Shown here piece after piece: positions 1-62,314 of a DNA stretch of 62,314 nucleotides. The position numbers and the translations under genes were made by a program. The stretch spans positions 1 through 62,314 of the forward strand of contig CAMLKG010000028.1 in assembly GCA_946480695.1 (NCBI GenBank), in the 5' to 3' direction. Below the pieces are notes generated by a model. The model saw only the letters and a program-made list of their open reading frames with translations. It was not told where the DNA came from and searched no databases. Source of the stretch: an uncultured Cellvibrio sp. (GTDB lineage Bacteria > Pseudomonadota > Gammaproteobacteria > Pseudomonadales > Cellvibrionaceae). Every line of letters starts with the position of its first letter. The stretch's first letter is position 1.

Positions 1-1
1 A

Positions 2-880
2 ATTGCCATTGAAGGTATTGCCTCTGCCTGGCCCAGCCCCGGCAGCTATCAACTCAGTCGTTTCGATCCTTTCGGTAAACAACAACGCACGCTGACAATA
101 TTTAATAAAGGTAAAGAATCTTTCACAGCCACTGCCCAAACCGATACGCCTTGGATTATACTAGACAATACTAGTATACAAGTTAAATCCGAGGCCAAGC
201 TCCAGGTTCGCATTGACTGGAACAAGGTTCCCAAAGGCGAACACACCGGCCGGATACAAGTTACCGGTACTGGCTGGGGCGGTGCGAACATTGCTGTAAC
301 CGCGTTTAATCCCCGCATTAAAGCGGCAGCCTTGAAAGGCAAGGGATTTGTAGAAGCCGATGGTGTAATCGCGATAGAAGCCGAGCATTTCCAGCGGCAA
401 AAAACCGTCACGCTAGCCGATGGCAACCAATTGCGCTGGGAAAAAATTCCCGAGCATGGACGAACACTTTCGTCGATTTCGGTTTACCCGATCACCGACC
501 AACACTTCGCCAGGGCCGAGGATGCGCCCTATGTGGAGTACGATATTTTTACGTTGGATGATGGCGAATTTGAAATACAGGGAATTTTTGCTCCCAGTTG
601 GCCAATGATTCCGGGACGCGGATTACGCTATGCCATTGCAATAGATAGCGAAACGCCCCAGGTCGTGGATTTAACGGCGGATATGAGTAATCCAACATGG
701 GAAGAAACCGTACGTACCGATGTACGTATCGCCACAACAAAACACAAGGTAAGTCGCGCAGGAGCGCATAAACTGCGCATTTACAGCCTCGCCCCCGGTG
801 TAACCCTGCAAAAAATAGTAATTGATACCGGCGGGCTTGTGCAAAGTTATTTAGGCCCGCAAGAAAACCGTCGTTATTAG
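2..880 (+). CDS. GH115 xylan alpha-glucuronidase, C-terminal part (5' end outside window)
   Basis: The reading frame is open from base 2 to a TAG at 878-880, so only the last ~292 residues of a larger enzyme are present. The final ~180 residues, beginning near GKGFVEADGVIAIEAEHF, resemble the beta-sandwich C-terminal domain of GH115 enzymes, which remove (4-O-methyl)glucuronic acid side chains from glucuronoxylan. The catalytic barrel lies upstream of the window, so activity cannot be judged here. The mannonate dehydratase gene follows after 70 bases and a GH43 gene after that, with no terminator until the end of GH43, so the three are probably one operon. Releasing glucuronic acid and then metabolising it through mannonate is a coherent pathway. 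Confidence 0.8.
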   Translation: MAIEGIASAWPSPGSYQLSRFDPFGKQQRTLTIFNKGKESFTATAQTDTPWIILDNTSIQVKSEAKLQVRIDWNKVPKGEHTGRIQVTGTGWGGANIAVTAFNPRIKAAALKGKGFVEADGVIAIEAEHFQRQKTVTLADGNQLRWEKIPEHGRTLSSISVYPITDQHFARAEDAPYVEYDIFTLDDGEFEIQGIFAPSWPMIPGRGLRYAIAIDSETPQVVDLTADMSNPTWEETVRTDVRIATTKHKVSRAGAHKLRIYSLAPGVTLQKIVIDTGGLVQSYLGPQENRRY

Positions 881-950
881 AAAATCGCAGTTATAAATAT
901 AAGCAGCACAAACACAACCCAAATAACCTGATGCAGTAGAGAACCGCTGA

Positions 951-2159
951 ATGAAAATTGTTGACGCAAAAGTAATAGTCACCTGCCCCGGCAGGAATTT
1001 TGTAACCCTCAAAATAACTACCGACCAAGGCATTTATGGTATCGGCGATGCGACACTTAACGGTCGCGAAAAGAGCGTGGTCTCTTACCTGGAAGATTAT
1101 TTAATCCCCGCATTAATTGGCCGCGATCCACAACAAATCGAAGACATCTGGCAATTTTTTTACCGCGGCGCCTACTGGCGGCGCGGGCCAATAGGCATGA
1201 CGGCATTGGCCGCCATTGATGTTGCGCTTTGGGATATCAAGGCAAAAATCGCCAACATGCCGCTTTATCAATTACTGGGTGGAAAAAGTCGCGAGCGCAT
1301 TCTCACCTACACCCATGCCAATGGAAAAGATCTGGATTCCACGCTGGAAGCCGTGCGCAAAGCGCGTGAAAAAGGCTACCAGGCAATTCGCATCCAATGC
1401 GGAATTCCCGGCATCGAAAAAACCTACGGCGTAGCCAAAGGTGAAAAAAGTTACGAACCAGCGGATGCCGATTTGCCATCGGTAGAGGTCTGGTCCACAG
1501 AAAAATACCTGAACTTTATTCCCGAAGTATTTGCCGCCGTGCGCAAAGAGTTTGGTCGCGATATTCATTTATTGCACGACGTGCATCACCGTTTAACACC
1601 AATTGAAGCCGCGCGCCTGGGTAAGGAGCTTGAACCCTTCCATTTATTCTGGATGGAAGACGCAGTGCCCGCCGAAAACCAGGAAGCGTTTAAATTAATT
1701 CGCCATCACACCACTACACCACTGGCTGTAGGGGAAGTTTTTAATTCCATCCACGATTGCCGTGAATTAATCCAGAACCAATTGATTGATTATATTCGCT
1801 CAACCATAGTGCACACCGGCGGCATTACCCATGTGCGTCGCATCGCGGATTTCGCCAGCCTGTTTAACGTGCGCACCGGTTTCCATGGCGCTACCGACCT
1901 CTCTCCGGTATGCATGGGCGCCGCGCTGCACTTTGATTACTGGGTACCCAATTTCGGCATCCAGGAACATATGGCGCACAGTGCGCAAATGGAGGAAGTT
2001 TTTCCGCACGCCTATCAATTTGACCGCGGCTATTTCACCCCTGGCGAAGCACCCGGCCACGGTGTGGATATAGATGAGAAACTCGCCGCAAAATATCCTT
2101 ACAAGCGCGCATGCTTGCCCGTAAACCGCCTGGAAGATGGTACCCTATGGCACTGGTAG
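951..2159 (+). CDS. manD: D-mannonate dehydratase, enolase superfamily (ManD/RspA type)
   Basis: This 402-residue protein would dehydrate D-mannonate to 2-keto-3-deoxy-D-gluconate, the step after fructuronate reduction in glucuronate catabolism. Residues known from ManD structures fall at the same numbers here: Mg ligands D210, E236 and E262, catalytic R147 and Y159, and H212 in the DVHHR motif. The C-terminus ends in Trp, which closes the active site in this family. Length and N-terminus ([10 protein letters not shown]) are standard and no signal peptide is present, so it acts in the cytoplasm. It sits between GH115 and GH43 genes with gaps of about 70 bases, consistent with co-transcription for glucuronoxylan use. 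Some family members have low or no mannonate activity, but the full residue set favours a true dehydratase. Confidence 0.93.
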
Positions 2160-2232
2160 GACCAGTGCCTGTCATCCATCAAAACCATACTTATAACCAA
2201 CGGCAACTCACAACCCGCAAGAGAGCAAGCGT

Positions 2233-3357
2233 ATGACCCCACAAAAGACACTCCTTGCTGCCAGCATCATCAGCAGCGCCGCGTTGATTATCGGCTGCCA
2301 GGATAAATCCGCCCCCGAAACCAATAGCGCCTCCACCTCATCTGTAACAGCTTCGGTTGTCGCGGCGCCGGCAATAGATCCGGCAAAATTTATCAATCAA
2401 CCGCTCGTCACCGATATTTATACCGCCGACCCATCAGCCCACGCGTTTAACGGTAAGCTTTATATTTACCCGTCGCACGATATAGATTCAGGCATCACCA
2501 CTGACGGCGAGGGCGATAAATTCGATATGAAAGATTATCGCGTCTTTTCGTTGGATACCGACACAGGCGTGATAACCGATCACGGCGAAGCACTGAACTT
2601 AAAAGACGTCCCTTGGGCCAGCCGCCAGCTCTGGGCGCCGGATGCGGCGGAAAAAAATGGCAAATATTTTTTGTATTTTCCCGCAAAAAATAAAGAAGGT
2701 ATTTTCCAAGTCGGTGTAGCTACCAGCGATTCACCGACCGGACCGTTCAAAGCGGAACCCGAGCCTATCAAAGGCAGCTTTAGTATCGATCCCGCCGTTT
2801 TCAAAGATGACGACGGCACCCATTACATGTACTTCGGCGGCATTTGGGGCGGACAATTACAGCGCTGGGTAAGCGGCAGCTACGTTGCAGAAGACAAATA
2901 CCCCGCGAGTAATGAACCGGCGCTTAGCCCGAAAATTGCGCGCTTGGGCGATGACATGCTGCAATTTGCGGAGCCGCCAAAAGATGTCCAAATTCTTGAT
3001 GGCGGCGGAGTCCCCATACTTGGCACAGATACCAATCGTCGCTTCTTCGAAGCCGCCTGGGTGCACAAATTCAACGGCAAATATTATTTCTCCTACTCTA
3101 CCGGGGACACCCATTACATTGCTTATGCGATTGGCGATAACCCCTACGGCCCGTTCACTTACAAAGGTATAGTCCTCACCCCGGTATACGGCTGGACAAA
3201 CCATCATTCCATCGTACAACACAATGGCAAATGGTATTTGTTCTACCACGACTCGCAACTTTCTGGTGGGAAAACGCATCTGCGGAATATCAAAGTAACC
3301 GAACTGATCCATAACGATGACGGAAGCATCCAGACCGTGGATACTTATTTGGATTGA
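2233..3357 (+). CDS. GH43 family glycosidase (beta-xylosidase / alpha-L-arabinofuranosidase type), lipoprotein
   Basis: The 374-residue protein starts with a lipoprotein signal whose lipobox LIIGC puts the acylated cysteine at residue 22, followed by a Ser/Ala/Thr-rich linker to about residue 50, so it is probably membrane-anchored outside the cytoplasm. The rest is a five-bladed GH43 propeller. The three GH43 catalytic acids are recognisable: D66 in TADPSAH (base), D187 in SIDPAVF (pKa modulator) and E273 in FFEAAWV (acid). Aromatic and His residues near 321-326 (WTNHHS) are typical of the active-site calcium/substrate region. Xylose versus arabinose specificity cannot be set from sequence alone; the GH115 and manD neighbours suggest xylan-derived oligosaccharides. 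It is the last gene of the operon. Confidence 0.88.
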   Translation: MTPQKTLLAASIISSAALIIGCQDKSAPETNSASTSSVTASVVAAPAIDPAKFINQPLVTDIYTADPSAHAFNGKLYIYPSHDIDSGITTDGEGDKFDMKDYRVFSLDTDTGVITDHGEALNLKDVPWASRQLWAPDAAEKNGKYFLYFPAKNKEGIFQVGVATSDSPTGPFKAEPEPIKGSFSIDPAVFKDDDGTHYMYFGGIWGGQLQRWVSGSYVAEDKYPASNEPALSPKIARLGDDMLQFAEPPKDVQILDGGGVPILGTDTNRRFFEAAWVHKFNGKYYFSYSTGDTHYIAYAIGDNPYGPFTYKGIVLTPVYGWTNHHSIVQHNGKWYLFYHDSQLSGGKTHLRNIKVTELIHNDDGSIQTVDTYLD

Positions 3358-3372
3358 TACTCGTATGAAAAC

Positions 3373-3407
3373 AAAAAGGCCGACCATTTTCATGGTCGGC
3401 CTTTTTT
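3373..3407 (+). terminator. Rho-independent terminator after the GH43 gene
   Basis: An 11-bp perfect stem (AGGCCGACCAT with its complement at 3392-3402), a TTTC loop and a run of T follow 15 bases after the GH43 stop codon. Flanking A and T runs extend the stem. It closes the GH115-manD-GH43 operon. Confidence 0.9.
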
Positions 3408-3452
3408 ATTTCTAACCAACGATGGTTTGCCATCAAAATTGTCATACGTGAA

Positions 3453-3483
3453 TTGACATTTCCCGGACTTGGGCAAATATTAT
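3453..3483 (+). promoter_or_regulatory. Possible sigma-70 promoter for the ExoP-domain gene
   Basis: A perfect TTGACA (3453-3458) is followed by AT-rich -10 candidates: AATATT after 17 bases or TATTAT after 19. It lies between the GH43 terminator and the next start codon, where a promoter is needed. The -10 is imperfect. Confidence 0.35.
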
Positions 3484-3553
3484 TCAATGCCTCCCTGAGT
3501 ATGGGCTGGCAGCAACTCCCCCTCTAATAATAATGCCAAGCGAGAAGATCACT

Positions 3554-4210
3554 ATGGGTAATTCCTTCCTGCCACCATCCAAAACTTTTTTCGTGTGTAT
3601 CAGTGTGGGACTAATCACATCACCTGTATTAGCGCAAAACAATCTCAATCCCAATCACTTCTATTTGGTTAAGGGCGAACTGATCAATCGCAGTATTTCA
3701 TTGGGAGACCCCACCAATTGGAGTACCAGTATTCAGGGACGGGAAGGAAAATCAGCCGGCGGTAAAGTAACCGTAGCGCCAACAAACTTTAAATCCACCG
3801 GCGACGCAATCCAGATCACCTGGGCGCCACGCAAAAAAATGCAAGGTAATTTTGCGCTCTACGGTAATCCAATTGATTTATCCAAATACAAGGATTCAGC
3901 ATCACTAACCATTGACATGCGTGTGGACGTAAAACCGGATAAAGATGTAAAAATCGGCCTGGACTGCGGTTATCCTTGTCGCGCAGACCTTTACATTAAT
4001 AAAATGATTAAAAAAATGCCCAAAGGTGAATGGTTTTCCCTGCCCCTGCCATTGAATTGCTTTAAAAGCGATAATTTTGATCTAAGCAAAATCAATGGAC
4101 CGTTTAGTATTTCTACGGATGGAAAGTTTACGGTGAGTGTCACCAATGTTCGGTTGGAGAAATTGGACGAGGGTGACAAGGGATGTATTGAGGAGAATAA
4201 AAAAGAATAG
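3554..4210 (+). CDS. Secreted stand-alone ExoP-type galactose-binding-like domain
   Basis: The start at 3554 leaves a clean signal peptide (MGNSFLPPSKTFF..., cleavage after PVLAQ). An in-frame ATG at 3533 would only add a short charged extension. The mature protein of about 190 residues resembles the galactose-binding-like domain normally found at the C-terminus of GH3 ExoP-type beta-glucosidases. It has a GDPTNWSTSI opening, a GDAIQITW strand, the DCGYPCRADLYI segment with paired cysteines, and an LPLNCF strand. No catalytic domain is attached and no GH3 gene lies nearby, so it is most likely a secreted carbohydrate-binding or accessory protein. The gene stands alone between a terminator and an oppositely oriented cluster. 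Confidence 0.75.
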   Translation: MGNSFLPPSKTFFVCISVGLITSPVLAQNNLNPNHFYLVKGELINRSISLGDPTNWSTSIQGREGKSAGGKVTVAPTNFKSTGDAIQITWAPRKKMQGNFALYGNPIDLSKYKDSASLTIDMRVDVKPDKDVKIGLDCGYPCRADLYINKMIKKMPKGEWFSLPLPLNCFKSDNFDLSKINGPFSISTDGKFTVSVTNVRLEKLDEGDKGCIEENKKE

Positions 4211-4295
4211 TTTAACGAAAAAGAAGACCGCGAACGCGGCTGACCTTTTTCCCCAATCCAACACATTTTTTAATTCACAGATGCATTGTTATATC

Positions 4296-4329
4296 GATGG
4301 TATTCCCAAGCGCCACTTGGAATACCATC
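4296..4329 (-). terminator. 3' hairpin at the end of the halogenase operon
   Basis: A 14-bp inverted repeat (GATGGTATTCC-AAG and its complement, one bulged base, 5-base loop) starts at the stop codon of the DUF6445 gene. No T run follows, so it may protect the 3' end of the mRNA or help a Rho-dependent stop rather than act as a classical terminator. Confidence 0.45.
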
Positions 4330-5014
4330 AAACTCCTATAAATGTATTTAGCGTTAATCTACCTTTGCGCGGATTCCGCTCAAATGCGAAATCGGAAGCG
4401 ATATTTCCCGAATGCAGGCAATTACATGGATAAACAATTATGCGATTGTACTCTGCCTCATATGACATAATTCTCTCAAACAAATAATTATCACCATTCA
4501 TATATGCGCGCGGGTAAGGACGAGACGCTAACTCATTTTTCAATGTTTCCGAATAGTGGGAAAATCGCGATTGGTTTACTGTTTCGTAACCGGTACTTCG
4601 ATGCCTGTACAAGGACGTTCCCCCAAACTCAGGCCCACACAAGTAATGTACGGCAGCTAGCTCGTACGCATTAAGAGAGTCAAAATGCGGCACACATTGG
4701 GTAACCTTTAATTGAGGGGGAGATGTGACGACCATTGAAAAATCTGATTGCACTGTCCTGACCATTGATTCCTTTAAAGAAAAAGTACTGTAAATTATTT
4801 CGTGCAAATATTGATGCAGAATCTGGACATATAAATCCGGAGCCGGAGATCTTACCCCCGGGTAAAAAGCATCCGCAGCATTGAATTGGCTATTTGAAAT
4901 ACAATATTCAATCAACTGCTCAGGCGCCTGCAGGAAATTGTCAACCACCAGCACCGGCGAACGCTCTTTACCCAAAAAGTCTACTCTGTATTTGAATTTT
5001 TTATGCAAGTCCAT
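4328..5014 (-). CDS. DUF6445 family protein, putative 2OG-Fe(II) oxygenase-like
   Basis: The protein has 228 residues and no signal peptide. The pattern fits the double-stranded beta-helix of 2-oxoglutarate/Fe(II) oxygenases: an H-x-D pair at H110/D112 (VPHFDS), a distal histidine H201 in CLHSGN, and arginines at 216/219 (NPRKGRLTLN) where the 2-oxoglutarate-binding Arg would sit. It resembles DUF6445 proteins, which occur next to tryptophan-halogenase homologues and TonB receptors in other proteobacteria. It is the last gene of the minus-strand operon, 18 bases after the third halogenase-like gene. The oxygenase assignment rests on motif spacing only; substrate and reaction are unknown. Confidence 0.7.
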   Translation of the reverse strand: MDLHKKFKYRVDFLGKERSPVLVVDNFLQAPEQLIEYCISNSQFNAADAFYPGVRSPAPDLYVQILHQYLHEIIYSTFSLKESMVRTVQSDFSMVVTSPPQLKVTQCVPHFDSLNAYELAAVHYLCGPEFGGTSLYRHRSTGYETVNQSRFSHYSETLKNELASRPYPRAYMNGDNYLFERIMSYEAEYNRIIVYPCNCLHSGNIASDFAFERNPRKGRLTLNTFIGV

Positions 5015-5032
5015 TGTTACCCACCAATTAAT

Positions 5033-6553
5033 TTAATTTTGGGCCTTGCAATGCTGTGCAATAAACTCTTCATGGCGAGGCAGATAATCCACCGCAGTAT
5101 CAAGAACTCGCTTAATGTGCGCCAGACGCCTGGCAAACTCGTCATCTGGCACAACATCTACAAGCGGATGATAACCATTTGGATATAGGCCTTGGCCTAA
5201 CATAACTTCTACCCAACTAATTTCATTAAACAATTCGGAATTAAACCGATGCACATGGGCATTTTCTTTAAATACTTCGATTTTTTGCATCAAACTATCA
5301 GGTATCGGCATTTGTCTACAGTAATTCCAAAATTCCGAATCACTCCTACTGGTAACTTTATAATGCAATATCAAAAAGTCGCGAATCCTTTCATACTCAA
5401 AGCCTACTTGCTCATTATAAAGGTCTATCTCTGCCTGACTTATCTGTTTTCTGGGAAACATCGACATTATCCTGGCTATCGCACTTTGCACCAGATGAAT
5501 GCTCGTAGACTCGAGAGGTTCCATAAAGCCTGATGATAGACCTACCGCCACACAATTCTTATGCCAGAATTTTTTTCTCCTACCCGTAATGAATTTAATT
5601 AACCTCGGCTCCGCCAACACTTCACCTTGGATATTGTTTAAGAGTGTATTTTTAGCTTCTTCGACATCAATGAAACGCCGCGAAAAAACATGCCCATTGC
5701 CCGTCCTATGTTGAAGTGGAATACGCCATTGCCATCCTGCTGTATGCGCAGTAGCTCTAGTATAGGAAGGTAAGGGGTCCAATTTCTGACTGGGTACAGC
5801 CCATGCGGTATCGCATGGCAACCAATGGGACCAATCCTCATATTCCACACCCAATGTTTTACCGATCAGCACGGCATGAAGCCCCGAGCAATCAATAAAA
5901 AAATCACCTTCGATTTCTTGACCATTTTCTAATTTCAGTGATGTGATATAACCAGTTTCTTTGTCCAGGTTTACATAAGAAATTTTACCCTCAATACGCT
6001 TCGCACCGAGCTTTTCCGAATACTCCCGCAAGTACCTTGCATAAAGCCCAGCGTCGAAGTGGTAGGCATAAGCGATGTTGGATAACGGTGAATTACCAGC
6101 ATCAATTGATCGCATAAACTTGTTTTGCCGGGAAGCTAACGTATTAAAACAATATTCACCAATATCTGCTGAACGGCCCTGCTTGTTTAATTTTAACCAG
6201 TAATGATAAAAAGGTATTGAATCCATATCATTACCCACACCACCAAATGCGTGGACATAGCTTTCGCCAACTTTTCCCCAATTAACAAATTCAATACCCA
6301 ACTTAAATGAACCTTGGGTTTTGCGAACAAAATCATTTTCGTCAATGTTAAGTGTTTGGTTAAAAACCTGAATTTGGGGAATAGTGGCTTCGCCAACACC
6401 AATAGTGCCAATATCATCGGATTCGATCAGCACCACTTTACAGAATTGATTTTTGAAATATTTGGAAAATGCAGCTGCCGCCATCCACCCTGCAGTACCC
6501 CCTCCAACTATTACCAAGGTTTTTACATTATCCAGATGACTGTTTTCATTCAT
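5033..6553 (-). CDS. Flavin-dependent halogenase of the tryptophan-halogenase family (copy A)
   Basis: A 506-residue cytoplasmic flavoprotein. It has the N-terminal FAD-binding VGGGTAGWM (16-24) and the GVGEATIP loop (52-59). K84 (GSFKLGIEF) aligns with the catalytic lysine K79 of PrnA, W274-Q-W276 with IP is the WxWxIP signature that discourages monooxygenation, and E348 lies in MEPLES. All residues expected of an active halogenase are present. Family members from Xanthomonas (Xcc halogenases) and BrvH are known to halogenate free indole and lie near TonB receptors. The native substrate of this type is unknown; there is no tryptophan-derived natural-product cluster around it. It follows the degenerate copy B by 17 bases. 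Confidence 0.88.
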   Translation of the reverse strand: MNENSHLDNVKTLVIVGGGTAGWMAAAAFSKYFKNQFCKVVLIESDDIGTIGVGEATIPQIQVFNQTLNIDENDFVRKTQGSFKLGIEFVNWGKVGESYVHAFGGVGNDMDSIPFYHYWLKLNKQGRSADIGEYCFNTLASRQNKFMRSIDAGNSPLSNIAYAYHFDAGLYARYLREYSEKLGAKRIEGKISYVNLDKETGYITSLKLENGQEIEGDFFIDCSGLHAVLIGKTLGVEYEDWSHWLPCDTAWAVPSQKLDPLPSYTRATAHTAGWQWRIPLQHRTGNGHVFSRRFIDVEEAKNTLLNNIQGEVLAEPRLIKFITGRRKKFWHKNCVAVGLSSGFMEPLESTSIHLVQSAIARIMSMFPRKQISQAEIDLYNEQVGFEYERIRDFLILHYKVTSRSDSEFWNYCRQMPIPDSLMQKIEVFKENAHVHRFNSELFNEISWVEVMLGQGLYPNGYHPLVDVVPDDEFARRLAHIKRVLDTAVDYLPRHEEFIAQHCKAQN

Positions 6554-6570
6554 AATTATTTTCTCTTAAG

Positions 6571-7929
6571 CTAGTCAGCCAAGGGAGCAAACTGTAGCTC
6601 CTTCAGCACTGAGTTTTCGACCTTGGCAATATGCTCTTTAATAGCTTGATCATTAACAAAAGAAGTCATAGGCTCGACATTTTCACATTTAAATCCCAAA
6701 CCTAACAACAACCATATTTGCCATTCTGTTTTATAAAATTCATTTTCGAATACGGGATACCTGCCGCGATGTTTAAATAGATTTCTTTTATATTCAGCCT
6801 GATCAGAAAGAACTATCCTTGGATTTCTTATATTATGCCTTTCAAATAATTCCTTTAAACATAATTGGCTAATGTCGCGCAAATTTTCGAATGCACTTTG
6901 TATTGCCCGATTAAATTCGTTAACAACTGAAGATGTGTCTGTTGGCGATGGGAAATATCGTAGCAAAAGCTTTATTGCTATCAGATTGATATCTATAGCA
7001 GAGAAGACTGGAGAATACATATTCGCCATTGCAGGCCCAAAATTCAAGTAGTTAGGTGACCTTGGTTTTTTGTGCACATATACATTCCCTGAATCTTGAC
7101 CCAGAAATTGATAAATACCCCGGACCGCAATGTTGCGATGAGATATTTCGCATAACCAGGATGATTCATCCAGCAACTTAATCTTATTAACTAATGTTGA
7201 AAGGCTGTTAGGTTTTTTTTCCTGTGACTTTAACCTAATAGGCAGGCTCGTAAACCAGCTTTCAAACGCTTGCTCATCTTCTACCAACCCAGGAACTGTA
7301 TTAATTAAGTAGTCGCTGCCATAAGGCGAATTAGACTCTCCAAAAATACAACCACGGTTTTCATCAACCCTCAATTTGATTATTTTTTCCTTATTTATCT
7401 CAACACCCATATTCTGTGACATGGATTTCAATAATTGCAAAAAGGCTTCTGTCTCGAAGGACCATGAAAACTCATAAGTTGAGTATATAGAATTGGGGTT
7501 TTGTGCAGGCTTTTTGAATCTTCCCACCAACACCGATGCAGAACCAATTGATAATTTATTTAAATCAACAGATGCATTTTTTTGCATATACCTCATCAAT
7601 ACTTGATGGGATTCAATTATACCCATTGAGGCTCCATATTGCCCCCAAACATGAAAAAATGGGTGCTCATTATCAAAAAGATACGCATTTCCTAGCTTGG
7701 GATGAAATCCTACCGAGCCCCCCAACACCTCAGGCGATACATTAATTGCCTTAAAAAAGTCATGAATTAAAGGCAATGGTGATTGTATATCCGCAGTATG
7801 TTCAGCATCTACTCCAGTATATAATGTGATTTTGGTATCCGTATGCTGTAATTGTTTGGCTACAAAAACGCATATCATCCACGCTGATAGCCCATTACCC
7901 ACTATAGAAATTTTTTTAAAGTTATTCAT
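6571..7929 (-). CDS. Degenerate flavin-dependent halogenase-like protein (copy B)
   Basis: The start at 7929 has a GGA Shine-Dalgarno-like sequence and overlaps the end of copy C by 8 bases; an upstream ATG at 7941 is possible. The 452-residue protein keeps a modified nucleotide-binding opening (IVGNGLSAWM) and a lysine, K78 in HPKLGNA, at the place of the catalytic lysine. The GVGEATIP loop is replaced by IQSPLPLI, WxWxIP by WLCEIS (W258), and the glutamate of the EPLES motif is absent (region GPAMANMYSP). The frame is intact and lies between two apparently active copies, so it is kept as a protein. A non-catalytic partner, a substrate-binding subunit or an altered activity are all possible; the sequence does not decide between them. 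Confidence 0.75.
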   Translation of the reverse strand: MNNFKKISIVGNGLSAWMICVFVAKQLQHTDTKITLYTGVDAEHTADIQSPLPLIHDFFKAINVSPEVLGGSVGFHPKLGNAYLFDNEHPFFHVWGQYGASMGIIESHQVLMRYMQKNASVDLNKLSIGSASVLVGRFKKPAQNPNSIYSTYEFSWSFETEAFLQLLKSMSQNMGVEINKEKIIKLRVDENRGCIFGESNSPYGSDYLINTVPGLVEDEQAFESWFTSLPIRLKSQEKKPNSLSTLVNKIKLLDESSWLCEISHRNIAVRGIYQFLGQDSGNVYVHKKPRSPNYLNFGPAMANMYSPVFSAIDINLIAIKLLLRYFPSPTDTSSVVNEFNRAIQSAFENLRDISQLCLKELFERHNIRNPRIVLSDQAEYKRNLFKHRGRYPVFENEFYKTEWQIWLLLGLGFKCENVEPMTSFVNDQAIKEHIAKVENSVLKELQFAPLAD

Positions 7930-9448
7930 TTCTAATTCCATATAAACTCATGCGAGGAGCAGGTGGACATCCACGAAAATCCATTTTCTGAGAGTCGATC
8001 TGGCTAACAACCTGTTTTAAGTGTACCGGCATTTCCTTTAAAAGCTTGATTGCCTTCTGAATTTTGGGAGGCGTAAGCCTTGGATCGAGATTATCGGGAA
8101 ACAAGCCTTGTCCGAAGTAGATAGCAAGCCAACTCGGAGGCATGAATAGCCCCGAGTCATATTCCACAACTTGAGAAGTCGCACTAAAAATATCGATTTT
8201 TTCTTGAAGGCTGTCTGGAAGTGCCATATTTGCACAGTACTGCCAAAAATCTTCAGTGCGTTGATTTAACGCATAATGAAGAATAATAAAATCCCTGACT
8301 TTTAAATATTCGTTTTCCATTTGCCGGTTAAACTCTTTTGCCTCGATCGAATAACCTTTATTATCAATCGGCAACAGTTCCAAAAGCTTTAATATCGCAA
8401 CTTCAATTAGATATATGCTTGTTGACTCAAGCGGCTCAAGGAATCCACAAGCCAAACCTATTGCAACGCAATTTTTCTCCCAGGTTTTTTTTCGGATACC
8501 TGCCTCAAATTTGATTAATATCGGATCCCTTAAAATTTCCTCTGAAAAGTTATTGTTTAATTCATCCAGGGCTTCATCCCGACTGGTAAACTCCGAAGAA
8601 AAAACATGCCCATTTCCGATTCTATGCACCAATGGAATCCGCCAACACCATCCTGCTTTTTTTGCAGATGAGTGTGTATAAGGTTGCATTACTGAACCAC
8701 CTGCTGCAGGAACAGCCAAGGCCGTGTCACACGGCAACCATTTTTTCCAGCTTTCGAACTCAACACCCAATTCCTGGCCCAAAAGCCTTGAGCGAAACCC
8801 ACTACAATCTATAAACAAATTGCCTTCTATGCATTGTCCTGATACCAGCCTTAAGGATTCTATAAATCCTGTTTCCTGGTTTTTAGCGACTGAGGTAACT
8901 TCGCCCTCTATTCTTATAACACCACGAGCTTCAGCGTAGGATCTAAGAAGCTTTGCATATGCAGTTGCATCTATATGGTAAGCATATGAAAAAGTGGATA
9001 ACACATCATCAGGATCAGATGATGGGTAGATGAATTTTTCCTCACGGGCCAAAACATTTGCCATAGAAAATAAATCAAATGGCTCAATATCCGCACCCGA
9101 CTTTTTGGCACCCAACCAATAATGATGGAATCCCAGGCCATTTATAGGAAAACCATGATTACCAAAAGGGTGATAATAATCACTTTTCGAATTACCCCAC
9201 CCACTGAATCGAATACCCAACTTATAAGTAGCATTCACTGCCCGCATAAAATCTGGCTCTTCTATGCCAAGCAAATCGTTAAATACCCTGATATGCGGAA
9301 TTGTTGCTTCGCCTACACCCACAGTTCCTATTGAGTCAGACTCAATCAGGGTTATCTGCGCATATGTCGAATCGATAAATCGCGCTAATGCTGCGGCGGT
9401 CATCCAACCTGCTGTTCCACCTCCCAAAATGACATATTTTTTTATCAT
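7922..9448 (-). CDS. Flavin-dependent halogenase of the tryptophan-halogenase family (copy C)
   Basis: The start chosen is ATG 9448, preceded by GAGG seven bases upstream; a TTG 21 bases earlier would add seven residues and begin inside the terminator stem region. The 508-residue protein has the FAD motif LGGGTAGWM, the GVGEATIP loop, K76 (ATYKLGIRF) at the PrnA K79 position, W267-C-W269 with IP, and E341 in LEPLES, so it should be catalytically competent. It is the first gene after the TonB receptor and is separated from it by an intrinsic terminator. Copies A and C are clearly paralogous but diverged, which suggests different substrates or positions rather than recent duplication. Confidence 0.88.
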   Translation of the reverse strand: MIKKYVILGGGTAGWMTAAALARFIDSTYAQITLIESDSIGTVGVGEATIPHIRVFNDLLGIEEPDFMRAVNATYKLGIRFSGWGNSKSDYYHPFGNHGFPINGLGFHHYWLGAKKSGADIEPFDLFSMANVLAREEKFIYPSSDPDDVLSTFSYAYHIDATAYAKLLRSYAEARGVIRIEGEVTSVAKNQETGFIESLRLVSGQCIEGNLFIDCSGFRSRLLGQELGVEFESWKKWLPCDTALAVPAAGGSVMQPYTHSSAKKAGWCWRIPLVHRIGNGHVFSSEFTSRDEALDELNNNFSEEILRDPILIKFEAGIRKKTWEKNCVAIGLACGFLEPLESTSIYLIEVAILKLLELLPIDNKGYSIEAKEFNRQMENEYLKVRDFIILHYALNQRTEDFWQYCANMALPDSLQEKIDIFSATSQVVEYDSGLFMPPSWLAIYFGQGLFPDNLDPRLTPPKIQKAIKLLKEMPVHLKQVVSQIDSQKMDFRGCPPAPRMSLYGIRNE

Positions 9449-9467
9449 TGTTGCCTCATGTTTGTTC

Positions 9468-9498
9468 AAAAAAAAAGCGCGCCTTAGCGCGCTTTTTT
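9468..9498 (-). terminator. Intrinsic terminator between the TonB receptor and halogenase genes
   Basis: GCGCGC / TAAG / GCGCGC, flanked by A6 and T9 runs, lies 20 bases past the TonB receptor stop and 20 bases before the first halogenase ATG. It should stop most receptor transcripts. The flanking runs make it symmetrical, so it could work in either direction. Confidence 0.88.
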
Positions 9499-9519
9499 AA
9501 CCATCTAACATAACAGCGA

Positions 9520-12500
9520 TTAGAAAGTTGCTCTTACAACAAAGGTATAACGAGTATCATCCACGAACCAGGTACGTGGCACCTTCATATTTGCATCAAT
9601 CTTCGAGAAGGTGCGTGTTTCGGTGTTCAACAAGTTAACCGCCTGGAGGCCCACCTTAATATTGTCAGTGACATTATAGAAAGCTGATGCATCCAAATAC
9701 CCTTGGTCATCGTTATACACTGGCAAGCCAGTAATTACATCACGTGACGTCAGGAGATATTCAGAGCGCCAGTTATACGCCAGACGTAAAGCCCAATCGT
9801 ACTTCTCATACATCATCGCGAAGTTCGCGGTGTGATCAGACTGACCTTGCAACCCTATATCACCCAGGGAAACAAAATCAGAGGCCGGAGTACCTGAACC
9901 AGCATTCAAGTTGGAGTTAGGAACACCCTCAGCCTTAATGTATGAGTAGTTAGCCTGAACACCAAAACCATCAAACGGAGAAGGCAACATATCATAGAAC
10001 TGCTGATATGCCACTTCGAAGCCCTTCATTGTACCGTCACCGCCATTTTGCGGACCGGCGATAGCAACAGTTTGTGTTACACCGCTGACGGGGTTGGTGA
10101 ATTCGCGCGCATAGGCACCATTGATAAAGAAATTAGACAGGTCTTTGTAGAACAAAGATACAGTCATAGAACCAGCTTTCGCAAAATACCATTCCCAAGA
10201 CGCATCATACTGGATGGATTCCATTGGCATCAGGAGTGGGTTACCTGACGAACCTTGCCAACCCATAAAGTTAACGCTATTTCCATCAACAATACGTTGT
10301 TCGTTGATTGCCGTACCGTCAGCCCCAAGGAACACCGGCATGCCCGCATCATTTAATAGAGCCCCATCAGGTGCAGAACTGTAATCCCCACATGGAACTT
10401 GCACTGTACCACTCATACATTCTGAACCATTTTTCACCGTTGCAGGCAGCCCAGATGGATGAGGCACACCATCAACCACAGGGGTTAATGGATGGGGATT
10501 AGTTGGACCCCAATAAGGTGCTTTAAATGTATAAGTTGACCCTTCAGCGGTACCAATACTAACGTAATTTCTTAAATCACCAATATCCGGATATGCCAAA
10601 GCTTTTGATACCGCAAAACGAAGGATATGATCATCCGTTACGTTAACTTTCAAATTGACACTCGGCAACACATCATCAACGGTCCGCTTGGCGCTATTTG
10701 GAGAGTAAATGCCATTGGCAAATTCATACACTTCGTTAGGCAAGAAGTTATTAGAAGACCCCAAAAATTCGTTACTCTCGTTTACGTCAAACAAGTCATA
10801 ATCTGCTGGATTAACATTCTTGGGATCCCAATTGGCAGGCAACAGATTACTTCTAGTCAGCTGAGGATAAGTTGTAAAGCCCTCAGTCTCGTTGGTTACA
10901 CGCACATAACGGACACCAATGTTACCGCTGGTTGGCAAGCCAGCCAATTCTGTTTCAAAATCCAGGCGCACATAAGCGGCAGTATTGGTTTCAGTAGTGG
11001 TGTTGATTTCCCCATCCAGGAAAAAACCATTTAAATCATCACGTTTAACGCAAGCAGAGCCATCCCACTCAGTTCTTTGATCCGCAGGACGCCATTCACT
11101 ATTGCAATCATCAGAGTTTTCGACACTGTACATACCTGCAAAATAGGAACCCCAATTTCTGTACTGCTTAGTTAACTCGTCACTTGGATGGATAACTTTA
11201 TTGCCAGCCCCTTGAATATCCACTACACCGCCGCGGTAGAAATCACTCCAATCAAGCAATTGGTATGCATCCCCGGTAAAAGATGGATCGAGAGAAGTCT
11301 CATCCAACCACTCGGGATTATTCCATAGCGGTCCCAAACGATCCCAGTTATAGGCAGAATTACGCACTGTTTGTTCACGCTCAGCCGCACGAACACCCGC
11401 TTTCACACTGGTGAAAAAACCATCCAACTCGTAAGTACCGTCAAGACGAATCGCATCTGATTGACCTTCGCTACGCTCGTAGTGATCCATAGCAGCGTTA
11501 TACAAGTAGGAACTTTCCGTAGTGAAATATTCATCTCCCGTATTAAACTCTGTGCTTGCTGGCGCAAAAGACCAGGGATTCATAACTGTTACGGCGGGCT
11601 TGCCTCTTAAGTCAGCATCCATAATTGCCCAAGTCATAAACATTAGGGTTACATCGTCATCTTTTGTTTCAGCTTTGATATGTTGCAAATCCGCTGATAG
11701 CTCCAATTTATCAGTAGGAGTCCACTTCAAATTAAAGCCAAAATCATCGATGACTGTATTAGTTTCTTTATAACGGTTATCAGTTTGGAATCTGTGGCCA
11801 AAAACCGGAACTACAGGATTACTCCAACTGGCATTATTAGGAACGCGGTTATTATCGTTACTACGCCAACCATCCTGCATATGCGCCAATGAACCATTCA
11901 GGAATACCCCCCTTTCATCGAATTCATATTGCTCACCTGGCGCACCATAAGTGGTGCCCGTGTTGAAGTCCATTTGGCTCTTAATCGCATTTTCAGTCCA
12001 AGCCAGGGTTGCATCAGAGCGCATGAATTGGAAGGTCGCCAATAAATTTTCGTCACTGCTCTCCCATTGGGTCGCCAAAGCAATACCGGTACGGTCACGA
12101 GTATCTGTTTTCATAAACATATTCATGCCGTTAGGAACCAAAACACCTTGAGTTCCTATATCTGTTTCAGGATTGAGCGGAGATGTGCCACTGTTAGGAC
12201 CACCAGTAACTAAGGTGCCATCGTAGGTATAGGGAGTAGTGACGTATCCAAAACCGGGGAAAACAGTATTATTTTCGGCACCGATACGTGGAGTCAGCCT
12301 CCGGAATTCGTAACGGTCGATCTGAACACCATGAGAACTTGCTTCAAGATTAGAATCCGAGGCATTGAATAGGAAACCAAATTCCCCTGCAGAAGTTTCC
12401 CAACGATCACTGAACAAAAATGACACAGTTGGAGTCAGTTCTTCGGTCATATCTGCGTAAGTACCATCAGCAGAGAATGAAAATACACGACCATCCTGAT

Positions 12501-13059
12501 CAAATGGTTTGCGAGTACGCAGGCTCACTGTTCCCGAGATACCACCTTCAATCATGTCGGCGGTCTGGTTTTTATATACGTCCACACCGGCCATCAATTC
12601 CGGCGGCACGTCCTGGAAACTTAAACCACGGCCAGAGTTAGCCGTAAATGAATCACGACCGTTAAATTCGGAACGGGTTTGTGACATACCCCGGATCACA
12701 GCACCCGAACCTTCCACACCTTTATGGTCAGGGTCGTTTGCAGCCGCGAAACGATCAATAGATACGCCAGGGACGCGCTGCATTGCTTCCAACACGCTAC
12801 GATCCGGAAGCGCGCCTATATCGTCAGCAGAAATGGCATCTACAAATGTAGCGGAATTTCGCTTGATCTCCTGCGCATTTTGCAAGTCAGCGCGCATCCC
12901 GGTAACTACCACTTCTTCTACATCATTAGTGTCTTCTGTAGCGGTATCTTGTGCAAATGAAGGCGCGGAAAGGGCCATGATGCACATTGCTAACATCGAT
13001 TTTTTAAACTTGATGCCCTGTAGTTGTGGTGCGGTTTTGTCGTTCTTATGGAAAACCAT
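9520..13059 (-). CDS. TonB-dependent receptor, large Xanthomonas-Caulobacter type
   Basis: A 1179-residue outer-membrane transporter. Residues 1-37 form a signal peptide ending APSFAQ, followed by a TonB box (EEVVVTGMR, about 48-56). The plug domain comes next (ALPDRSVLEAMQRVPGVSIDR ...) and then a long 22-strand-type barrel ending in the aromatic YTFVVRATF. The length and plug wording match the large receptors that proteobacteria such as Caulobacter and Xanthomonas use for oligosaccharides and other bulky nutrients. No N-terminal sigma-regulator signalling domain is visible. The downstream halogenase-DUF6445 genes recur beside such receptors elsewhere, so its ligand may be chemically linked to their substrate. 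The ligand itself is not predictable. Confidence 0.93.
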   Translation of the reverse strand: MVFHKNDKTAPQLQGIKFKKSMLAMCIMALSAPSFAQDTATEDTNDVEEVVVTGMRADLQNAQEIKRNSATFVDAISADDIGALPDRSVLEAMQRVPGVSIDRFAAANDPDHKGVEGSGAVIRGMSQTRSEFNGRDSFTANSGRGLSFQDVPPELMAGVDVYKNQTADMIEGGISGTVSLRTRKPFDQDGRVFSFSADGTYADMTEELTPTVSFLFSDRWETSAGEFGFLFNASDSNLEASSHGVQIDRYEFRRLTPRIGAENNTVFPGFGYVTTPYTYDGTLVTGGPNSGTSPLNPETDIGTQGVLVPNGMNMFMKTDTRDRTGIALATQWESSDENLLATFQFMRSDATLAWTENAIKSQMDFNTGTTYGAPGEQYEFDERGVFLNGSLAHMQDGWRSNDNNRVPNNASWSNPVVPVFGHRFQTDNRYKETNTVIDDFGFNLKWTPTDKLELSADLQHIKAETKDDDVTLMFMTWAIMDADLRGKPAVTVMNPWSFAPASTEFNTGDEYFTTESSYLYNAAMDHYERSEGQSDAIRLDGTYELDGFFTSVKAGVRAAEREQTVRNSAYNWDRLGPLWNNPEWLDETSLDPSFTGDAYQLLDWSDFYRGGVVDIQGAGNKVIHPSDELTKQYRNWGSYFAGMYSVENSDDCNSEWRPADQRTEWDGSACVKRDDLNGFFLDGEINTTTETNTAAYVRLDFETELAGLPTSGNIGVRYVRVTNETEGFTTYPQLTRSNLLPANWDPKNVNPADYDLFDVNESNEFLGSSNNFLPNEVYEFANGIYSPNSAKRTVDDVLPSVNLKVNVTDDHILRFAVSKALAYPDIGDLRNYVSIGTAEGSTYTFKAPYWGPTNPHPLTPVVDGVPHPSGLPATVKNGSECMSGTVQVPCGDYSSAPDGALLNDAGMPVFLGADGTAINEQRIVDGNSVNFMGWQGSSGNPLLMPMESIQYDASWEWYFAKAGSMTVSLFYKDLSNFFINGAYAREFTNPVSGVTQTVAIAGPQNGGDGTMKGFEVAYQQFYDMLPSPFDGFGVQANYSYIKAEGVPNSNLNAGSGTPASDFVSLGDIGLQGQSDHTANFAMMYEKYDWALRLAYNWRSEYLLTSRDVITGLPVYNDDQGYLDASAFYNVTDNIKVGLQAVNLLNTETRTFSKIDANMKVPRTWFVDDTRYTFVVRATF

Positions 13060-13206
13060 ATAGCCAACCCCTTATTAAATTTATGATAGGAAATTTTTTA
13101 TAGGGCTTTGGGTCACATAGACTCAAAGTCTCATCGAGTATAGATCATGAAAAACTGGATCACACAAGTCTTGCACACTAGTAATGTTATTGGGCAAGAC
13201 TTTTCA

Positions 13207-13236
13207 ATCCTAGCCCAGAAAATTAATATTTGTCAA
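13207..13236 (-). promoter_or_regulatory. Candidate sigma-70 promoter for the TonB receptor gene
   Basis: On the minus strand TTGACA (13236-13231) is followed after 18 bases by TAGGAT (13212-13207). It lies ~150 bases upstream of the receptor start codon in an AT-rich stretch. The -35 is perfect and the -10 matches 4 of 6 consensus bases. Confidence 0.5.
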
Positions 13237-13285
13237 TATGACTATAAGCCATATTTGCTGCTTATTTGATCTGTCGACAGACAAG

Positions 13286-13301
13286 TTGACAGCGCTATCA
13301 A
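13286..13301. promoter_or_regulatory. Near-palindromic LacI-family-like operator upstream of the TonB receptor
   Basis: TTGACAGC/GCTATCAA is a 16-base inverted repeat with one mismatch per half, centred on AGCGCT. The central CG and half-site style match operators of LacI-family regulators that control sugar-uptake receptors in Caulobacter and Xanthomonas. It lies about 50 bases upstream of the predicted -35, so the regulator could act from a distance or another promoter may be used. No regulator gene is nearby. Confidence 0.45.
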
Positions 13302-13345
13302 TTGAAAGGCGATCAATCAATTATCGGTGATTTTAAATTTTGCAA

Positions 13346-13377
13346 ATAAAAAAGCCCATTCGAAAGAATGAGCTTTT
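13346..13377 (-). terminator. Rho-independent terminator after purA
   Basis: Minus strand: AAAGCTCATTC / TTTC / GAATGGGCTTT (one G-U pair) followed by a T run, 20 bases after the purA stop codon. It ends the hisZ-purA transcript. Confidence 0.85.
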
Positions 13378-13397
13378 ATACGTCAAAAAGAGGATTT

Positions 13398-14738
<1,341 letters not shown>

Positions 14739-15911
14739 TCAGATTGACTGGATCTGATAACGGCCATCGCACAATACCAACTGGCGATCACAGCCCAATT
14801 CTGAAAGGTCAGTCGTCGTATTGACGCCAACCACACGCTCGCCCTTTTGACGCAGCTCAATGACTGCCTGCCATTGTTGTGGGTCAGTAGATTCGATAAC
14901 AGCGATTGCGCTCAATGACGGCCGTGGCAGCAGGCCGAGTTTACTGATAGCCGTAATGTCAACTGCAAATCCGGTAGCCGGGCGCGCGCGCCCGAAAACC
15001 TCACCGATATGGTCATAGCGTCCACCACTGGCGATCGGATTGCCATAGCCGGGAGCAAAGGCCGCAAATACCAAACCGGTTAAATAGTGGTAGCCGCGCA
15101 ATTCCCCTAAATCGAAATAAAGCTCTGCCGATGGATAGCGCTGTTCGATAACCTCGGCAACACGGGCCAATTGCTCCACCGCTTGCTGCGCTGCATACAG
15201 GCCCGCAAACAAATTGCGCGCTTTATCCAGGACGGTTTTGTCACCCGCAAGGCCAGGCAAGGCCAGGAATAAGCCAGCAATCCTGGCATCTTGGATATTT
15301 GCATCAACCCAGGCACAAATCTCGGTCATGGCCTTGCGTTGCAACAATTCGAAGAAAGTTTCCTCCTGGACTTTACTTAACCCCGCATCGGCGGCGATGG
15401 CGCGATAAATTCCGACATGGCCCAGGTCAATGTGCTGGCGCGACAAGCCCGCCACAGACAGAGATTCCAGTAATAAGGACACCACTTCAATATCAGCTGT
15501 TATGCCTGGCTCACCGTACAACTCAAGGCCAGCCTGAATAGGCGTACGGGTAGCGAGCGGGTTCTTGGGCCGGGTATGGACCACATGCCCGGCATAACAT
15601 AACCGATTGGGGCCTGTTCGATGAAAACTATGGGCATCCATACGAGCAGTTTGCGGGGTAATATCTGCACGTATCCCAAGGGTACGGCCACTCAATTGGT
15701 CAGTGACTTTAAAAGTAAGCAGGTCTACGTCGCGCCCCAACCCTATCAAGAGGGAATCTGTGTACTCCAGCAAAGGGGGGATAACCATGTCATATCCCCA
15801 TGTGCTATAGAGGTCCAGCAGGCGACGACGCAAGGTATCTATGGCTTTAGCCTCGGCGGGGAGGATTTCTTCCACCCCATCCGGTAACAACCAGCGATCA
15901 GCGTAGGTCAT
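14739..15911 (-). CDS. hisZ: ATP phosphoribosyltransferase regulatory subunit
   Basis: A HisRS-like protein without tRNA-synthetase function. It partners the short form of HisG, the first enzyme of histidine synthesis, and confers feedback control. The start at 15911 gives MTYADRWLLPDGVEEILP, the usual HisZ opening, and 390 residues. A longer reading frame reaching 15992 runs through a terminator hairpin and is unlikely to be translated. Synthetase-like motif 2 (TRIPxQAGLELYGE) and the C-terminal part of the catalytic fold are present, and no anticodon-binding domain is seen. The position just upstream of purA is conserved in many gammaproteobacteria. Confidence 0.93.
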   Translation of the reverse strand: MTYADRWLLPDGVEEILPAEAKAIDTLRRRLLDLYSTWGYDMVIPPLLEYTDSLLIGLGRDVDLLTFKVTDQLSGRTLGIRADITPQTARMDAHSFHRTGPNRLCYAGHVVHTRPKNPLATRTPIQAGLELYGEPGITADIEVVSLLLESLSVAGLSRQHIDLGHVGIYRAIAADAGLSKVQEETFFELLQRKAMTEICAWVDANIQDARIAGLFLALPGLAGDKTVLDKARNLFAGLYAAQQAVEQLARVAEVIEQRYPSAELYFDLGELRGYHYLTGLVFAAFAPGYGNPIASGGRYDHIGEVFGRARPATGFAVDITAISKLGLLPRPSLSAIAVIESTDPQQWQAVIELRQKGERVVGVNTTTDLSELGCDRQLVLCDGRYQIQSI

Positions 15912-15951
15912 AAGCGACTCAATATTCAGCAAAAATCCGGCGGGCGCGCAT

Positions 15952-15977
15952 AAAAAAACCGAGCGGTCGGCTCGGTT
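15952..15977 (-). terminator. Terminator-like hairpin upstream of hisZ
   Basis: Minus strand: AACCGAGC / CGACC / GCTCGGTT followed by seven T, 40 bases before the hisZ start codon. With the hflC terminator it forms a pair of terminators in the hflC-hisZ gap. It could act as an attenuator or as backup termination. Confidence 0.75.
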
Positions 15978-16034
15978 GCGGCATTTTAACACTGTTTGTC
16001 ACAAAATTTGTAGGCCAATTTTTATCTGACCCGC

Positions 16035-16067
16035 AAAAACAACAAGGCCCGCAATAGCGGGCCTTGT
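16035..16067 (-). terminator. Rho-independent terminator after hflC
   Basis: Minus strand: ACAAGGCCCGC / TATT / GCGGGCCTTGT with a T-rich tail (GTTTTTG), 10 bases past the hflC stop codon. It ends the long amiB-to-hflC transcription unit. Confidence 0.85.
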
Positions 16068-16077
16068 CTTGTACGGG

Positions 16078-16953
16078 CTATTTTTTTCCTTGTGGATCTT
16101 TCAGGTAACGGAAGAAATCGCTTTTTGGATCAACCACCATCAAATCCTCTTTATTACTGAAACTTTGGCGATAGGCATTAAGGCTGCGCATAAAACTGAA
16201 GAACTCGGGATCTTTGTTGTAGGCCTCGGCAAAAATAGCGGCGGCTTTTGCATCTCCCTCACCGCGAATGCGCTCCGCGTCACGATAGGCATTTGCTTCC
16301 AATACAGCGCGCTGTTTGTCCGCATCCGCACCAATCACTTCCGCTTGCTCCTTACCTTGTGAACGATATTCGCGCGCCTCTTTCTCGCGATCCGCCGCCA
16401 TACGGGCAAATACGGATTGACTTGCTTCCGGCGGGAAATCGATGCGCTTGACGCGGATATCCTTAACTTCAATCCCTAATAATTTCACCGCGTCTATGTT
16501 GATGCTGGCAGTTATTTCGCTCATCAGCTCATCGCGTTGACCGGATACCACATCGTGCAGGGTGCGACGCCCGAACTGGTTACGCAAGCCATCCGCCACG
16601 CGCTGGGCCAAACGGTTTTCGGCAGTTGCTTCGTCACCATTGGTGGCCTTATAGAAGGTTTCGACATCTTTCACTTGCCATTTGATATAGGAATCAACGA
16701 CCAAACGCTTGTTTTCTACCGTGAAAAAGCTCTCGGGGGTCATATCCGCGGTTAACAGGCGACCATCGAATTTACGTACTTTCTCAGCAAACGGGAATTT
16801 GAAATGCAACCCCGGAGGTACATCCGCCTTCACCAAACGACCGAATTGCAACACCACTGCGCGCTGGTATTCAGTCACCACAAAGATGCTATTAAACGCA
16901 ATAAGCAAACCAATCACAGCCAGGATAATGGCAAAAAAACCTTTATTAGACAT
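16078..16953 (-). CDS. hflC: HflC, SPFH-domain modulator of protease FtsH
   Basis: A 291-residue inner-membrane protein with one N-terminal membrane segment (about residues 6-26) and a periplasmic SPFH/PHB domain. It forms a complex with HflK around the FtsH protease and tunes its activity against membrane proteins. The family segments VVTEYQRAVVLQFGR, RIDFPPEASQSVFARM and the helical REKEAREYRSQGKEQ region are present. Its ATG overlaps the HflK stop codon as TAATG, so the two are translationally coupled, as expected for subunits needed in equal amounts. Confidence 0.96.
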   Translation of the reverse strand: MSNKGFFAIILAVIGLLIAFNSIFVVTEYQRAVVLQFGRLVKADVPPGLHFKFPFAEKVRKFDGRLLTADMTPESFFTVENKRLVVDSYIKWQVKDVETFYKATNGDEATAENRLAQRVADGLRNQFGRRTLHDVVSGQRDELMSEITASINIDAVKLLGIEVKDIRVKRIDFPPEASQSVFARMAADREKEAREYRSQGKEQAEVIGADADKQRAVLEANAYRDAERIRGEGDAKAAAIFAEAYNKDPEFFSFMRSLNAYRQSFSNKEDLMVVDPKSDFFRYLKDPQGKK

Positions 16954-18089
16954 TAGCGAAGCTCCCGACGAACAAGTGGCTTGGCAGTTTCAACCGGCGC
17001 GGTACGCGAGTTGAAGTTTTCAGTTTGGACCTGGGGCTCAGTTGCGGTCGAGCGATTTCCCATTCGGTCCAATGGCAGGTACAGCATGTTGTTGCCGCCG
17101 GCCACATCCACCATCACTTTAGACGAATTAGCCATGACATTTTCCATCGTTTCGAGGTACAAGCGCTGGCGGGTTACCTCCGGGGCACGCTTGTATTCAG
17201 CCAACAAACTTTCAAAACGATCAGACTCACCTTCTGCACGTGCAACTACCTCCGCCTTGTAAGCTTCGGCCTCTTCAAGCATACGCTGAGCGCGGCCACG
17301 AGCCTCCGGGATTATCCCATTGGCATAGGCCTGGGCCTGGTTTTTTAACCGCGCCTCATCTTCTTTCGCTTTAATTACGTCATCAAATGCTGCGCGAACT
17401 TCTTCAGGCGGACGGGCTTCCTGGATATTTACGTTAATCACCTGGATACCGGCACCGTAAGAATCCATATAGCGTTGTAACCGCTGCTTTACTTCAGCGG
17501 CAATAGCCTGGCGGCCTTCCGATAACACCTGATTCAATTCAGTAGAACCAATCACATGACGCACAGCGGAATCCGTAGCGTGGCGCAAGCTGGTTTCGGG
17601 GTCGCGCACATTAAGTACATAGGATTTAACATCAGCAACGTTATATTGAACCGTGATTGGCAACTCAACGATGCTTTCATCTTCGGTCAACATCAAGCCA
17701 CGCGACGGATATTGGCGCTCACCGGTCACGTTAACGATGTACACATCGGTAATCAGCGGCGCATTCCAGTTCAAGCCTTCCGTTTTGATTTCCGAAAACG
17801 CACCAAATTTAAGGACTACGGCGCGCTCTTTGGCATCTACCTGATAAAATCCGGCACCTAAATAAAACACCGCCGCAATAATGACGGCAATTGCAAATAA
17901 TGGCCCGAGACTTGTGCCCCCAGAAGACTTGCCGCCACCTGAGCCGGAACCTCCCCCACCAAAAATTCCGTTCAGCTTTTCTTGAAGTTTCCTAAATGCT
18001 TCATCCAGGTCGGGCGGGCCATCATTATTATTGCCACCTCCGCGACCGCCCCATGGGTCTTTGTCTTTTCCCGGTTCATTCCAGGCCAT
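16953..18089 (-). CDS. hflK: HflK, SPFH-domain modulator of protease FtsH
   Basis: The 378-residue partner of HflC. A cytoplasmic N-terminus rich in Gly, Asn and Asp (MAWNEPGKDKDPWGGRGGG...) precedes one membrane segment (about 77-95) and the SPFH domain with its long coiled helix (KAKEDEARLKNQAQAYANG). The C-terminal tail is variable. A good ribosome site (GGAGAA) precedes the ATG. It lies between hflX and hflC, the classical order. Confidence 0.96.
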   Translation of the reverse strand: MAWNEPGKDKDPWGGRGGGNNNDGPPDLDEAFRKLQEKLNGIFGGGGSGSGGGKSSGGTSLGPLFAIAVIIAAVFYLGAGFYQVDAKERAVVLKFGAFSEIKTEGLNWNAPLITDVYIVNVTGERQYPSRGLMLTEDESIVELPITVQYNVADVKSYVLNVRDPETSLRHATDSAVRHVIGSTELNQVLSEGRQAIAAEVKQRLQRYMDSYGAGIQVINVNIQEARPPEEVRAAFDDVIKAKEDEARLKNQAQAYANGIIPEARGRAQRMLEEAEAYKAEVVARAEGESDRFESLLAEYKRAPEVTRQRLYLETMENVMANSSKVMVDVAGGNNMLYLPLDRMGNRSTATEPQVQTENFNSRTAPVETAKPLVRRELR

Positions 18090-18137
18090 AGTTTTTCTCC
18101 ACGTAGAAATAATAAGGTTCCGGGGTTGTAGCTTGGC

Positions 18138-19466
18138 TTACAACTCTCCAGATGAATCCTGTGGGGCGGAAGCTTCATCCGCCCAAATCAATTGTTCGAA
18201 TGTTATGGATTCAGCACTGAGAATCCGTAATAAATCGCTTTTTGGTATACGTATTTGCAACAGGCTCGCACCATCGTCCCGGTAATCTTCGGCAACCACG
18301 GCTTGCTGGGCGTAAAGCATAGCGCGTAAGCGACCTTGTTTGGGGGTCAGGACCAACCGTCCGTTAATTATTTCTTTACCCAGTAACTCGGATATTGCCT
18401 CTTCCAATAAGTTGCAACCGGCACCGGTTTGCGCGGAAAGCCAAACCGCGAGGGGCTTTCCGGCGTCATCGCGATCGATATGCGGCTCGATATCCGCGAG
18501 CAGATCGACTTTATTGTAAACACGCAGTTGCGGCAATTCGGCCGCACCGATTTCCTCCAACACCAATTCCACCTGTTCAATATTGCGCAGGCGCTCTTCA
18601 GCTGCGGAATCTATCACATGCAAAAGTAAAGTCGAGTTACTGGCCTCTTCCAGGGTTGCGCGAAAAGCCTCGACCAATTTATGGGGCAGATGGCTAATAA
18701 ACCCTACTGTGTCTGCCAATACCACCGCACCAATGTCTGCAAGCTCTATGCGGCGCATTGTAGGATCAAGGGTCGCAAACAACTGGTTTTCAGCGTATAC
18801 ATCCGCACCGGTAATGCGATTAAACAGAGTGGATTTACCCGCATTGGTATAACCCACCAACGAAACTGTGGGGATAGCGGCGCGCTGGCGCGACCGACGC
18901 CCTTGCTCACGCTGGGATCGAACTTTTTCAAGGCGCTGCTCAATCATGGTGATGCGGTTGCGCAGTAACCGGCGGTCGGTTTCAAGCTGGGTTTCACCCG
19001 GGCCGCGCAAACCGATACCACCTTTTTGGCGCTCAAGGTGAGTCCATCCCCGGATGAGTCGAGTGGAAGTATGGCGCAACTGTGCCAGCTCAACTTGCAA
19101 TTTACCCTCGAATGTCCGGGCGCGCTGGGCAAAAATATCGAGGATCAAACCGGTACGATCCAATACACGACATTGCAATTCGCGCTCAAGATTGCGCTCC
19201 TGGCTTGGCGTAAGCGTGTGATTAAAAATCACCAGTTCAGCTTTATGTTCAGCAACCAATTGCCGCAGCTCTTCCAGCTTGCCGGTGCTGATAAGGAATT
19301 TAGCGGTGGGAACAATTCGCGAGCCAGTCAAGAAAGCAACGGGGTCACCTCCCGCTGATAGCACTAACTCTTCAAATTCGCGGGGATCTTCGGCATCTTG
19401 GCCATGAGACAAGTTCAGGTGAACCAGCACTGCCAGCTCACCTGATTCTGGGCGATCAAAAAACAA
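18138..19466 (-). CDS. hflX: GTPase HflX, ribosome-associated
   Basis: A 442-residue GTPase that binds the 50S subunit and splits stalled ribosomes, notably in stress. It has the HflX N-terminal domain (LVLSAGGDPVAF ... LISTGKLEEL), a coiled stretch around RRLLRNRITMIEQRL, the P-loop GYTNAGKST, a DTVGF switch and NKVD. It begins 36 bases after hfq and runs to hflK. The ending (EASAPQDSSGEL) is unremarkable. Confidence 0.96.
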   Translation of the reverse strand: MFFDRPESGELAVLVHLNLSHGQDAEDPREFEELVLSAGGDPVAFLTGSRIVPTAKFLISTGKLEELRQLVAEHKAELVIFNHTLTPSQERNLERELQCRVLDRTGLILDIFAQRARTFEGKLQVELAQLRHTSTRLIRGWTHLERQKGGIGLRGPGETQLETDRRLLRNRITMIEQRLEKVRSQREQGRRSRQRAAIPTVSLVGYTNAGKSTLFNRITGADVYAENQLFATLDPTMRRIELADIGAVVLADTVGFISHLPHKLVEAFRATLEEASNSTLLLHVIDSAAEERLRNIEQVELVLEEIGAAELPQLRVYNKVDLLADIEPHIDRDDAGKPLAVWLSAQTGAGCNLLEEAISELLGKEIINGRLVLTPKQGRLRAMLYAQQAVVAEDYRDDGASLLQIRIPKSDLLRILSAESITFEQLIWADEASAPQDSSGEL

Positions 19467-19502
19467 TTAGCGACCTCGAGGCTATATCAATAGCTTGATA
19501 GA

Positions 19503-19769
19503 TTACTCGGCTTGCTCGTCTTCTTCGCCTTCGATACCACCCGCTTCATTCAGCAGTGGCACACGTACTGCGCGGGATGGGACAACAGTAGAGATAGCAT
19601 GCTTGTAAACCATTTGGCTTACGGTGTTTTTCAGCAGCACAACAAACTGATCAAATGATTCAACCTGGCCCTGCAACTTGATGCCATTTACCAGGTAAAT
19701 GGACACAGGTACACGTTCTTTGCGCAGAACGTTCAGGTAAGGGTCTTGTAAACTATGCCCTTTTGACAT
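19503..19769 (-). CDS. hfq: RNA chaperone Hfq
   Basis: The 88-residue Sm-like protein assembles as a hexamer and pairs small RNAs with mRNA targets. The Sm1 motif ([21 protein letters not shown]) and Sm2 motif ([12 protein letters not shown]) are complete, and the acidic tail ([11 protein letters not shown]) is typical of the short Pseudomonas-like form. A GAGGAG ribosome site stands before the ATG. A gap of 125 bases to miaA may hold its own promoter. Confidence 0.98.
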
Positions 19770-19894
19770 GTTTATTCTCCTCGGGACAATAAATAAAAAG
19801 AAAGCAAAAATTACCCACCCGAAACACCTAATACACCCGGTAAGGAGGGGGTGGAAGAATGCATGAAAATCTGACTAGGGTTCTCACGCCGGTA

Positions 19895-20899
19895 TTATAT
19901 GGCTCTCGGCCCTATAAAATTCAAGGCGCAACGCACAATTTCTTCCTTTGTAAGTGAAATTCCCTGTTCGGTCTCTGTGAATATCCAGTGTAGATCAGTA
20001 TTTGCGCTTGTCGACCATCCGCGCAGCCAGGTGAATTGGCGCTTGGCTAATTGGCGCGTGGCGATAATGCCGCGTTCTGTCATCTCGTCGTAATCCCACA
20101 GGCCATCAAAATAATCCCATACCTGGCGATAACCTACAGCGCGAATTGCCGGAAGATCTTTGTGCAAATCACCGCGACCATAAAGTTTGCGAACCTCCTC
20201 AATCAAACCATTCGCAAGCATTTTTTTAAAACGATGCGCAATACGTTCATGCAATACTGAGCGATCGCGTGGCGCTATTGCCAATTGGCAAAGTTGGAAG
20301 CGCTCATCAAATGCCCCTGCTCCTGTTTGCGCATGTTGCAATTCGCGTAGTTGCGTCATGGTTTTTCCGCTGACGCGATAAACTTCCAGTGCGCGACTTA
20401 ACCGCTGTGAATGATTGGGATGGATCCCTGCCGCGGTTTGTGGATCCACCTCTGTTAACTGTTGATGGACATAGGGCCAACCAAACTCTTCCGCTTCACG
20501 TTCAATTTGCGCGCGTATTTCAGCGTCCGCAGCGGGCATCTCCGCCAAGCCGTCCAATAGTGCGCGAAAATAAAGCATAGTTCCGCCAACCAGCAGTGGA
20601 ATTTTCCCGGCGTTGTGGATCGCGGCAATTTCACGTTCCGCATCCACCAGGAAATCCGCGACCGAATAAGGCTCGGATGGATCGCGAATATCGATCAGGC
20701 GATGGGGCGCGGCAGCCAATTCCGCTGCTGTGGGCTTGGCGGTGCCAATGTCCATTCCACGGTACACCAGAGTCGAATCCACACTGATAAGTTCAACAGG
20801 TAAATGTTGGCGCAATGAAATTGCCAACTCTGTTTTACCGGATGCCGTGGGACCCATCAAAAAAATGACAGGTTTCCTTTCAATATTTGCGATGGTCAT
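19895..20899 (-). CDS. miaA: tRNA dimethylallyltransferase
   Basis: A 334-residue enzyme that attaches a dimethylallyl group to A37 of tRNAs reading UNN codons. The P-loop [12 protein letters not shown], the [16 protein letters not shown] segment and the [10 protein letters not shown] motif are all present, as is the FTWLRGW segment near the C-terminus. Its start overlaps the mutL stop as TAATG, so translation is probably coupled. Confidence 0.97.
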
Positions 20900-22785
20900 T
20901 ACTGGCCGCGCATAAATAATTTGTCCAGGTCATCCAATGACTGCAACAACCAGGTAGGACGACCATGGTTACATTGGCCACTGCGTTCAGTTGCTTCCAT
21001 ATCGCGTAACAACGCATTCATTTCCGGAATGGTTAATTTGCGATTGGCGCGCACCGAGCCGTGGCAAGCCATGGTACCGAGGATTTCATTGATGTGATGC
21101 TGGATGCGTTCGCTGGTTCCGTGTTCGATTAAATCCGCAAGGACGTCGCGAACCAATTGTTCAACTTTGGCGCGATTTAAAATTACCGGAACCTGCCGGA
21201 TCAATAATGTTTCCGGCCCGGCGCGCTGCAACTCAAATCCCAGGCTGGTAAAAATCGCGTGAAAGTTTTCGGCGCAATCGGCTTCTTTTTCACTGACGGC
21301 AATGGATTCAGGCACCAGCAGCGGTTGCGTTTGGATGCCACCACAACTGAAGGATTCTTTCATACGTTCATAAGTTATACGCTCGTGGGCGGCATGCATA
21401 TCCACCAGGATTAAACCCTGTGCATTTTCCGCCAGGATGTAGATGCCTTTTAACTGCGCCAGCGCATAGCCCAGCGGTGGAATATCTTCACTGTGCGTTT
21501 CGGGTAGCGCATTGTTTTGTAAGGGGGATGAATGCAGGGCACCGTACACCGCCATCTGTTCACGCACAATATTTTCAGCAGGTGATGGTCGATAAGTATT
21601 TTGATACCCCGTCGCAACAGGTGCGCGAAATCCGATAGTTTCCTGGCCTCTGAATTCACCCGCCGCAATTCCTTGCAGGGTTTTTGGTGCAGCAAGCGCC
21701 AATGAATTCAGGCCGGATGTTTTATTTGGCCCAGGAATTTCTACCGATTCAAATGATTCGCGCCGCGCCAGCGTATCTTCCGGGCGAACGCGTGCGAGTG
21801 CATGATGCAGGCTCGAATAAATAAAATCGTGCACGCTGCGATTATCGCGAAAACGCACTTCGTGTTTGGTGGGGTGAACATTCACATCGACCGTGGCGGG
21901 ATCTAATTCGAGATACAACACAAACGCCGGATGGCGTCCGTGATATAGCACATCCTGATACGCCTGCCGCACAGCGTGACTCACCAGCTTGTCGCGAATC
22001 GCGCGGCCATTCACGTAAAAATGTTGCAAATCCGCCTGGCTGCGCGAAAAGGTTGGCTGGGCCACCCACCCCCACAAACGCAAACCATTGCGCTCGATAT
22101 CGATATGCACCGCATTTTCCATAAACGCAGGGCCGCAGACTTGCGCGACGCGACGCTCTTGTTCCAGTTGGGAATCGCCCGCGCGCCAGGAATAAATTGC
22201 ACGGTTGTTGTGACGTAAATTAAACGCGACATCAAAACGTGACAGCGCCAAACGTTTTACAACATCTTCCAGGTGGGTATATTCAGTTTTGTCGGTACGT
22301 AAAAACTTGCGGCGCGCCGGAGTGTTAAAAAATAAATCGCGCACCTCTACGGTGGTACCGCGCGGATGCGGCGCAGGTGAAATTTGTGTTTCCATATCGC
22401 GGCCTTCCGCGATGACCTGCCAGCCGGCACTGTCTTCCGTAGTGCTGCTGATTAGCGCGAGGCGGGCAACGGAACTGATACTTGCCAGCGCCTCACCGCG
22501 AAACCCTAAAGTGGCTACCGCTTCCAGATCATCCAATTCGTAAATTTTACTGGTGGCGTGGCGACTCAATGCGAGCGGCAAATCATCCTTGTCGATACCC
22601 CCACCATTATCACGCACGCGCATTAACTTGATTCCACCGTCCTCAACATCGATTTCCAAACGCGTGGCACCCGCGTCCAGCGAGTTTTCAAGCAGCTCCT
22701 TGATAACCGATGAGGGTCGTTCCACCACCTCGCCAGCAGCAATCTGGTTAGCAAGGCGGGGGCTGAGTAATTTAATTTTGCGCAT
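20899..22785 (-). CDS. mutL: DNA mismatch repair protein MutL, endonuclease-motif type
   Basis: A 628-residue protein with an N-terminal GHKL ATPase ([23 protein letters not shown]) and a C-terminal dimerisation domain. Near residue 460 it carries [12 protein letters not shown], which satisfies the nicking-endonuclease motif DQHA(X)2E(X)4E. MutL of species lacking MutH uses this motif to nick DNA, so methyl-directed repair of the E. coli kind is not expected. It is flanked by amiB (68 bases) and miaA (overlap), the conserved order. Confidence 0.97.
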
Positions 22786-22853
22786 GGGAGAATCGCATTA
22801 ACCTTTTTTAAAAACACATCGATCCGGATTGCGGAAAGCGACGAGATTGAGCA

Positions 22854-24542
22854 TCAAGAGGTAGGGATTTTAAGCGTTTGGCCAATTCTTACTGTGGAAT
22901 TTTTCATATTGTTATGACGCAACAATTGCGCAACAGACACCCCGTAACGCGATGCGATGCCGGATAACGTATCCCCGGCAATCACTTTATGGTGTCGCGG
23001 ATGGCTAGTCGCCGGTTTGGCGGTAGCGGATTTGGCGGCGACGGGTTTTGCCACAGGCAAAGTGGTCGGCGCAACCTGTGTGGTGGCAACGGGTGCGACG
23101 ACTGTTTTTTTATCGGCCGGAATTTTTAAAACCTGCCCGAGTTTTACCACCGTGGAGTTCATTTTGTTGTACCGCATCAACTCCTGGCCGGTCACGCCGT
23201 AACGCGCCGCAATGGCCGACAAACTATCGCCAGCGCCGACGGTATGTTGCCGCTCGAAATCCTTGGCGCCGCCGGACTGTAACAAGGCCGCCACGTAGGT
23301 TCCCGCCGGTGGATGCTGATAAAAATACTGGCGAATACCTTTAAATACCGAGTTGGCCATTTGCTTGCGATACGCGGGCGTGGCTAATTTGCGCGACTCC
23401 TCCGGATTGGAAATAAAACCCGTTTCCACCAGGATCGAGGGAACGTCAGGCGATTTCAACACCATAAAGCCCGCCTGCTCCACGTGGTGTTTGTGCAAAT
23501 GCGCAATACCTCCCAGGGAATTCAACACATGATGCCCCACCTGCAAACTTGAATTGAGGGTTGCGGTCATCGATAAATCCACCAATACCCCCGCGAGTAC
23601 CTGGTCTTTATCGTCAAGGCTGATATTGCCGACACCGCCGATCAAATCCGATTCATTTTCGCGCGCCGCCAAAAAGCGCGCAGTTTCAGACGTAGCCCCG
23701 GTGCGCGATAACGCAAATACCGATGCGCCACGCGCGCTGGCTTTGGTAAAGGCATCCGCATGGATGGAAACAAATAAATCCGCTTTCATATTACGCGCGA
23801 TGTCACGGCGTTTTTTCAGCGGGATAAAGTAATCGCCGGTGCGGGTTAATTTTCCGGTAAACCCCGGTTGGGCGTTGATCGCCGCGACCAGTTCCCTGGC
23901 AATGGCGAGGGTAACTTCTTTTTCGCGCAAGCGATTGGGGCCCATAGCCCCCGGATCTTCGCCGCCGTGCCCTGCGTCCACCGCAACGATAATAGTGCGC
24001 TTGCCTTGCGGGCCCACCGCAGATGTTTCGACAGCCCCCGGCGTTTTTGCCGGGGTTGGCGGATCGGTTGCGGGAGGTGCAGCCGTTACCGGCGCTTTTT
24101 CGGCAGCGTTTGTTGTGTTACCGGCAGCGGCAGGTTCGTCGTAAAGGTCAATGACCAAACGATCATGCATACCGCCGTGGGCTTTCAATAGAAAGCTGTT
24201 GGGGGCAATTTTCGCCTTTAAATCCAGCACCAGGCGCAAATCAGTTTTGTTTTGCACATAGCTGCGGATAGCTAATACCGGCGTATCGGCGAGCGGTAAT
24301 TTGGCAAGGCCGGCATTTAATTTACTGGCGGGGACATCCAGGATAATTCGGTCGGGGTTATGAGCGAGCGTGAGCTTGTGCTGAACCGGCGCATCCAGGT
24401 CAAGCACTATGCGGGTATGGTCGGGTGCACGCCAGACACGCACACCATTGACTGCCGCTGACTGGGCGACCTGGGCAAAAACCACAAGCCCGAGGAAAAG
24501 AAGTCCGCACAGGCGGCGGCTAAAAGTCATCGATAATTTCAA
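22854..24542 (-). CDS. amiB: N-acetylmuramoyl-L-alanine amidase with AMIN and two LysM domains
   Basis: A 562-residue periplasmic septal amidase that cuts stem peptides from glycan strands during cell separation. A signal peptide (cleaved near QVAQSAA) is followed by an AMIN domain (about 30-135), a Pro/Ala/Thr linker, and an Amidase_3 domain with zinc ligands in VDAGHGG, LREKEV and SIHADAF and the catalytic Glu in VETGFISNP. Two LysM repeats close the protein (HTVGAGDSLSAIAARYG and HKVIAGDTLSGIASRYG), joined by an Ala/Pro/Thr-rich linker. The two C-terminal LysM domains match AmiB/AmiC of Pseudomonas and relatives. Confidence 0.95.
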   Translation of the reverse strand: MKLSMTFSRRLCGLLFLGLVVFAQVAQSAAVNGVRVWRAPDHTRIVLDLDAPVQHKLTLAHNPDRIILDVPASKLNAGLAKLPLADTPVLAIRSYVQNKTDLRLVLDLKAKIAPNSFLLKAHGGMHDRLVIDLYDEPAAAGNTTNAAEKAPVTAAPPATDPPTPAKTPGAVETSAVGPQGKRTIIVAVDAGHGGEDPGAMGPNRLREKEVTLAIARELVAAINAQPGFTGKLTRTGDYFIPLKKRRDIARNMKADLFVSIHADAFTKASARGASVFALSRTGATSETARFLAARENESDLIGGVGNISLDDKDQVLAGVLVDLSMTATLNSSLQVGHHVLNSLGGIAHLHKHHVEQAGFMVLKSPDVPSILVETGFISNPEESRKLATPAYRKQMANSVFKGIRQYFYQHPPAGTYVAALLQSGGAKDFERQHTVGAGDSLSAIAARYGVTGQELMRYNKMNSTVVKLGQVLKIPADKKTVVAPVATTQVAPTTLPVAKPVAAKSATAKPATSHPRHHKVIAGDTLSGIASRYGVSVAQLLRHNNMKNSTVRIGQTLKIPTS

Positions 24543-24730
24543 AACCGGATTACTCTCTATCTGCTGGTTTCAACAGCTTTTTGTCGTTATGACGCAGCAC
24601 TGCCAGGGTTTAGCGGCTTTGTGACCGGTGCACTTTACCGCAAAAACCCGTTTTCACTCTAGCAAAATTGCCGATTTGATCACTGTTTATTCACCAACAT
24701 AAAGGTTTTAAATTTCCGCAGGGCGTTTAT

Positions 24731-26299
24731 TCAGTGCTTCATAAACTGGCTTACATCAACAACATGGGCGGCATGGGTCCGCATAAATTCAATAAAATCC
24801 GTTTCACCCATGGGCTTGGCGATGACATACCCCTGCGCCAGGTCACAACCGTCTTTTTTAAGCATTTGCAGGGTTTGGTCGTCCTCCACACCTTCAGCGA
24901 CGGTAACCAGGCCCAGCTCGCGTGCCATTACAATGGTGGAACGTACAATGCTGCGGTTGCGCGGGTTGCCGATCATATCGCCGACAAAGGTGCGGTCGAT
25001 TTTTAATTCGCGGATGGGGAACAGACTCAGGTAGGAAAGCGACGAATAACCTGTCCCGAAATCATCAACCGAGGCGTAGATTCCCAACTCGCTTAACTCC
25101 AGCAACACTTGTTTTACACGTTGCGGATCGCTAGCTACCGAGGTTTCGGTTAACTCCAGTTTGATATCGCCAGCCAGCCCCTGATAACGCGCCAGGGCCT
25201 TGCGGATAATGTCGGCGAGGCCGGTTTCAATTAAATCGTAAGCGGCAATGTTGACACTGATCGCACACGGCAAATTGCGCTCGCGCAGCAACACGGCAAC
25301 ACGCACCGCCTCACCGATCATTTGCACCGTAACCTGTTCGATCAGGCCGGAGTTTTCCAACAATGGAATGAACACGTTGGGCGGAATAAACCCCAAACGC
25401 GGATGCTGCCAGCGCACCAGGATTTCCGCCGAGGAAATTTTACCGGTGCGCAAATCCAGTTGCGGTTGGAACACCGGGAAAATACCCGGCACGTTGCCAT
25501 CGATAAACAGTGAAATGATATCCATATCCATGCGACTGGGCTCCATGGCAACTTCGTATGCCATCCAGCGACGGCGACGCGCGACACTCATCGCCATGGC
25601 AGTATCCGCGTGCCGCAATAATTTTCCGGCCGAGCGCCCGTGCTCAGGCCAATAGGAGGAACCACCGACAAGTTGTGAGTTCAGGCCCGGGTCTGTGCGG
25701 GCCAGGTCCGCCGCCAGGCGATCAAATAACGCCGGCGCATTGCACTTGTTGGTAAAAATAGCGAAGACGCCACGTCCCAGATAAGCCGCAAGCGACTCGG
25801 GTAATTTCATCAAATGTGCGGCAAATGCGCCCACCACCATTTCCGCGCGCGAAAAACCGAAAGTGCGCACAATTGCATCCAGGTCCACCAGCTTGATGAC
25901 CAGGATTTCCTTTTCCTGTTTCACCGGTTGTTGGTGCGAATGAAAATAATCATCCACTTGCTCGATAAAATATTGCAGCTTGGCGAGGCCGGTTTGCGAA
26001 TCAAAATTGGCGAGGTGCCTTAATTCCCGCTCGGCCATTTCCCGTTGCGCCAGTGCGTCGCGCAACTCGCGGGTGCGCAAGGCCACCGTGCGTTTCAAAC
26101 TCCAGGACCAGCTCGCACCTATAACTAAAACGGCGATGACGGCCGCAAGGCTGCCCCACAACATGGTCAGGAGGACATTATCCGTTGTGGCGGCTTCAAG
26201 GGCCCGGCCGCCCGGGCTGAAAAAAACCACCCCCAACAACAAAAGGCCGCGCGCCTGGCTTGCACGCAGCCCCGGGTAGAAACACAATTGGTTGTGCAT
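24731..26299 (-). CDS. Membrane GGDEF-EAL protein, likely c-di-GMP phosphodiesterase
   Basis: A 522-residue protein with a membrane segment near residues 44-66, a short coiled region, a degenerate GGDEF domain and a C-terminal EAL domain. The cyclase signature is missing (residues 174-180 read LGRGVFA), so it should not make c-di-GMP. The EAL domain keeps the metal and substrate residues: E292 in AEILVRW (EIL variant of EAL), VNIAA, LELTET, DDFGTGYSS, LKIDRTF, EGVE and QGY. It should therefore hydrolyse c-di-GMP. It lies between amiB and tsaE, which are adjacent in E. coli, so it is an insertion into a conserved gene block. Confidence 0.9.
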   Translation of the reverse strand: MHNQLCFYPGLRASQARGLLLLGVVFFSPGGRALEAATTDNVLLTMLWGSLAAVIAVLVIGASWSWSLKRTVALRTRELRDALAQREMAERELRHLANFDSQTGLAKLQYFIEQVDDYFHSHQQPVKQEKEILVIKLVDLDAIVRTFGFSRAEMVVGAFAAHLMKLPESLAAYLGRGVFAIFTNKCNAPALFDRLAADLARTDPGLNSQLVGGSSYWPEHGRSAGKLLRHADTAMAMSVARRRRWMAYEVAMEPSRMDMDIISLFIDGNVPGIFPVFQPQLDLRTGKISSAEILVRWQHPRLGFIPPNVFIPLLENSGLIEQVTVQMIGEAVRVAVLLRERNLPCAISVNIAAYDLIETGLADIIRKALARYQGLAGDIKLELTETSVASDPQRVKQVLLELSELGIYASVDDFGTGYSSLSYLSLFPIRELKIDRTFVGDMIGNPRNRSIVRSTIVMARELGLVTVAEGVEDDQTLQMLKKDGCDLAQGYVIAKPMGETDFIEFMRTHAAHVVDVSQFMKH

Positions 26300-26481
26300 G
26301 AATCTTCCTCACCACACTAACGGCTGGTCAATCACTCCGAAGGGTTGTTTTTTAGGGTGAGTAAAAACCAGGACATGACGACATAACAAAAAAGCGATAA
26401 CCCCAAGCCTAGGTCAGGTTCAGGATTTTGACCATCTGCGCACAATTCAGAATTAACAATCTTTATTAAATTTTTTGCAGA

Positions 26482-26928
26482 TTAAATTGCCAGCGGCAGG
26501 CGACTCTGTAAATGGATAAGGCGACCGACCGGAACTACCGTTATATTCAAACGAACATCCGCTTCCGGCAATAGCCCCAGGCCCCGTTCCGGCCATTCGA
26601 TAAGGCAAATATTCGGCGCGGAAAAGTAATCACGAATTCCCATGTATTCCAGTTCCTCCGCGTCGCCCAGGCGATAGAGGTCGAAGTGATAGACGGTGCG
26701 CTCCGCGAATTCGTAGGGTTCCACCAAAGTGTAGGTGGGACTTTTCACCGCGCCGGCATGGCCAAATGCACGCAGGATGCCACGGCTCAGCGTGGTCTTG
26801 CCCGCCCCCAAATCCCCCTGCAAATAAACAGATACCGCCCCTTCGCAGGTGGCCAGCGCGCGCCCTAGATGTTCGCCAAAGGCAACCATCCGGACATCAT
26901 CATCAAGCTGGAATTCACGGTTGATCAT
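26482..26928 (-). CDS. tsaE: tRNA t6A biosynthesis ATPase TsaE
   Basis: An ATPase that works with TsaB and TsaD to make threonylcarbamoyl-adenosine at tRNA position 37. The P-loop is DLGAGKTTLSRG and further family segments are SPTYTLVEPYE, VYHFDLYRL and LIEWPERG. The ATG at 26928 (MINREFQLDDD) gives 148 residues, close to the family norm. A GTG at 26955 inside the upstream gene would add nine residues. The gap to nnrD is 13 bases, the order seen in E. coli (yjeF-yjeE). Confidence 0.94.
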   Translation of the reverse strand: MINREFQLDDDVRMVAFGEHLGRALATCEGAVSVYLQGDLGAGKTTLSRGILRAFGHAGAVKSPTYTLVEPYEFAERTVYHFDLYRLGDAEELEYMGIRDYFSAPNICLIEWPERGLGLLPEADVRLNITVVPVGRLIHLQSRLPLAI

Positions 26929-26941
26929 GCTTCGCCCCGGT

Positions 26942-28429
26942 TCATAACAACTCACCCAAATAGGGGATCAAGTCAGTCGCTAACAAACTGCGCTGGCCAT
27001 GCTCACCGGCGGCGAGATCGGCAGCGCAGGCATGGATAACGGCGCCGAGCCGCGCGGCATCGACTATGGGCAATCCCTGGGCAACCAACCCGCCAAGGAT
27101 GCCGCACAGCACATCACCCATACCCCCTGTGGCCATGCCGGGGTTGCCATCGGTAACTATCCCGACTGGTCCCTGGGCGGAAGCGATCAGGCTACCGGCG
27201 CCTTTGAGGATAACACTGGCGTTGTATTTTGCCTGGATGGCGCGTACGGCGGCAAAACGGTCCGCCTGGACCTCTGCCGTGGTTTGGCCGAGCAGCCGGG
27301 CGGCTTCCGCCGGGTGCGGAGTGAGCAGCCAATTGTCGCGCCTGACACTGGCAGGCACTACTCGCCCGGCCGCAAGGATATTAAGCGCATCCGCATCCAG
27401 CACGAGCGGCAAACCGGTTTTGACGGCTTGTTGCAACATTTGTTCAGACCAGGGCGAGCGGCCCAAACCCGGCCCTACGATCAACACCGTCGGGCGCGCC
27501 AACAGTGGCTCCAATTCCTGCCCCGATACCACGCCGCACGCCATAATTTCAGGGCGGCGCGCCAGGATGGCGGGAATATGTTCCGGGCGGGTTGCAACAC
27601 TGACCAAACCGGCACCAGTACGCGCCGCCGCTTCGGCGGCCATCAGGGCGGCCCCCCCGAAACCAGTATCGCCCCCGATCACCATAACGTGGCCGAAGTC
27701 GCCCTTATGCGCGTCCGCCGCGCGCGGCGCCAACAATGGCAAGAGCTCGTTCAAATGCAGTCGTTCCGCGGTCGGCTTAACCCCGGCGTATGCTGTGTCG
27801 GGTACATCCAGGTTAGCAAGCACCAACTCACCACAGACTGCCGGGCCGCGCCCGGTGAGCAATCCCTGTTTGATGCCGATAAATGTCAGGGTGACCAAGG
27901 CATTTACCACCGGACCGGCTACCGCGCCGGTATCTGCCTGCAAACCGGAGGGGATATCCAGCGCAACCACCGGTAAACCACTGCTATTGATCTGTTCAAT
28001 GACACCGCCGTATGGCTCGCGTACCGCTCCGCGCAAACCGATTCCCAACAGGGCATCCACAATGATCCCCTGCACCGGAGCTGCCCCCGGAGTGACTACC
28101 TTAACCCCCTCCTGTCTAGCGAATTCATAGGCAACACGTGCCTCGCCGGTTAATTGATCGGGCGCTACCAGCGCGATGACCTGCACCGGGTATAGCCGTT
28201 GGGCCAGCAATCCCGCCAATACATAGCCATCACCGCCGTTATTCCCACCCCCGGTGTAAATACTGATCAAGCCGGCATCAGCGAAACGCTCCGTTATTAG
28301 CTCAAAGGCCGCACGGCCGGCACGCTTCATTAATTGGATAGCAGGAATACCCGACGCGATGGCGGCGGCATCCACTAAATAGGCTTCCGCAGCGGTATAT
28401 AAAGAGGGGGAATTGGCAGTAATTTTCAT
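26942..28429 (-). CDS. nnrD: Bifunctional NAD(P)H-hydrate epimerase / ADP-dependent dehydratase
   Basis: A 495-residue fusion that repairs hydrated NAD(P)H. The N-terminal YjeF_N domain (to about residue 215) epimerises the hydrate (GGGNNGGDGYVLAGLL), and the C-terminal kinase-like domain dehydrates it using ADP (HKGDFGHVMVIGG, GNPGMATGGMGDVL). Both halves look complete. It heads the minus-strand block and is divergent from the DUF1631 gene, with about 170 bases between the two starts. In E. coli this gene lies between queG and tsaE; here queG is 3 kb away on the other strand. Confidence 0.95.
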   Translation of the reverse strand: MKITANSPSLYTAAEAYLVDAAAIASGIPAIQLMKRAGRAAFELITERFADAGLISIYTGGGNNGGDGYVLAGLLAQRLYPVQVIALVAPDQLTGEARVAYEFARQEGVKVVTPGAAPVQGIIVDALLGIGLRGAVREPYGGVIEQINSSGLPVVALDIPSGLQADTGAVAGPVVNALVTLTFIGIKQGLLTGRGPAVCGELVLANLDVPDTAYAGVKPTAERLHLNELLPLLAPRAADAHKGDFGHVMVIGGDTGFGGAALMAAEAAARTGAGLVSVATRPEHIPAILARRPEIMACGVVSGQELEPLLARPTVLIVGPGLGRSPWSEQMLQQAVKTGLPLVLDADALNILAAGRVVPASVRRDNWLLTPHPAEAARLLGQTTAEVQADRFAAVRAIQAKYNASVILKGAGSLIASAQGPVGIVTDGNPGMATGGMGDVLCGILGGLVAQGLPIVDAARLGAVIHACAADLAAGEHGQRSLLATDLIPYLGELL

Positions 28430-28602
28430 GTCAAGGGTATCCCGGGGGCTAATAGCGGCAAACGGGGCGGATTATACGCAACTTGCCGGCACAGGCGCAG
28501 GAAACTGTTTGCAACAAGCCGTCGCATCCAGTGGTCTTAAGCAAAAGTCCGCCATGCCGGGTGCATACTTGGCTATATTCAGGAAAATCGATTTTGGTAA
28601 TT

Positions 28603-30408
28603 ATGCTTCCCATGTCCGAATTTAACTTGCAGGCCATAGTAACCGGTGATTCGCCGCAATTGGGCGAGGTTTTTTCGCATATCGCCACCCACGAAGGCCA
28701 GTCCCCGGTCCAGCTTCGCGAACAGCTCGCGGATGAAATCCTCCAACCATTCCACCAGCCCATTCTATGGGACCCGGAACTGCAACCTGAATTGCAATCC
28801 TTGTGGGCCCTAATTCGCCATTGCATCAGCCGCGATGACAACTTCCTGTGCCAGCAACAACATCCATTGCGCGAGTTGTTACAAACCCTGCTGGCCGGAC
28901 GCTATTGGTACCCACGCGAGGGTAAGCCCGCCCAGCAATTCCTGGATAAATACCTGAGCCTGCTGCATACCGCTAAAATCCGACTTGCGGAACCGGATGC
29001 ACCGGCAGGGAGTCCTGTGTTGGGAGATACACTCCGGCAATTCAATGATTGGCTTGCCGCGGAAGAAAAGCGCGCGGGCATGCTGGAAAACCGCCTGTGC
29101 GAAACCGAGCTGGCGAGCCTCAAACACATCAGTGCTGAAACACGGGTGATCGACCTGCTCAATCAACATCTCGCCAACCACCCGCTACCCACCGAGTTGC
29201 ACGCCCTGATAAGCGGTACACTCAAAAGTGAGTTGCAATATTGGGCATTCAACAAAACGCCGGAAGAACTCATCCAGCTTCCATTATGGAAAAGCTGGAA
29301 CCGACTCTTACCCGCCCTGGGCGAATTATTCGCCACCGCAGACGCGCCGGTCGATGACCAATTCCTCTACCAGCAAATCCCGCTCGTTATCGCCGAACTG
29401 GAACGCAGTTGTGAGCACCCGGTCAATAACAACCAGTCCTACCAGCAATTGGTAGAACACCTGCATCGGTTTTTGATGGCGGCGATCCAAAAGCAAGCAC
29501 TGGAAAACCAACTGTTTCCCCCTATTCCCTACAGCGCTGGACAAAGTGGCGGAAATACTCGGGTGCCTCACAGTTTGTTGAAGCAAACCGAGCAAGCCCA
29601 GGTTGGCGACTGGTTTGTCTTTTTTGGCGAGCACGGAGCCTCACGCGGCAAGCTTGCGCTGAAAAATCCCGACGTAGACCAATTGTTATTGGTTGATCAC
29701 ACCGGGCGCAAACTGATGATTAAAAGCCATAAGGATTTTGCGCTTTGCCTATCTACCGGGATCGCGAAACCATTACCGGCACCGCATCTCCAGCAATGGA
29801 TTGAAACCAGACTGGCCACCTGGATCGAGCGCGCCAATAAAAGTGTGCACACGCAATTGCTATTGCAAAAACAAAAAGCGGAGCAAGTCGTCAAGGCGAT
29901 CATTGCCCAGCAACACACAGCGGCCGAAGCAGCCGCGCGAGCACGCGCCGAAGCCGAAACGCGAATGCAAAAACAATTGGAAGCGCGCCGCACCGCCGCA
30001 CGCAAAGCCATGGCGGAAGCGCGGGTGCTGGCAGATGAACAGCGCCGCCGCGAAGCGGAACAAGCGGCCGAAGTCGAACGCCTGCGTGTGGAGCAGGTAG
30101 CGGCCGACGCAGCGGAATTGCTCGTGCGGCAACAGGCAGCACAGCAGACCATTAACGAATTGCAAGTCGGCGCCTGGGTGGAAATCCTCACGGGCCACAG
30201 CAAGCAACGCGCAAAACTTTCGGTCATTATCGGCTCGACCAGCAAATATATATTTGCCGACCAGGTGGGGCGCAAGGTGGGTGAATACCAACGCGAGCAA
30301 TTACAGGAACTCATTGCGCAGGAACAAATAAAAATTTTGCGCAATGGCGACAACTTTGAAGACCAGCTCGCCAAAGTGATTCGCGGCTTGCGTCGCGATA
30401 CCAACTAG
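28603..30408 (+). CDS. DUF1631-family protein
   Basis: A cytoplasmic, mostly helical protein of about 600 residues. The start is uncertain: ATG 28603 (MLPMSEFNLQ) or ATG 28612; an upstream in-frame extension to 28483 has no family support. Two related segments recur: VGDWFVFFGEHGASRGKLAL in the middle and VGAWVEILTGHSKQRAKLSV near the end. Each is followed by a DHTGRK- or DQVGRK-type turn, so a small beta-domain seems repeated. Between them is a long Ala/Arg/Glu-rich coiled coil (about residues 440-530). Family function is unknown. The PilZ gene starts 19 bases downstream, so a link to c-di-GMP signalling is plausible but inferred only from position. Confidence 0.7.
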   Translation: MLPMSEFNLQAIVTGDSPQLGEVFSHIATHEGQSPVQLREQLADEILQPFHQPILWDPELQPELQSLWALIRHCISRDDNFLCQQQHPLRELLQTLLAGRYWYPREGKPAQQFLDKYLSLLHTAKIRLAEPDAPAGSPVLGDTLRQFNDWLAAEEKRAGMLENRLCETELASLKHISAETRVIDLLNQHLANHPLPTELHALISGTLKSELQYWAFNKTPEELIQLPLWKSWNRLLPALGELFATADAPVDDQFLYQQIPLVIAELERSCEHPVNNNQSYQQLVEHLHRFLMAAIQKQALENQLFPPIPYSAGQSGGNTRVPHSLLKQTEQAQVGDWFVFFGEHGASRGKLALKNPDVDQLLLVDHTGRKLMIKSHKDFALCLSTGIAKPLPAPHLQQWIETRLATWIERANKSVHTQLLLQKQKAEQVVKAIIAQQHTAAEAAARARAEAETRMQKQLEARRTAARKAMAEARVLADEQRRREAEQAAEVERLRVEQVAADAAELLVRQQAAQQTINELQVGAWVEILTGHSKQRAKLSVIIGSTSKYIFADQVGRKVGEYQREQLQELIAQEQIKILRNGDNFEDQLAKVIRGLRRDTN

Positions 30409-30426
30409 GCCGGAGCTTTAATTGAA

Positions 30427-30816
30427 ATGAAAAACAAATACGCCCTATCGGACAGCGCTATGAACAATAATTCCGAACAACGCCAGGAGTTCCGGCTGGA
30501 TAACCAGCTCACCGTCATCATTGAACTGGACTCCTCCGCCCAGGGCGACCCCACCCTGGTCATCACCAAAAGCCTGGACATCTCCGCCAATGGCCTGCGG
30601 GTAATTGCAACCCAGGCAGTGGCTACCGATATTATTTTGCGTTGCTGTATTCGCGATACAGAAAATAATCGCCAGTTTCTATTGGTAACAGAAGTCAAAT
30701 GGTGCCAGCCGCAAGCCGCCACCGGTGATTACCTGCTGGGCCTGAGCCTGTTTGATTCGGAAGGCACCGACATAGTGGCCTGGAAAGAATATATCGCCCA
30801 TATGTGCGGCACCTGA
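30427..30816 (+). CDS. PilZ-domain c-di-GMP-binding protein
   Basis: A 129-residue single-domain protein. The two c-di-GMP contacts are visible: RxxxR (RQEFR) near residue 20 and D-x-S-x-x-G (DISANG). It should therefore bind c-di-GMP and act as a receiver of that signal, probably by binding a partner since no output domain is attached. The start at 30427 is used; ATG 30460 is an alternative that keeps the whole PilZ domain. The gap to the DUF1631 gene is 19 bases, suggesting co-transcription. Confidence 0.88.
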   Translation: MKNKYALSDSAMNNNSEQRQEFRLDNQLTVIIELDSSAQGDPTLVITKSLDISANGLRVIATQAVATDIILRCCIRDTENNRQFLLVTEVKWCQPQAATGDYLLGLSLFDSEGTDIVAWKEYIAHMCGT

Positions 30817-30832
30817 ATCACAACCGCCCGAT

Positions 30833-31558
30833 CTATTTCAGCAGGTAAACCACGTATACCTGTGCAGTAATTTTCATCACACCGGGCTCAAATGGCTCGG
30901 AAGCATCCGCGACGCGCATTTCCATTTTCATCGCCCCCGAACTGCCCATTAACTGGCGGTTTGGATTTAACTCCCAGCGTTCATTGCCGCGATTATTAAA
31001 TTCCGAAATCGACCAGGGGTCGCCCACTTGTTTCCCCTGGGTTTTCGCCAAACGTTCGGCGCGTGCACGCGCATCGTTCATCGCAGCGGTTTGCGCTTTT
31101 TCTTCCACCACTTTTTTATCCGCCACGGTTAAATTGGTATTGATGGTCTCGGAAATTTTCGCATCCACCAGGGCTTTCATCATATCCGGGTATTTCTTTA
31201 AATCGCGCAAGGTAATATCCACCTGGCGCGACACACTATTGCCGGTCAACACACGCTGGTTATCCCGGTATTCGTATTCAGGGCGGATATTGAGCGCAGT
31301 GGTCGCAATATCTTCAGCCTTGATACCGAACTTCTTGCAGGTTTCGATTAACAAACGCGAACGGGCATCCACATCCGCCTTGGCTTGGGCGAGATCGAGG
31401 TCCACCTTTTGGATGCTCAACGTAAATGTCATGGTGTCAGGCTCGACTTCCAATTCGGCGGAACCCTCCACATACACATGCGGCTGGCCAGGCAAGGGCG
31501 TTGCCAACGCGGGGAAACTTAACGATAAGGCGGCAAGGGCCGGAATTAAGAATTTCAT
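30833..31558 (-). CDS. Secreted SIMPL-domain (DUF541) protein
   Basis: The start at 31558 follows a CCAGGAG ribosome site and opens a signal peptide (MKFLIPALAALSLSFPALA). The mature ~220-residue protein fits the SIMPL/DUF541 family of periplasmic proteins: VYVEGSAELEVEPDTMTFTL at the start, QVDITLRDLKKYPDMMKAL in the middle and MKMEMRVADA at the end. Relatives such as BP26 of Brucella form large ring- or channel-like assemblies, and others are linked to oxidative-stress tolerance. The role here is unknown. It is convergent with the PilZ gene and divergent from queG. Confidence 0.85.
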   Translation of the reverse strand: MKFLIPALAALSLSFPALATPLPGQPHVYVEGSAELEVEPDTMTFTLSIQKVDLDLAQAKADVDARSRLLIETCKKFGIKAEDIATTALNIRPEYEYRDNQRVLTGNSVSRQVDITLRDLKKYPDMMKALVDAKISETINTNLTVADKKVVEEKAQTAAMNDARARAERLAKTQGKQVGDPWSISEFNNRGNERWELNPNRQLMGSSGAMKMEMRVADASEPFEPGVMKITAQVYVVYLLK

Positions 31559-31688
31559 AAGCATCTCCTGGTAAAAAGTCTGTTCACTATAGCCCGAGGG
31601 CCTGAACACCCGCCAAATCAAATGTTTAAAAATGTAACTCGCGTTATTTTCAGGCAAAATACGCACTTCCTTCGCCTTGCCTTCACCT

Positions 31689-32801
31689 ATGACCCAACCC
31701 GACCTTTATCAACTCGCCCGCGACATAAAGTCATGGGGCCGCGAACTGGGCTTCCAGCAGGTGGCTATTACCGACATTAACCTCGAAGCAGCGGAAACCC
31801 GCCTCCAGGAATGGTTAGCCAAAGGCTACCACGGCAGCATGGAATGGCTGGCCACCCACGGCAACAAGCGCTCGCGCCCGGCCGAACTATTGCCCGGCAC
31901 AATCAGGGTTATTTCGGTTCGCATGGATTACTTGCCGGGCGATACCCGGCAAATAAAAATCCTGAAAGATCCCACCAAGGCCTACATATCCCGCTACACG
32001 CTCGGACGCGACTACCACAAACTCATTCGCAAGCGGTTAAGCACCCTTGCCCGGCAAATCGATAATGCGTTACCGGAAGATTACGAGTTCAAAGGCCACA
32101 ACCGCGCATTTGTAGACAGCGCGCCCGTCATGGAACGCCCGCTCGCGGAAAAAGCCGGGTTGGGTTGGACAGGCAAACACACCTTGATCATTAACAGTAA
32201 CGCGGGAAGCTGGTTCTTTCTTGGCGAAATTTTTACCTTTGTGCCTTTACCGGTAGATGAACCCAACCAGCCGAATCAATGCGGTGAGTGCATCGCCTGT
32301 TTAAAAGTTTGCCCAACCGATGCTTTTCCACGCCCTTATGAACTGGACGCTCGCCGCTGCATTTCCTATCTCACCATTGAGAACCAGGGTCCTATCCCCG
32401 AGGAATTCCGCGAGCCCATCGGCAATCGCATCTTCGGTTGCGACGATTGCCAAGCCATTTGCCCCTGGAATAAATACGCACAATTCACGCATGAGAAAGA
32501 CTTCCTGCCCCGCCACGGCCTGGCCGATAGCGACCTTGTGGATTTGTTTAACTGGACCGAGGAAGAGTTCCTGGCAAGAACCGAAGGTTCCGCCATTCGG
32601 CGCGCGGGTTATGAGGGATGGTTACGGAATCTGGCAGTGGGCCTGGGAAATGCGCCCAGTAACGGGCGGATTATCCAGGCGTTAAACGGCAAGATGGACC
32701 AGGCCTCGCCCTTGGTGAAGGAGCATATCGAATGGGCATTAAAACAGCAGGCCAACCCCGATCGCAGGCGAAAGCGTAAAATCCAGCGGCCAAGCCAATA
32801 A
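31689..32801 (+). CDS. queG: Epoxyqueuosine reductase
   Basis: The last enzyme of queuosine synthesis; it reduces epoxyqueuosine in tRNA using cobalamin and two 4Fe-4S clusters. The cluster motifs CGECIACLKVCPTDAF and CDDCQAICPW are intact, with one more conserved Cys in RRCISYLTIEN. The ATG at 31689 (MTQPDLYQLARDIK) gives the usual length of 370; a TTG 12 bases upstream is less likely. In E. coli queG is next to nnrD and tsaE, so the neighbourhood is only partly conserved here. Confidence 0.96.
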   Translation: MTQPDLYQLARDIKSWGRELGFQQVAITDINLEAAETRLQEWLAKGYHGSMEWLATHGNKRSRPAELLPGTIRVISVRMDYLPGDTRQIKILKDPTKAYISRYTLGRDYHKLIRKRLSTLARQIDNALPEDYEFKGHNRAFVDSAPVMERPLAEKAGLGWTGKHTLIINSNAGSWFFLGEIFTFVPLPVDEPNQPNQCGECIACLKVCPTDAFPRPYELDARRCISYLTIENQGPIPEEFREPIGNRIFGCDDCQAICPWNKYAQFTHEKDFLPRHGLADSDLVDLFNWTEEEFLARTEGSAIRRAGYEGWLRNLAVGLGNAPSNGRIIQALNGKMDQASPLVKEHIEWALKQQANPDRRRKRKIQRPSQ

Positions 32802-32955
32802 CCGCCCCGCCAATCAACACAAAAACGCTACAACTTTTAACCCTCGGCTATTCTTTTGACGCATAAACGGGAATAATACGCACCCCTTCAAGAGCGCGAC
32901 CACCCAAGAGTTGCGCCATTAGTGTTTAGAAATCGGTCAATCAATGCACCCTGAA

Positions 32956-33030
32956 CCTCCCACGCGAGGCCGGAGGCAGTGTCTTGGAATATGGCCGGAA
33001 CTGTCCTGTTGCAATGCTTCCGTGGGTAGG
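32956..33030 (+). promoter_or_regulatory. Potential structured 5' leader of gnd
   Basis: CCT-CCCACG (32956-32964) pairs with CGTGGGTAGG (33021-33030) with one bulge. Inside it GGCAGT can pair with ACTGTCC. An alternative pair is TGTCCT (33003-33008) with AGGACA (33028-33033), mutually exclusive with the outer stem. The element lies directly upstream of gnd, whose start codon has only a weak ribosome site. No known riboswitch class was recognised. Confidence 0.3.
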
Positions 33031-33061
33031 ACATCAACCACAACGATAGGCTATTACTACT

Positions 33062-34516
33062 ATGAAACCACTTTCCGATATAGGCTTGGTTGGCTTGGCA
33101 GTGATGGGGGAAAACCTCATCCTTAACATGGCGAGCAAAGGCTATACAGTTACCGCTTACAACCGCTCTGTAGAAAAGGTTGATGCCTTCATCGAAGGCC
33201 GCGCCAAAGGCAAAACCATTCGCGGCGCGCGCTCCATTGAAGAGCTGGTTGCCTCACTGGCGAAACCGCGCAAGATCATGCTGATGGTAAAAGCCGGTAA
33301 AGCGGTAGACGATTTCATTGAACAACTGATCCCGCACCTTGAAGCCGGCGACATTATTATCGACGGCGGCAACACCCATTTCCCCGACACCGACCGTCGC
33401 ACCGCGTACCTCGCAACCAAAGGCTTGCGCTTCATCGGCACCGGTGTTTCCGGTGGCGAAGAAGGCGCACTGACGGGCCCCTCAATAATGCCCGGCGGCT
33501 CACCGGAAGCATGGCCCTATGTGAAAGAAATTTTCCAAAGCATTTCCGCCAAGGTGGATGACGGCAGCCCATGCTGCGATTGGGTAGGCGAAAACGGTGC
33601 CGGCCACTTTGTGAAAATGGTGCACAACGGTATTGAATACGGCGATATGCAATTGATTTGCGAAGCCTACCAAATCATGAAAGAAGTGCTCGGCCTGAGC
33701 GCGGACCAAATGCACGAAGTATTTGCCGAGTGGAACAAAGGTGAACTCGACTCCTACCTGATCGAGATCACCCGCGACATACTTGCCTACAAAGATACCG
33801 ATGGCGAACCCCTCGTTGAAAAAATCCTCGACACCGCGGGGCAAAAAGGCACCGGTAAGTGGACGGGTGTAATCGCACTGGATTTGGGTGTACCCCTTAC
33901 CCTGATTTCTGAAGCGGTATTCGCACGCTGCCTGTCATCGCAAAAAGCTGAACGCGTTGAAGCCGCAAACGTGATTAAAGGCCCGGCGGTAACATTCACC
34001 GGCGACAAACAAGCCTTTATCGATGACCTGCGCAATGCCGTGTTCGCATCAAAAATTATTTCCTATGCCCAAGGTTATTTGTTGATGCGTGAAGCCGCCA
34101 AAGAATACGGTTGGCATTTGAACTACGGCGGCATCGCATTAATGTGGCGCGGTGGTTGTATCATTCGCTCATCCTTCCTCGGCAACATCAAGGAAGCGTT
34201 CGACAAGAACCCCGAATTGAAAAACCTGTTACTGGATGATTACTTCGCGAAAACGGTTGACGCAGCGCAAGCTGGCTGGCGTCGTGTTGCAGCGGCGGCA
34301 ATCGTGAATGGAATTCCCGCCCCCACCATCACCTCCGCCCTCACCTACTTCGACGGCTACCGCACCGCCCGCTTGCCCGCCAACCTGCTGCAAGCCCAAC
34401 GTGACTACTTCGGCGCACACACCTACGAGCGCACCGACAAACCACGCGGTGAATTCTTCCACACCAACTGGACAGGTCGCGGCGGCAATACGGCATCGAC
34501 GACTTACAACGTGTAA
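33062..34516 (+). CDS. gnd: 6-phosphogluconate dehydrogenase, decarboxylating
   Basis: A 484-residue enzyme of the oxidative pentose phosphate pathway that converts 6-phosphogluconate to ribulose 5-phosphate, CO2 and NADPH. The Rossmann start GLVGLAVMGENLILNMASKG, IIDGGNTHFPDT, FIGTGVSGGEEGA and the substrate-site GHFVKMVHNGIEYGDM are all present. The tail HTNWTGRGGNTASTTYNV is typical of the long gammaproteobacterial/eukaryotic form. It stands alone with a terminator behind it and a 260-base leader region in front. Confidence 0.98.
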   Translation: MKPLSDIGLVGLAVMGENLILNMASKGYTVTAYNRSVEKVDAFIEGRAKGKTIRGARSIEELVASLAKPRKIMLMVKAGKAVDDFIEQLIPHLEAGDIIIDGGNTHFPDTDRRTAYLATKGLRFIGTGVSGGEEGALTGPSIMPGGSPEAWPYVKEIFQSISAKVDDGSPCCDWVGENGAGHFVKMVHNGIEYGDMQLICEAYQIMKEVLGLSADQMHEVFAEWNKGELDSYLIEITRDILAYKDTDGEPLVEKILDTAGQKGTGKWTGVIALDLGVPLTLISEAVFARCLSSQKAERVEAANVIKGPAVTFTGDKQAFIDDLRNAVFASKIISYAQGYLLMREAAKEYGWHLNYGGIALMWRGGCIIRSSFLGNIKEAFDKNPELKNLLLDDYFAKTVDAAQAGWRRVAAAAIVNGIPAPTITSALTYFDGYRTARLPANLLQAQRDYFGAHTYERTDKPRGEFFHTNWTGRGGNTASTTYNV

Positions 34517-34540
34517 GTTTTTTTGATTGCGATGAAAACG

Positions 34541-34573
34541 AAAGCCGGATCAGAAATGATCCGGCTTTTTTTT
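34541..34573 (+). terminator. Rho-independent terminator after gnd
   Basis: AAAGCCGGATCA / GAAA / TGATCCGGCTTT followed by T5, 24 bases past the gnd stop codon. It is a perfect 12-bp stem. Confidence 0.93.
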
Positions 34574-34661
34574 ACCAAACGATTCGAGTAAATAATCCGG
34601 TCATAGTTTTACACCAAGGCTCTCATCCTCCTATCTCTCTTGAGTTTGCCCTTCCTAAACC

Positions 34662-34685
34662 AGAGTGATACTATAGTGACACTCT
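34662..34685. promoter_or_regulatory. Palindromic operator of the toxin-antitoxin operon
   Basis: A 24-base inverted repeat with 20 of 24 positions symmetric: AGAGTGATACTA and TAGTGACACTCT. It ends 19 bases before the antitoxin ATG. Position and symmetry are what Phd/YefM antitoxins, alone or with toxin, use to repress their own promoter. Confidence 0.65.
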
Positions 34686-34704
34686 ATTTGCAAGGAGTAC
34701 TGCC

Positions 34705-34962
34705 ATGAAAACCGAACTTGTTACTACTCTAAAACGTGAAGCCACCAAAATTTTGGCTGAACTACATAAAACAAAAGAACCTGTGCTTATAACTGAACAT
34801 GGTTTACCTTCAGCTTATTTAGTTGACGTTAATGACTATGACCAAATGCTTCATCGTATGAAAATTCTTGAAGGGATTGCCCGTGGCGAAAAAGCCATAT
34901 TGGAAGGACGTGTTTTATCACATGCACAAGCTAAGGATAAGCTGAAGAAATGGCTGAAATAA
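34705..34962 (+). CDS. Phd/YefM-family antitoxin
   Basis: An 85-residue protein. The N-terminal part (about 1-60) matches the Phd/YefM DNA-binding fold: KREATKILAELHKTKEPVLITEHGLPSAYLVDVNDYD. The charged C-terminal tail (HAQAKDKLKKWLK) would wrap the toxin. An AAGGAG ribosome site precedes the ATG. It overlaps the toxin gene by 13 bases, typical of coupled type II modules, and has its own palindromic operator. Confidence 0.88.
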   Translation: MKTELVTTLKREATKILAELHKTKEPVLITEHGLPSAYLVDVNDYDQMLHRMKILEGIARGEKAILEGRVLSHAQAKDKLKKWLK

Positions 34963-35267
34963 TTTGGACTGAATCCGCCCTTAATGATCTTAATGAAATC
35001 GCCGAATATATAGCATTAACCAACCCTATCGCAGCTGCGGATTTGGTTCGCGATCTTATCTCGAAAGTCGAGCGACTTGAGCAATTTCCAAAATCGGGAA
35101 GAATTTTGCCCGAAATTGTTGAACTTAATTATCGTGAAGTAATTATCCCACCTTGCCGGGTTTTTTATCGTTTGGATAAAACATCGGTTTATATAGTGCA
35201 TATATGCAGAGAAGAACGAGACTTGCGCAAATTTCTCATTGAGCGAGGAAGTTTGTGGATTGATTAA
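34950..35267 (+). CDS. ParE/RelE-superfamily toxin
   Basis: A 105-residue small basic protein with the ParE/RelE fold: WTESALNDLNEIAEYIALTNPIAA at the start, then helix LISKVERLEQFPKSGR, strands YREVIIPPCRVFYRLD and VYIVHICREERDLRKFL. The family either poisons DNA gyrase (ParE) or cleaves mRNA on the ribosome (RelE); the ParE-like start and the lack of a clear RelE catalytic set favour ParE. The last residues (IERGSLWID) extend slightly past the core. It is translated from an ATG inside the antitoxin gene. Confidence 0.85.
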   Translation: MAEIIWTESALNDLNEIAEYIALTNPIAAADLVRDLISKVERLEQFPKSGRILPEIVELNYREVIIPPCRVFYRLDKTSVYIVHICREERDLRKFLIERGSLWID

Positions 35268-35284
35268 TAGGTAAAAAGAATACC

Positions 35285-35881
35285 ATGACTACCCATTGGC
35301 TTTATGAAACGATTTTAACGGGAAAGATCATTACACTTATTCCACTAAAACGTGAACACACTAACGCGTTATTGGAAGCATCCAGCGATGGTGAATTATG
35401 GAATCTTTGGTACACCTCCGTCCCCAATAGCAAAACCATTGATGCGTATCTCGACCAGGCATTTAATGACCAGGAAGCCGGCCGTGCCTTGCTCTTTGCT
35501 GTGCTTGATAACACCAAACAGAAAATTATCGGCACAACTCGCTATTGCAATGCCGACAACCTGAATCATCGCATCGAGATCGGTTATACCTGGTATGCAA
35601 AGTCCTATCAGAAAACGGGGGTAAATACCGAGTGCAAATACTTGTTGCTTTCCCACGCGTTTGAAACGCTTGACACTATCGCCGTTGAGTTTCGAACCCA
35701 TTGGCATAATCAAATATCGCGCGCCGCAATTACACGCCTCGGCGCGAAGCAGGATGGGGTTTTGCGAAACCATCAAAAAAATGCGGAAGGTATTTACCGC
35801 GATACAGTAGTGTTTTCGATTATTGACCAGGAATGGCCTGCGGTGAAGAACAACCTTGAATATAGGATGGCAAATTATTAA
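35285..35881 (+). CDS. GNAT-family N-acetyltransferase, RimJ/RimL type
   Basis: A 198-residue acetyltransferase. The opening (LTGKIITLIPLKREHTNAL) and RIEIGYTWYAKSYQKTGVNTECKYLLLSHAF are characteristic of RimJ/RimL-like GNATs, which acetylate amino groups of proteins or small molecules with acetyl-CoA. The acetyl-CoA-binding turn reads KTGVNTE rather than the usual R-x-x-G-x-G/A, so affinity may be altered. It begins 17 bases after the toxin gene, but there is no reason to link it to toxin function. Confidence 0.8.
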   Translation: MTTHWLYETILTGKIITLIPLKREHTNALLEASSDGELWNLWYTSVPNSKTIDAYLDQAFNDQEAGRALLFAVLDNTKQKIIGTTRYCNADNLNHRIEIGYTWYAKSYQKTGVNTECKYLLLSHAFETLDTIAVEFRTHWHNQISRAAITRLGAKQDGVLRNHQKNAEGIYRDTVVFSIIDQEWPAVKNNLEYRMANY

Positions 35882-36103
35882 TGCGGACCGGGCGGTAATC
35901 CCGATACATTGTTAGCGGCGCAACCAAAGCCTTTCGACCGAGGGGATGTGAAAGAGGGGATGAACGCGGACGGCTTTGTTTTGGAAATTGTGGACGGGTC
36001 CGCATGCGGGCGGGATTAACGTGCGAATTCAATAACTCCTGCTATAAATAATCAGACTAACCATAATAGCTTCACGATACGGCGCCAAACCCCACTATCA
36101 AAT

Positions 36104-39100
36104 ATGAGCACACGCCAGTTAGCCATTACCAAACGCTTATCGCGCAAGCAAATGCAATGCGCCTCGCTCTATTCATTAGCATTCAAGATAGTTATGTGCT
36201 GGGTATTGGGTACATGGGTAGCGCTTTCGGTGGCGCAGCCTGCGCCGGCAGTGAACGAATATCCAAAGAAAATCAACTTTCGCAATATTATGCAAAACCA
36301 GGATATTGCCATCGGGGAAGTCGAGGCAATTGTCCAGGACCACGAAGGCTTTATGTGGCTGGGTGGTCGAAATGCATTATTGCGCTTCGACGGGTTCGAA
36401 TTTCTCTCCATTCAAATAGCCAATCCGGATGACCTCACCCCGCAAGGGCCCGTTACCCAGGTCCTCGAATTATTGGAAGACAGCCACCACAACCTGTGGG
36501 CTGCGACCCGCTCCGGCTTGTACAAGTACGACCGCGACCGCGAAATTATGTTGCCGCTAAAAAATGCGCAGGGGGCCGGGCTATTCAGGGAAATTGTCTA
36601 CGCCCTGGCAGAATCACCGGATGGGGAATTGTTAATTGGCAGTGGATTTGGCCTTCATTTTTTCAATACACAAACACTGGCCGTAAGGAATATGAACGAC
36701 CAGCCCGGTATTCCCAAGAGCTTGCCCAGCAACATCATCAATGATTTGTTTTTGGATAAAAACCACATGCTGTGGATCGGTATGGCGGAAGGGATTGTGC
36801 GCCTGGACCTGGCGACCATGGAAACAAAACTGTTCGAGCCCGACCCCGCAAATTCAAAATCCATGACCAGCAATAACATCAGGACGATCGTGGCGGACCA
36901 TAAAGGGTTTGTGTGGGCGGGAAGTGACAATGGCATTTATCGCCTTGAGCCCGGTACCGGGGAGATCCGTATTTATCGCCACAACCCGACCGACCCGCAT
37001 ACGATTCCCGACAACATTACCCGCCAGATTTTTGTTGATCAGCAAGGTTGGATATGGACCGGCAGTGATGGCGGAGGCATTAGCCTGTATGACGATGCCA
37101 ACGACCATTTCCTTCGTTTTTCCCACCAGGCCGGTGAGCGCGGTACGCTGAGTAGTAATTCCATCCGCTGCATTTATGAGGACAAGATCGGCGACATGTG
37201 GATAGGCACCTATCCATCCGGTGTGAATGTCTATGACCGCTCGACCTCTGCTATCCGCAAATTCGCCCTGAGTTCAGACCCCAAGCGCGGCTTGCCCGGC
37301 GAGAACGTGGAAGCAATCGAGGAAAACGCGGACGGTACCCTGTGGGTGGGCGCAAATGGTGTCACCCTCTTTGACCCTGAGACGGAAGTTTTTACCCACT
37401 ATCCCCATACCGACGGCAGCGACTCGCGCTCAGACTCGTCCTCGTTCCTGAATGGGGTGGTGGATTCAGACGGTGAAATTCGCTTCGGTTCCTGGTCCCA
37501 TGGAATCCTGCGCTATAACCCGGAAAAAGACCGGTTCGATGAGCTTCCTACGGATACCACCCTGACCAAGCGGGGAGAAAAAACCAGCACCTTGTTGAAC
37601 GACAAAATGATATGGGACGTTTATGAGGATCGACAGAAAACCCTATGGATTTCCACGCATTACAACGGCCTAACCAAATTTGATAAAAAAACCGGCCTCT
37701 ACACGTTTTATTCTTACGACCCTGCGAACCCCGAGAGTGTTTCCGCCTCGCTCGTATGGACCACCTATGAAGACTCGGCCGGACGATTCTGGGTGGGAAC
37801 TGCCTACGGTTTAAACCTGATGGACCGCGAAAGGGGCACGTTCAAGCGGTACATAGGTAACCCTGAAAAGCCACGCAGCCTTGTTAACAATTCGGTGTTA
37901 TCGATTTATGAAGATAAACAGCGGCGCTTATGGCTCGGCACCGACGGCGGCCTCCACCTCTATCATCCCGAAACAGACGACTTCACGGTGTATAACACCA
38001 GGGACGGTTTCGTAGACCCGGGTATCCGCTCCATCACCGAGGACCAGCAGGGTAATTTATGGCTGGGAACCAATAACGGGATTGTTATGTTTAACCCGGA
38101 CAGCAAACTTGTACGGAATTACACCCGTTACAACGGCGACCTGATTGGCGGTGCCGCCACTGGCGCGGCAATCACAACACGCTCCGGTGAAATCGCCATA
38201 GGTACACGGAGCGGGCTTTATCTAATCAATGCCAACAAATTACTTATTAATGAAAAGGCCCCGCCCGTTGTGTTAACCGATTTCCGGATCTTCACCGAAA
38301 AGGTACCGGTCAATGGCCCCGAAAAAATTCTCAGCAAAGTGATCAACCAAACAGACAAGATCACCCTGGATTACACCAAATCAATGATCTCCTTCCATTT
38401 CGCGGCATTGAATTTCCGCGATGCGGATAAAAACGAGTATGCCTATAAACTTGTCGGTTTCGATGACCAATGGCGGACGGTAGGCAACCAGCGCTCGGCG
38501 CTTTATACCAACCTGCCCGCCGGCACTTATCAATTCCATGTAAAAGCCAGTAATAACGATGGCATCTGGAATGACCAGGGCCATAGCATCCAGTTAGTGA
38601 TATTGCCGCCACCCTGGAAAACCTGGTGGGCCTACACAATTTATGCCGGTGTCCTGGCGGGGATGCTATTGCTGTTTGTGCGCAACCAGCACAAAAAAGT
38701 TGCGGTAGCGCGTAATATCAGCCGCGAACTCGAACAAAAAGTGGCGGAGCGTACGGCGGAATTGCAAAACAAAAATGCCGAGCTGGAAAATGCCTATGCA
38801 CAGCTCGAAGCCATTAGCTTATCTGACCCGCTCACGGGCCTGAGTAACCGCCGCTATCTGCAAAAACTGATGCCGATGGATACAGCCAAGGTGCAGCGCG
38901 AATACAACGCCACCTTTTCCAAGGAACCACGCAAAAAACCTACACCCGACCTCACCTTTTATATTTTGGATGTGGATCATTTTAAATCGGTTAATGATAT
39001 TTACGGGCACAATGCCGGCGACCAATTACTTATCCAGCTTTCAAATCTGCTTACCCAAACCTGCCGCGAATCGGATTGTGTTGTGCGCTGGGGCGGCGAG

Positions 39101-39484
39101 GAGTTTTTAATCGTAAGCCGCTTCGCAGACCGCGAAGACGCACCGCTAATGGCGGAACGCATCCGCAAAACCATCGCCGACCATGTGTTTATATTGCCCG
39201 ACGGTTCAGACCTGAAAAAAACCTGTTCCATTGGTTTTGCTTGCTTTCCGTTTTTGCGCGAAGCGCCAATGGCACTGAGTTGGGAACAGGTGGTAAACGT
39301 AGCGGACCACGCGCTCTACGCAGCGAAACGATCCGGCCGCAACCGCAGTGTCGGCCTGACAGCAAGTGAGTTGACACCGGTACAGGGCTTGCACCAGGAA
39401 ATCAGCCATCACCTGAAAGGTATGGTTCAAAGTAATGAGCTCACAGTCATCGCCCCGGACAAGGAAAACCTGGTCTGGGAATAG
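36104..39484 (+). CDS. Membrane sensor diguanylate cyclase with beta-propeller (Reg_prop / Y_Y_Y / GGDEF)
   Basis: A 1126-residue protein. A hydrophobic N-terminal segment (about 25-45) leads to a periplasmic region with many Reg_prop repeats (W-x-G-T or W-I-G-T ... G-L/I) folding as two beta-propellers, then a Y_Y_Y domain and a membrane helix (about 841-862). A coiled coil and a GGDEF domain follow. The cyclase is competent by motif (G997-G-E-E-F1001) and has the feedback I-site R988-x-x-D991. The propeller architecture is that of hybrid sensors for carbohydrates in Bacteroides, here joined to c-di-GMP output. It follows a 220-base gap with nothing recognisable; there is no clear ribosome site. 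Confidence 0.9.
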   Translation: MSTRQLAITKRLSRKQMQCASLYSLAFKIVMCWVLGTWVALSVAQPAPAVNEYPKKINFRNIMQNQDIAIGEVEAIVQDHEGFMWLGGRNALLRFDGFEFLSIQIANPDDLTPQGPVTQVLELLEDSHHNLWAATRSGLYKYDRDREIMLPLKNAQGAGLFREIVYALAESPDGELLIGSGFGLHFFNTQTLAVRNMNDQPGIPKSLPSNIINDLFLDKNHMLWIGMAEGIVRLDLATMETKLFEPDPANSKSMTSNNIRTIVADHKGFVWAGSDNGIYRLEPGTGEIRIYRHNPTDPHTIPDNITRQIFVDQQGWIWTGSDGGGISLYDDANDHFLRFSHQAGERGTLSSNSIRCIYEDKIGDMWIGTYPSGVNVYDRSTSAIRKFALSSDPKRGLPGENVEAIEENADGTLWVGANGVTLFDPETEVFTHYPHTDGSDSRSDSSSFLNGVVDSDGEIRFGSWSHGILRYNPEKDRFDELPTDTTLTKRGEKTSTLLNDKMIWDVYEDRQKTLWISTHYNGLTKFDKKTGLYTFYSYDPANPESVSASLVWTTYEDSAGRFWVGTAYGLNLMDRERGTFKRYIGNPEKPRSLVNNSVLSIYEDKQRRLWLGTDGGLHLYHPETDDFTVYNTRDGFVDPGIRSITEDQQGNLWLGTNNGIVMFNPDSKLVRNYTRYNGDLIGGAATGAAITTRSGEIAIGTRSGLYLINANKLLINEKAPPVVLTDFRIFTEKVPVNGPEKILSKVINQTDKITLDYTKSMISFHFAALNFRDADKNEYAYKLVGFDDQWRTVGNQRSALYTNLPAGTYQFHVKASNNDGIWNDQGHSIQLVILPPPWKTWWAYTIYAGVLAGMLLLFVRNQHKKVAVARNISRELEQKVAERTAELQNKNAELENAYAQLEAISLSDPLTGLSNRRYLQKLMPMDTAKVQREYNATFSKEPRKKPTPDLTFYILDVDHFKSVNDIYGHNAGDQLLIQLSNLLTQTCRESDCVVRWGGEEFLIVSRFADREDAPLMAERIRKTIADHVFILPDGSDLKKTCSIGFACFPFLREAPMALSWEQVVNVADHALYAAKRSGRNRSVGLTASELTPVQGLHQEISHHLKGMVQSNELTVIAPDKENLVWE

Positions 39485-39574
39485 CGACCACCGCGCAGCT
39501 TCATAAAAGTGTAAGAATATCCACCGTGAAAAACCGCTATGCTCGGTTGATCGGGATTTCTGGCGGCGGTGCAC

Positions 39575-40681
39575 ATGAACATCCATGGAACAGACAAGCA
39601 ACCAATTTCGGTAGCGCAAGTTTCCACCATCGATTTTTTCAGTTTGCGCAGCGCTGAATTACGCCGTGATCTAAAACAAAAAATTCCCGAGCTGTTACAA
39701 CTTGAGCGACTGATTCGCCAATATCCGCAATATTTAAATGTACGCAATGAGCTAGCCCTGCAGTTTCAGCACCAGGAATTCCCGCTCTATTCCGTCAGCC
39801 TGGGCAACAATGACACCAACTCTCCCACCCTGCTCCTGACCGGTGGTATGCATGGATTAGAACGCATTGGCAGCCAGGTTTTGATAGCCTGGCTACACAC
39901 ATTGCTGGAACGTTTAAATTGGGATTCGCACTTGCAACAACAACTGTCAAAAATCCAATTGATATTAATGCCGATCCTGAATCCCGTCGGCATGTACTTA
40001 AATAAACGCAGCAATGGGAATGGCGTGGATTTAAATCGCAACGCACCCATCAATGCTGAAGGTGAAGTACCATTGTTGGGTGGCGGCCATCGCCTGGGAG
40101 CTTTTTTACCCTGGTATCGCGGTAAAAAAAATGCACCCATGGAAGCTGAAAACCGCGCGTTGGAAAGCGTCATGCAAACACGAATATTGAATCGCCCTTT
40201 CGCATTGGTGGTGGATCTGCACTCGGGCTTTGGTATGCAGGATCAACTCTGGTTTCCCTACGCTTACCGCAAACGGCCGATTCACAATATCGCTGAATAT
40301 GTTGCGCTTAAAATGTTGTGGGAACGCACTTATCCCAACCACACGTATGTATTTGAACCGCAATCGATCCATTATCTATCCCATGGGGATTTGTGGGATT
40401 ACTTTTATTTGCAATCGCGCGCGCAACAACAGCCCCATTTCTTGCCGCTCACCCTGGAGATGGGCTCATGGATGTGGGTAAAAAAACGCCCGCGCCAACT
40501 TTTTAATATGGCGGGATTATTCAACCCGCAAATGCAGCATCGCCGTGCGCGCGTATTGCGTCGCCATCTATTACTATTGGATTTTATGCTGGCTGCCTGC
40601 CTTAATTATCGAAACTGGTTGCCAGATGAAAAACAGCGGGAGATATTAACCCAAACGGCAAACAGCCTCTGGTTTCAATAA
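39575..40681 (+). CDS. M14-type zinc carboxypeptidase-like protein
   Basis: The ATG at 39575 is used; a GTG 6 bases upstream is equally in frame. The 368-residue protein has zinc ligands H93/E96 in GGMHGLE, the third ligand H216 in DLHSG and the catalytic glutamate E295 in TLEMGS, so it should be an active metallo-carboxypeptidase or amidohydrolase of the M14/succinylglutamate-desuccinylase group. The VDLNRN motif near 151-156 is typical for substrate carboxylate binding. No signal peptide is seen, so it acts in the cytoplasm. The alpha/beta hydrolase gene follows after 22 bases. The substrate is not evident. Confidence 0.8.
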   Translation: MNIHGTDKQPISVAQVSTIDFFSLRSAELRRDLKQKIPELLQLERLIRQYPQYLNVRNELALQFQHQEFPLYSVSLGNNDTNSPTLLLTGGMHGLERIGSQVLIAWLHTLLERLNWDSHLQQQLSKIQLILMPILNPVGMYLNKRSNGNGVDLNRNAPINAEGEVPLLGGGHRLGAFLPWYRGKKNAPMEAENRALESVMQTRILNRPFALVVDLHSGFGMQDQLWFPYAYRKRPIHNIAEYVALKMLWERTYPNHTYVFEPQSIHYLSHGDLWDYFYLQSRAQQQPHFLPLTLEMGSWMWVKKRPRQLFNMAGLFNPQMQHRRARVLRRHLLLLDFMLAACLNYRNWLPDEKQREILTQTANSLWFQ

Positions 40682-40703
40682 TTGCGAAACGGAATAATTT
40701 TCC

Positions 40704-41453
40704 ATGCACATTATTTTATTGCGCGGGCTTGCGCGAGAAGCCGCACATTGGATGCAATTTCCACAACAATTGGGTACCGCGTTAGGTGGGGATTACCAAA
40801 TCCATTGCGTGGATTTCCCCGGTTGCGGAATTCATTACCGGCAGCCGGCCCTGAACACCATTTCTGCGATGACTGATTTCATACGCGCACAATTACCTGC
40901 GCAGAATATTGAGGGGCCGTTAATTGTCATTGGGGTCTCCATGGGCGGCATGGTTGCACTTGATTGGGCACAAAGGTTTCCCCGTCAACTTGCCGGTGTT
41001 GCGCTAATTAACTCCAGTATCGGAGACCAGCCGCTTTACTGGCGACTCCGACCACGGGCCTGGCTGCCAATGCTTAGCGCCGTGTTATCACCGATGGCAT
41101 TGCGTGAAAATATAGTGCTGCGCAACGTTAGCAACAATCATGAAAATTTTAATTCACACTTGCGCACCTGGCTGGCGATCCAGCGGCAACGTCCCGTCTC
41201 GCGTAAGACTACGCTCACCATGCTCCTCGCTGCTGCGCGTTTTCGCCCCCGGGCACAATGCAATGTGGACGGTTTAATAATCGCCAGCGAAGGCGACCGG
41301 TTTGTATCAGCCAACGCGAGTAAGGATTTGGCACAACGCTTCCAGTGGCCGCTCCAGCTCCATCCATCCGCTGGTCACGAGCTTCCCCTGGATGCACCCG
41401 CCTGGTTGTGCGCCGCCCTCGCCACCTGGCTTGGCATTGTTCAGGCGAGGTAA
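40704..41453 (+). CDS. Alpha/beta-fold hydrolase
   Basis: A 249-residue cytoplasmic hydrolase. The nucleophile elbow is GVSMGG with S79, the acid is D198 in EGDRFV and the histidine is H225 in AGHELPLD. The N-terminus starts directly with the first core strand (MHIILLRGLAREAAHW), so the lid region around residues 110-180 decides specificity. It could be an esterase or lipase-type enzyme. It is probably co-transcribed with the upstream M14-type gene. Confidence 0.82.
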   Translation: MHIILLRGLAREAAHWMQFPQQLGTALGGDYQIHCVDFPGCGIHYRQPALNTISAMTDFIRAQLPAQNIEGPLIVIGVSMGGMVALDWAQRFPRQLAGVALINSSIGDQPLYWRLRPRAWLPMLSAVLSPMALRENIVLRNVSNNHENFNSHLRTWLAIQRQRPVSRKTTLTMLLAAARFRPRAQCNVDGLIIASEGDRFVSANASKDLAQRFQWPLQLHPSAGHELPLDAPAWLCAALATWLGIVQAR

Positions 41454-41543
41454 TTTTATTCTTCACTTATGCGGTTTTTTTACCGTTCAAACCCGCCACC
41501 AACCAAACCCTTCTATGCTAGGAAAATTTGCGTAAATTTCGAA

Positions 41544-41557
41544 TGTAACCGTTTCCA
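41544..41557. promoter_or_regulatory. Weak LacI/GntR-like inverted repeat upstream of the GMC dehydrogenase operon
   Basis: TGTAACC/GTTTCCA is an inverted repeat with 5 of 7 half-site bases symmetric around a central CG. It lies 143 bases upstream of the Gluconate_2-dh3 gene in the 246-base gap. The match is imperfect and no regulator gene is nearby. Confidence 0.25.
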
Positions 41558-41699
41558 AATTTACAAATATTGACCCCTCTTAACTGAGCCGCCCACTAGA
41601 CTGGAACACAGCCCTGCTAAAAAAGCGGGCAGATATTCCGTGCTTGCCGATGCACCTGGTAGCAGCGGCGCAGCACAACAATAATGACAGAGGCATCCA

Positions 41700-42341
41700 A
41701 TGAACGACGCAACTCAGCTGATTCCCCTGGTCGCGGAAGGCTCAGCCCTATCCCCGGACCAGGCAATACCCCAGGACATAAATACATCCCGCCGCGATGC
41801 AATTAAACAATTAGCCGTGTTCTGTGGTTTGGCTTTATCGGCCAGCTCGTTGTCCGCACTGGCTACAGTGGCAATGCCGGCAGATATGAATCGCAGCAAG
41901 AAAACCTTGCTGGATAAAAACCAGTTAGCACTGGTGCGCGAGTTGGGCGAAATTATTATTCCCACCACCGATACCCCCGGCGCAATCGCCGCGGGCGTGC
42001 ATGATTTTATTAATCACTTCATGGTTTATTGCGCAAGTAAAGAAGAACAGCAAGCCTTGCAGGTTGTGCTTACGCGCATTAACAGCAGTGGCAACAAACC
42101 TTTCCTGCTGCTGGGCAAAGAACAGCAAATTGAATTACTTAACAACATGGAGCAAGCCAGAAACGGGTTCAACCAATCTGACCGCGACGGTTTCAAACAA
42201 TTGAAAGCCCTTGTGGTATTTGGTTATTACACGTCGGAAATCGGCGCCTCACAAGAGTTGGCTTACCTCGCCATTCCCGGTGGTTACAAAGGCAACTTTA
42301 AATTTAAAGAAATAGGTAAAGCCTGGGCGTTGCCACAATAA
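41700..42341 (+). CDS. Gluconate 2-dehydrogenase subunit 3 family protein (small subunit of a GMC dehydrogenase)
   Basis: A 213-residue protein with a twin-arginine-like start (TSRRDAIKQLAVF, about 29-41) followed by a hydrophobic stretch, then the Gluconate_2-dh3 fold (NQLALVRELGEIIIPTTDTPGAIAAGVHDFINHF). In FAD-dependent glucose, gluconate and glucoside dehydrogenases this subunit pairs with the catalytic GMC subunit and carries it through the Tat system. The GMC gene lies 54 bases downstream, so the pair is very likely one complex in the periplasm. No cytochrome c gene, the usual third subunit, is found beside them. Confidence 0.88.
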   Translation: MNDATQLIPLVAEGSALSPDQAIPQDINTSRRDAIKQLAVFCGLALSASSLSALATVAMPADMNRSKKTLLDKNQLALVRELGEIIIPTTDTPGAIAAGVHDFINHFMVYCASKEEQQALQVVLTRINSSGNKPFLLLGKEQQIELLNNMEQARNGFNQSDRDGFKQLKALVVFGYYTSEIGASQELAYLAIPGGYKGNFKFKEIGKAWALPQ

Positions 42342-42395
42342 ACTGAACGCCCCCGTTTTTTAAATTTTACCGCTCACTCTCGCGAAGAAAACTCC

Positions 42396-44132
42396 ATGGA
42401 TAACAATTTCTATATCACCAAAAGTAAAGAAATATTTGATGCAATCGTAGTCGGTTCCGGTATTGCCGGCGGCTGGGCCGCAAAAGAATTAACTGAAAAA
42501 GGTTTGAAAACCCTGCTCGTGGAACGCGGTCGCCCCGTTGAACATCGCAAGGACTACGTTGGTGAAGGCGTAAAACCCTGGCAGATGCCTTTCCGTGGTC
42601 GCATCGAACGGGACCTTGTGGAAGAACAACATTACGTCCAGAAAAAATGTTACGCATTCAACGATGCAACCAAACATTTTTTCGGTAACGACAAAGACCT
42701 GCCCTACGCGACGCCTAAAGATAAACCCTTCGACTGGATTCGCGGCAACCAGTTGGGCGGCAAATCCTTATTGTGGCACCGTCAATCCTACCGCTGGAGC
42801 GAACATGATTTCACCGCGAACGCACGCGACGGCTATGGAACCGATTGGCCAATTCGCTACAAGGATATTGAGAAGTGGTACGACCATGTGGAAATCCATG
42901 CGGGCATTAGCGGCTCGGTAGAAAACCATCCCGCCTTGCCGGACAGTAAATTCCTACCGCCATTTGAAATGAACGCGGTAGAAAAAGAAATGAAAAAGCG
43001 CATCGAATCCAAATGGAGTACGCGCAAACTGTTTATTGGTCGCACTGCACATTTGTCTGTACCGGCCCAGCATCACTTGGAGCAAGGGCGCGCGCCTTGC
43101 CAGGCACGTAACGAATGTCAAAAAGGGTGCTCCTTCGGTGCTTATTTTTCTACCCAAAGCTCAACATTGCCCGCGGCACTGGCAACCAATAATTTAAAGA
43201 TTGCAACCAATAGCATAGTGCACAGCGTAATTTACGATCCTAAAACCAATCGTGCTACCGGTGTACGGGTGATTGATGCGGAGACCATGGAAACGCGCGA
43301 GTATTTTGCGAAAGTTGTATTCCTGTGTGCCTCCACCCTGGGCACCACGCAAATTATGTTGAACTCCAAAAGCGAAACCTTCCCCCACGGCATCGCAAAT
43401 TCATCCGGCGTATTGGGCCATTATTTAATGGACCATTTATACACTGCCGGTGCGAGCGGTAATGTGGAGGGGTTTGAGGAAGATTATTATTCCGGTCGCC
43501 GTCCGACCGGGCTGGCGATGCCACCGTTCCGCAACGTGACCGAAAAAACCGACAAATTTTTGCGCGGCTATATGCTCACCGGTAGCGCTATACGCACCCC
43601 TTGGGAAGCCTTTGCCGCACAAGATGGCTTTGGCGCAGATTTTAAAAAATCCATCCGCAATGCAGGCAGTTGGCATTTCTATTTGGGTGGTTCGGGTGAA
43701 ATGTTACCGCGCTATGAAAACCAGGTTTCCCTGCACCCCACGCTGAAAGACAAATGGGGTATGCCGCAACTTTATATTGACTGTAGTTATGGTGAGAACG
43801 ATATTAAAATCTTCCATGACATCGCCGACACCTGCGCAGAAATCCTCGAATCGATTGGTGTGAAAGATGTGAAAAAAGATATACGCGCATTGCGCGGTGA
43901 TTGGAACCCGGGGTTATCGATTCATGAAATGGGTACCGCGCGCATGGGCAAGGACCCGAAAACTTCCGTACTCAACGGCTGGAACCAGGCGCATGATGTG
44001 CCCAATTTATTTGTGACCGATGGTGCCTGTATGAGTTCTTGCGCATCACAAAACCCATCGCTCACCTATATGGCACTCACCGCGCGCGCTGCCAGTTATG
44101 CCGTCGAGCAATTAAAACAAGGCAAGATTTAA
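42396..44132 (+). CDS. GMC-family FAD-dependent sugar/glucoside dehydrogenase, catalytic subunit
   Basis: A 578-residue GMC oxidoreductase with the FAD-binding GSGIAGGWAAKELTEKG and GNQLGGKSLLWHRQSYRW. The C-terminal active-site pair is H510 (IHEMGTARMG) and N553 (SQNPSLT). Cysteines C235, C241 and C245 (CQARNECQKGC) have the same spacing as the 3Fe-4S-binding C212/C218/C222 of Burkholderia FAD-glucose dehydrogenase, so this subunit probably carries an iron-sulfur cluster that passes electrons to an external acceptor. It has no signal of its own and relies on the small subunit for export. Its substrate is probably a sugar or glycoside, with 3-position oxidation possible. Confidence 0.88.
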   Translation: MDNNFYITKSKEIFDAIVVGSGIAGGWAAKELTEKGLKTLLVERGRPVEHRKDYVGEGVKPWQMPFRGRIERDLVEEQHYVQKKCYAFNDATKHFFGNDKDLPYATPKDKPFDWIRGNQLGGKSLLWHRQSYRWSEHDFTANARDGYGTDWPIRYKDIEKWYDHVEIHAGISGSVENHPALPDSKFLPPFEMNAVEKEMKKRIESKWSTRKLFIGRTAHLSVPAQHHLEQGRAPCQARNECQKGCSFGAYFSTQSSTLPAALATNNLKIATNSIVHSVIYDPKTNRATGVRVIDAETMETREYFAKVVFLCASTLGTTQIMLNSKSETFPHGIANSSGVLGHYLMDHLYTAGASGNVEGFEEDYYSGRRPTGLAMPPFRNVTEKTDKFLRGYMLTGSAIRTPWEAFAAQDGFGADFKKSIRNAGSWHFYLGGSGEMLPRYENQVSLHPTLKDKWGMPQLYIDCSYGENDIKIFHDIADTCAEILESIGVKDVKKDIRALRGDWNPGLSIHEMGTARMGKDPKTSVLNGWNQAHDVPNLFVTDGACMSSCASQNPSLTYMALTARAASYAVEQLKQGKI

Positions 44133-44195
44133 GGTATTTGCAACTCTATGCAGATGCAAAAAACCAAACGATCACACCAATACAGGAATATGATT

Positions 44196-45059
44196 ATGAG
44201 TTTATCCAAAACAATAAAAGCGATCACTATGGCTGCCATTACCAGCATCAGTATGTCCACATTTGCCGCTGACGTAACACCGACCTCGCCGCAATTAAGT
44301 GTGCAGCTTTGGTCGATTAAAGATGATGTCGCCAAAGATTTTGAAGGCACCCTGAAAAAACTCAAAACCATGGGCTTCCAGGGAGTAGAGTTCGCCGGTA
44401 ATTTTGGACCTTACACCAACGACCCGAAAGGTTTGAAAGCCTTTTTGGAAAAAACCGGTTTGGAAGCTTCCGGGGCACATGTTCATTTCGATAAATTATC
44501 ATCGGAAAATTTTGATGCAACCGTCGCCTTTTATAAAGCCATCAATTGCAAGTATTTAATTATCCCGATGGACAAGCGTGCGTTTACACCGGAAGGCGCC
44601 AAAGAAGTGGCGGCGGAGTTGGCGGCCATCCAGAAAAAACTTGCACCTCATGGTATGCATACCGGCTATCACAACCACAAAGACGAAATGCTTGGCGACA
44701 TGGGTAAAACCCCCTGGGATGTCATCGGTAAAAACACCGAACACGACGTAATCCTGCAACAAGACGTAGGTTGGGCTGAAGTAGCAGGTAAAAATCCCGT
44801 CGATTTTGTAAAGGCTTATCCAGGCCGCACCATCACCACACACTACAAAGCATCCGCACCGGCTGAAGGCAATAAAGAACACCCCATCATCGGCCAGGAT
44901 ACTACAGACTGGAAAGCACTGATCAACGCCAACAAAACGGTCGGCGGTACTTTGTGGTTTGTAGTTGAGCAGGAGTCCTACCCTGAAGGCATGACCCCCA
45001 TGCAAAGCGTGGAGGCATCGCTGAAAGGCCTGCAAAAAATTATTGCCGATATGGAATAA
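44196..45059 (+). CDS. Secreted sugar-phosphate isomerase/epimerase-like TIM-barrel protein
   Basis: The start at 44196 has an AGGAAT Shine-Dalgarno sequence 8 bases upstream and opens a signal peptide (MSLSKTIKAITMAAITSISMSTFA). The mature protein is a xylose-isomerase-like TIM barrel: SVQLWSIKDDV, GFQGVEFAG, GYHNHKDEM, DVGWAE and a terminal FVVEQESYPEG carry probable metal-binding His, Asp and Glu residues. Such exported barrels accompany GMC dehydrogenase plus Gluconate_2-dh3 pairs in proposed 3-keto-glycoside pathways, where they would process the oxidised sugar. The exact reaction here is an inference. A terminator follows. Confidence 0.8.
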   Translation: MSLSKTIKAITMAAITSISMSTFAADVTPTSPQLSVQLWSIKDDVAKDFEGTLKKLKTMGFQGVEFAGNFGPYTNDPKGLKAFLEKTGLEASGAHVHFDKLSSENFDATVAFYKAINCKYLIIPMDKRAFTPEGAKEVAAELAAIQKKLAPHGMHTGYHNHKDEMLGDMGKTPWDVIGKNTEHDVILQQDVGWAEVAGKNPVDFVKAYPGRTITTHYKASAPAEGNKEHPIIGQDTTDWKALINANKTVGGTLWFVVEQESYPEGMTPMQSVEASLKGLQKIIADME

Positions 45060-45077
45060 ATCCCCGGGTAAAAACCG

Positions 45078-45102
45078 ACGCCGCCTTGTGCGGCGTTTTT
45101 TA
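45078..45102 (+). terminator. Rho-independent terminator after the TIM-barrel gene
   Basis: ACGCCGC / CTTGT / GCGGCGT followed by TTTTTA, 18 bases past the stop codon. It separates the GMC operon from the esterase gene. Confidence 0.85.
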
Positions 45103-45181
45103 TTTCCGGCGGACATAATTCACGAACTGCTACAATTACCCGGAAAATTTACCGCGATAACAACACCTTTTGGAGACAAGA

Positions 45182-46249
45182 ATGAACCTGACAAGACCTG
45201 GTCTGGTAATGGCCACTGTTTTATTGAGCCAATTCGGTATCGCCGCGGACCTGCAACAACTGCCTGCCCATGTGGGAGGCCGCGTATTGGTAAGCACAGC
45301 TGCCAACGGTGACCAATTTTATGAATACTCCTGGCCCGCCATTTATTTTGAAACCGCGTTTAAAGGTGACTCACTCACATTGAAATTTGACGATGACCAA
45401 AATAATTTCCAATTGGTGGTGGATGACAGTGCGCCCATTGCAATCAATAAACCGGGAAAGAAAGACTATGAGGTACCCGGCTTGGCCCGGGGTAAACACC
45501 GGGTTCGCCTGGAAAAAATTAGCGAAACCCAATCCAGCAGTGGAAAGTTCCTGGGTTTTTACAGCGATGACCAACCCGTCGCACTACCAAAACGCAAACG
45601 CCAGATTGAATTTATCGGTGATTCCTACACGGTTGGCTATGGCAATGCTTCGCCCAGCCGTGAATGCAATAATGAAGAATTATTTAGCACCACGAATTCA
45701 CAACTGGCATTTGGTCCATTAGTTGCCAGGCATTTCAATGCAGATTACCAAATCAACGCCTCCTCCGGTTTTGGCATAGTACGCAATTACAATGGCACCT
45801 CACCGGATAAAAGCCTGATCGCCCTCTATCCATTTACGTTATACAGCAATCACTACATCTATTCGGGCGACTGGAAACCGCAAGCGATTGTTATCGGTTT
45901 GGGTACCAACGATTTTTCCACCCCGCTTAACAGTGGCGAGCGCTGGAAAACACGTACCGAGCTGCAACAGGATTACATCAATAAATATGCTGAATTTGTT
46001 AATGCCTTGTACCGTAAAAATCCACAAGCGCAATTTATATTGATGGCATCTGACCGAATGGATGGCGAAGTTGCCAATCAAGTCAACAAAGTCATTGAGC
46101 AAGTTAAAGCGGAAGGTTTGAAAAAAATCGATTCTATTATTTTTACCGGCCTGGAGTACCAGGGATGCCATTGGCATCCCTCAGCAAAGGACGACAAATT
46201 ATTGGCTGATTTATTGATTAATTATTTGGAGCCCAAAAAGGTTTGGTGA
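45182..46249 (+). CDS. Carbohydrate esterase family 2 (acetyl xylan esterase-like), secreted
   Basis: The ATG at 45182 has GGAG six bases upstream. A signal peptide (MNLTRPGLVMATVLLSQFGIAAD) is followed by a jelly-roll domain (about 25-135) and an SGNH hydrolase domain, the two-domain layout of CE2. S148 is the nucleophile in FIGDSYTVGYGN, N243 lies in GLGTNDFS, and H332 in CHWHPS is the base. CE2 members remove acetyl groups from xylan and glucomannan, and characterised members from Cellvibrio japonicus share these motifs. It fits the xylan theme of the window and stands alone between two terminators. Confidence 0.9.
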   Translation: MNLTRPGLVMATVLLSQFGIAADLQQLPAHVGGRVLVSTAANGDQFYEYSWPAIYFETAFKGDSLTLKFDDDQNNFQLVVDDSAPIAINKPGKKDYEVPGLARGKHRVRLEKISETQSSSGKFLGFYSDDQPVALPKRKRQIEFIGDSYTVGYGNASPSRECNNEELFSTTNSQLAFGPLVARHFNADYQINASSGFGIVRNYNGTSPDKSLIALYPFTLYSNHYIYSGDWKPQAIVIGLGTNDFSTPLNSGERWKTRTELQQDYINKYAEFVNALYRKNPQAQFILMASDRMDGEVANQVNKVIEQVKAEGLKKIDSIIFTGLEYQGCHWHPSAKDDKLLADLLINYLEPKKVW

Positions 46250-46307
46250 AAATTACGCCGGACCTTATAAATTAATTGGGCTGTGTTGGTAATATCCCTC
46301 CTAAATA

Positions 46308-46340
46308 AAAAACGCCGCCAGGAAACCTGGCGGCGTTTTT
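46308..46340. terminator. Bidirectional terminator between the CE2 esterase and molybdoenzyme operons
   Basis: A 15-bp perfect stem, AAAAACGCCGCCAGG / AAA / CCTGGCGGCGTTTTT, sits between convergent genes. It ends with T runs on both strands and can serve both transcripts. Confidence 0.93.
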
Positions 46341-46354
46341 ATATTAATCGAACA

Positions 46355-48538
46355 TCAAACCCTGTTTCCGATCGGCAACCTGGTCACCGGTTTGCCGGTA
46401 GCGGCAAATAAGGCGTTAGCGACTGCACCCGCAATGGGTGGCAAGCCGGGCTCGCCCACGCCGGAAGGTGGCTCAGCAGAGGGAACAATATGCACTTCCA
46501 CCCTGGGCATGGAATCAATTCGCAGCGGGGTGTAAGTGTGATAATTGGTTTGCTCAACGACCCCGTTTTTTAAGGTGATGGCTTCGCCCAGTGCCGCGCT
46601 TAATCCCATCCCGAGCCCACCCTCCATTTGCGCGGCGATTACATCCGGGTTTACGGCTACCCCGCAATCGACCGCACAAACTACTCGCTCCACGTTGAAC
46701 GTTTTGTCCGCGTTCACTCGCACTTCGGCAATTTGCGCCACCCAGGTACCAAACGATTTATGCACAGCAATTCCGCGCGCAACTCCCGACGGAAGCGTTT
46801 TTCCCCAATTGGCCTTTTCCGCAACAAGGTTTAATACACCCAACGCACGCGGCTCATTGGCGAGCAATTCACGGCGGAAAATAACCGGATCTTTTTTTGC
46901 CGCTTTTGCAAGCTGATCAATAAATGTTTCCACGACAAAGGCATTACCGGAATGCCCTACCGAGCGCCACCAGAGGGTGGAAACTTTAATAGGCACCTCT
47001 GTGCCCTGCACTTGCAAGTTGGGAATCGCATAGTGCATATCTTCTATACCTTCCACCACAGTGCCGTCCACAGGCCCTTTCACAAAACCCTCAAAGGGTG
47101 TGCCACGTAAAATGGATTGCGCTGCTGCATGGTGTTCCCAGGCGAGAGCTTTACCATCGGGTGATACAGCACCACGAATATGATGGACCGCCATGGGGCG
47201 ATAGCGAGCATTGAGGATTTCATCTTCCCGCGTCCACACCATTTTTACAGCGCGGCCCGGGATTTGCCTGGCGATATGCGCTGCGTCCACCACATAATCG
47301 CTCGCGCAGGCGCGACGTCCGAAACTGCCGCCCGCATAGACCGAATTAATTTTTACCTGTTCCGGTTTCAAACCAGTCGCCTTGCCAACTTCTTGCTGGT
47401 CAATGGTTGGCATTTGGCTGGCAAACCACATTTCACACCGGTCCTTGTCCACTTTTACCACACAATTTAATGGCTCTATGGCCGCATGCGCGAGGTAGGG
47501 GATTTCGTAACTCGCTGCAATGATGTGTTCGGATTTTTTTAAGGTCGCTGGGGCATCGCCGATATTTTTAACGATATGCCCGGTTTTATTCGCCGCCTCA
47601 TGGCAAGCGGCAAACAGCGCATCGCTGCTGCGAGTTTCGCACGCGGACAAATCCCATTCGACAGATAACAATTTGCGCGCTTTATTCGCCGCCCAGAAAT
47701 TCTCCGCCACTACGGCAACACCGCGCGGAATTTCCACTACCGCGATGACCCCGGGTGATAACCTGGCTTTGGAAGCATCGACTTTTCTCACTTTGCCAAA
47801 CACCTGCGGAGGATAAGCTACCAACGCGGTCAGCATGCCGGGCAATTGGATGTCTTGTGTATAGATAGCCGTGCCGTTGGTTTTATCGGCACTGTCTTTG
47901 CGCGGAATTTTTTTGCCAACCAACTGAAAATCTTTAGGATCTTTTAAGGCCGGTTTTTGCGGAGTGGGTAGGCTCGCCGCTTTTGCAGCGAATGCTCCCA
48001 ATTCGCTGGAATGTTTTCCGTGCGTAATGACACCGTCTTTAATTTGTACTTCCGCTTGCGGCACTTTCCATTCTACAGCGGCAGCGGCCTGGAGCATTTC
48101 CCGCGCTGCCGCACCCGCGGTACGCAATTGCTGCCAGGAGTTAGCAATGGATGAGGAACCACCGGTGCCCTGCGTTGGTCCCCAGAATAAGTTGTTGTAA
48201 CGCGCGGCATCGGCTGGCGCAAATTCAAATTGAACCTGTTCCCAACGTGCACCCAGTTCTTCCGCAATGACCGTCGCTAACCCCGTGGTAACTCCCTGCC
48301 CCATATCCAGGTGCTTGATCACCACGGTGACTTTGTTATCGGGCGTAATTTTCAAAAAGGCATTAAATACCGGCGCATCTTCTGTAGTCGCCGCACTCAC
48401 AGAAGCGCTCAAACTTGCAACGCCACTGCCAATTAATAAACCTCCCGCGACACCCGCTGCGTGCAAAAACCGGCGGCGCGATAATTCCATAATGGAGTTT
48501 TTATCCATCTGCATAAAGTGTTTATCCAGGAAGTTCAT
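46355..48538 (-). CDS. Molybdenum hydroxylase large subunit (isoquinoline/aldehyde oxidoreductase type), Tat-exported
   Basis: The start at 48538 overlaps the 2Fe-2S subunit stop as TGATG. The 727-residue protein has a twin-arginine signal ([15 protein letters not shown]), so it should reach the periplasm folded with cofactor. It resembles the IorB/aldehyde-oxidoreductase group, with two Mo-binding domains and the catalytic glutamate in [13 protein letters not shown] near the end. Substrate could be an aldehyde or N-heterocycle; no FAD subunit is encoded, which fits this group. The usual cytochrome c partner is not adjacent, so the electron acceptor is not clear from the window. Confidence 0.88.
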
Positions 48539-49002
48539 CAGGCTTTCCCTCCGAGGTTTTCTGCCGCCTGGTGAATGGCGGTGCGAATGCGGTGATAGGT
48601 TGCACAGCGGCATAAGTTACCCGCCATGGCGGCATCAATTTGTTCATCGGTTGGCTTTTTATTGGTTTGCAATAATGCAGTGGCCGACATTATTTGCCCG
48701 GATTGGCAATAGCCGCATTGCACCACATCCAGATCGCGCCAGGCTTGCTGCACCGCCTTGAATGCGGGCGAATCCATACCCTCAATGGTTTGAATGCTCG
48801 CACCCGCCACCGCCGACAGCGGCAGGCTGCATGAGCGAACGGGCGTTCCGTTCATATGCACAGTGCAAGCGCCGCATAGCGCCATGCCACAACCGAGCTT
48901 GGTGCCTGTCATTTGTAATTCATCGCGCAATACCCACAGCAATGGGGTATCCGGGTCCAGGTCGAATTCCTGTTTTTTTCCGTTAATCGTTAATGAAATC
49001 AT
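48538..49002 (-). CDS. 2Fe-2S subunit of a molybdenum hydroxylase (IorA-type)
   Basis: A 154-residue subunit with two 2Fe-2S clusters: the plant-ferredoxin-like site ([16 protein letters not shown] ... C) and the CxxC-type site (CGYCQSGQ ... [12 protein letters not shown]). Electrons pass through these clusters from the molybdenum site. The ATG at 49002 has AGGAG upstream; a longer frame to 49092 has no such site. It is exported together with the large subunit, having no signal of its own. Confidence 0.93.
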
Positions 49003-49078
49003 GGTTAGGCTCCTTTGATAGGGCTTTAATAAATAAAAAATCTTCGGCTCGGTTGGAAAAAAGCTTATTAGAAAAATA

Positions 49079-49666
49079 TTACAGCGCTGCAAATTCGCGG
49101 TATAAATCCGCCGGGGTATCTACGTCGAATTCGGCGGCGGGCATATTCACTGCCAATACGTGTTCGGCATAATTAAATAACAATTGCTTCGCACCGCGAT
49201 CACCCACGCATTGGCGCAACTGGTTTTTAAATGCCGCCGGAAAAATCGCCGGCACACCCAGGGTATCAGCAAAACCAGCACAAACAATTTGCTCTGGGCT
49301 GGCTTTCCATAATCGATACAAATTTCGCAAATCCCCGGCGCTGACTTGGGGCTGGTCACCCAACAAAATCAATACTGGATTATCGTTGTCCAATTGGCGG
49401 GTACCGAACGCGAGTGAATATCCCATTCCCGATTGCCAACCATCAAAATACGCCAGTTCGAACGATGGATGCTTCAGCGTTGAACCATAAGCCTCTATCC
49501 GTCTATGGCTTGCACCGGTGACTATTACTATTCGCTGCGGTTCCAACGCATTTGCTGCGTGAATCGCGTGGGCAATTAACGGCTGCCCTTTATAATCTGC
49601 GATCATTTTGCAACTGCCAAATCGCGTTGCTGCGCCGGCGGCAAGAATTAAGCAATCAATCGACAT
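49079..49666 (-). CDS. MocA-like molybdopterin cytidylyltransferase
   Basis: A 195-residue nucleotidyltransferase of the MobA/MocA fold. The [16 protein letters not shown] signature, [13 protein letters not shown] and [12 protein letters not shown] fit MocA, which attaches CMP to molybdopterin to give the cofactor form used by the xanthine-oxidase family. Its position in this operon supports that role. The gap to xdhC is only 15 bases. Confidence 0.85.
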
Positions 49667-49681
49667 TGATATTCCGTAACG

Positions 49682-50734
49682 CTAGTTATTGATCATATTG
49701 GATAAAGTGGATGGATAATTTGTTGCAGCAACAGTACTTAAAGGCAACGCACTGCTGCCAAATAAACGGGCGTGGCATTCGGCCAATACCGATAACGCAA
49801 TACTTTCCGGTAAATCCCCACCCAGCGCTAACCCCATGGGCCCGGATACGGGATAACGCAAGTGCGTGTCGCTGAGCCCGGCCATGGTGAGTACCTCGGC
49901 TTTACGCGACGCCGGACCAAGCAAGCCAATATAGGGATTCATTAAATCGCGCGCTTGCAGGCAGCCAATCGCTTCTGCATCCAAACGCATGTTGTGATGC
50001 GCAACGACCACTGCATCCACTTGCTGTAAATAATTTGATGGAATCTCCGCAACCGGAAGTTCGAATATTGATATACCTTCTGGAAAGCTATCGCGTTTTT
50101 GCGGGGTTAACCGTTGGTCTGCCAGGGTTACTTGCCACCCCAGGGTAACCGCGAGCTGGCACAAGGGGATTAAATCCACACCATTTCCCAATATCAATAA
50201 ATGCGGCAAGGGATTGATCAGCGTGCTTAATGAATCCGCATGCAAATAACCAGGTTGGCGCAACGTGAAGTCGCGGGCGCAGGATAAGAAGTTTGCATCC
50301 GCTATCGCTATTTGCAGATTGAATTCACACGCCTGGTGTTGTTGCAAGCAGGAAAAAATATCCGGCAAATGGAGGAAATTGTTTTCGCTATTGCACGGAT
50401 GTAAAAGGATTTCTGCGACGCCGCCGCAACCGATTCCCAAACGCCAGGCAATATTGTCTTCATCAGTCGCGTCATAAACCACGCGGCGCGATTTTCCCAG
50501 CGCAATAACCTTGCGCGCTTGCAATAATAAATCCGATTCTATGCAGCCGCCGCTTAATAGGCCGAACTGGTGCCCGGTATCGCTCAGCAACATTAACGCA
50601 CCGGTTTTACGATACACCGAGCCACGCGTATTAATAACAGCGCCAAGCACCCAATTCGCCTGGTCCTTTAATGGCAACCAGCGCGACAACAGATGAAAGA
50701 AATGATTGGAGGTTTGATGGGACATATAGGGCAT
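49682..50734 (-). CDS. XdhC-family molybdenum cofactor insertion factor
   Basis: The protein has 350 residues (or 347 from an ATG three codons in). It has the XdhC N-terminal segment (GAVINTRGSVYRKTGALMLL, GLLSGGCIESDLL) and a Rossmann C-terminal domain (LLILGNGVDLIPLCQLA, AVVVAHHNMRLD, YIGLLGPASRK). XdhC proteins bind the Mo cofactor and load it, often sulfurated, into molybdenum hydroxylases. It is the first gene of the operon, so the accessory genes are transcribed ahead of the enzyme. Confidence 0.9.
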   Translation of the reverse strand: MPYMSHQTSNHFFHLLSRWLPLKDQANWVLGAVINTRGSVYRKTGALMLLSDTGHQFGLLSGGCIESDLLLQARKVIALGKSRRVVYDATDEDNIAWRLGIGCGGVAEILLHPCNSENNFLHLPDIFSCLQQHQACEFNLQIAIADANFLSCARDFTLRQPGYLHADSLSTLINPLPHLLILGNGVDLIPLCQLAVTLGWQVTLADQRLTPQKRDSFPEGISIFELPVAEIPSNYLQQVDAVVVAHHNMRLDAEAIGCLQARDLMNPYIGLLGPASRKAEVLTMAGLSDTHLRYPVSGPMGLALGGDLPESIALSVLAECHARLFGSSALPLSTVAATNYPSTLSNMINN

Positions 50735-50800
50735 CCTTGGAACGACGCACTGTAAGGCTAACAGGATAATCCCACCGGGATCACCGAAAGGAAAGGGTTG

Positions 50801-50817
50801 TTTACAAAACTATACAG
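50801..50817. repeat. Direct repeat, left copy, flanking the brnT module
   Basis: TTTACAAAACTATACAG matches the right copy at 51671-51686 except for one extra A. The minus-strand text contains TATAGT, so it could also be a shared -10 element of xdhC and brnT. Confidence 0.55.
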
Positions 50818-50950
50818 CCAGGTGACAAATGCCATCCCAGTCCATTGGCAATGTAATCAAAATTGCTTTTATGGCGCCCTGAATCAAAATATCAAAATTG
50901 TAACGATTAAGCCGTATAAGAATGTGAACCTGGCACGATTTATTAGACTT

Positions 50951-51085
50951 TTACTTTTTTGTTATTTTTTTCGCAATTGTTTTTGGTTTCTCTTGCTCCT
51001 CAACAATGAGACTAGCCCAATGGGTTCTACTTTTTTCTTTTCGAATTTGATCAAGACTTTTAAGGTTCTTATTCTTTTTTTCCAT
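50951..51085 (-). CDS. Small lysine-rich ORF after the BrnA-like antitoxin gene
   Basis: A 44-codon ORF (MEKKNKNLKSLDQIRKEK...) begins at an ATG with GGAG eight bases upstream. It overlaps the 3' end of the antitoxin gene by 17 bases in another frame. It has 13 Lys among 44 residues, one Trp and no predicted membrane segment. No family was recognised. It could be a genuine third gene of the module or the remains of a longer antitoxin tail. Confidence 0.35.
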   Translation of the reverse strand: MEKKNKNLKSLDQIRKEKSRTHWASLIVEEQEKPKTIAKKITKK

Positions 51086-51266
51086 TTGTATTTCTCCGTT
51101 CGGCAGGTGAGGTAAATTCCTTCAGTTCTTCCTCAGTTAAATACGGCGTATCAGGATCAGCCATAGATTGTTCCATGATTTCCTTTTCGGTGGTTTTTTT
51201 GAAATGCTCAACATCAGTCTTGCTCTTCATTTTTCTGAGTTCTTCTAGGGTATAAGTTTTACTCAT
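51069..51266 (-). CDS. BrnA-like antitoxin, short form
   Basis: A 65-residue protein whose ATG overlaps the BrnT stop codon as ATGA. The N-terminal part (SKTDVEHFKKTTEKEI ... DPDTPYLTEEELKEF) matches the toxin-contacting part of BrnA antitoxins. The usual C-terminal ribbon-helix-helix DNA-binding part is missing: the protein ends after SPAERRNTNGKKE. It may neutralise BrnT but be unable to repress the operon itself. Shifting the frame does not restore a recognisable domain. Confidence 0.65.
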   Translation of the reverse strand: MSKTYTLEELRKMKSKTDVEHFKKTTEKEIMEQSMADPDTPYLTEEELKEFTSPAERRNTNGKKE

Positions 51267-51571
51267 ATGATTCTCCGAGCATGAAATGTTCTTGTTTCGT
51301 ATTCTCTTCGTTCTTTTCTGCTGGCCTTTCTTGCTGAAATTATTCGGATAACCTCTTGGCCATTTTCATTGGTTCTTTCTGTATATACTACGAGCAGTAT
51401 GCCGAAAGCTACCTTCCCAATAGTTTGAACTCGTTTCTCACCATATTTATGACGCTGGTCTAATCTTTCTTGCCTACAAGGATCATCCCACACCAGCGCT
51501 GCATCAATAAAGTCAAGTTTTCGCTCTCTAATGTTGCGTTCTCTTTTTTCATCATCCCAATCAAATAGCAT
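51263..51571 (-). CDS. brnT: BrnT-family ribonuclease toxin
   Basis: A 102-residue toxin of the BrnT family, which adopts a RelE-like fold and cleaves RNA. The hallmarks are FDWDDEKRERNI at the start, ALVWDDP, TIGKVAFGILLVVYTER and the basic IRIISARKASRKERREYE, which carries the catalytic and RNA-binding residues. A GGAGG ribosome site precedes the ATG. The gene order toxin then antitoxin is normal for BrnT/BrnA. The island lies between xdhC and a gene of unknown function, both on the same strand. Confidence 0.88.
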   Translation of the reverse strand: MLFDWDDEKRERNIRERKLDFIDAALVWDDPCRQERLDQRHKYGEKRVQTIGKVAFGILLVVYTERTNENGQEVIRIISARKASRKERREYETRTFHARRII

Positions 51572-51670
51572 TTATACCTCCTGGCTTTTTTGCTCTAACA
51601 CCTCGCACAACGGCAGTTTGTAAGGCATGGTTGCGGAATCAACTTGCGCAGCATAACCACAAAATCACAA

Positions 51671-51686
51671 TTTACAAACTATACAG
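51671..51686. repeat. Direct repeat, right copy, flanking the brnT module
   Basis: TTTACAAACTATACAG pairs with the left copy at 50801-50817, 870 bases apart. The brnT, brnA-like and small ORF genes lie between the two copies, so the repeat may mark an insertion. Confidence 0.55.
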
Positions 51687-51937
51687 TACACAAGAAATGT
51701 GCATGTTGCAGTACTAAGTATTGTGACAATTATTGATGTCAACTATAGCCCAAGCTACCCACCGACAGGATAATTTGCCCGGGATTAACGGTGACTTGTA
51801 ACTCTGTGCCGATAGGGAGACAGGCGTGGGTTAACCAATATCCCTTGATGAGCCAGCACTCAGGGGTAGCGATTTGAATTTACGTAACTATTTTTTGCTT
51901 GGGCGCTCCTTGTGCAGATTGCAAGCAGAAACAATAA

Positions 51938-51981
51938 AACACCAGGAAACTGTATAAATCAACAGTTTCTTGATGTTTTTT
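51938..51981. terminator. Hairpin terminator between brnT and the unknown membrane gene
   Basis: AACACCAGGAAACTGT / 8-base loop / ACAGTTTCTTGATGTT with two mismatched or wobble pairs, then T6 on the plus strand and a T-rich tail on the minus strand. It lies downstream of the minus-strand gene at 52036-52491. Confidence 0.65.
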
Positions 51982-52035
51982 CGTAGATTTGAACGTTTTA
52001 CACCTAACGTCGTGCACTGGTTGTGGCATGAGCAT

Positions 52036-52491
52036 TTATTTTAGCTCTTTTACTCTCTGCCATTCCTCTTTAAAAACAGAACTAACGACATGAATTAATT
52101 CATACCAAACTTCGTTCCATATTTCAGGGTGATACCTATCCTCAGTTCCAAAAACTGAGATTCGACCTTTCGTAGTTAAGTCAGATATTTTTTTATGCTT
52201 TTCTTCGGTTGGATTAAGCAAAAGCATTATCTTAGACTCAAGTTCGAATGACTTTTGCAATTGTGGATAAATTTCTTTATATGAAAGATGATTTAGGGAC
52301 CTAGCTTGATTTAAAGAATTCATTAAACCGCAATATTCCGAAATAGCTGATCGCAAGTCATCAATCCATTTTTGTCTATTAGTAGATAAAACAGACTTCT
52401 TGGTTTGATAAAAGACACTTAGATATGCGACCAATGGACTTAGTATTACAGCTCCAAGCGCGGTTAATGCTGATATATATTCAATGCTCAT
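52036..52491 (-). CDS. Hypothetical protein with one N-terminal membrane helix
   Basis: A 151-residue protein. Residues 6-28 form one hydrophobic helix (ISALTALGAVILSPLVAYLSVFY), followed by a helical, mainly polar domain (NRQKWIDDLRSAISEYCGL ... SKIMLLLNPTEEKHKKI). Proteins of this layout, with an NRQKW segment after one membrane helix, are scattered among bacterial accessory regions, but the family has no function that I recognise. Codon use is AT-richer than the neighbouring orn gene, in line with transfer. Confidence 0.55.
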   Translation of the reverse strand: MSIEYISALTALGAVILSPLVAYLSVFYQTKKSVLSTNRQKWIDDLRSAISEYCGLMNSLNQARSLNHLSYKEIYPQLQKSFELESKIMLLLNPTEEKHKKISDLTTKGRISVFGTEDRYHPEIWNEVWYELIHVVSSVFKEEWQRVKELK

Positions 52492-52541
52492 ACTTGCCTA
52501 ATACCATTCAGTCAGTCGCAGATTGCATATAATTGGAAGTT

Positions 52542-53099
52542 TTATCCCATCTTGAAAAAAGTCGCGCGGTAATGTTGCAACTCCTCAATCGAGTCCTTGA
52601 TATCATCAAGCGCTAAATGCGCCCCGGTTTTTTTTACACCTTCAAGTACATCGGGGCGCCAGCGACGGGCCAGTTCCTTAATAGTGCTTACATCCAGGTT
52701 GCGATAATGGAAATAATTTTCCAGGGTAGGCATACCGCGTACTAAAAAGCGGCGATCCTGGCAGATGGAGTTACCGCAAATGGGGCTTTTACCTTTAGGG
52801 ACCCACTGCTCCAGGAATTTAATCGTTTCCGCTTCGGCCTGCCCAATGCTGACCTTGCTTTCGCGCACACGCCGGGTGAGGCCGGATTTACCGTGTTGGT
52901 TGGTGTTCCATTCATCCATATTTAACATGATGCTGTCAGGCTGGTGGATCGCGAATACCGGCCCTTCGGCAAGGATATTGAGATGGGCGTCGGTTACGAT
53001 AGTAGCGATTTCGATTATTACATTGCTGTCCGGATCAAGGCCGGTCATTTCCAGATCAATCCAGATGAGGTTGTTTTCGTTGGGAACGGGGGTTGTCAT
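52542..53099 (-). CDS. orn: Oligoribonuclease
   Basis: A 185-residue 3'-5' exonuclease of the DEDDh group that degrades short RNA, including pGpG made from c-di-GMP. The DEDD residues are visible in [21 protein letters not shown] and [11 protein letters not shown], with the active His in the last motif. It is divergent from rsgA, as in E. coli and Pseudomonas. Since EAL phosphodiesterases make pGpG, it connects functionally with the c-di-GMP genes in this window. Confidence 0.98.
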
Positions 53100-53185
53100 A
53101 GGTTATTCCTCGCATTTCAGGCACAATGCTTGCCAGCCTAAACCATAAATTGCCCGCTAGCCAATCGAGACCCAAAAAACCACGC

Positions 53186-54208
53186 ATGTCCAAACGCAAA
53201 CTGACCCGTCGCCAGCAGTGGCGAATTGAAAAAATCCAGGAAGAGCGTAGCGCCCGCGCCGCGAAACGCGACCAATTGGCAGATGAACAACTGGGTGATA
53301 CCGAGCTGGGACCGGAGCAACACGGGCTGGTTATTACCCATTTTGGTACCCAAGTGGTGGTGGAAGCCACCGATGGCGAGAATGCGGGACACCACCAGCG
53401 TTGCCACTTCCGCAGTAATTTAGGTTCGCTGGTAACCGGTGATAAAGTAATTTGGCGCGCCGGCAACCCGACCGGCGTGGTAGTAGCAGTTATGCCGCGC
53501 GAATCGGCATTACAGCGACCCGATCCGCATGGCGATATGAAAACGGTGGCGGCGAATATCGACCGCATTCTGATTGTTGTCGCCCCCTACCCCGAACCTC
53601 ATGCAAACCTGATTGATCGTTACCTGGTTGCAGCCAACGCCATCGAGATTGAACCTGTATTGGTCATCAATAAAGTGGATCGCATCGATGATAGTACACG
53701 CGAAAAAATTTCCTATCTCGAAAAAACCTATTGCGATTTAGGCTATAGGGTATTAATGGTTTCTACCAAGACCGAGCGCGGGTTGGATTCACTGCGCGAT
53801 TATTTAAAAGATTACACCAGTGTGTTTGTGGGCCAATCAGGAGTGGGGAAATCATCACTGATTAATGCGCTCCTGCCCGATACTCACTTGCGCGTGGGCG
53901 ATTTATCGGAGCGACAACAAGGTACCCACACCACTACCAGCGCGATGCTTTTGCATTTCCCCGCCGGTGGCCATTTGATTGATTCACCCGGCATCCGCGA
54001 ATTTGGTTTATGGCATATGGACGAAAATGAAGTGCTGGAGGGTTTTATTGAATTCAAGCCATTTATCGGCCATTGCAAGTTTCGCGATTGTTCACATCGC
54101 CATGAACCGGGCTGTGCGATTCTAAAAGCGCTTAACGACGGAAAGATTAGTGAAACGCGTATGAGTTCCTATCGTTATATTTTACGCACGTTAAACGAGA
54201 ATGCTTGA
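53186..54208 (+). CDS. rsgA: Ribosome small-subunit GTPase RsgA
   Basis: The ATG at 53186 gives [18 protein letters not shown], the usual proteobacterial start, and 340 residues; an upstream ATG at 53126 would add 20 residues without family support. The circularly permuted GTPase has NKVD (G4) before GQSGVGKSS (G1) and DSPG (G3), an OB-fold in front and a zinc site ([14 protein letters not shown]) behind. It helps mature the 30S subunit. The pair orn/rsgA is divergent with overlapping promoter space. Confidence 0.96.
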
Positions 54209-54244
54209 CGTCGCGATAGATTTCCAATGTAAAAGGAGTATCCC

Positions 54245-55054
54245 ATGGCCTTACCTTTTGTGATTGAGCCCACGCAATTGGCGGCGTTATTGGCGCAACC
54301 GGTTCACAGTAAATTACTGGTTATTGACATGTGCGCCGAACAAACCTATTTACAAGGGCATATAGACGGTGCCATTCATGTGCCGCCGCAAAAGATCCTT
54401 GCGGCAGAGCCGCCAGTGCCCGGCAAAATTGCGCCCATTGAAAAATTAAACCGCGTGTTCTCATTTTTGGGTTTAACACCGGAAACCCATGTGATTGTTT
54501 ACGATGATGAAGGTGGCGGCTGGGCAGGCCGGATGATTTGGACATTGGACGCAATAGGGCATAAACATTATTCTTATTTGAATGGCGGGCTGCACGCATG
54601 GATTGCATCCGGCCAATCACTGACACGCGATATTCCCGTGCTTACCCCCACGCAGGCCAATGTAAAAATTGATCCCAAGGTTGTTATAGAAATTCCCGAT
54701 ATTATTGGCGAAATGGATCGCGCGGATTTTGTGGTATGGGATGCACGCAGCCCGCAAGAATTTTCCGGCGAGCGCATTACCGCGCAAAAGAATGGCCATA
54801 TACCCGGCGCAATTAATTGCGAATGGACTGACTTAATGGATCGCAATAATGCATTGCGAATTCGCAGCGATGCGCGTGAACATTTGGCAAGCCTGGGGTT
54901 AACAGCGGATAAACGCATCATTACACACTGCCAAAGCCACCATCGCTCCGGCTTTACCTATTTGGTTGGCAAGGCAGTGGGTTTAAATATTCGCGGGTAC
55001 CATGGATCATGGGCGGAATGGGGGAATCATCCCACGACACCAGTTGATATTTAG
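54245..55054 (+). CDS. Two-domain rhodanese-type sulfurtransferase
   Basis: A 269-residue protein with tandem rhodanese domains. The N-terminal one lacks a catalytic Cys, and the C-terminal one has C229 in the active loop HCQSHHRSG. The loop differs from both thiosulfate sulfurtransferase (CRKGVT) and 3-mercaptopyruvate sulfurtransferase (CGSGVT) signatures, so the donor is unclear. Its ATG is 36 bases after rsgA with a GGAG ribosome site, and a terminator follows, so it may share the rsgA transcript. Confidence 0.85.
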   Translation: MALPFVIEPTQLAALLAQPVHSKLLVIDMCAEQTYLQGHIDGAIHVPPQKILAAEPPVPGKIAPIEKLNRVFSFLGLTPETHVIVYDDEGGGWAGRMIWTLDAIGHKHYSYLNGGLHAWIASGQSLTRDIPVLTPTQANVKIDPKVVIEIPDIIGEMDRADFVVWDARSPQEFSGERITAQKNGHIPGAINCEWTDLMDRNNALRIRSDAREHLASLGLTADKRIITHCQSHHRSGFTYLVGKAVGLNIRGYHGSWAEWGNHPTTPVDI

Positions 55055-55067
55055 AAAACCCCGCGCA

Positions 55068-55098
55068 AAAATAAGCCCGCAGGTTGCGGGCTTATTTT
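55068..55098. terminator. Bidirectional terminator between the sulfurtransferase and pyruvyltransferase genes
   Basis: AAATAAGCCCGCA / GGT / TGCGGGCTTATTT, with flanking A and T runs, sits between convergent genes. It can end transcription from both sides. Confidence 0.88.
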
Positions 55099-55133
55099 CC
55101 TGGAAAAAAGATCGGGGAAGATGCGCAGACCAA

Positions 55134-56057
55134 TCAGGCGGCAGCCCTTTTTCCATAACGAGCGACGAGCAGATGTAATTTATCTTCCATAGCGCGCGTT
55201 GCCGATTCGATGGCGGTATCGCTACTTAACCTGGTGGGTGCCCGCGAGATTTCCTTGAGCCGTTGCGCCGCTTTACCCGAAAGATAGCGATTTACCAACC
55301 CCGCGAACGGCGATTTATAAATTGCATACACAAATAAATGCAGCAATTTTTTGTGGCGGATTTTGGTTCTGACTTCATTGATTGTGGAAGGCGGTATGTA
55401 ATGGGTTTCCAGCTTGATATCCAATGCTTCCGCCCAGTCAAACCATTTATCGCGATGCTTGGACTCGTGGGGTGCCACCGCAATCCAGGGCACTCGCAAC
55501 GCGTCGCCGACAATAGCGCCGTGCATCGCCTCGGTTACCAAAAACCGGCATTGGCGAATTTCGTCCAGTACTTGTTCCACTGTGCCGCGCGGGTCAATTA
55601 ACTTTATTCCCGCACTGGCGCACACCTGTTTCCAATTGCCCCGCTCCATACTTTCCCAATGGGGCATATAACCTATCGGGCCAGATGGGTTTGGCCCGGA
55701 ACAATCAACCAGGGTGCGCAAAAGGATCGCTGAATCCCCCAGCGCCAATTGTTTATCCAAACCAAAAGTGCTGGCAGTGCGTGGTCCGCGCACAAAAAAT
55801 ACATCCCAGGTACCGTCATGCAGATCAGGTTTTTCGTGGTAACCGGCAACGAATCCGGAACCAAAAACAATCTTTTTTTGATGCGGTTTGTAGTCAAGGT
55901 GATCGGGGCGTTTTTTGCCGATAATTGAACCTATACCGACAAAAATAATATCTTCATTATCGTCAAAAAAATTCTTCAATAATTTCGGCCACATCCACGC
56001 ATTCAAATCATCGCCAAAATTGGCGTGACGGGGGTCGCGAAAGTAGGTTAATTTCAT
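55134..56057 (-). CDS. Polysaccharide pyruvyl transferase family protein (GumL-like)
   Basis: A 307-residue protein of the polysaccharide pyruvyl transferase family. These enzymes move pyruvate from phosphoenolpyruvate to sugars of exopolysaccharides as a ketal, or, in CsaB-like members, to cell-wall polymers. Family segments: NFGDDLNAWMWP, VGIGSIIGK, VFGSGFVAGY, FFVRGPRTAS, LGDSAILL and VTEAMHGAIVGDALRVPW. The order of these matches GumL of the xanthan pathway. The gene lies next to a GumK-like glycosyltransferase, as gumK and gumL do in Xanthomonas. Confidence 0.85.
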   Translation of the reverse strand: MKLTYFRDPRHANFGDDLNAWMWPKLLKNFFDDNEDIIFVGIGSIIGKKRPDHLDYKPHQKKIVFGSGFVAGYHEKPDLHDGTWDVFFVRGPRTASTFGLDKQLALGDSAILLRTLVDCSGPNPSGPIGYMPHWESMERGNWKQVCASAGIKLIDPRGTVEQVLDEIRQCRFLVTEAMHGAIVGDALRVPWIAVAPHESKHRDKWFDWAEALDIKLETHYIPPSTINEVRTKIRHKKLLHLFVYAIYKSPFAGLVNRYLSGKAAQRLKEISRAPTRLSSDTAIESATRAMEDKLHLLVARYGKRAAA

Positions 56058-56118
56058 AACTGCGTCCTACCTGAAAAAAGATAAAGAAATCGAAGTATTT
56101 GCAAATGCTTTGCAAATT

Positions 56119-57249
56119 TTACGCGTGGCGTTTTTGCAATTGCCCGTACGAACCAAGGCCCTTTTGTGACTGGGTTAACATGTCTTCAAACATTTCCGCC
56201 CAGGATAAAACCCGCGCCTTGTTAATTGTGCTGCGGTCAAAGTGAATGGCCTTTTCAAACGCACTGCGGATACTTGCCGGTTTATCGGCGGATTCATAAG
56301 CCAGTACATGCGGGCGCCCTGCTGCTGCAAAGGCGGGGGCCACTATCGGCAACTGGCAGTATGTGTACTGGATCATTTTAAGGCTGGATTGCGCCAGGTA
56401 TTCGCAATTGGGGGCTTGCCTATAGGGTGCCAGGCCTATATCTGCATGTTGTATATAAGGCGTTAACTCACCGATGGGCTTCTCGCCATGTTCAATCACA
56501 TTTGGCAAGGGTTGTTCTAACCTGGCATTGCGACCGAACAGATGGAACGCCCAATCAGGAAACGCGTTCGCCATGATCGTAATGGCGGGGGCATCAAAAA
56601 GCATATCCCCAACACTTACTGCATTTTTGGGCTTGGTATAGGGCGATGGATATTCGCGGTCGAAATCCTCTTTATGCATGCCCTGCGGGCTATACCATAC
56701 CGGTTTATTCGCCGGGAAATCCTTAAGCATGATCATCGCCGGCACACGGATCAAACTGAAATAATCCAGCGCGGCTTTTTCGGCGTTGATGATTGCGGGA
56801 TGCGCCCCAACGGTCACCAACCTATCGGAAACCTCGTAAATGATAGTCGCTTGCTTGCAGGCATTGGCAAGTTGCGGGATTAACGCCAGGCCAGGCCCGC
56901 TCTCAACTACAATAAAATCCGCGTCCGCAATCCGGGCGAGCGCAGACTCAGGAAAAAAACGCGGGTAAAGCGCAAACAATGGCAACAATAAATTATTCAA
57001 CCCGGGTTTATTCAGGCACGGATGAAACGGCGGAACCCAATTCATACCCAGGAACCTATCACCCAGGAACACCCATTCGTTGTAAGGTTTGAGCGGGCGC
57101 TGCTTGGCTTTTAGCAATGACAATTGACTTTGGCCTACGGTAATAAAATAAACATCATCACCACGTGCGCGCAGGTAATCACTCCAAAAATGAAACCCAA
57201 CCTTGCGCGGTGCCAGCGCGCCATGCCCGGCAATCATTACAAACTTCAT
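56119..57249 (-). CDS. GumK-like (GT70) glycosyltransferase
   Basis: The start at 57249 gives MKFVMIAGHGALAPRKVGFHFW, a natural Rossmann opening; a longer frame to 57369 adds 40 residues without support. The 376-residue protein follows GumK, the xanthan glucuronosyltransferase, segment by segment: HFWSDYLRARG, VVESGPGLALI, D142 in YEVSDRL at the place of the GumK catalytic base D157, VGDMLFD, IQHADIGLAPY and SSLKMIQYTYCQLPIVAP. Donor sugar is unproven but glucuronate is the best guess. It has no signal peptide and would act at the inner face of the membrane. Confidence 0.85.
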   Translation of the reverse strand: MKFVMIAGHGALAPRKVGFHFWSDYLRARGDDVYFITVGQSQLSLLKAKQRPLKPYNEWVFLGDRFLGMNWVPPFHPCLNKPGLNNLLLPLFALYPRFFPESALARIADADFIVVESGPGLALIPQLANACKQATIIYEVSDRLVTVGAHPAIINAEKAALDYFSLIRVPAMIMLKDFPANKPVWYSPQGMHKEDFDREYPSPYTKPKNAVSVGDMLFDAPAITIMANAFPDWAFHLFGRNARLEQPLPNVIEHGEKPIGELTPYIQHADIGLAPYRQAPNCEYLAQSSLKMIQYTYCQLPIVAPAFAAAGRPHVLAYESADKPASIRSAFEKAIHFDRSTINKARVLSWAEMFEDMLTQSQKGLGSYGQLQKRHA

Positions 57250-57375
57250 ACGAATTAATTCCCTATCAGGATTTATGCAGCGAGGCTTTGCATACGGCTG
57301 CTGAATTCTTACTGATGCAATTTTGTACAGCAAAAAATACCTGATTCGTTTAAGCAGTATCCGTACCAATACTGG

Positions 57376-58653
57376 CTAATGATTACGGAGCGGAAATAAA
57401 ATGCGAACCAGTAGCCCCCCCAGGGTTGCCGATGTATCCAGATGTAACTGCGCACAATGCCATTGCGCTATACGCTCAACCATCGCCAGCCCCAACCCAT
57501 AACCACGTGCGGCAGTTGCGGTTTCCGCACGATAGAAAGGTTTTAACACTTTATCCCGCTCGGCTACCGGAATTCCAGGGCCGTTATCTTCAACACAGAA
57601 TTGCACATGGCCATTGATTTGATTGACGCTTAAATTTACTTCACCGGCGCCATACCTCAGTGCATTTTCCACCAGGTTGTGCACCAACATTGCCAAATAT
57701 TCCGGCTCCGCAATGATAGTGGTTGATTGGCATGACGGATCTATTAATAACCCCACACGATGGTGATAAAAATCCTTGTGCAATTGTTCAAGGAAAGCGG
57801 CGATATTTATTCTTGAGGGATTAAATTTTATATTGGCCTGATCAAAACGCGCATAATTTAGCAAGGCTTCCACTAATGCTTCCATAGCGAGCAAATCGCG
57901 ATTCAAATGCGCAAGCTGCTGTTGTTGCAAGGCGGGCAAATCCGTTTCACCCAATACATCCAAACCAAACCGCAATCGCGCCAGCGGGGTACGCAAATCG
58001 TGGGAAAGGCCGCGCGATAATAATTTATTATCTGCAATCAACTGTTCAATACGTTGCGCCATACGATTAAATTCCTGCTCTATGGTGTAGATGTAGGAAT
58101 TCTTATCTGTTGCGATGCGCGCATCTAAATTTCCTACGCCAAATTGGTGAGCCGCGCTCCGCAATAGGGATAAACGACGCAATAGGGGGTAAAGCCACAC
58201 TAACACCACCAAAATAACACCGGCATAAAATAAAAACGTCAGTAGCCAATTTATCCAACCAGCGGACTCTTGCCTCAGTTCGTCCGGCAGCATCAGTGAT
58301 AACACCTGGTCCTGGCTGGACAGGTAATAATTCATACTCAATTGGTCACCGGATTCAAGCAGCAAGGCTTCACCCAACTCAAATTTTTGCTTTAAATTTT
58401 CAGGCAATGGAAATTCGGAATAAGGAATCACTTGCGGGTGCAAATTGGAAAATGCAAACCAATCATCCCACTCCACTTGCACACCCTGTTGGTCAATTAA
58501 AATAGCGAGGTCGCGCCCAACATTTTTATACGCATTGAGTGAAGGATCTTCCAAACCAGCGTTTTGCTGGCTGTACCACTGGTCTATCCCCCACCCTAAG
58601 CCAATGACAGCCGCAACAACAACGAATAACAACGATAAGGCCAGGCGTTTCAC
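57376..58653 (-). CDS. Sensor histidine kinase, RstB-like
   Basis: A 425-residue kinase with two membrane segments (about 6-22 and 134-156), a periplasmic domain of ~110 residues, a HAMP linker, the H-box with H218 (LSHDLRTPLARLRFGLD) and an HATPase domain (ENALRYG, DNGPGIP, GYGLGLAMVERI). The size and layout resemble RstB. It starts three bases after its response regulator gene, so the pair is co-transcribed. The periplasmic ligand is unknown. Confidence 0.9.
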   Translation of the reverse strand: MKRLALSLLFVVVAAVIGLGWGIDQWYSQQNAGLEDPSLNAYKNVGRDLAILIDQQGVQVEWDDWFAFSNLHPQVIPYSEFPLPENLKQKFELGEALLLESGDQLSMNYYLSSQDQVLSLMLPDELRQESAGWINWLLTFLFYAGVILVVLVWLYPLLRRLSLLRSAAHQFGVGNLDARIATDKNSYIYTIEQEFNRMAQRIEQLIADNKLLSRGLSHDLRTPLARLRFGLDVLGETDLPALQQQQLAHLNRDLLAMEALVEALLNYARFDQANIKFNPSRINIAAFLEQLHKDFYHHRVGLLIDPSCQSTTIIAEPEYLAMLVHNLVENALRYGAGEVNLSVNQINGHVQFCVEDNGPGIPVAERDKVLKPFYRAETATAARGYGLGLAMVERIAQWHCAQLHLDTSATLGGLLVRILFPLRNH

Positions 58654-58656
58654 AGC

Positions 58657-59388
58657 TTAGTCCCAGGCTTCCGGAGAAAACAAATATCCCCGCGCCCATA
58701 TTGTTTTAATGCGATAGGGTTGGTCTGCATTATCCGATAACTTTTTACGCAACCGCGAAATGCGGATATCAATGGAGCGATCAAAACCATCGTATTCAAA
58801 ACCGCGCAATTCACTGACAAGTTGGTCGCGGCTGATAACTTGCCCGGCGCTGCTGGCCAACAACCACAACACATCAAATTCGTTCGCCGTGAGCGGCACA
58901 GGTTGGTCGCGATAAAAAACGGCTTTAGCGTCGCGAATAATTTTTAATTTCCCGAAATGCAACTGACCATCCAATTGCTCAATGGGCTCACGGCGCAATA
59001 GCGCCTTGATACGCGCCAGCAAAATGCGTGGCCGCACGGGTTTATTCAAATAGTCACTGGCGCCCAGTTCCAACCCCTGCACTTCATCGGTTTCATCGTT
59101 AAGTGCAGTTAACATCAGAATTGGACCACTATAAAATTGGCGTAATTCACGGCAGATATCAAAACCGTTCTTACCGGGCAACATCACATCCAGGATAACG
59201 GCATCCGGTTTTTGTTGTTGCACAACGGCAATTACCTCATCGCCGCGGGCCAGATGCTGCAAATGGAACCCGTAGCCACGCAAATATTGTTGGATCCATT
59301 CAGCCAGCGATGCATCATCTTCCACCAATAGAATATTGGTGGCCGGGGATTGGTCCAGTGTTGTTTCTGATGGTTGAAGGGAATTCAT
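58657..59388 (-). CDS. OmpR-family response regulator, RstA-like
   Basis: The ATG at 59388 gives a 243-residue protein; a TTG further upstream overlaps the previous gene. The receiver domain has acidic pocket EDD (23-25), phospho-acceptor D67 in VILDVMLPG and the lysine in LNKPVRP. The C-terminal winged helix (VPLTANEFDVLWLLASSAG, DRSIDIRISRLRKKL) binds DNA. Direct 8-base repeats spaced by multiples of 10 upstream of the operon are probably its site. Confidence 0.92.
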   Translation of the reverse strand: MNSLQPSETTLDQSPATNILLVEDDASLAEWIQQYLRGYGFHLQHLARGDEVIAVVQQQKPDAVILDVMLPGKNGFDICRELRQFYSGPILMLTALNDETDEVQGLELGASDYLNKPVRPRILLARIKALLRREPIEQLDGQLHFGKLKIIRDAKAVFYRDQPVPLTANEFDVLWLLASSAGQVISRDQLVSELRGFEYDGFDRSIDIRISRLRKKLSDNADQPYRIKTIWARGYLFSPEAWD

Positions 59389-59414
59389 GAATACTTTTCT
59401 CGGAGTCCAGGAAT

Positions 59415-59834
59415 TTAAAATAATCGCCAATGGGTTTTGCGCCGGGTATTTGCCTTATAAACCCAGGCCACCTCCAATATCGCCTCAGCAATAACATGCT
59501 GGTCGTCATTTTTTAATTGCATTACACCTGACCGGTCAGCCGCAAACTCAATCTCCAGGGTTGCCTCTGATTGTTGCTGCCAGCAATGCAATGGTTCGGC
59601 TTGCCCTTGTTGGTATACACAATAATTGCCCAGCGCAGAACTGCTCCAGGAAATTTGCACACGTTGGTAGCACATTTGCCCCTGGTGGAGAGCAACACAG
59701 CGTGCCGGTGTCAGCAACAGGCTGGCGGAAATAGCGTCAGCCTGCATTTTTGTTGGCGAATCATTTGCGCATAGGGGTATGGCTGCTGTAAGCAGTAGTA
59801 CGATTATCAGTGCTCCTTGAGTTAACCTATGCAT
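59415..59834 (-). CDS. Secreted DUF3019 protein
   Basis: A 139-residue protein with a signal peptide (MHRLTQGALIIVLLLTAAIPLCAN) and four later cysteines (ARCVAL, QMCYQR, NYCVYQ, LHCWQQ) that could form two disulfides. The layout fits DUF3019 proteins found between MipA/OmpV and RstA-type genes in marine gammaproteobacteria. Function is unknown; a periplasmic sensor-partner role is possible from the context. It lies 11 bases after mipA and just before the response regulator gene. Confidence 0.75.
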   Translation of the reverse strand: MHRLTQGALIIVLLLTAAIPLCANDSPTKMQADAISASLLLTPARCVALHQGQMCYQRVQISWSSSALGNYCVYQQGQAEPLHCWQQQSEATLEIEFAADRSGVMQLKNDDQHVIAEAILEVAWVYKANTRRKTHWRLF

Positions 59835-59845
59835 TTCAATCGCCG

Positions 59846-60694
59846 TTAAAAAACGTAGCTGATGGAGGTCGCAATAACATCGCCATGATTATCCAGAATT
59901 AACGGGCTCCTTGTTACTGATGAATCCATTTGCACCCGGCGTAAAAAACTGCGAAACACCCATTTTTCACTGATGGGGTATGTCGCTCCGAGTTCTACAA
60001 TGTAAGCCATCGAAGACGGAGCCTCATAACGCGGAAATCGTTCCGATGCCTCAGATTCCTCTATCGAAAAATAATAGTCGTTAACCCCTCGTGAACGATA
60101 GGTAGCGCCAATAATGCCGTGGGTGGTCCAATTGCGATGCTGCCAATGACGCGCCAGCTTTACTGAATACAATTCCCCGTAATGAGTGCCGCTAATATCA
60201 GTCAACGCATGGGCTTGTATAATGTAATTGCCAAAGTAGGTGGTTACCCTCGCACCAGACATAAAATCGTAACGACGTTTTTTGAGCCCGCGATAATCAT
60301 CGCTAACGTCTTCGCTCATTTCATCGTGTTGCGCGAGGCCGACCCAATCTATTGCCCAATTTTCACCGTTAAAGGCATTGCATCCTAACGTGAATTGTTC
60401 AAGGCTTTGCGAAAAAACCTCTGCGAATAAACAATGGTACTGGTAGCGTGCATTGATATCGATAAAACCTTTAATATGCACTTCATCTTTTCGATTTCCT
60501 TCCGGCCAGCCAACAACGGGGCTGGTGTAGGTCTCCATGCCCAAGCCAATTTCGAAATAACCGCCATTGCGATTATCCGGCGCAGAAGCCCCTTTACGCA
60601 CCTCGCTGGATAAGTCGCCGGCGCGCACAGGCAATACCGTAATGGACAATAAACAGCCCCAAAAAAAGCCTACATGAAAATATTTATTCGACAT
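59846..60694 (-). CDS. MipA/OmpV family outer-membrane protein
   Basis: A 282-residue protein with a signal peptide (cleaved near LPVRAGDL) and a beta-barrel ending in an aromatic residue (VIATSISYVF). The GYFEIGLGMETY start, LARHWQHRNWTTHGIIGATYRSRGVND and MAYIVELGATYPISEKWVFRS segments match MipA/OmpV proteins. Some members bind peptidoglycan enzymes and others act as small-molecule pores. It is the first gene of the operon mipA-DUF3019-rstA-rstB-like, so it may be the main regulated product. Confidence 0.85.
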   Translation of the reverse strand: MSNKYFHVGFFWGCLLSITVLPVRAGDLSSEVRKGASAPDNRNGGYFEIGLGMETYTSPVVGWPEGNRKDEVHIKGFIDINARYQYHCLFAEVFSQSLEQFTLGCNAFNGENWAIDWVGLAQHDEMSEDVSDDYRGLKKRRYDFMSGARVTTYFGNYIIQAHALTDISGTHYGELYSVKLARHWQHRNWTTHGIIGATYRSRGVNDYYFSIEESEASERFPRYEAPSSMAYIVELGATYPISEKWVFRSFLRRVQMDSSVTRSPLILDNHGDVIATSISYVF

Positions 60695-61128
60695 ACAAAG
60701 TACAACCCGCTCTTAAAAGTCGGAGGGCATCAAGCCGATTGAAGGCGCCAGGAAATCCAGGCCGAAAGGCTAAAAGCCTAATAGTGCGTTAAAAATTGAC
60801 TGTAACAGAGCAAATGTGTCTGTATCAGTCTGTAACAACTATTGCGATGCAAGCCAAAACGCAATGGGAAACGTGTCAGTAATTACGCAAATCCCGCTGA
60901 ACCGAAATGGAAATATTACCGGCCTTGGTTTCATTTGGGTTAACGTCAAGGAGTTCGTTTCGATAACCGGGGCGATGGTGAGGTGAAAGCGGCAGCGCAT
61001 GGTATCAACACCTGCGGGTATTTGCAGTTTTTTGCGACAACGAACCGGGAATTTTTAGGCTGGCATCCTTTACCCTATGGGCCTACAATTCCCAACCTTG
61101 TAATTGATGGGCCACGACCCCTTTACCT
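60695..61128. other. Divergent intergenic region between mipA-like and DnaT-like genes
   Basis: These 434 bases contain the regulatory repeats and promoter of the two-component operon in the first third. The rest shows no ORF, RNA or repeat that I can support. The promoter of the plus-strand DnaT-like gene must lie here but was not identified. Confidence 0.55.
60778..60837 (-). promoter_or_regulatory. Promoter with phased response-regulator repeats for the mipA-rstAB-like operon
   Basis: CTGTAACA at 60800 and 60830 and CTGTATCA at 60820 (plus-strand text) are direct repeats at multiples of 10 bases, the spacing used by OmpR-family dimers. On the minus strand the downstream repeat supplies a GTTACA -35 (60806-60801), followed after 17 bases by TATTAG (60783-60778) as -10. 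This looks like a class of promoter activated by a bound regulator. Confidence 0.6.
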
Positions 61129-62313
61129 ATGAATTCGTCGTTAATTCCCGAGCGTCCATTGCTGATTTCCCCCTCTCTCGCCGCCACTATCGGGCTGGAA
61201 GAGGCCTGTATGCTGGGGATTTTGACGGATATGGCTAATTTCCTGCCCCTTGTATCTGCCAACGGCAGCCAGTGGCTGGAGATAGATGAGCAGTGGACCG
61301 CGCGAATGATGCCGTTCTGGACCGAGTACGATATCCAGCGCATTAGCCGTAGCCTGCATGAGAAAGGGGTAATCCAGTTGGTTTCCGCGCCTTTTTCAGA
61401 AAGCCGCTACCTGACGTTATCCTTTGATGTCACCAATACCCAGGCAACCGTGGCAGCGGTCGCTCATCCACCCCTGGCCCCGCAGATTGCCCCGGGCGCA
61501 AACCTTATCCCGCCCCATTGGCAACCGGACCAGGAATTATTGCGGCAAATCGCCCAATACAATATTCCCCGGGAATTTGTGTGGCAGCAGTTACCTGAAT
61601 TTGTCACTTACTGGCGGGAACGCGGTGAGACCAGCCATAGCTGGGGGGCGAAATTTTTAAAGGATGTTTTACATAAATGGCGCAACCACGAAACCCAACA
61701 TGCGCGCCAGCAACGCGAGGATAATGACCGGCAAATACGCGAGCGCGACGCCGAATTTTTAAAACGCGACCAGGAAATTGCCATGCACAGCCAATGGCGC
61801 CCCAGCCGCGATGCGCTGGAGGTATTGGTTAAGCACGCCGGCATCAGCCTCGCGTTTGTGGAAGATTCCATTCCCGAGTTTGTCGTTTACTGGCAGGAGC
61901 GCGGTGAAGTGGGGCGCACTTGGAACAGCAAGTTTATCCAACATGTAAAACGCCAATGGTTGCGCTACAACTCGGCATTGGAACACGATACAGAACCCAA
62001 GCGCATCCCGGAAAGCTGGCAACCCAGCAAGGATGTTTACGACGTTTTGAAATTAGCCAATATTGATTTGAAGTTTGCGCAACAACAAGTCGCCGAGTTT
62101 TTACTTTTCTGGCGCGACAGCAACCAGGTTTACGCCAGTTGGAACACCAAATTTTTACAACATGTGAAATACCACTGGGCTAAACAACACGCATTAACCA
62201 CCGTCAATTCGCAGCAGGTTAACCATGCAGGACAGCAACTCCCTCATCCATCAGGTCGCACAAGAGATAGCAGCCTCGCAGAACAGCTCAACGACCGCAG
62301 CTGGGCAAGCTGA
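61129..62313 (+). CDS. DnaT-like protein with three DnaT-type repeats
   Basis: A 394-residue cytoplasmic protein. The N-terminal ~100 residues are a small unnamed domain (ISPSLAATIGLEEACMLGIL). Three repeats of about 57 residues follow at 128-186, 222-280 and 295-351, each with a WQP- or WRP-type start, an EF-x-x-YW or FW centre and a KFL/I-x-x-V end. This is the DnaT C-terminal type that binds single-stranded DNA in the primosome. E. coli DnaT has one such domain. The first and second repeats are joined by a highly charged linker. It overlaps the next gene by 89 bases. A role in replication restart or primosome loading is inferred. Confidence 0.78.
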   Translation: MNSSLIPERPLLISPSLAATIGLEEACMLGILTDMANFLPLVSANGSQWLEIDEQWTARMMPFWTEYDIQRISRSLHEKGVIQLVSAPFSESRYLTLSFDVTNTQATVAAVAHPPLAPQIAPGANLIPPHWQPDQELLRQIAQYNIPREFVWQQLPEFVTYWRERGETSHSWGAKFLKDVLHKWRNHETQHARQQREDNDRQIRERDAEFLKRDQEIAMHSQWRPSRDALEVLVKHAGISLAFVEDSIPEFVVYWQERGEVGRTWNSKFIQHVKRQWLRYNSALEHDTEPKRIPESWQPSKDVYDVLKLANIDLKFAQQQVAEFLLFWRDSNQVYASWNTKFLQHVKYHWAKQHALTTVNSQQVNHAGQQLPHPSGRTRDSSLAEQLNDRSWAS

Positions 62314-62314
62314 C
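62225..62314 (+). CDS. Start of a downstream gene, possibly a DnaC-like helicase loader (truncated by window end)
   Basis: An ATG at 62225, in another frame and inside the 3' end of the DnaT-like gene, opens a frame that runs to the window end (MQDSNSLIHQVAQEIAASQN...). Only 30 codons are visible. Overlapping dnaT-dnaC pairs occur in related bacteria, so a DnaC-like ATPase is expected, but no ATPase motif is in view. Confidence 0.4.
   Translation, partial: MQDSNSLIHQVAQEIAASQNSSTTAAGQAD

Follow-up and report, generated by a model that had tools for sequence, protein, structure and literature searches.

BrvH, a flavin-dependent halogenase, brominates free indole in vitro; its activity on indole is weak, and its authors question whether indole is what it acts on in nature (PMC5945002, in the accessible parts of the paper). 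They liken its open active site to that of MibH, a lanthipeptide Trp-5-halogenase of the same fold that acts on Trp within a peptide, and a second halogenase gene adjoins brvH (same parts of PMC5945002). The sequence-only reading discussed below took BrvH and the Xcc enzymes to lie near TonB receptors; a word search of the papers on BrvH (PMC5945002) and Xcc4156 (PMC7336383) and of the mSystems halogenase paper (PMC8269204) returned no instance of the word ‘TonB’. Among TonB-dependent receptors, CciT of Caulobacter needs its oxygenase partner (PMC12004947, PMC12004943), and substrate models have been proposed by the CciO authors (PMC12004947), as far as the accessible portions of these papers report.

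The locus described here lies in a 62,314-nucleotide stretch of DNA from an uncultured Cellvibrio sp., hereafter the window. A sequence-only reading had placed five minus-strand ORFs between 13059 and 4328, and profile matches put all five in the families it had named (Table 1), with E-values of 1.8e-76 for DUF6445 and, for Trp_halogenase, of 1.3e-193 (C), 3.2e-171 (A) and 7.8e-29 (B). The receptor scores 652 bits against the TonB-Xanth-Caul model TIGR01782 (cut-off 310), contains the plug (PF07715) and barrel (PF00593) domains, and is 86% identical to the receptor of locus L001 (Cellvibrio sp. UBA8526); the named relatives of the DUF6445 protein include several from Cellvibrio. The reported spacing is borne out: 17 nt separate B from C and 18 nt separate C from the DUF6445 gene, while A and B overlap by 8 nt given a start of B at ATG 7929, which is supported by the homologues, since this Met is invariant in a 31-row alignment. 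For A, the start codon is the ATG at 9448, which is preceded at 5 nt by GAGG; a TTG at 9469 was rejected as the start because it sits in the T-run of a terminator. The promoter-like site upstream of the receptor is weak, as the scan found 13 sites compared with 23 in shuffled sequences.

Table 1. Features of the receptor-halogenase-DUF6445 locus, in window coordinates.
Feature	Position	Strand	Description
TonB-dependent receptor, TIGR01782 class	9520..13059	-	1179 aa, signal-peptide-like N-terminus (by eye), C-terminal end ...VVRATF
Halogenase A (PF04820)	7922..9448	-	508 aa from ATG; complete catalytic motif set
Pseudo-halogenase B	6571..7929	-	452 aa; halogenase fold; K78 retained; GVGEAT, WxWxIP and EPLEST Glu gone
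Halogenase C (PF04820)	5033..6553	-	506 aa; complete catalytic motif set
DUF6445 protein	4328..5014	-	228 aa; predicted Fe(II)/2-oxoglutarate oxygenase, prolyl/lysyl-hydroxylase type
Intrinsic terminator	9468..9498	-	AAAAAAGCGCGC-TAAG-GCGCGCTTTTTT followed by Ts, between receptor and enzymes
Promoter-like site, weak	13207..13236	-	upstream of receptor; 10/12 consensus matches

The description of a single, tightly spaced locus holds for gene order and spacing, but a strong intrinsic terminator parts the receptor from the enzymes. The 86-nt stretch 9440-9525 has a minimum free energy of -26.6 kcal/mol (z = -4.3), as low as none of 200 shuffled sequences; the automated terminator scan did not report the site at 9468..9498, which was found by reading the sequence. 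The hairpin ends only 22 nt ahead of the A start codon, leaving no space for a promoter, so that A is probably expressed by read-through, judging from the sequence, unless transcription starts from within the receptor gene. Terminators are found in 57-58 of 81 receptor-to-enzyme gaps and in 0 of 74-75 enzyme-to-enzyme gaps, and the hairpin ends at most 45 nt from the likely start codon in 14 of 41 receptor-halogenase gaps. The terminator was considered as a mark of the enzyme cassette and rejected, because gaps between receptors and other genes contain one as often (10/14; 68/386 between two other genes); it is rather a mark of receptor genes in general.

A and C had been described as two apparently competent flavin-dependent halogenases, and the motif content agrees with this. 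Both match PF04820 over its full length and contain GxGxxG, the catalytic Lys, WxWxIP and the EPLEST Glu; in a motif survey of 112 halogenase-family proteins, fragments included, from 80 DUF6445-centred loci and the window, they retain GGGTAGW, GVGEATIP, the KLGI Lys, WxWxIP and EPLESTSI. The residues concerned are GGGTAGW from residue 9, K76, W267-x-W-x-IP and E341 in A, and GGG from residue 17, K84, W274-x-W-x-IP and E348 in C. In the comparison of four pairs, C has the lowest dN/dS of the four genes. The closest solved structures to both proteins are BrvH (6frl), Xcc4156 (6y1w) and the Pseudoalteromonas sp. L11 halogenase (9luq), the last being the best match of C (E = 1.8e-162).

Halogenases with altered motifs (GVGEGTWP, FKQG, WIWDIGL, EPLEASA) occur in receptor-halogenase-SapC sets (L032, L034, L037, L044, L046, L049, L058, L062-L065 and others), and their chemistry is possibly different. 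A halogenase match that runs over several frames and a TAG, near weak family matches, represents a naturally broken copy (G334:C5:674705-676062).

B has the fold of the halogenase family, but the GVGEAT flavin/halide motif, WxWxIP and the catalytic Glu are missing. At the places of GGGTAGW, GVGEATIP, KLGI, WxWxIP and EPLESTSI, it has GNGLSAWM, ADIQSPLP, PKLGNAY, SWLCEI and SPVFSAID, respectively. The same motifs are missing from the middle copies in 13 of 13 three-halogenase loci. The catalytic Lys is found in 31/31 rows of the B alignment, yet in 3 of the 13 middle copies (window, L001 and L018). The view of B as a degenerate third copy is correct with regard to the lost motifs, but B is not a failed copy: it is conserved as part of the set and stands almost always at the same position. 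Its length is kept in 31 homologues, four pairs give dN/dS values of 0.11-0.18, and, of the 20 distinct degenerate genes whose neighbours can be seen on either side, 18 are sandwiched by two active copies, which together argue that B is not debris.

The H-x-D...H...R pattern reported for the DUF6445 protein comprises H110, D112, H201 and R219, all invariant in 31/31 aligned proteins. Sequence searches against solved structures gave no match at E-values up to 10. A structure model (pLDDT 96) has 2-oxoglutarate oxygenases as its best matches and predicts a double-stranded beta-helix with the HxD...H motif and the Arg expected to bind 2-oxoglutarate. The top Foldseek matches are HygX (first), Tpa1 and PHD2; VIA-align, applied to Foldseek's match list, such that folds outside that list could be missed, ranks OGFOD1 (15.3), mimivirus lysyl hydroxylase (13.8), PasI (13.7), Tpa1 (13.6) and LH3 (13.2). 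Judging from entry titles, many of these matches, though not all, presumably act on proteins; the small-molecule enzymes PasI, SnoN and HygX are also among the good matches. From the model, we predict a prolyl/lysyl-hydroxylase-type Fe(II)/2-oxoglutarate oxygenase. A literature search, with most subscription journals outside its reach, found no paper on DUF6445.

The linkage of receptor, halogenase and DUF6445 genes, at first seen in this one stretch, is found far above chance in related genomes. A scan for DUF6445 retained 80 of 130 loci, with the DUF6445 gene itself recognised by ORF picking in 77 (not in L025, L026 and L030). Of the 56 loci that extend 8 kb or more to either side of the gene, 43 have a receptor as well as a halogenase no more than 8 kb away, 3 a halogenase without a receptor (including L018, where the receptor is further off), 1 a receptor without a halogenase and 9 neither. 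Loci with the order receptor-A-B-C(-DUF6445) are present in Cellvibrio, Paraglaciecola, Rheinheimera, Alishewanella, Bowmanella and Neptunicella; 13 loci, including the window, have the set with DUF6445, L018 with two extra genes ahead of it. Other recurrent sets are receptor-SapC-Cupin_8-halogenase-DUF6445, receptor-halogenase-SapC-DUF6445 and smaller ones (the identity of SapC and Cupin_8 was confirmed on one representative each). Receptors mostly cluster by set type; the exceptions L016 and L017, with the halogenase first, resemble SapC-first receptors.

Fifteen genomes behind the loci have 7-31 PF04820 matches each, at a curated cut-off that is low and with some matches being pieces of one gene. 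In G001, mapped fully, 17 of 21 halogenase genes have a TonB-Xanth-Caul receptor no more than 10 kb away, and for 15 the nearest receptor is upstream on the same strand; in G009, the corresponding figures are 9 and 8 of 10, the tenth being a 21-bit match (receptor matches below the cut-off, 18/42 in G001 and 20/35 in G009, were excluded from the mapping). In a class-wide draw of 185 genomes, PF04820 (1e-40) occurs in 9, TIGR01782 (1e-90) in 8 and both in 6, a hypergeometric probability of 4e-8 that does not control for kinship and counts G001, the centre of the draw, among the six. DUF6445 is present in 6 genomes of this draw, of which 4 also have PF04820, while the two with the weakest DUF6445 matches do not. 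That there is a conserved cassette, linked to receptors and with a pseudo-halogenase sandwiched in it, stands on firm ground; a search of titles and abstract openings, with most subscription journals outside its reach, found no paper on such a cassette.

Several variants stand beside these sets. Cupin_8 and JmjC-like genes occur together in L003, L006 and L007 (by Pfam on the L006 copy), giving up to three oxygenase-like families per receptor. A 314-aa protein without a Pfam match at 1e-5 lies between two active halogenases behind a receptor (L117:8897-9841). In Paraglaciecola hydrolytica (L018:6163-9942), the two genes between C and DUF6445 have lipoprotein-like starts (by eye); one encodes an FG-GAP/ASPIC protein, the other a homologue of vanadium haloperoxidases (E = 3e-13 to 9l8x), which brings a further halogenation family, unrelated to the first, into this set. 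Nine DUF6445 genes lack both a halogenase and a receptor in the surrounding 8 kb (L004, L011, L019, L021, L028, L036, L042, L061 and L067); their partners could reveal the substrate.

In the window, the set is faced on the opposite strand (1-4210) by genes for GH115 (the end of a frame running off the left edge), a mannonate-dehydratase-like protein, GH43 and an Exop_C-like protein. The same glucuronoxylan block faces the set in a more distant trio locus (L010:11767-19749), and a GH3 gene lies directly behind the set in L051. Among the one or two neighbours scanned in each of L022, L023, L024 and L052, there is no carbohydrate gene. Upstream of the receptor is a gene that we take, by eye, to be purA. 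No natural-product core genes were recognised among the window ORFs, nine of which were scanned with Pfam and the others by eye. At 46355-50734 lies what looks by eye like a molybdenum-hydroxylase-like cluster, with genes for two subunits and for proteins of the MobA and XdhC kind.

We searched the receptors for a residue that follows the enzymes. To the loci above were added 26 stretches with this receptor subfamily, from two families (two repeat L001 and L018), giving a type I set of 39 receptors: 27 with an A-B pair, 4 with C only and 8 without a halogenase. A receptor of the subfamily (1e-120) was found in at least 19/144 and at least 8/246 genomes of the two families, both lower bounds, as 2-4 candidates were scored per genome and G009, a known positive, was missed. 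Trp1089 first looked promising as the target of A (13/13 linked receptors, with one loss in an A-less locus) and was rejected: it is missing in 4/27 A-B-linked receptors (F in L151; I in L152, L153 and L155), and present in 4/8 halogenase-less receptors (W in L154, L156, L158 and L002|11681; A in L149; L in L150, L159 and L160) and in 2/4 C-only ones (W in L163 and L164; I in L002|5073; V in L169). Trp1097 is found in type I (13/13), II (20/20), III (16/20) and IV (6/13) receptors; it was rejected as a common target because 5/17 unlinked receptors have it and the four type III exceptions (Gln) still have halogenases.

Type I receptors contain 19.7 Trp per 1000 residues, compared with 12.4-14.1 in other groups. 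As a sign of halogenation this was also rejected, since the 8 halogenase-less receptors have 14.2-27.1 per 1000, against a mean of 18.8 in the 27 linked ones; Trp-richness is a property of the receptor subfamily and is not tied to linkage. A column scan of the 27 linked against the 8 halogenase-less receptors gave three weak positions (Y543, P1026 and P1028), kept in 4/8 halogenase-less receptors; label shuffles reached three positions in 2/200, with clade structure uncontrolled. With the 4 C-only loci added, no position follows the enzymes, and no residue in the 39 type I receptors is conserved only where enzymes are linked. Such a test would miss action in trans, which is conceivable because five genomes with halogenase-less type I receptors have 4-16 PF04820 matches each.

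Our tentative reading is that the locus is a receptor-dedicated oxidative tailoring module acting most likely on a polypeptide, first of all on the receptor before its export. The receptor transcript would mostly end at the terminator, and read-through would supply the enzymes in smaller amounts. A and the catalytically dead B would be translationally coupled and probably form one unit, with B as a scaffold or substrate-binding partner of A. By eye, A, C and the DUF6445 protein lack an export signal, and they may work in the cytoplasm, the compartment that holds FADH2 and 2-oxoglutarate. There, C and A/B could halogenate or hydroxylate aromatic residues of the receptor chain before Sec export, and the DUF6445 protein could hydroxylate a receptor residue, such that the ligand-binding surface is tuned. 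This reading draws on the MibH-like open active site, the precedent of QhpG, the protein-hydroxylase-like fold of DUF6445, the pairing with different receptor subfamilies, and the lack of carbohydrate genes among the neighbours in the four loci mentioned above. Against it count the negative outcome of all target-residue tests, the 8 receptors of the subfamily without a halogenase in the operon, the 4/21 halogenase genes of G001 without a receptor nearby, the GH3 gene of L051, and the small-molecule enzymes among the structural matches of DUF6445, with HygX first in Foldseek. In addition, the models of the CciO authors concern the substrate alone (PMC12004947, in its accessible sections). The wider proposition, that a widespread and undescribed system of receptor-dedicated cytosolic halogenases, in which every A-type enzyme has a substrate-presenting pseudo-halogenase as its partner, halogenates and hydroxylates TonB receptors or a partner protein before export together with a prolyl-hydroxylase-like DUF6445 enzyme, is rather doubtful.

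Nearly as likely as action on a polypeptide is that the enzymes modify, in the cytoplasm, the molecule imported by the receptor (the target could be, for instance, a phenolic or indolic group carried by a fragment of plant wall) or else a compound that this uptake requires. This explanation predicts the failure of the target-residue scan, and it fits the glucuronoxylan genes facing the set in the window and L010, the GH3 gene in L051, and receptor subfamilies that mostly track cassette types, as expected if the ligand dictates the enzymes; the CciT/CciO authors likewise propose substrate models (PMC12004947, same sections). However, there is no inner-membrane transporter or catabolic enzyme among the five genes of the set, the few genes scanned next to the sets of L022, L023, L024 and L052 have no link to carbohydrates, halogenation of a nutrient is without obvious use, and each of the many receptor-enzyme pairs per genome would require its own aromatic ligand.

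It is unlikely that A and C, although halogenase-like, work in vivo as monooxygenases without halogenating, in which case the set would only hydroxylate. QhpG is itself halogenase-like in fold (PMC7876137, accessible parts), and A and C weakly resemble QhpG and LodB, two maturases that modify Trp (22.8-29 bits); these scores are far below the NCBIfam cut-offs (best 27.2 and 29 bits against 240 and 400), so that A and C do not qualify as maturases of this type, and both retain the Lys, the EPLEST Glu and WxWxIP. Still less probable is that the enzymes produce a diffusible halogenated metabolite, be it a signal, a toxin or an ionophore, which the receptor then takes back up. Bromination of free indole by BrvH and the vanadium-haloperoxidase-like, lipoprotein-like gene in the Paraglaciecola operon would suit such a product, whereas the window ORFs show no recognisable biosynthetic core genes (by eye outside the nine scanned), the number of family matches per genome, mostly receptor-adjacent in the two mapped genomes, is unlike a secondary-metabolite pathway, and BrvH has low activity on indole, which its authors doubt to be the natural substrate (PMC5945002, accessible parts). 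That B is a decaying duplicate without function is very improbable in view of its kept length, low dN/dS and nearly fixed position, despite its lost motifs and a dN/dS above those of A and C in all four pairs.

The recurring set points the search for the natural substrate of BrvH-like halogenases to the receptor or its ligand, receptor by receptor. It also offers a conserved pseudo-enzyme within a halogenase set and, from the structure model, a likely activity for DUF6445. Should an A-type enzyme prove almost inactive when assayed by itself, the absence of its B partner might explain this. With a protein as the substrate, halogenation would join the modifications of bacterial surface proteins; modification of receptors before export, if true, would yield halogenated outer-membrane proteins.

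Several known systems share features with the set. The fold and HxD...H...R layout of DUF6445 are common to OGFOD1, Tpa1, PHD2 and lysyl hydroxylases, without a sequence match. The MibH structure (5uao) matches A with an E-value of 3.3e-55, weaker than most other tryptophan halogenases listed. MibH belongs to a precursor-peptide system. QhpG, LodB and GoxB are flavin maturases of peptidyl Trp, and no quinone enzyme was recognised at the locus. QhpG is a halogenase-like flavoprotein whose gene lies beside that of its own protein substrate, on which it acts before export (PMC7876137, in the parts accessible). CciT/CciO of Caulobacter, PiuA/PiuC and Fiu/YbiX pair a TonB-dependent receptor with a 2-oxoglutarate oxygenase, as predicted here (PMC12004947 and PMC12004943, same limitation). 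BrvH is a full-length homologue of A (E = 5e-143) and C (E = 1e-147), and its short substrate loop is common to both. However, the accessible parts of the BrvH and Xcc4156 papers describe single enzymes, whereas in the window three family members and a DUF6445 protein follow a receptor, with the inactive copy in the center.
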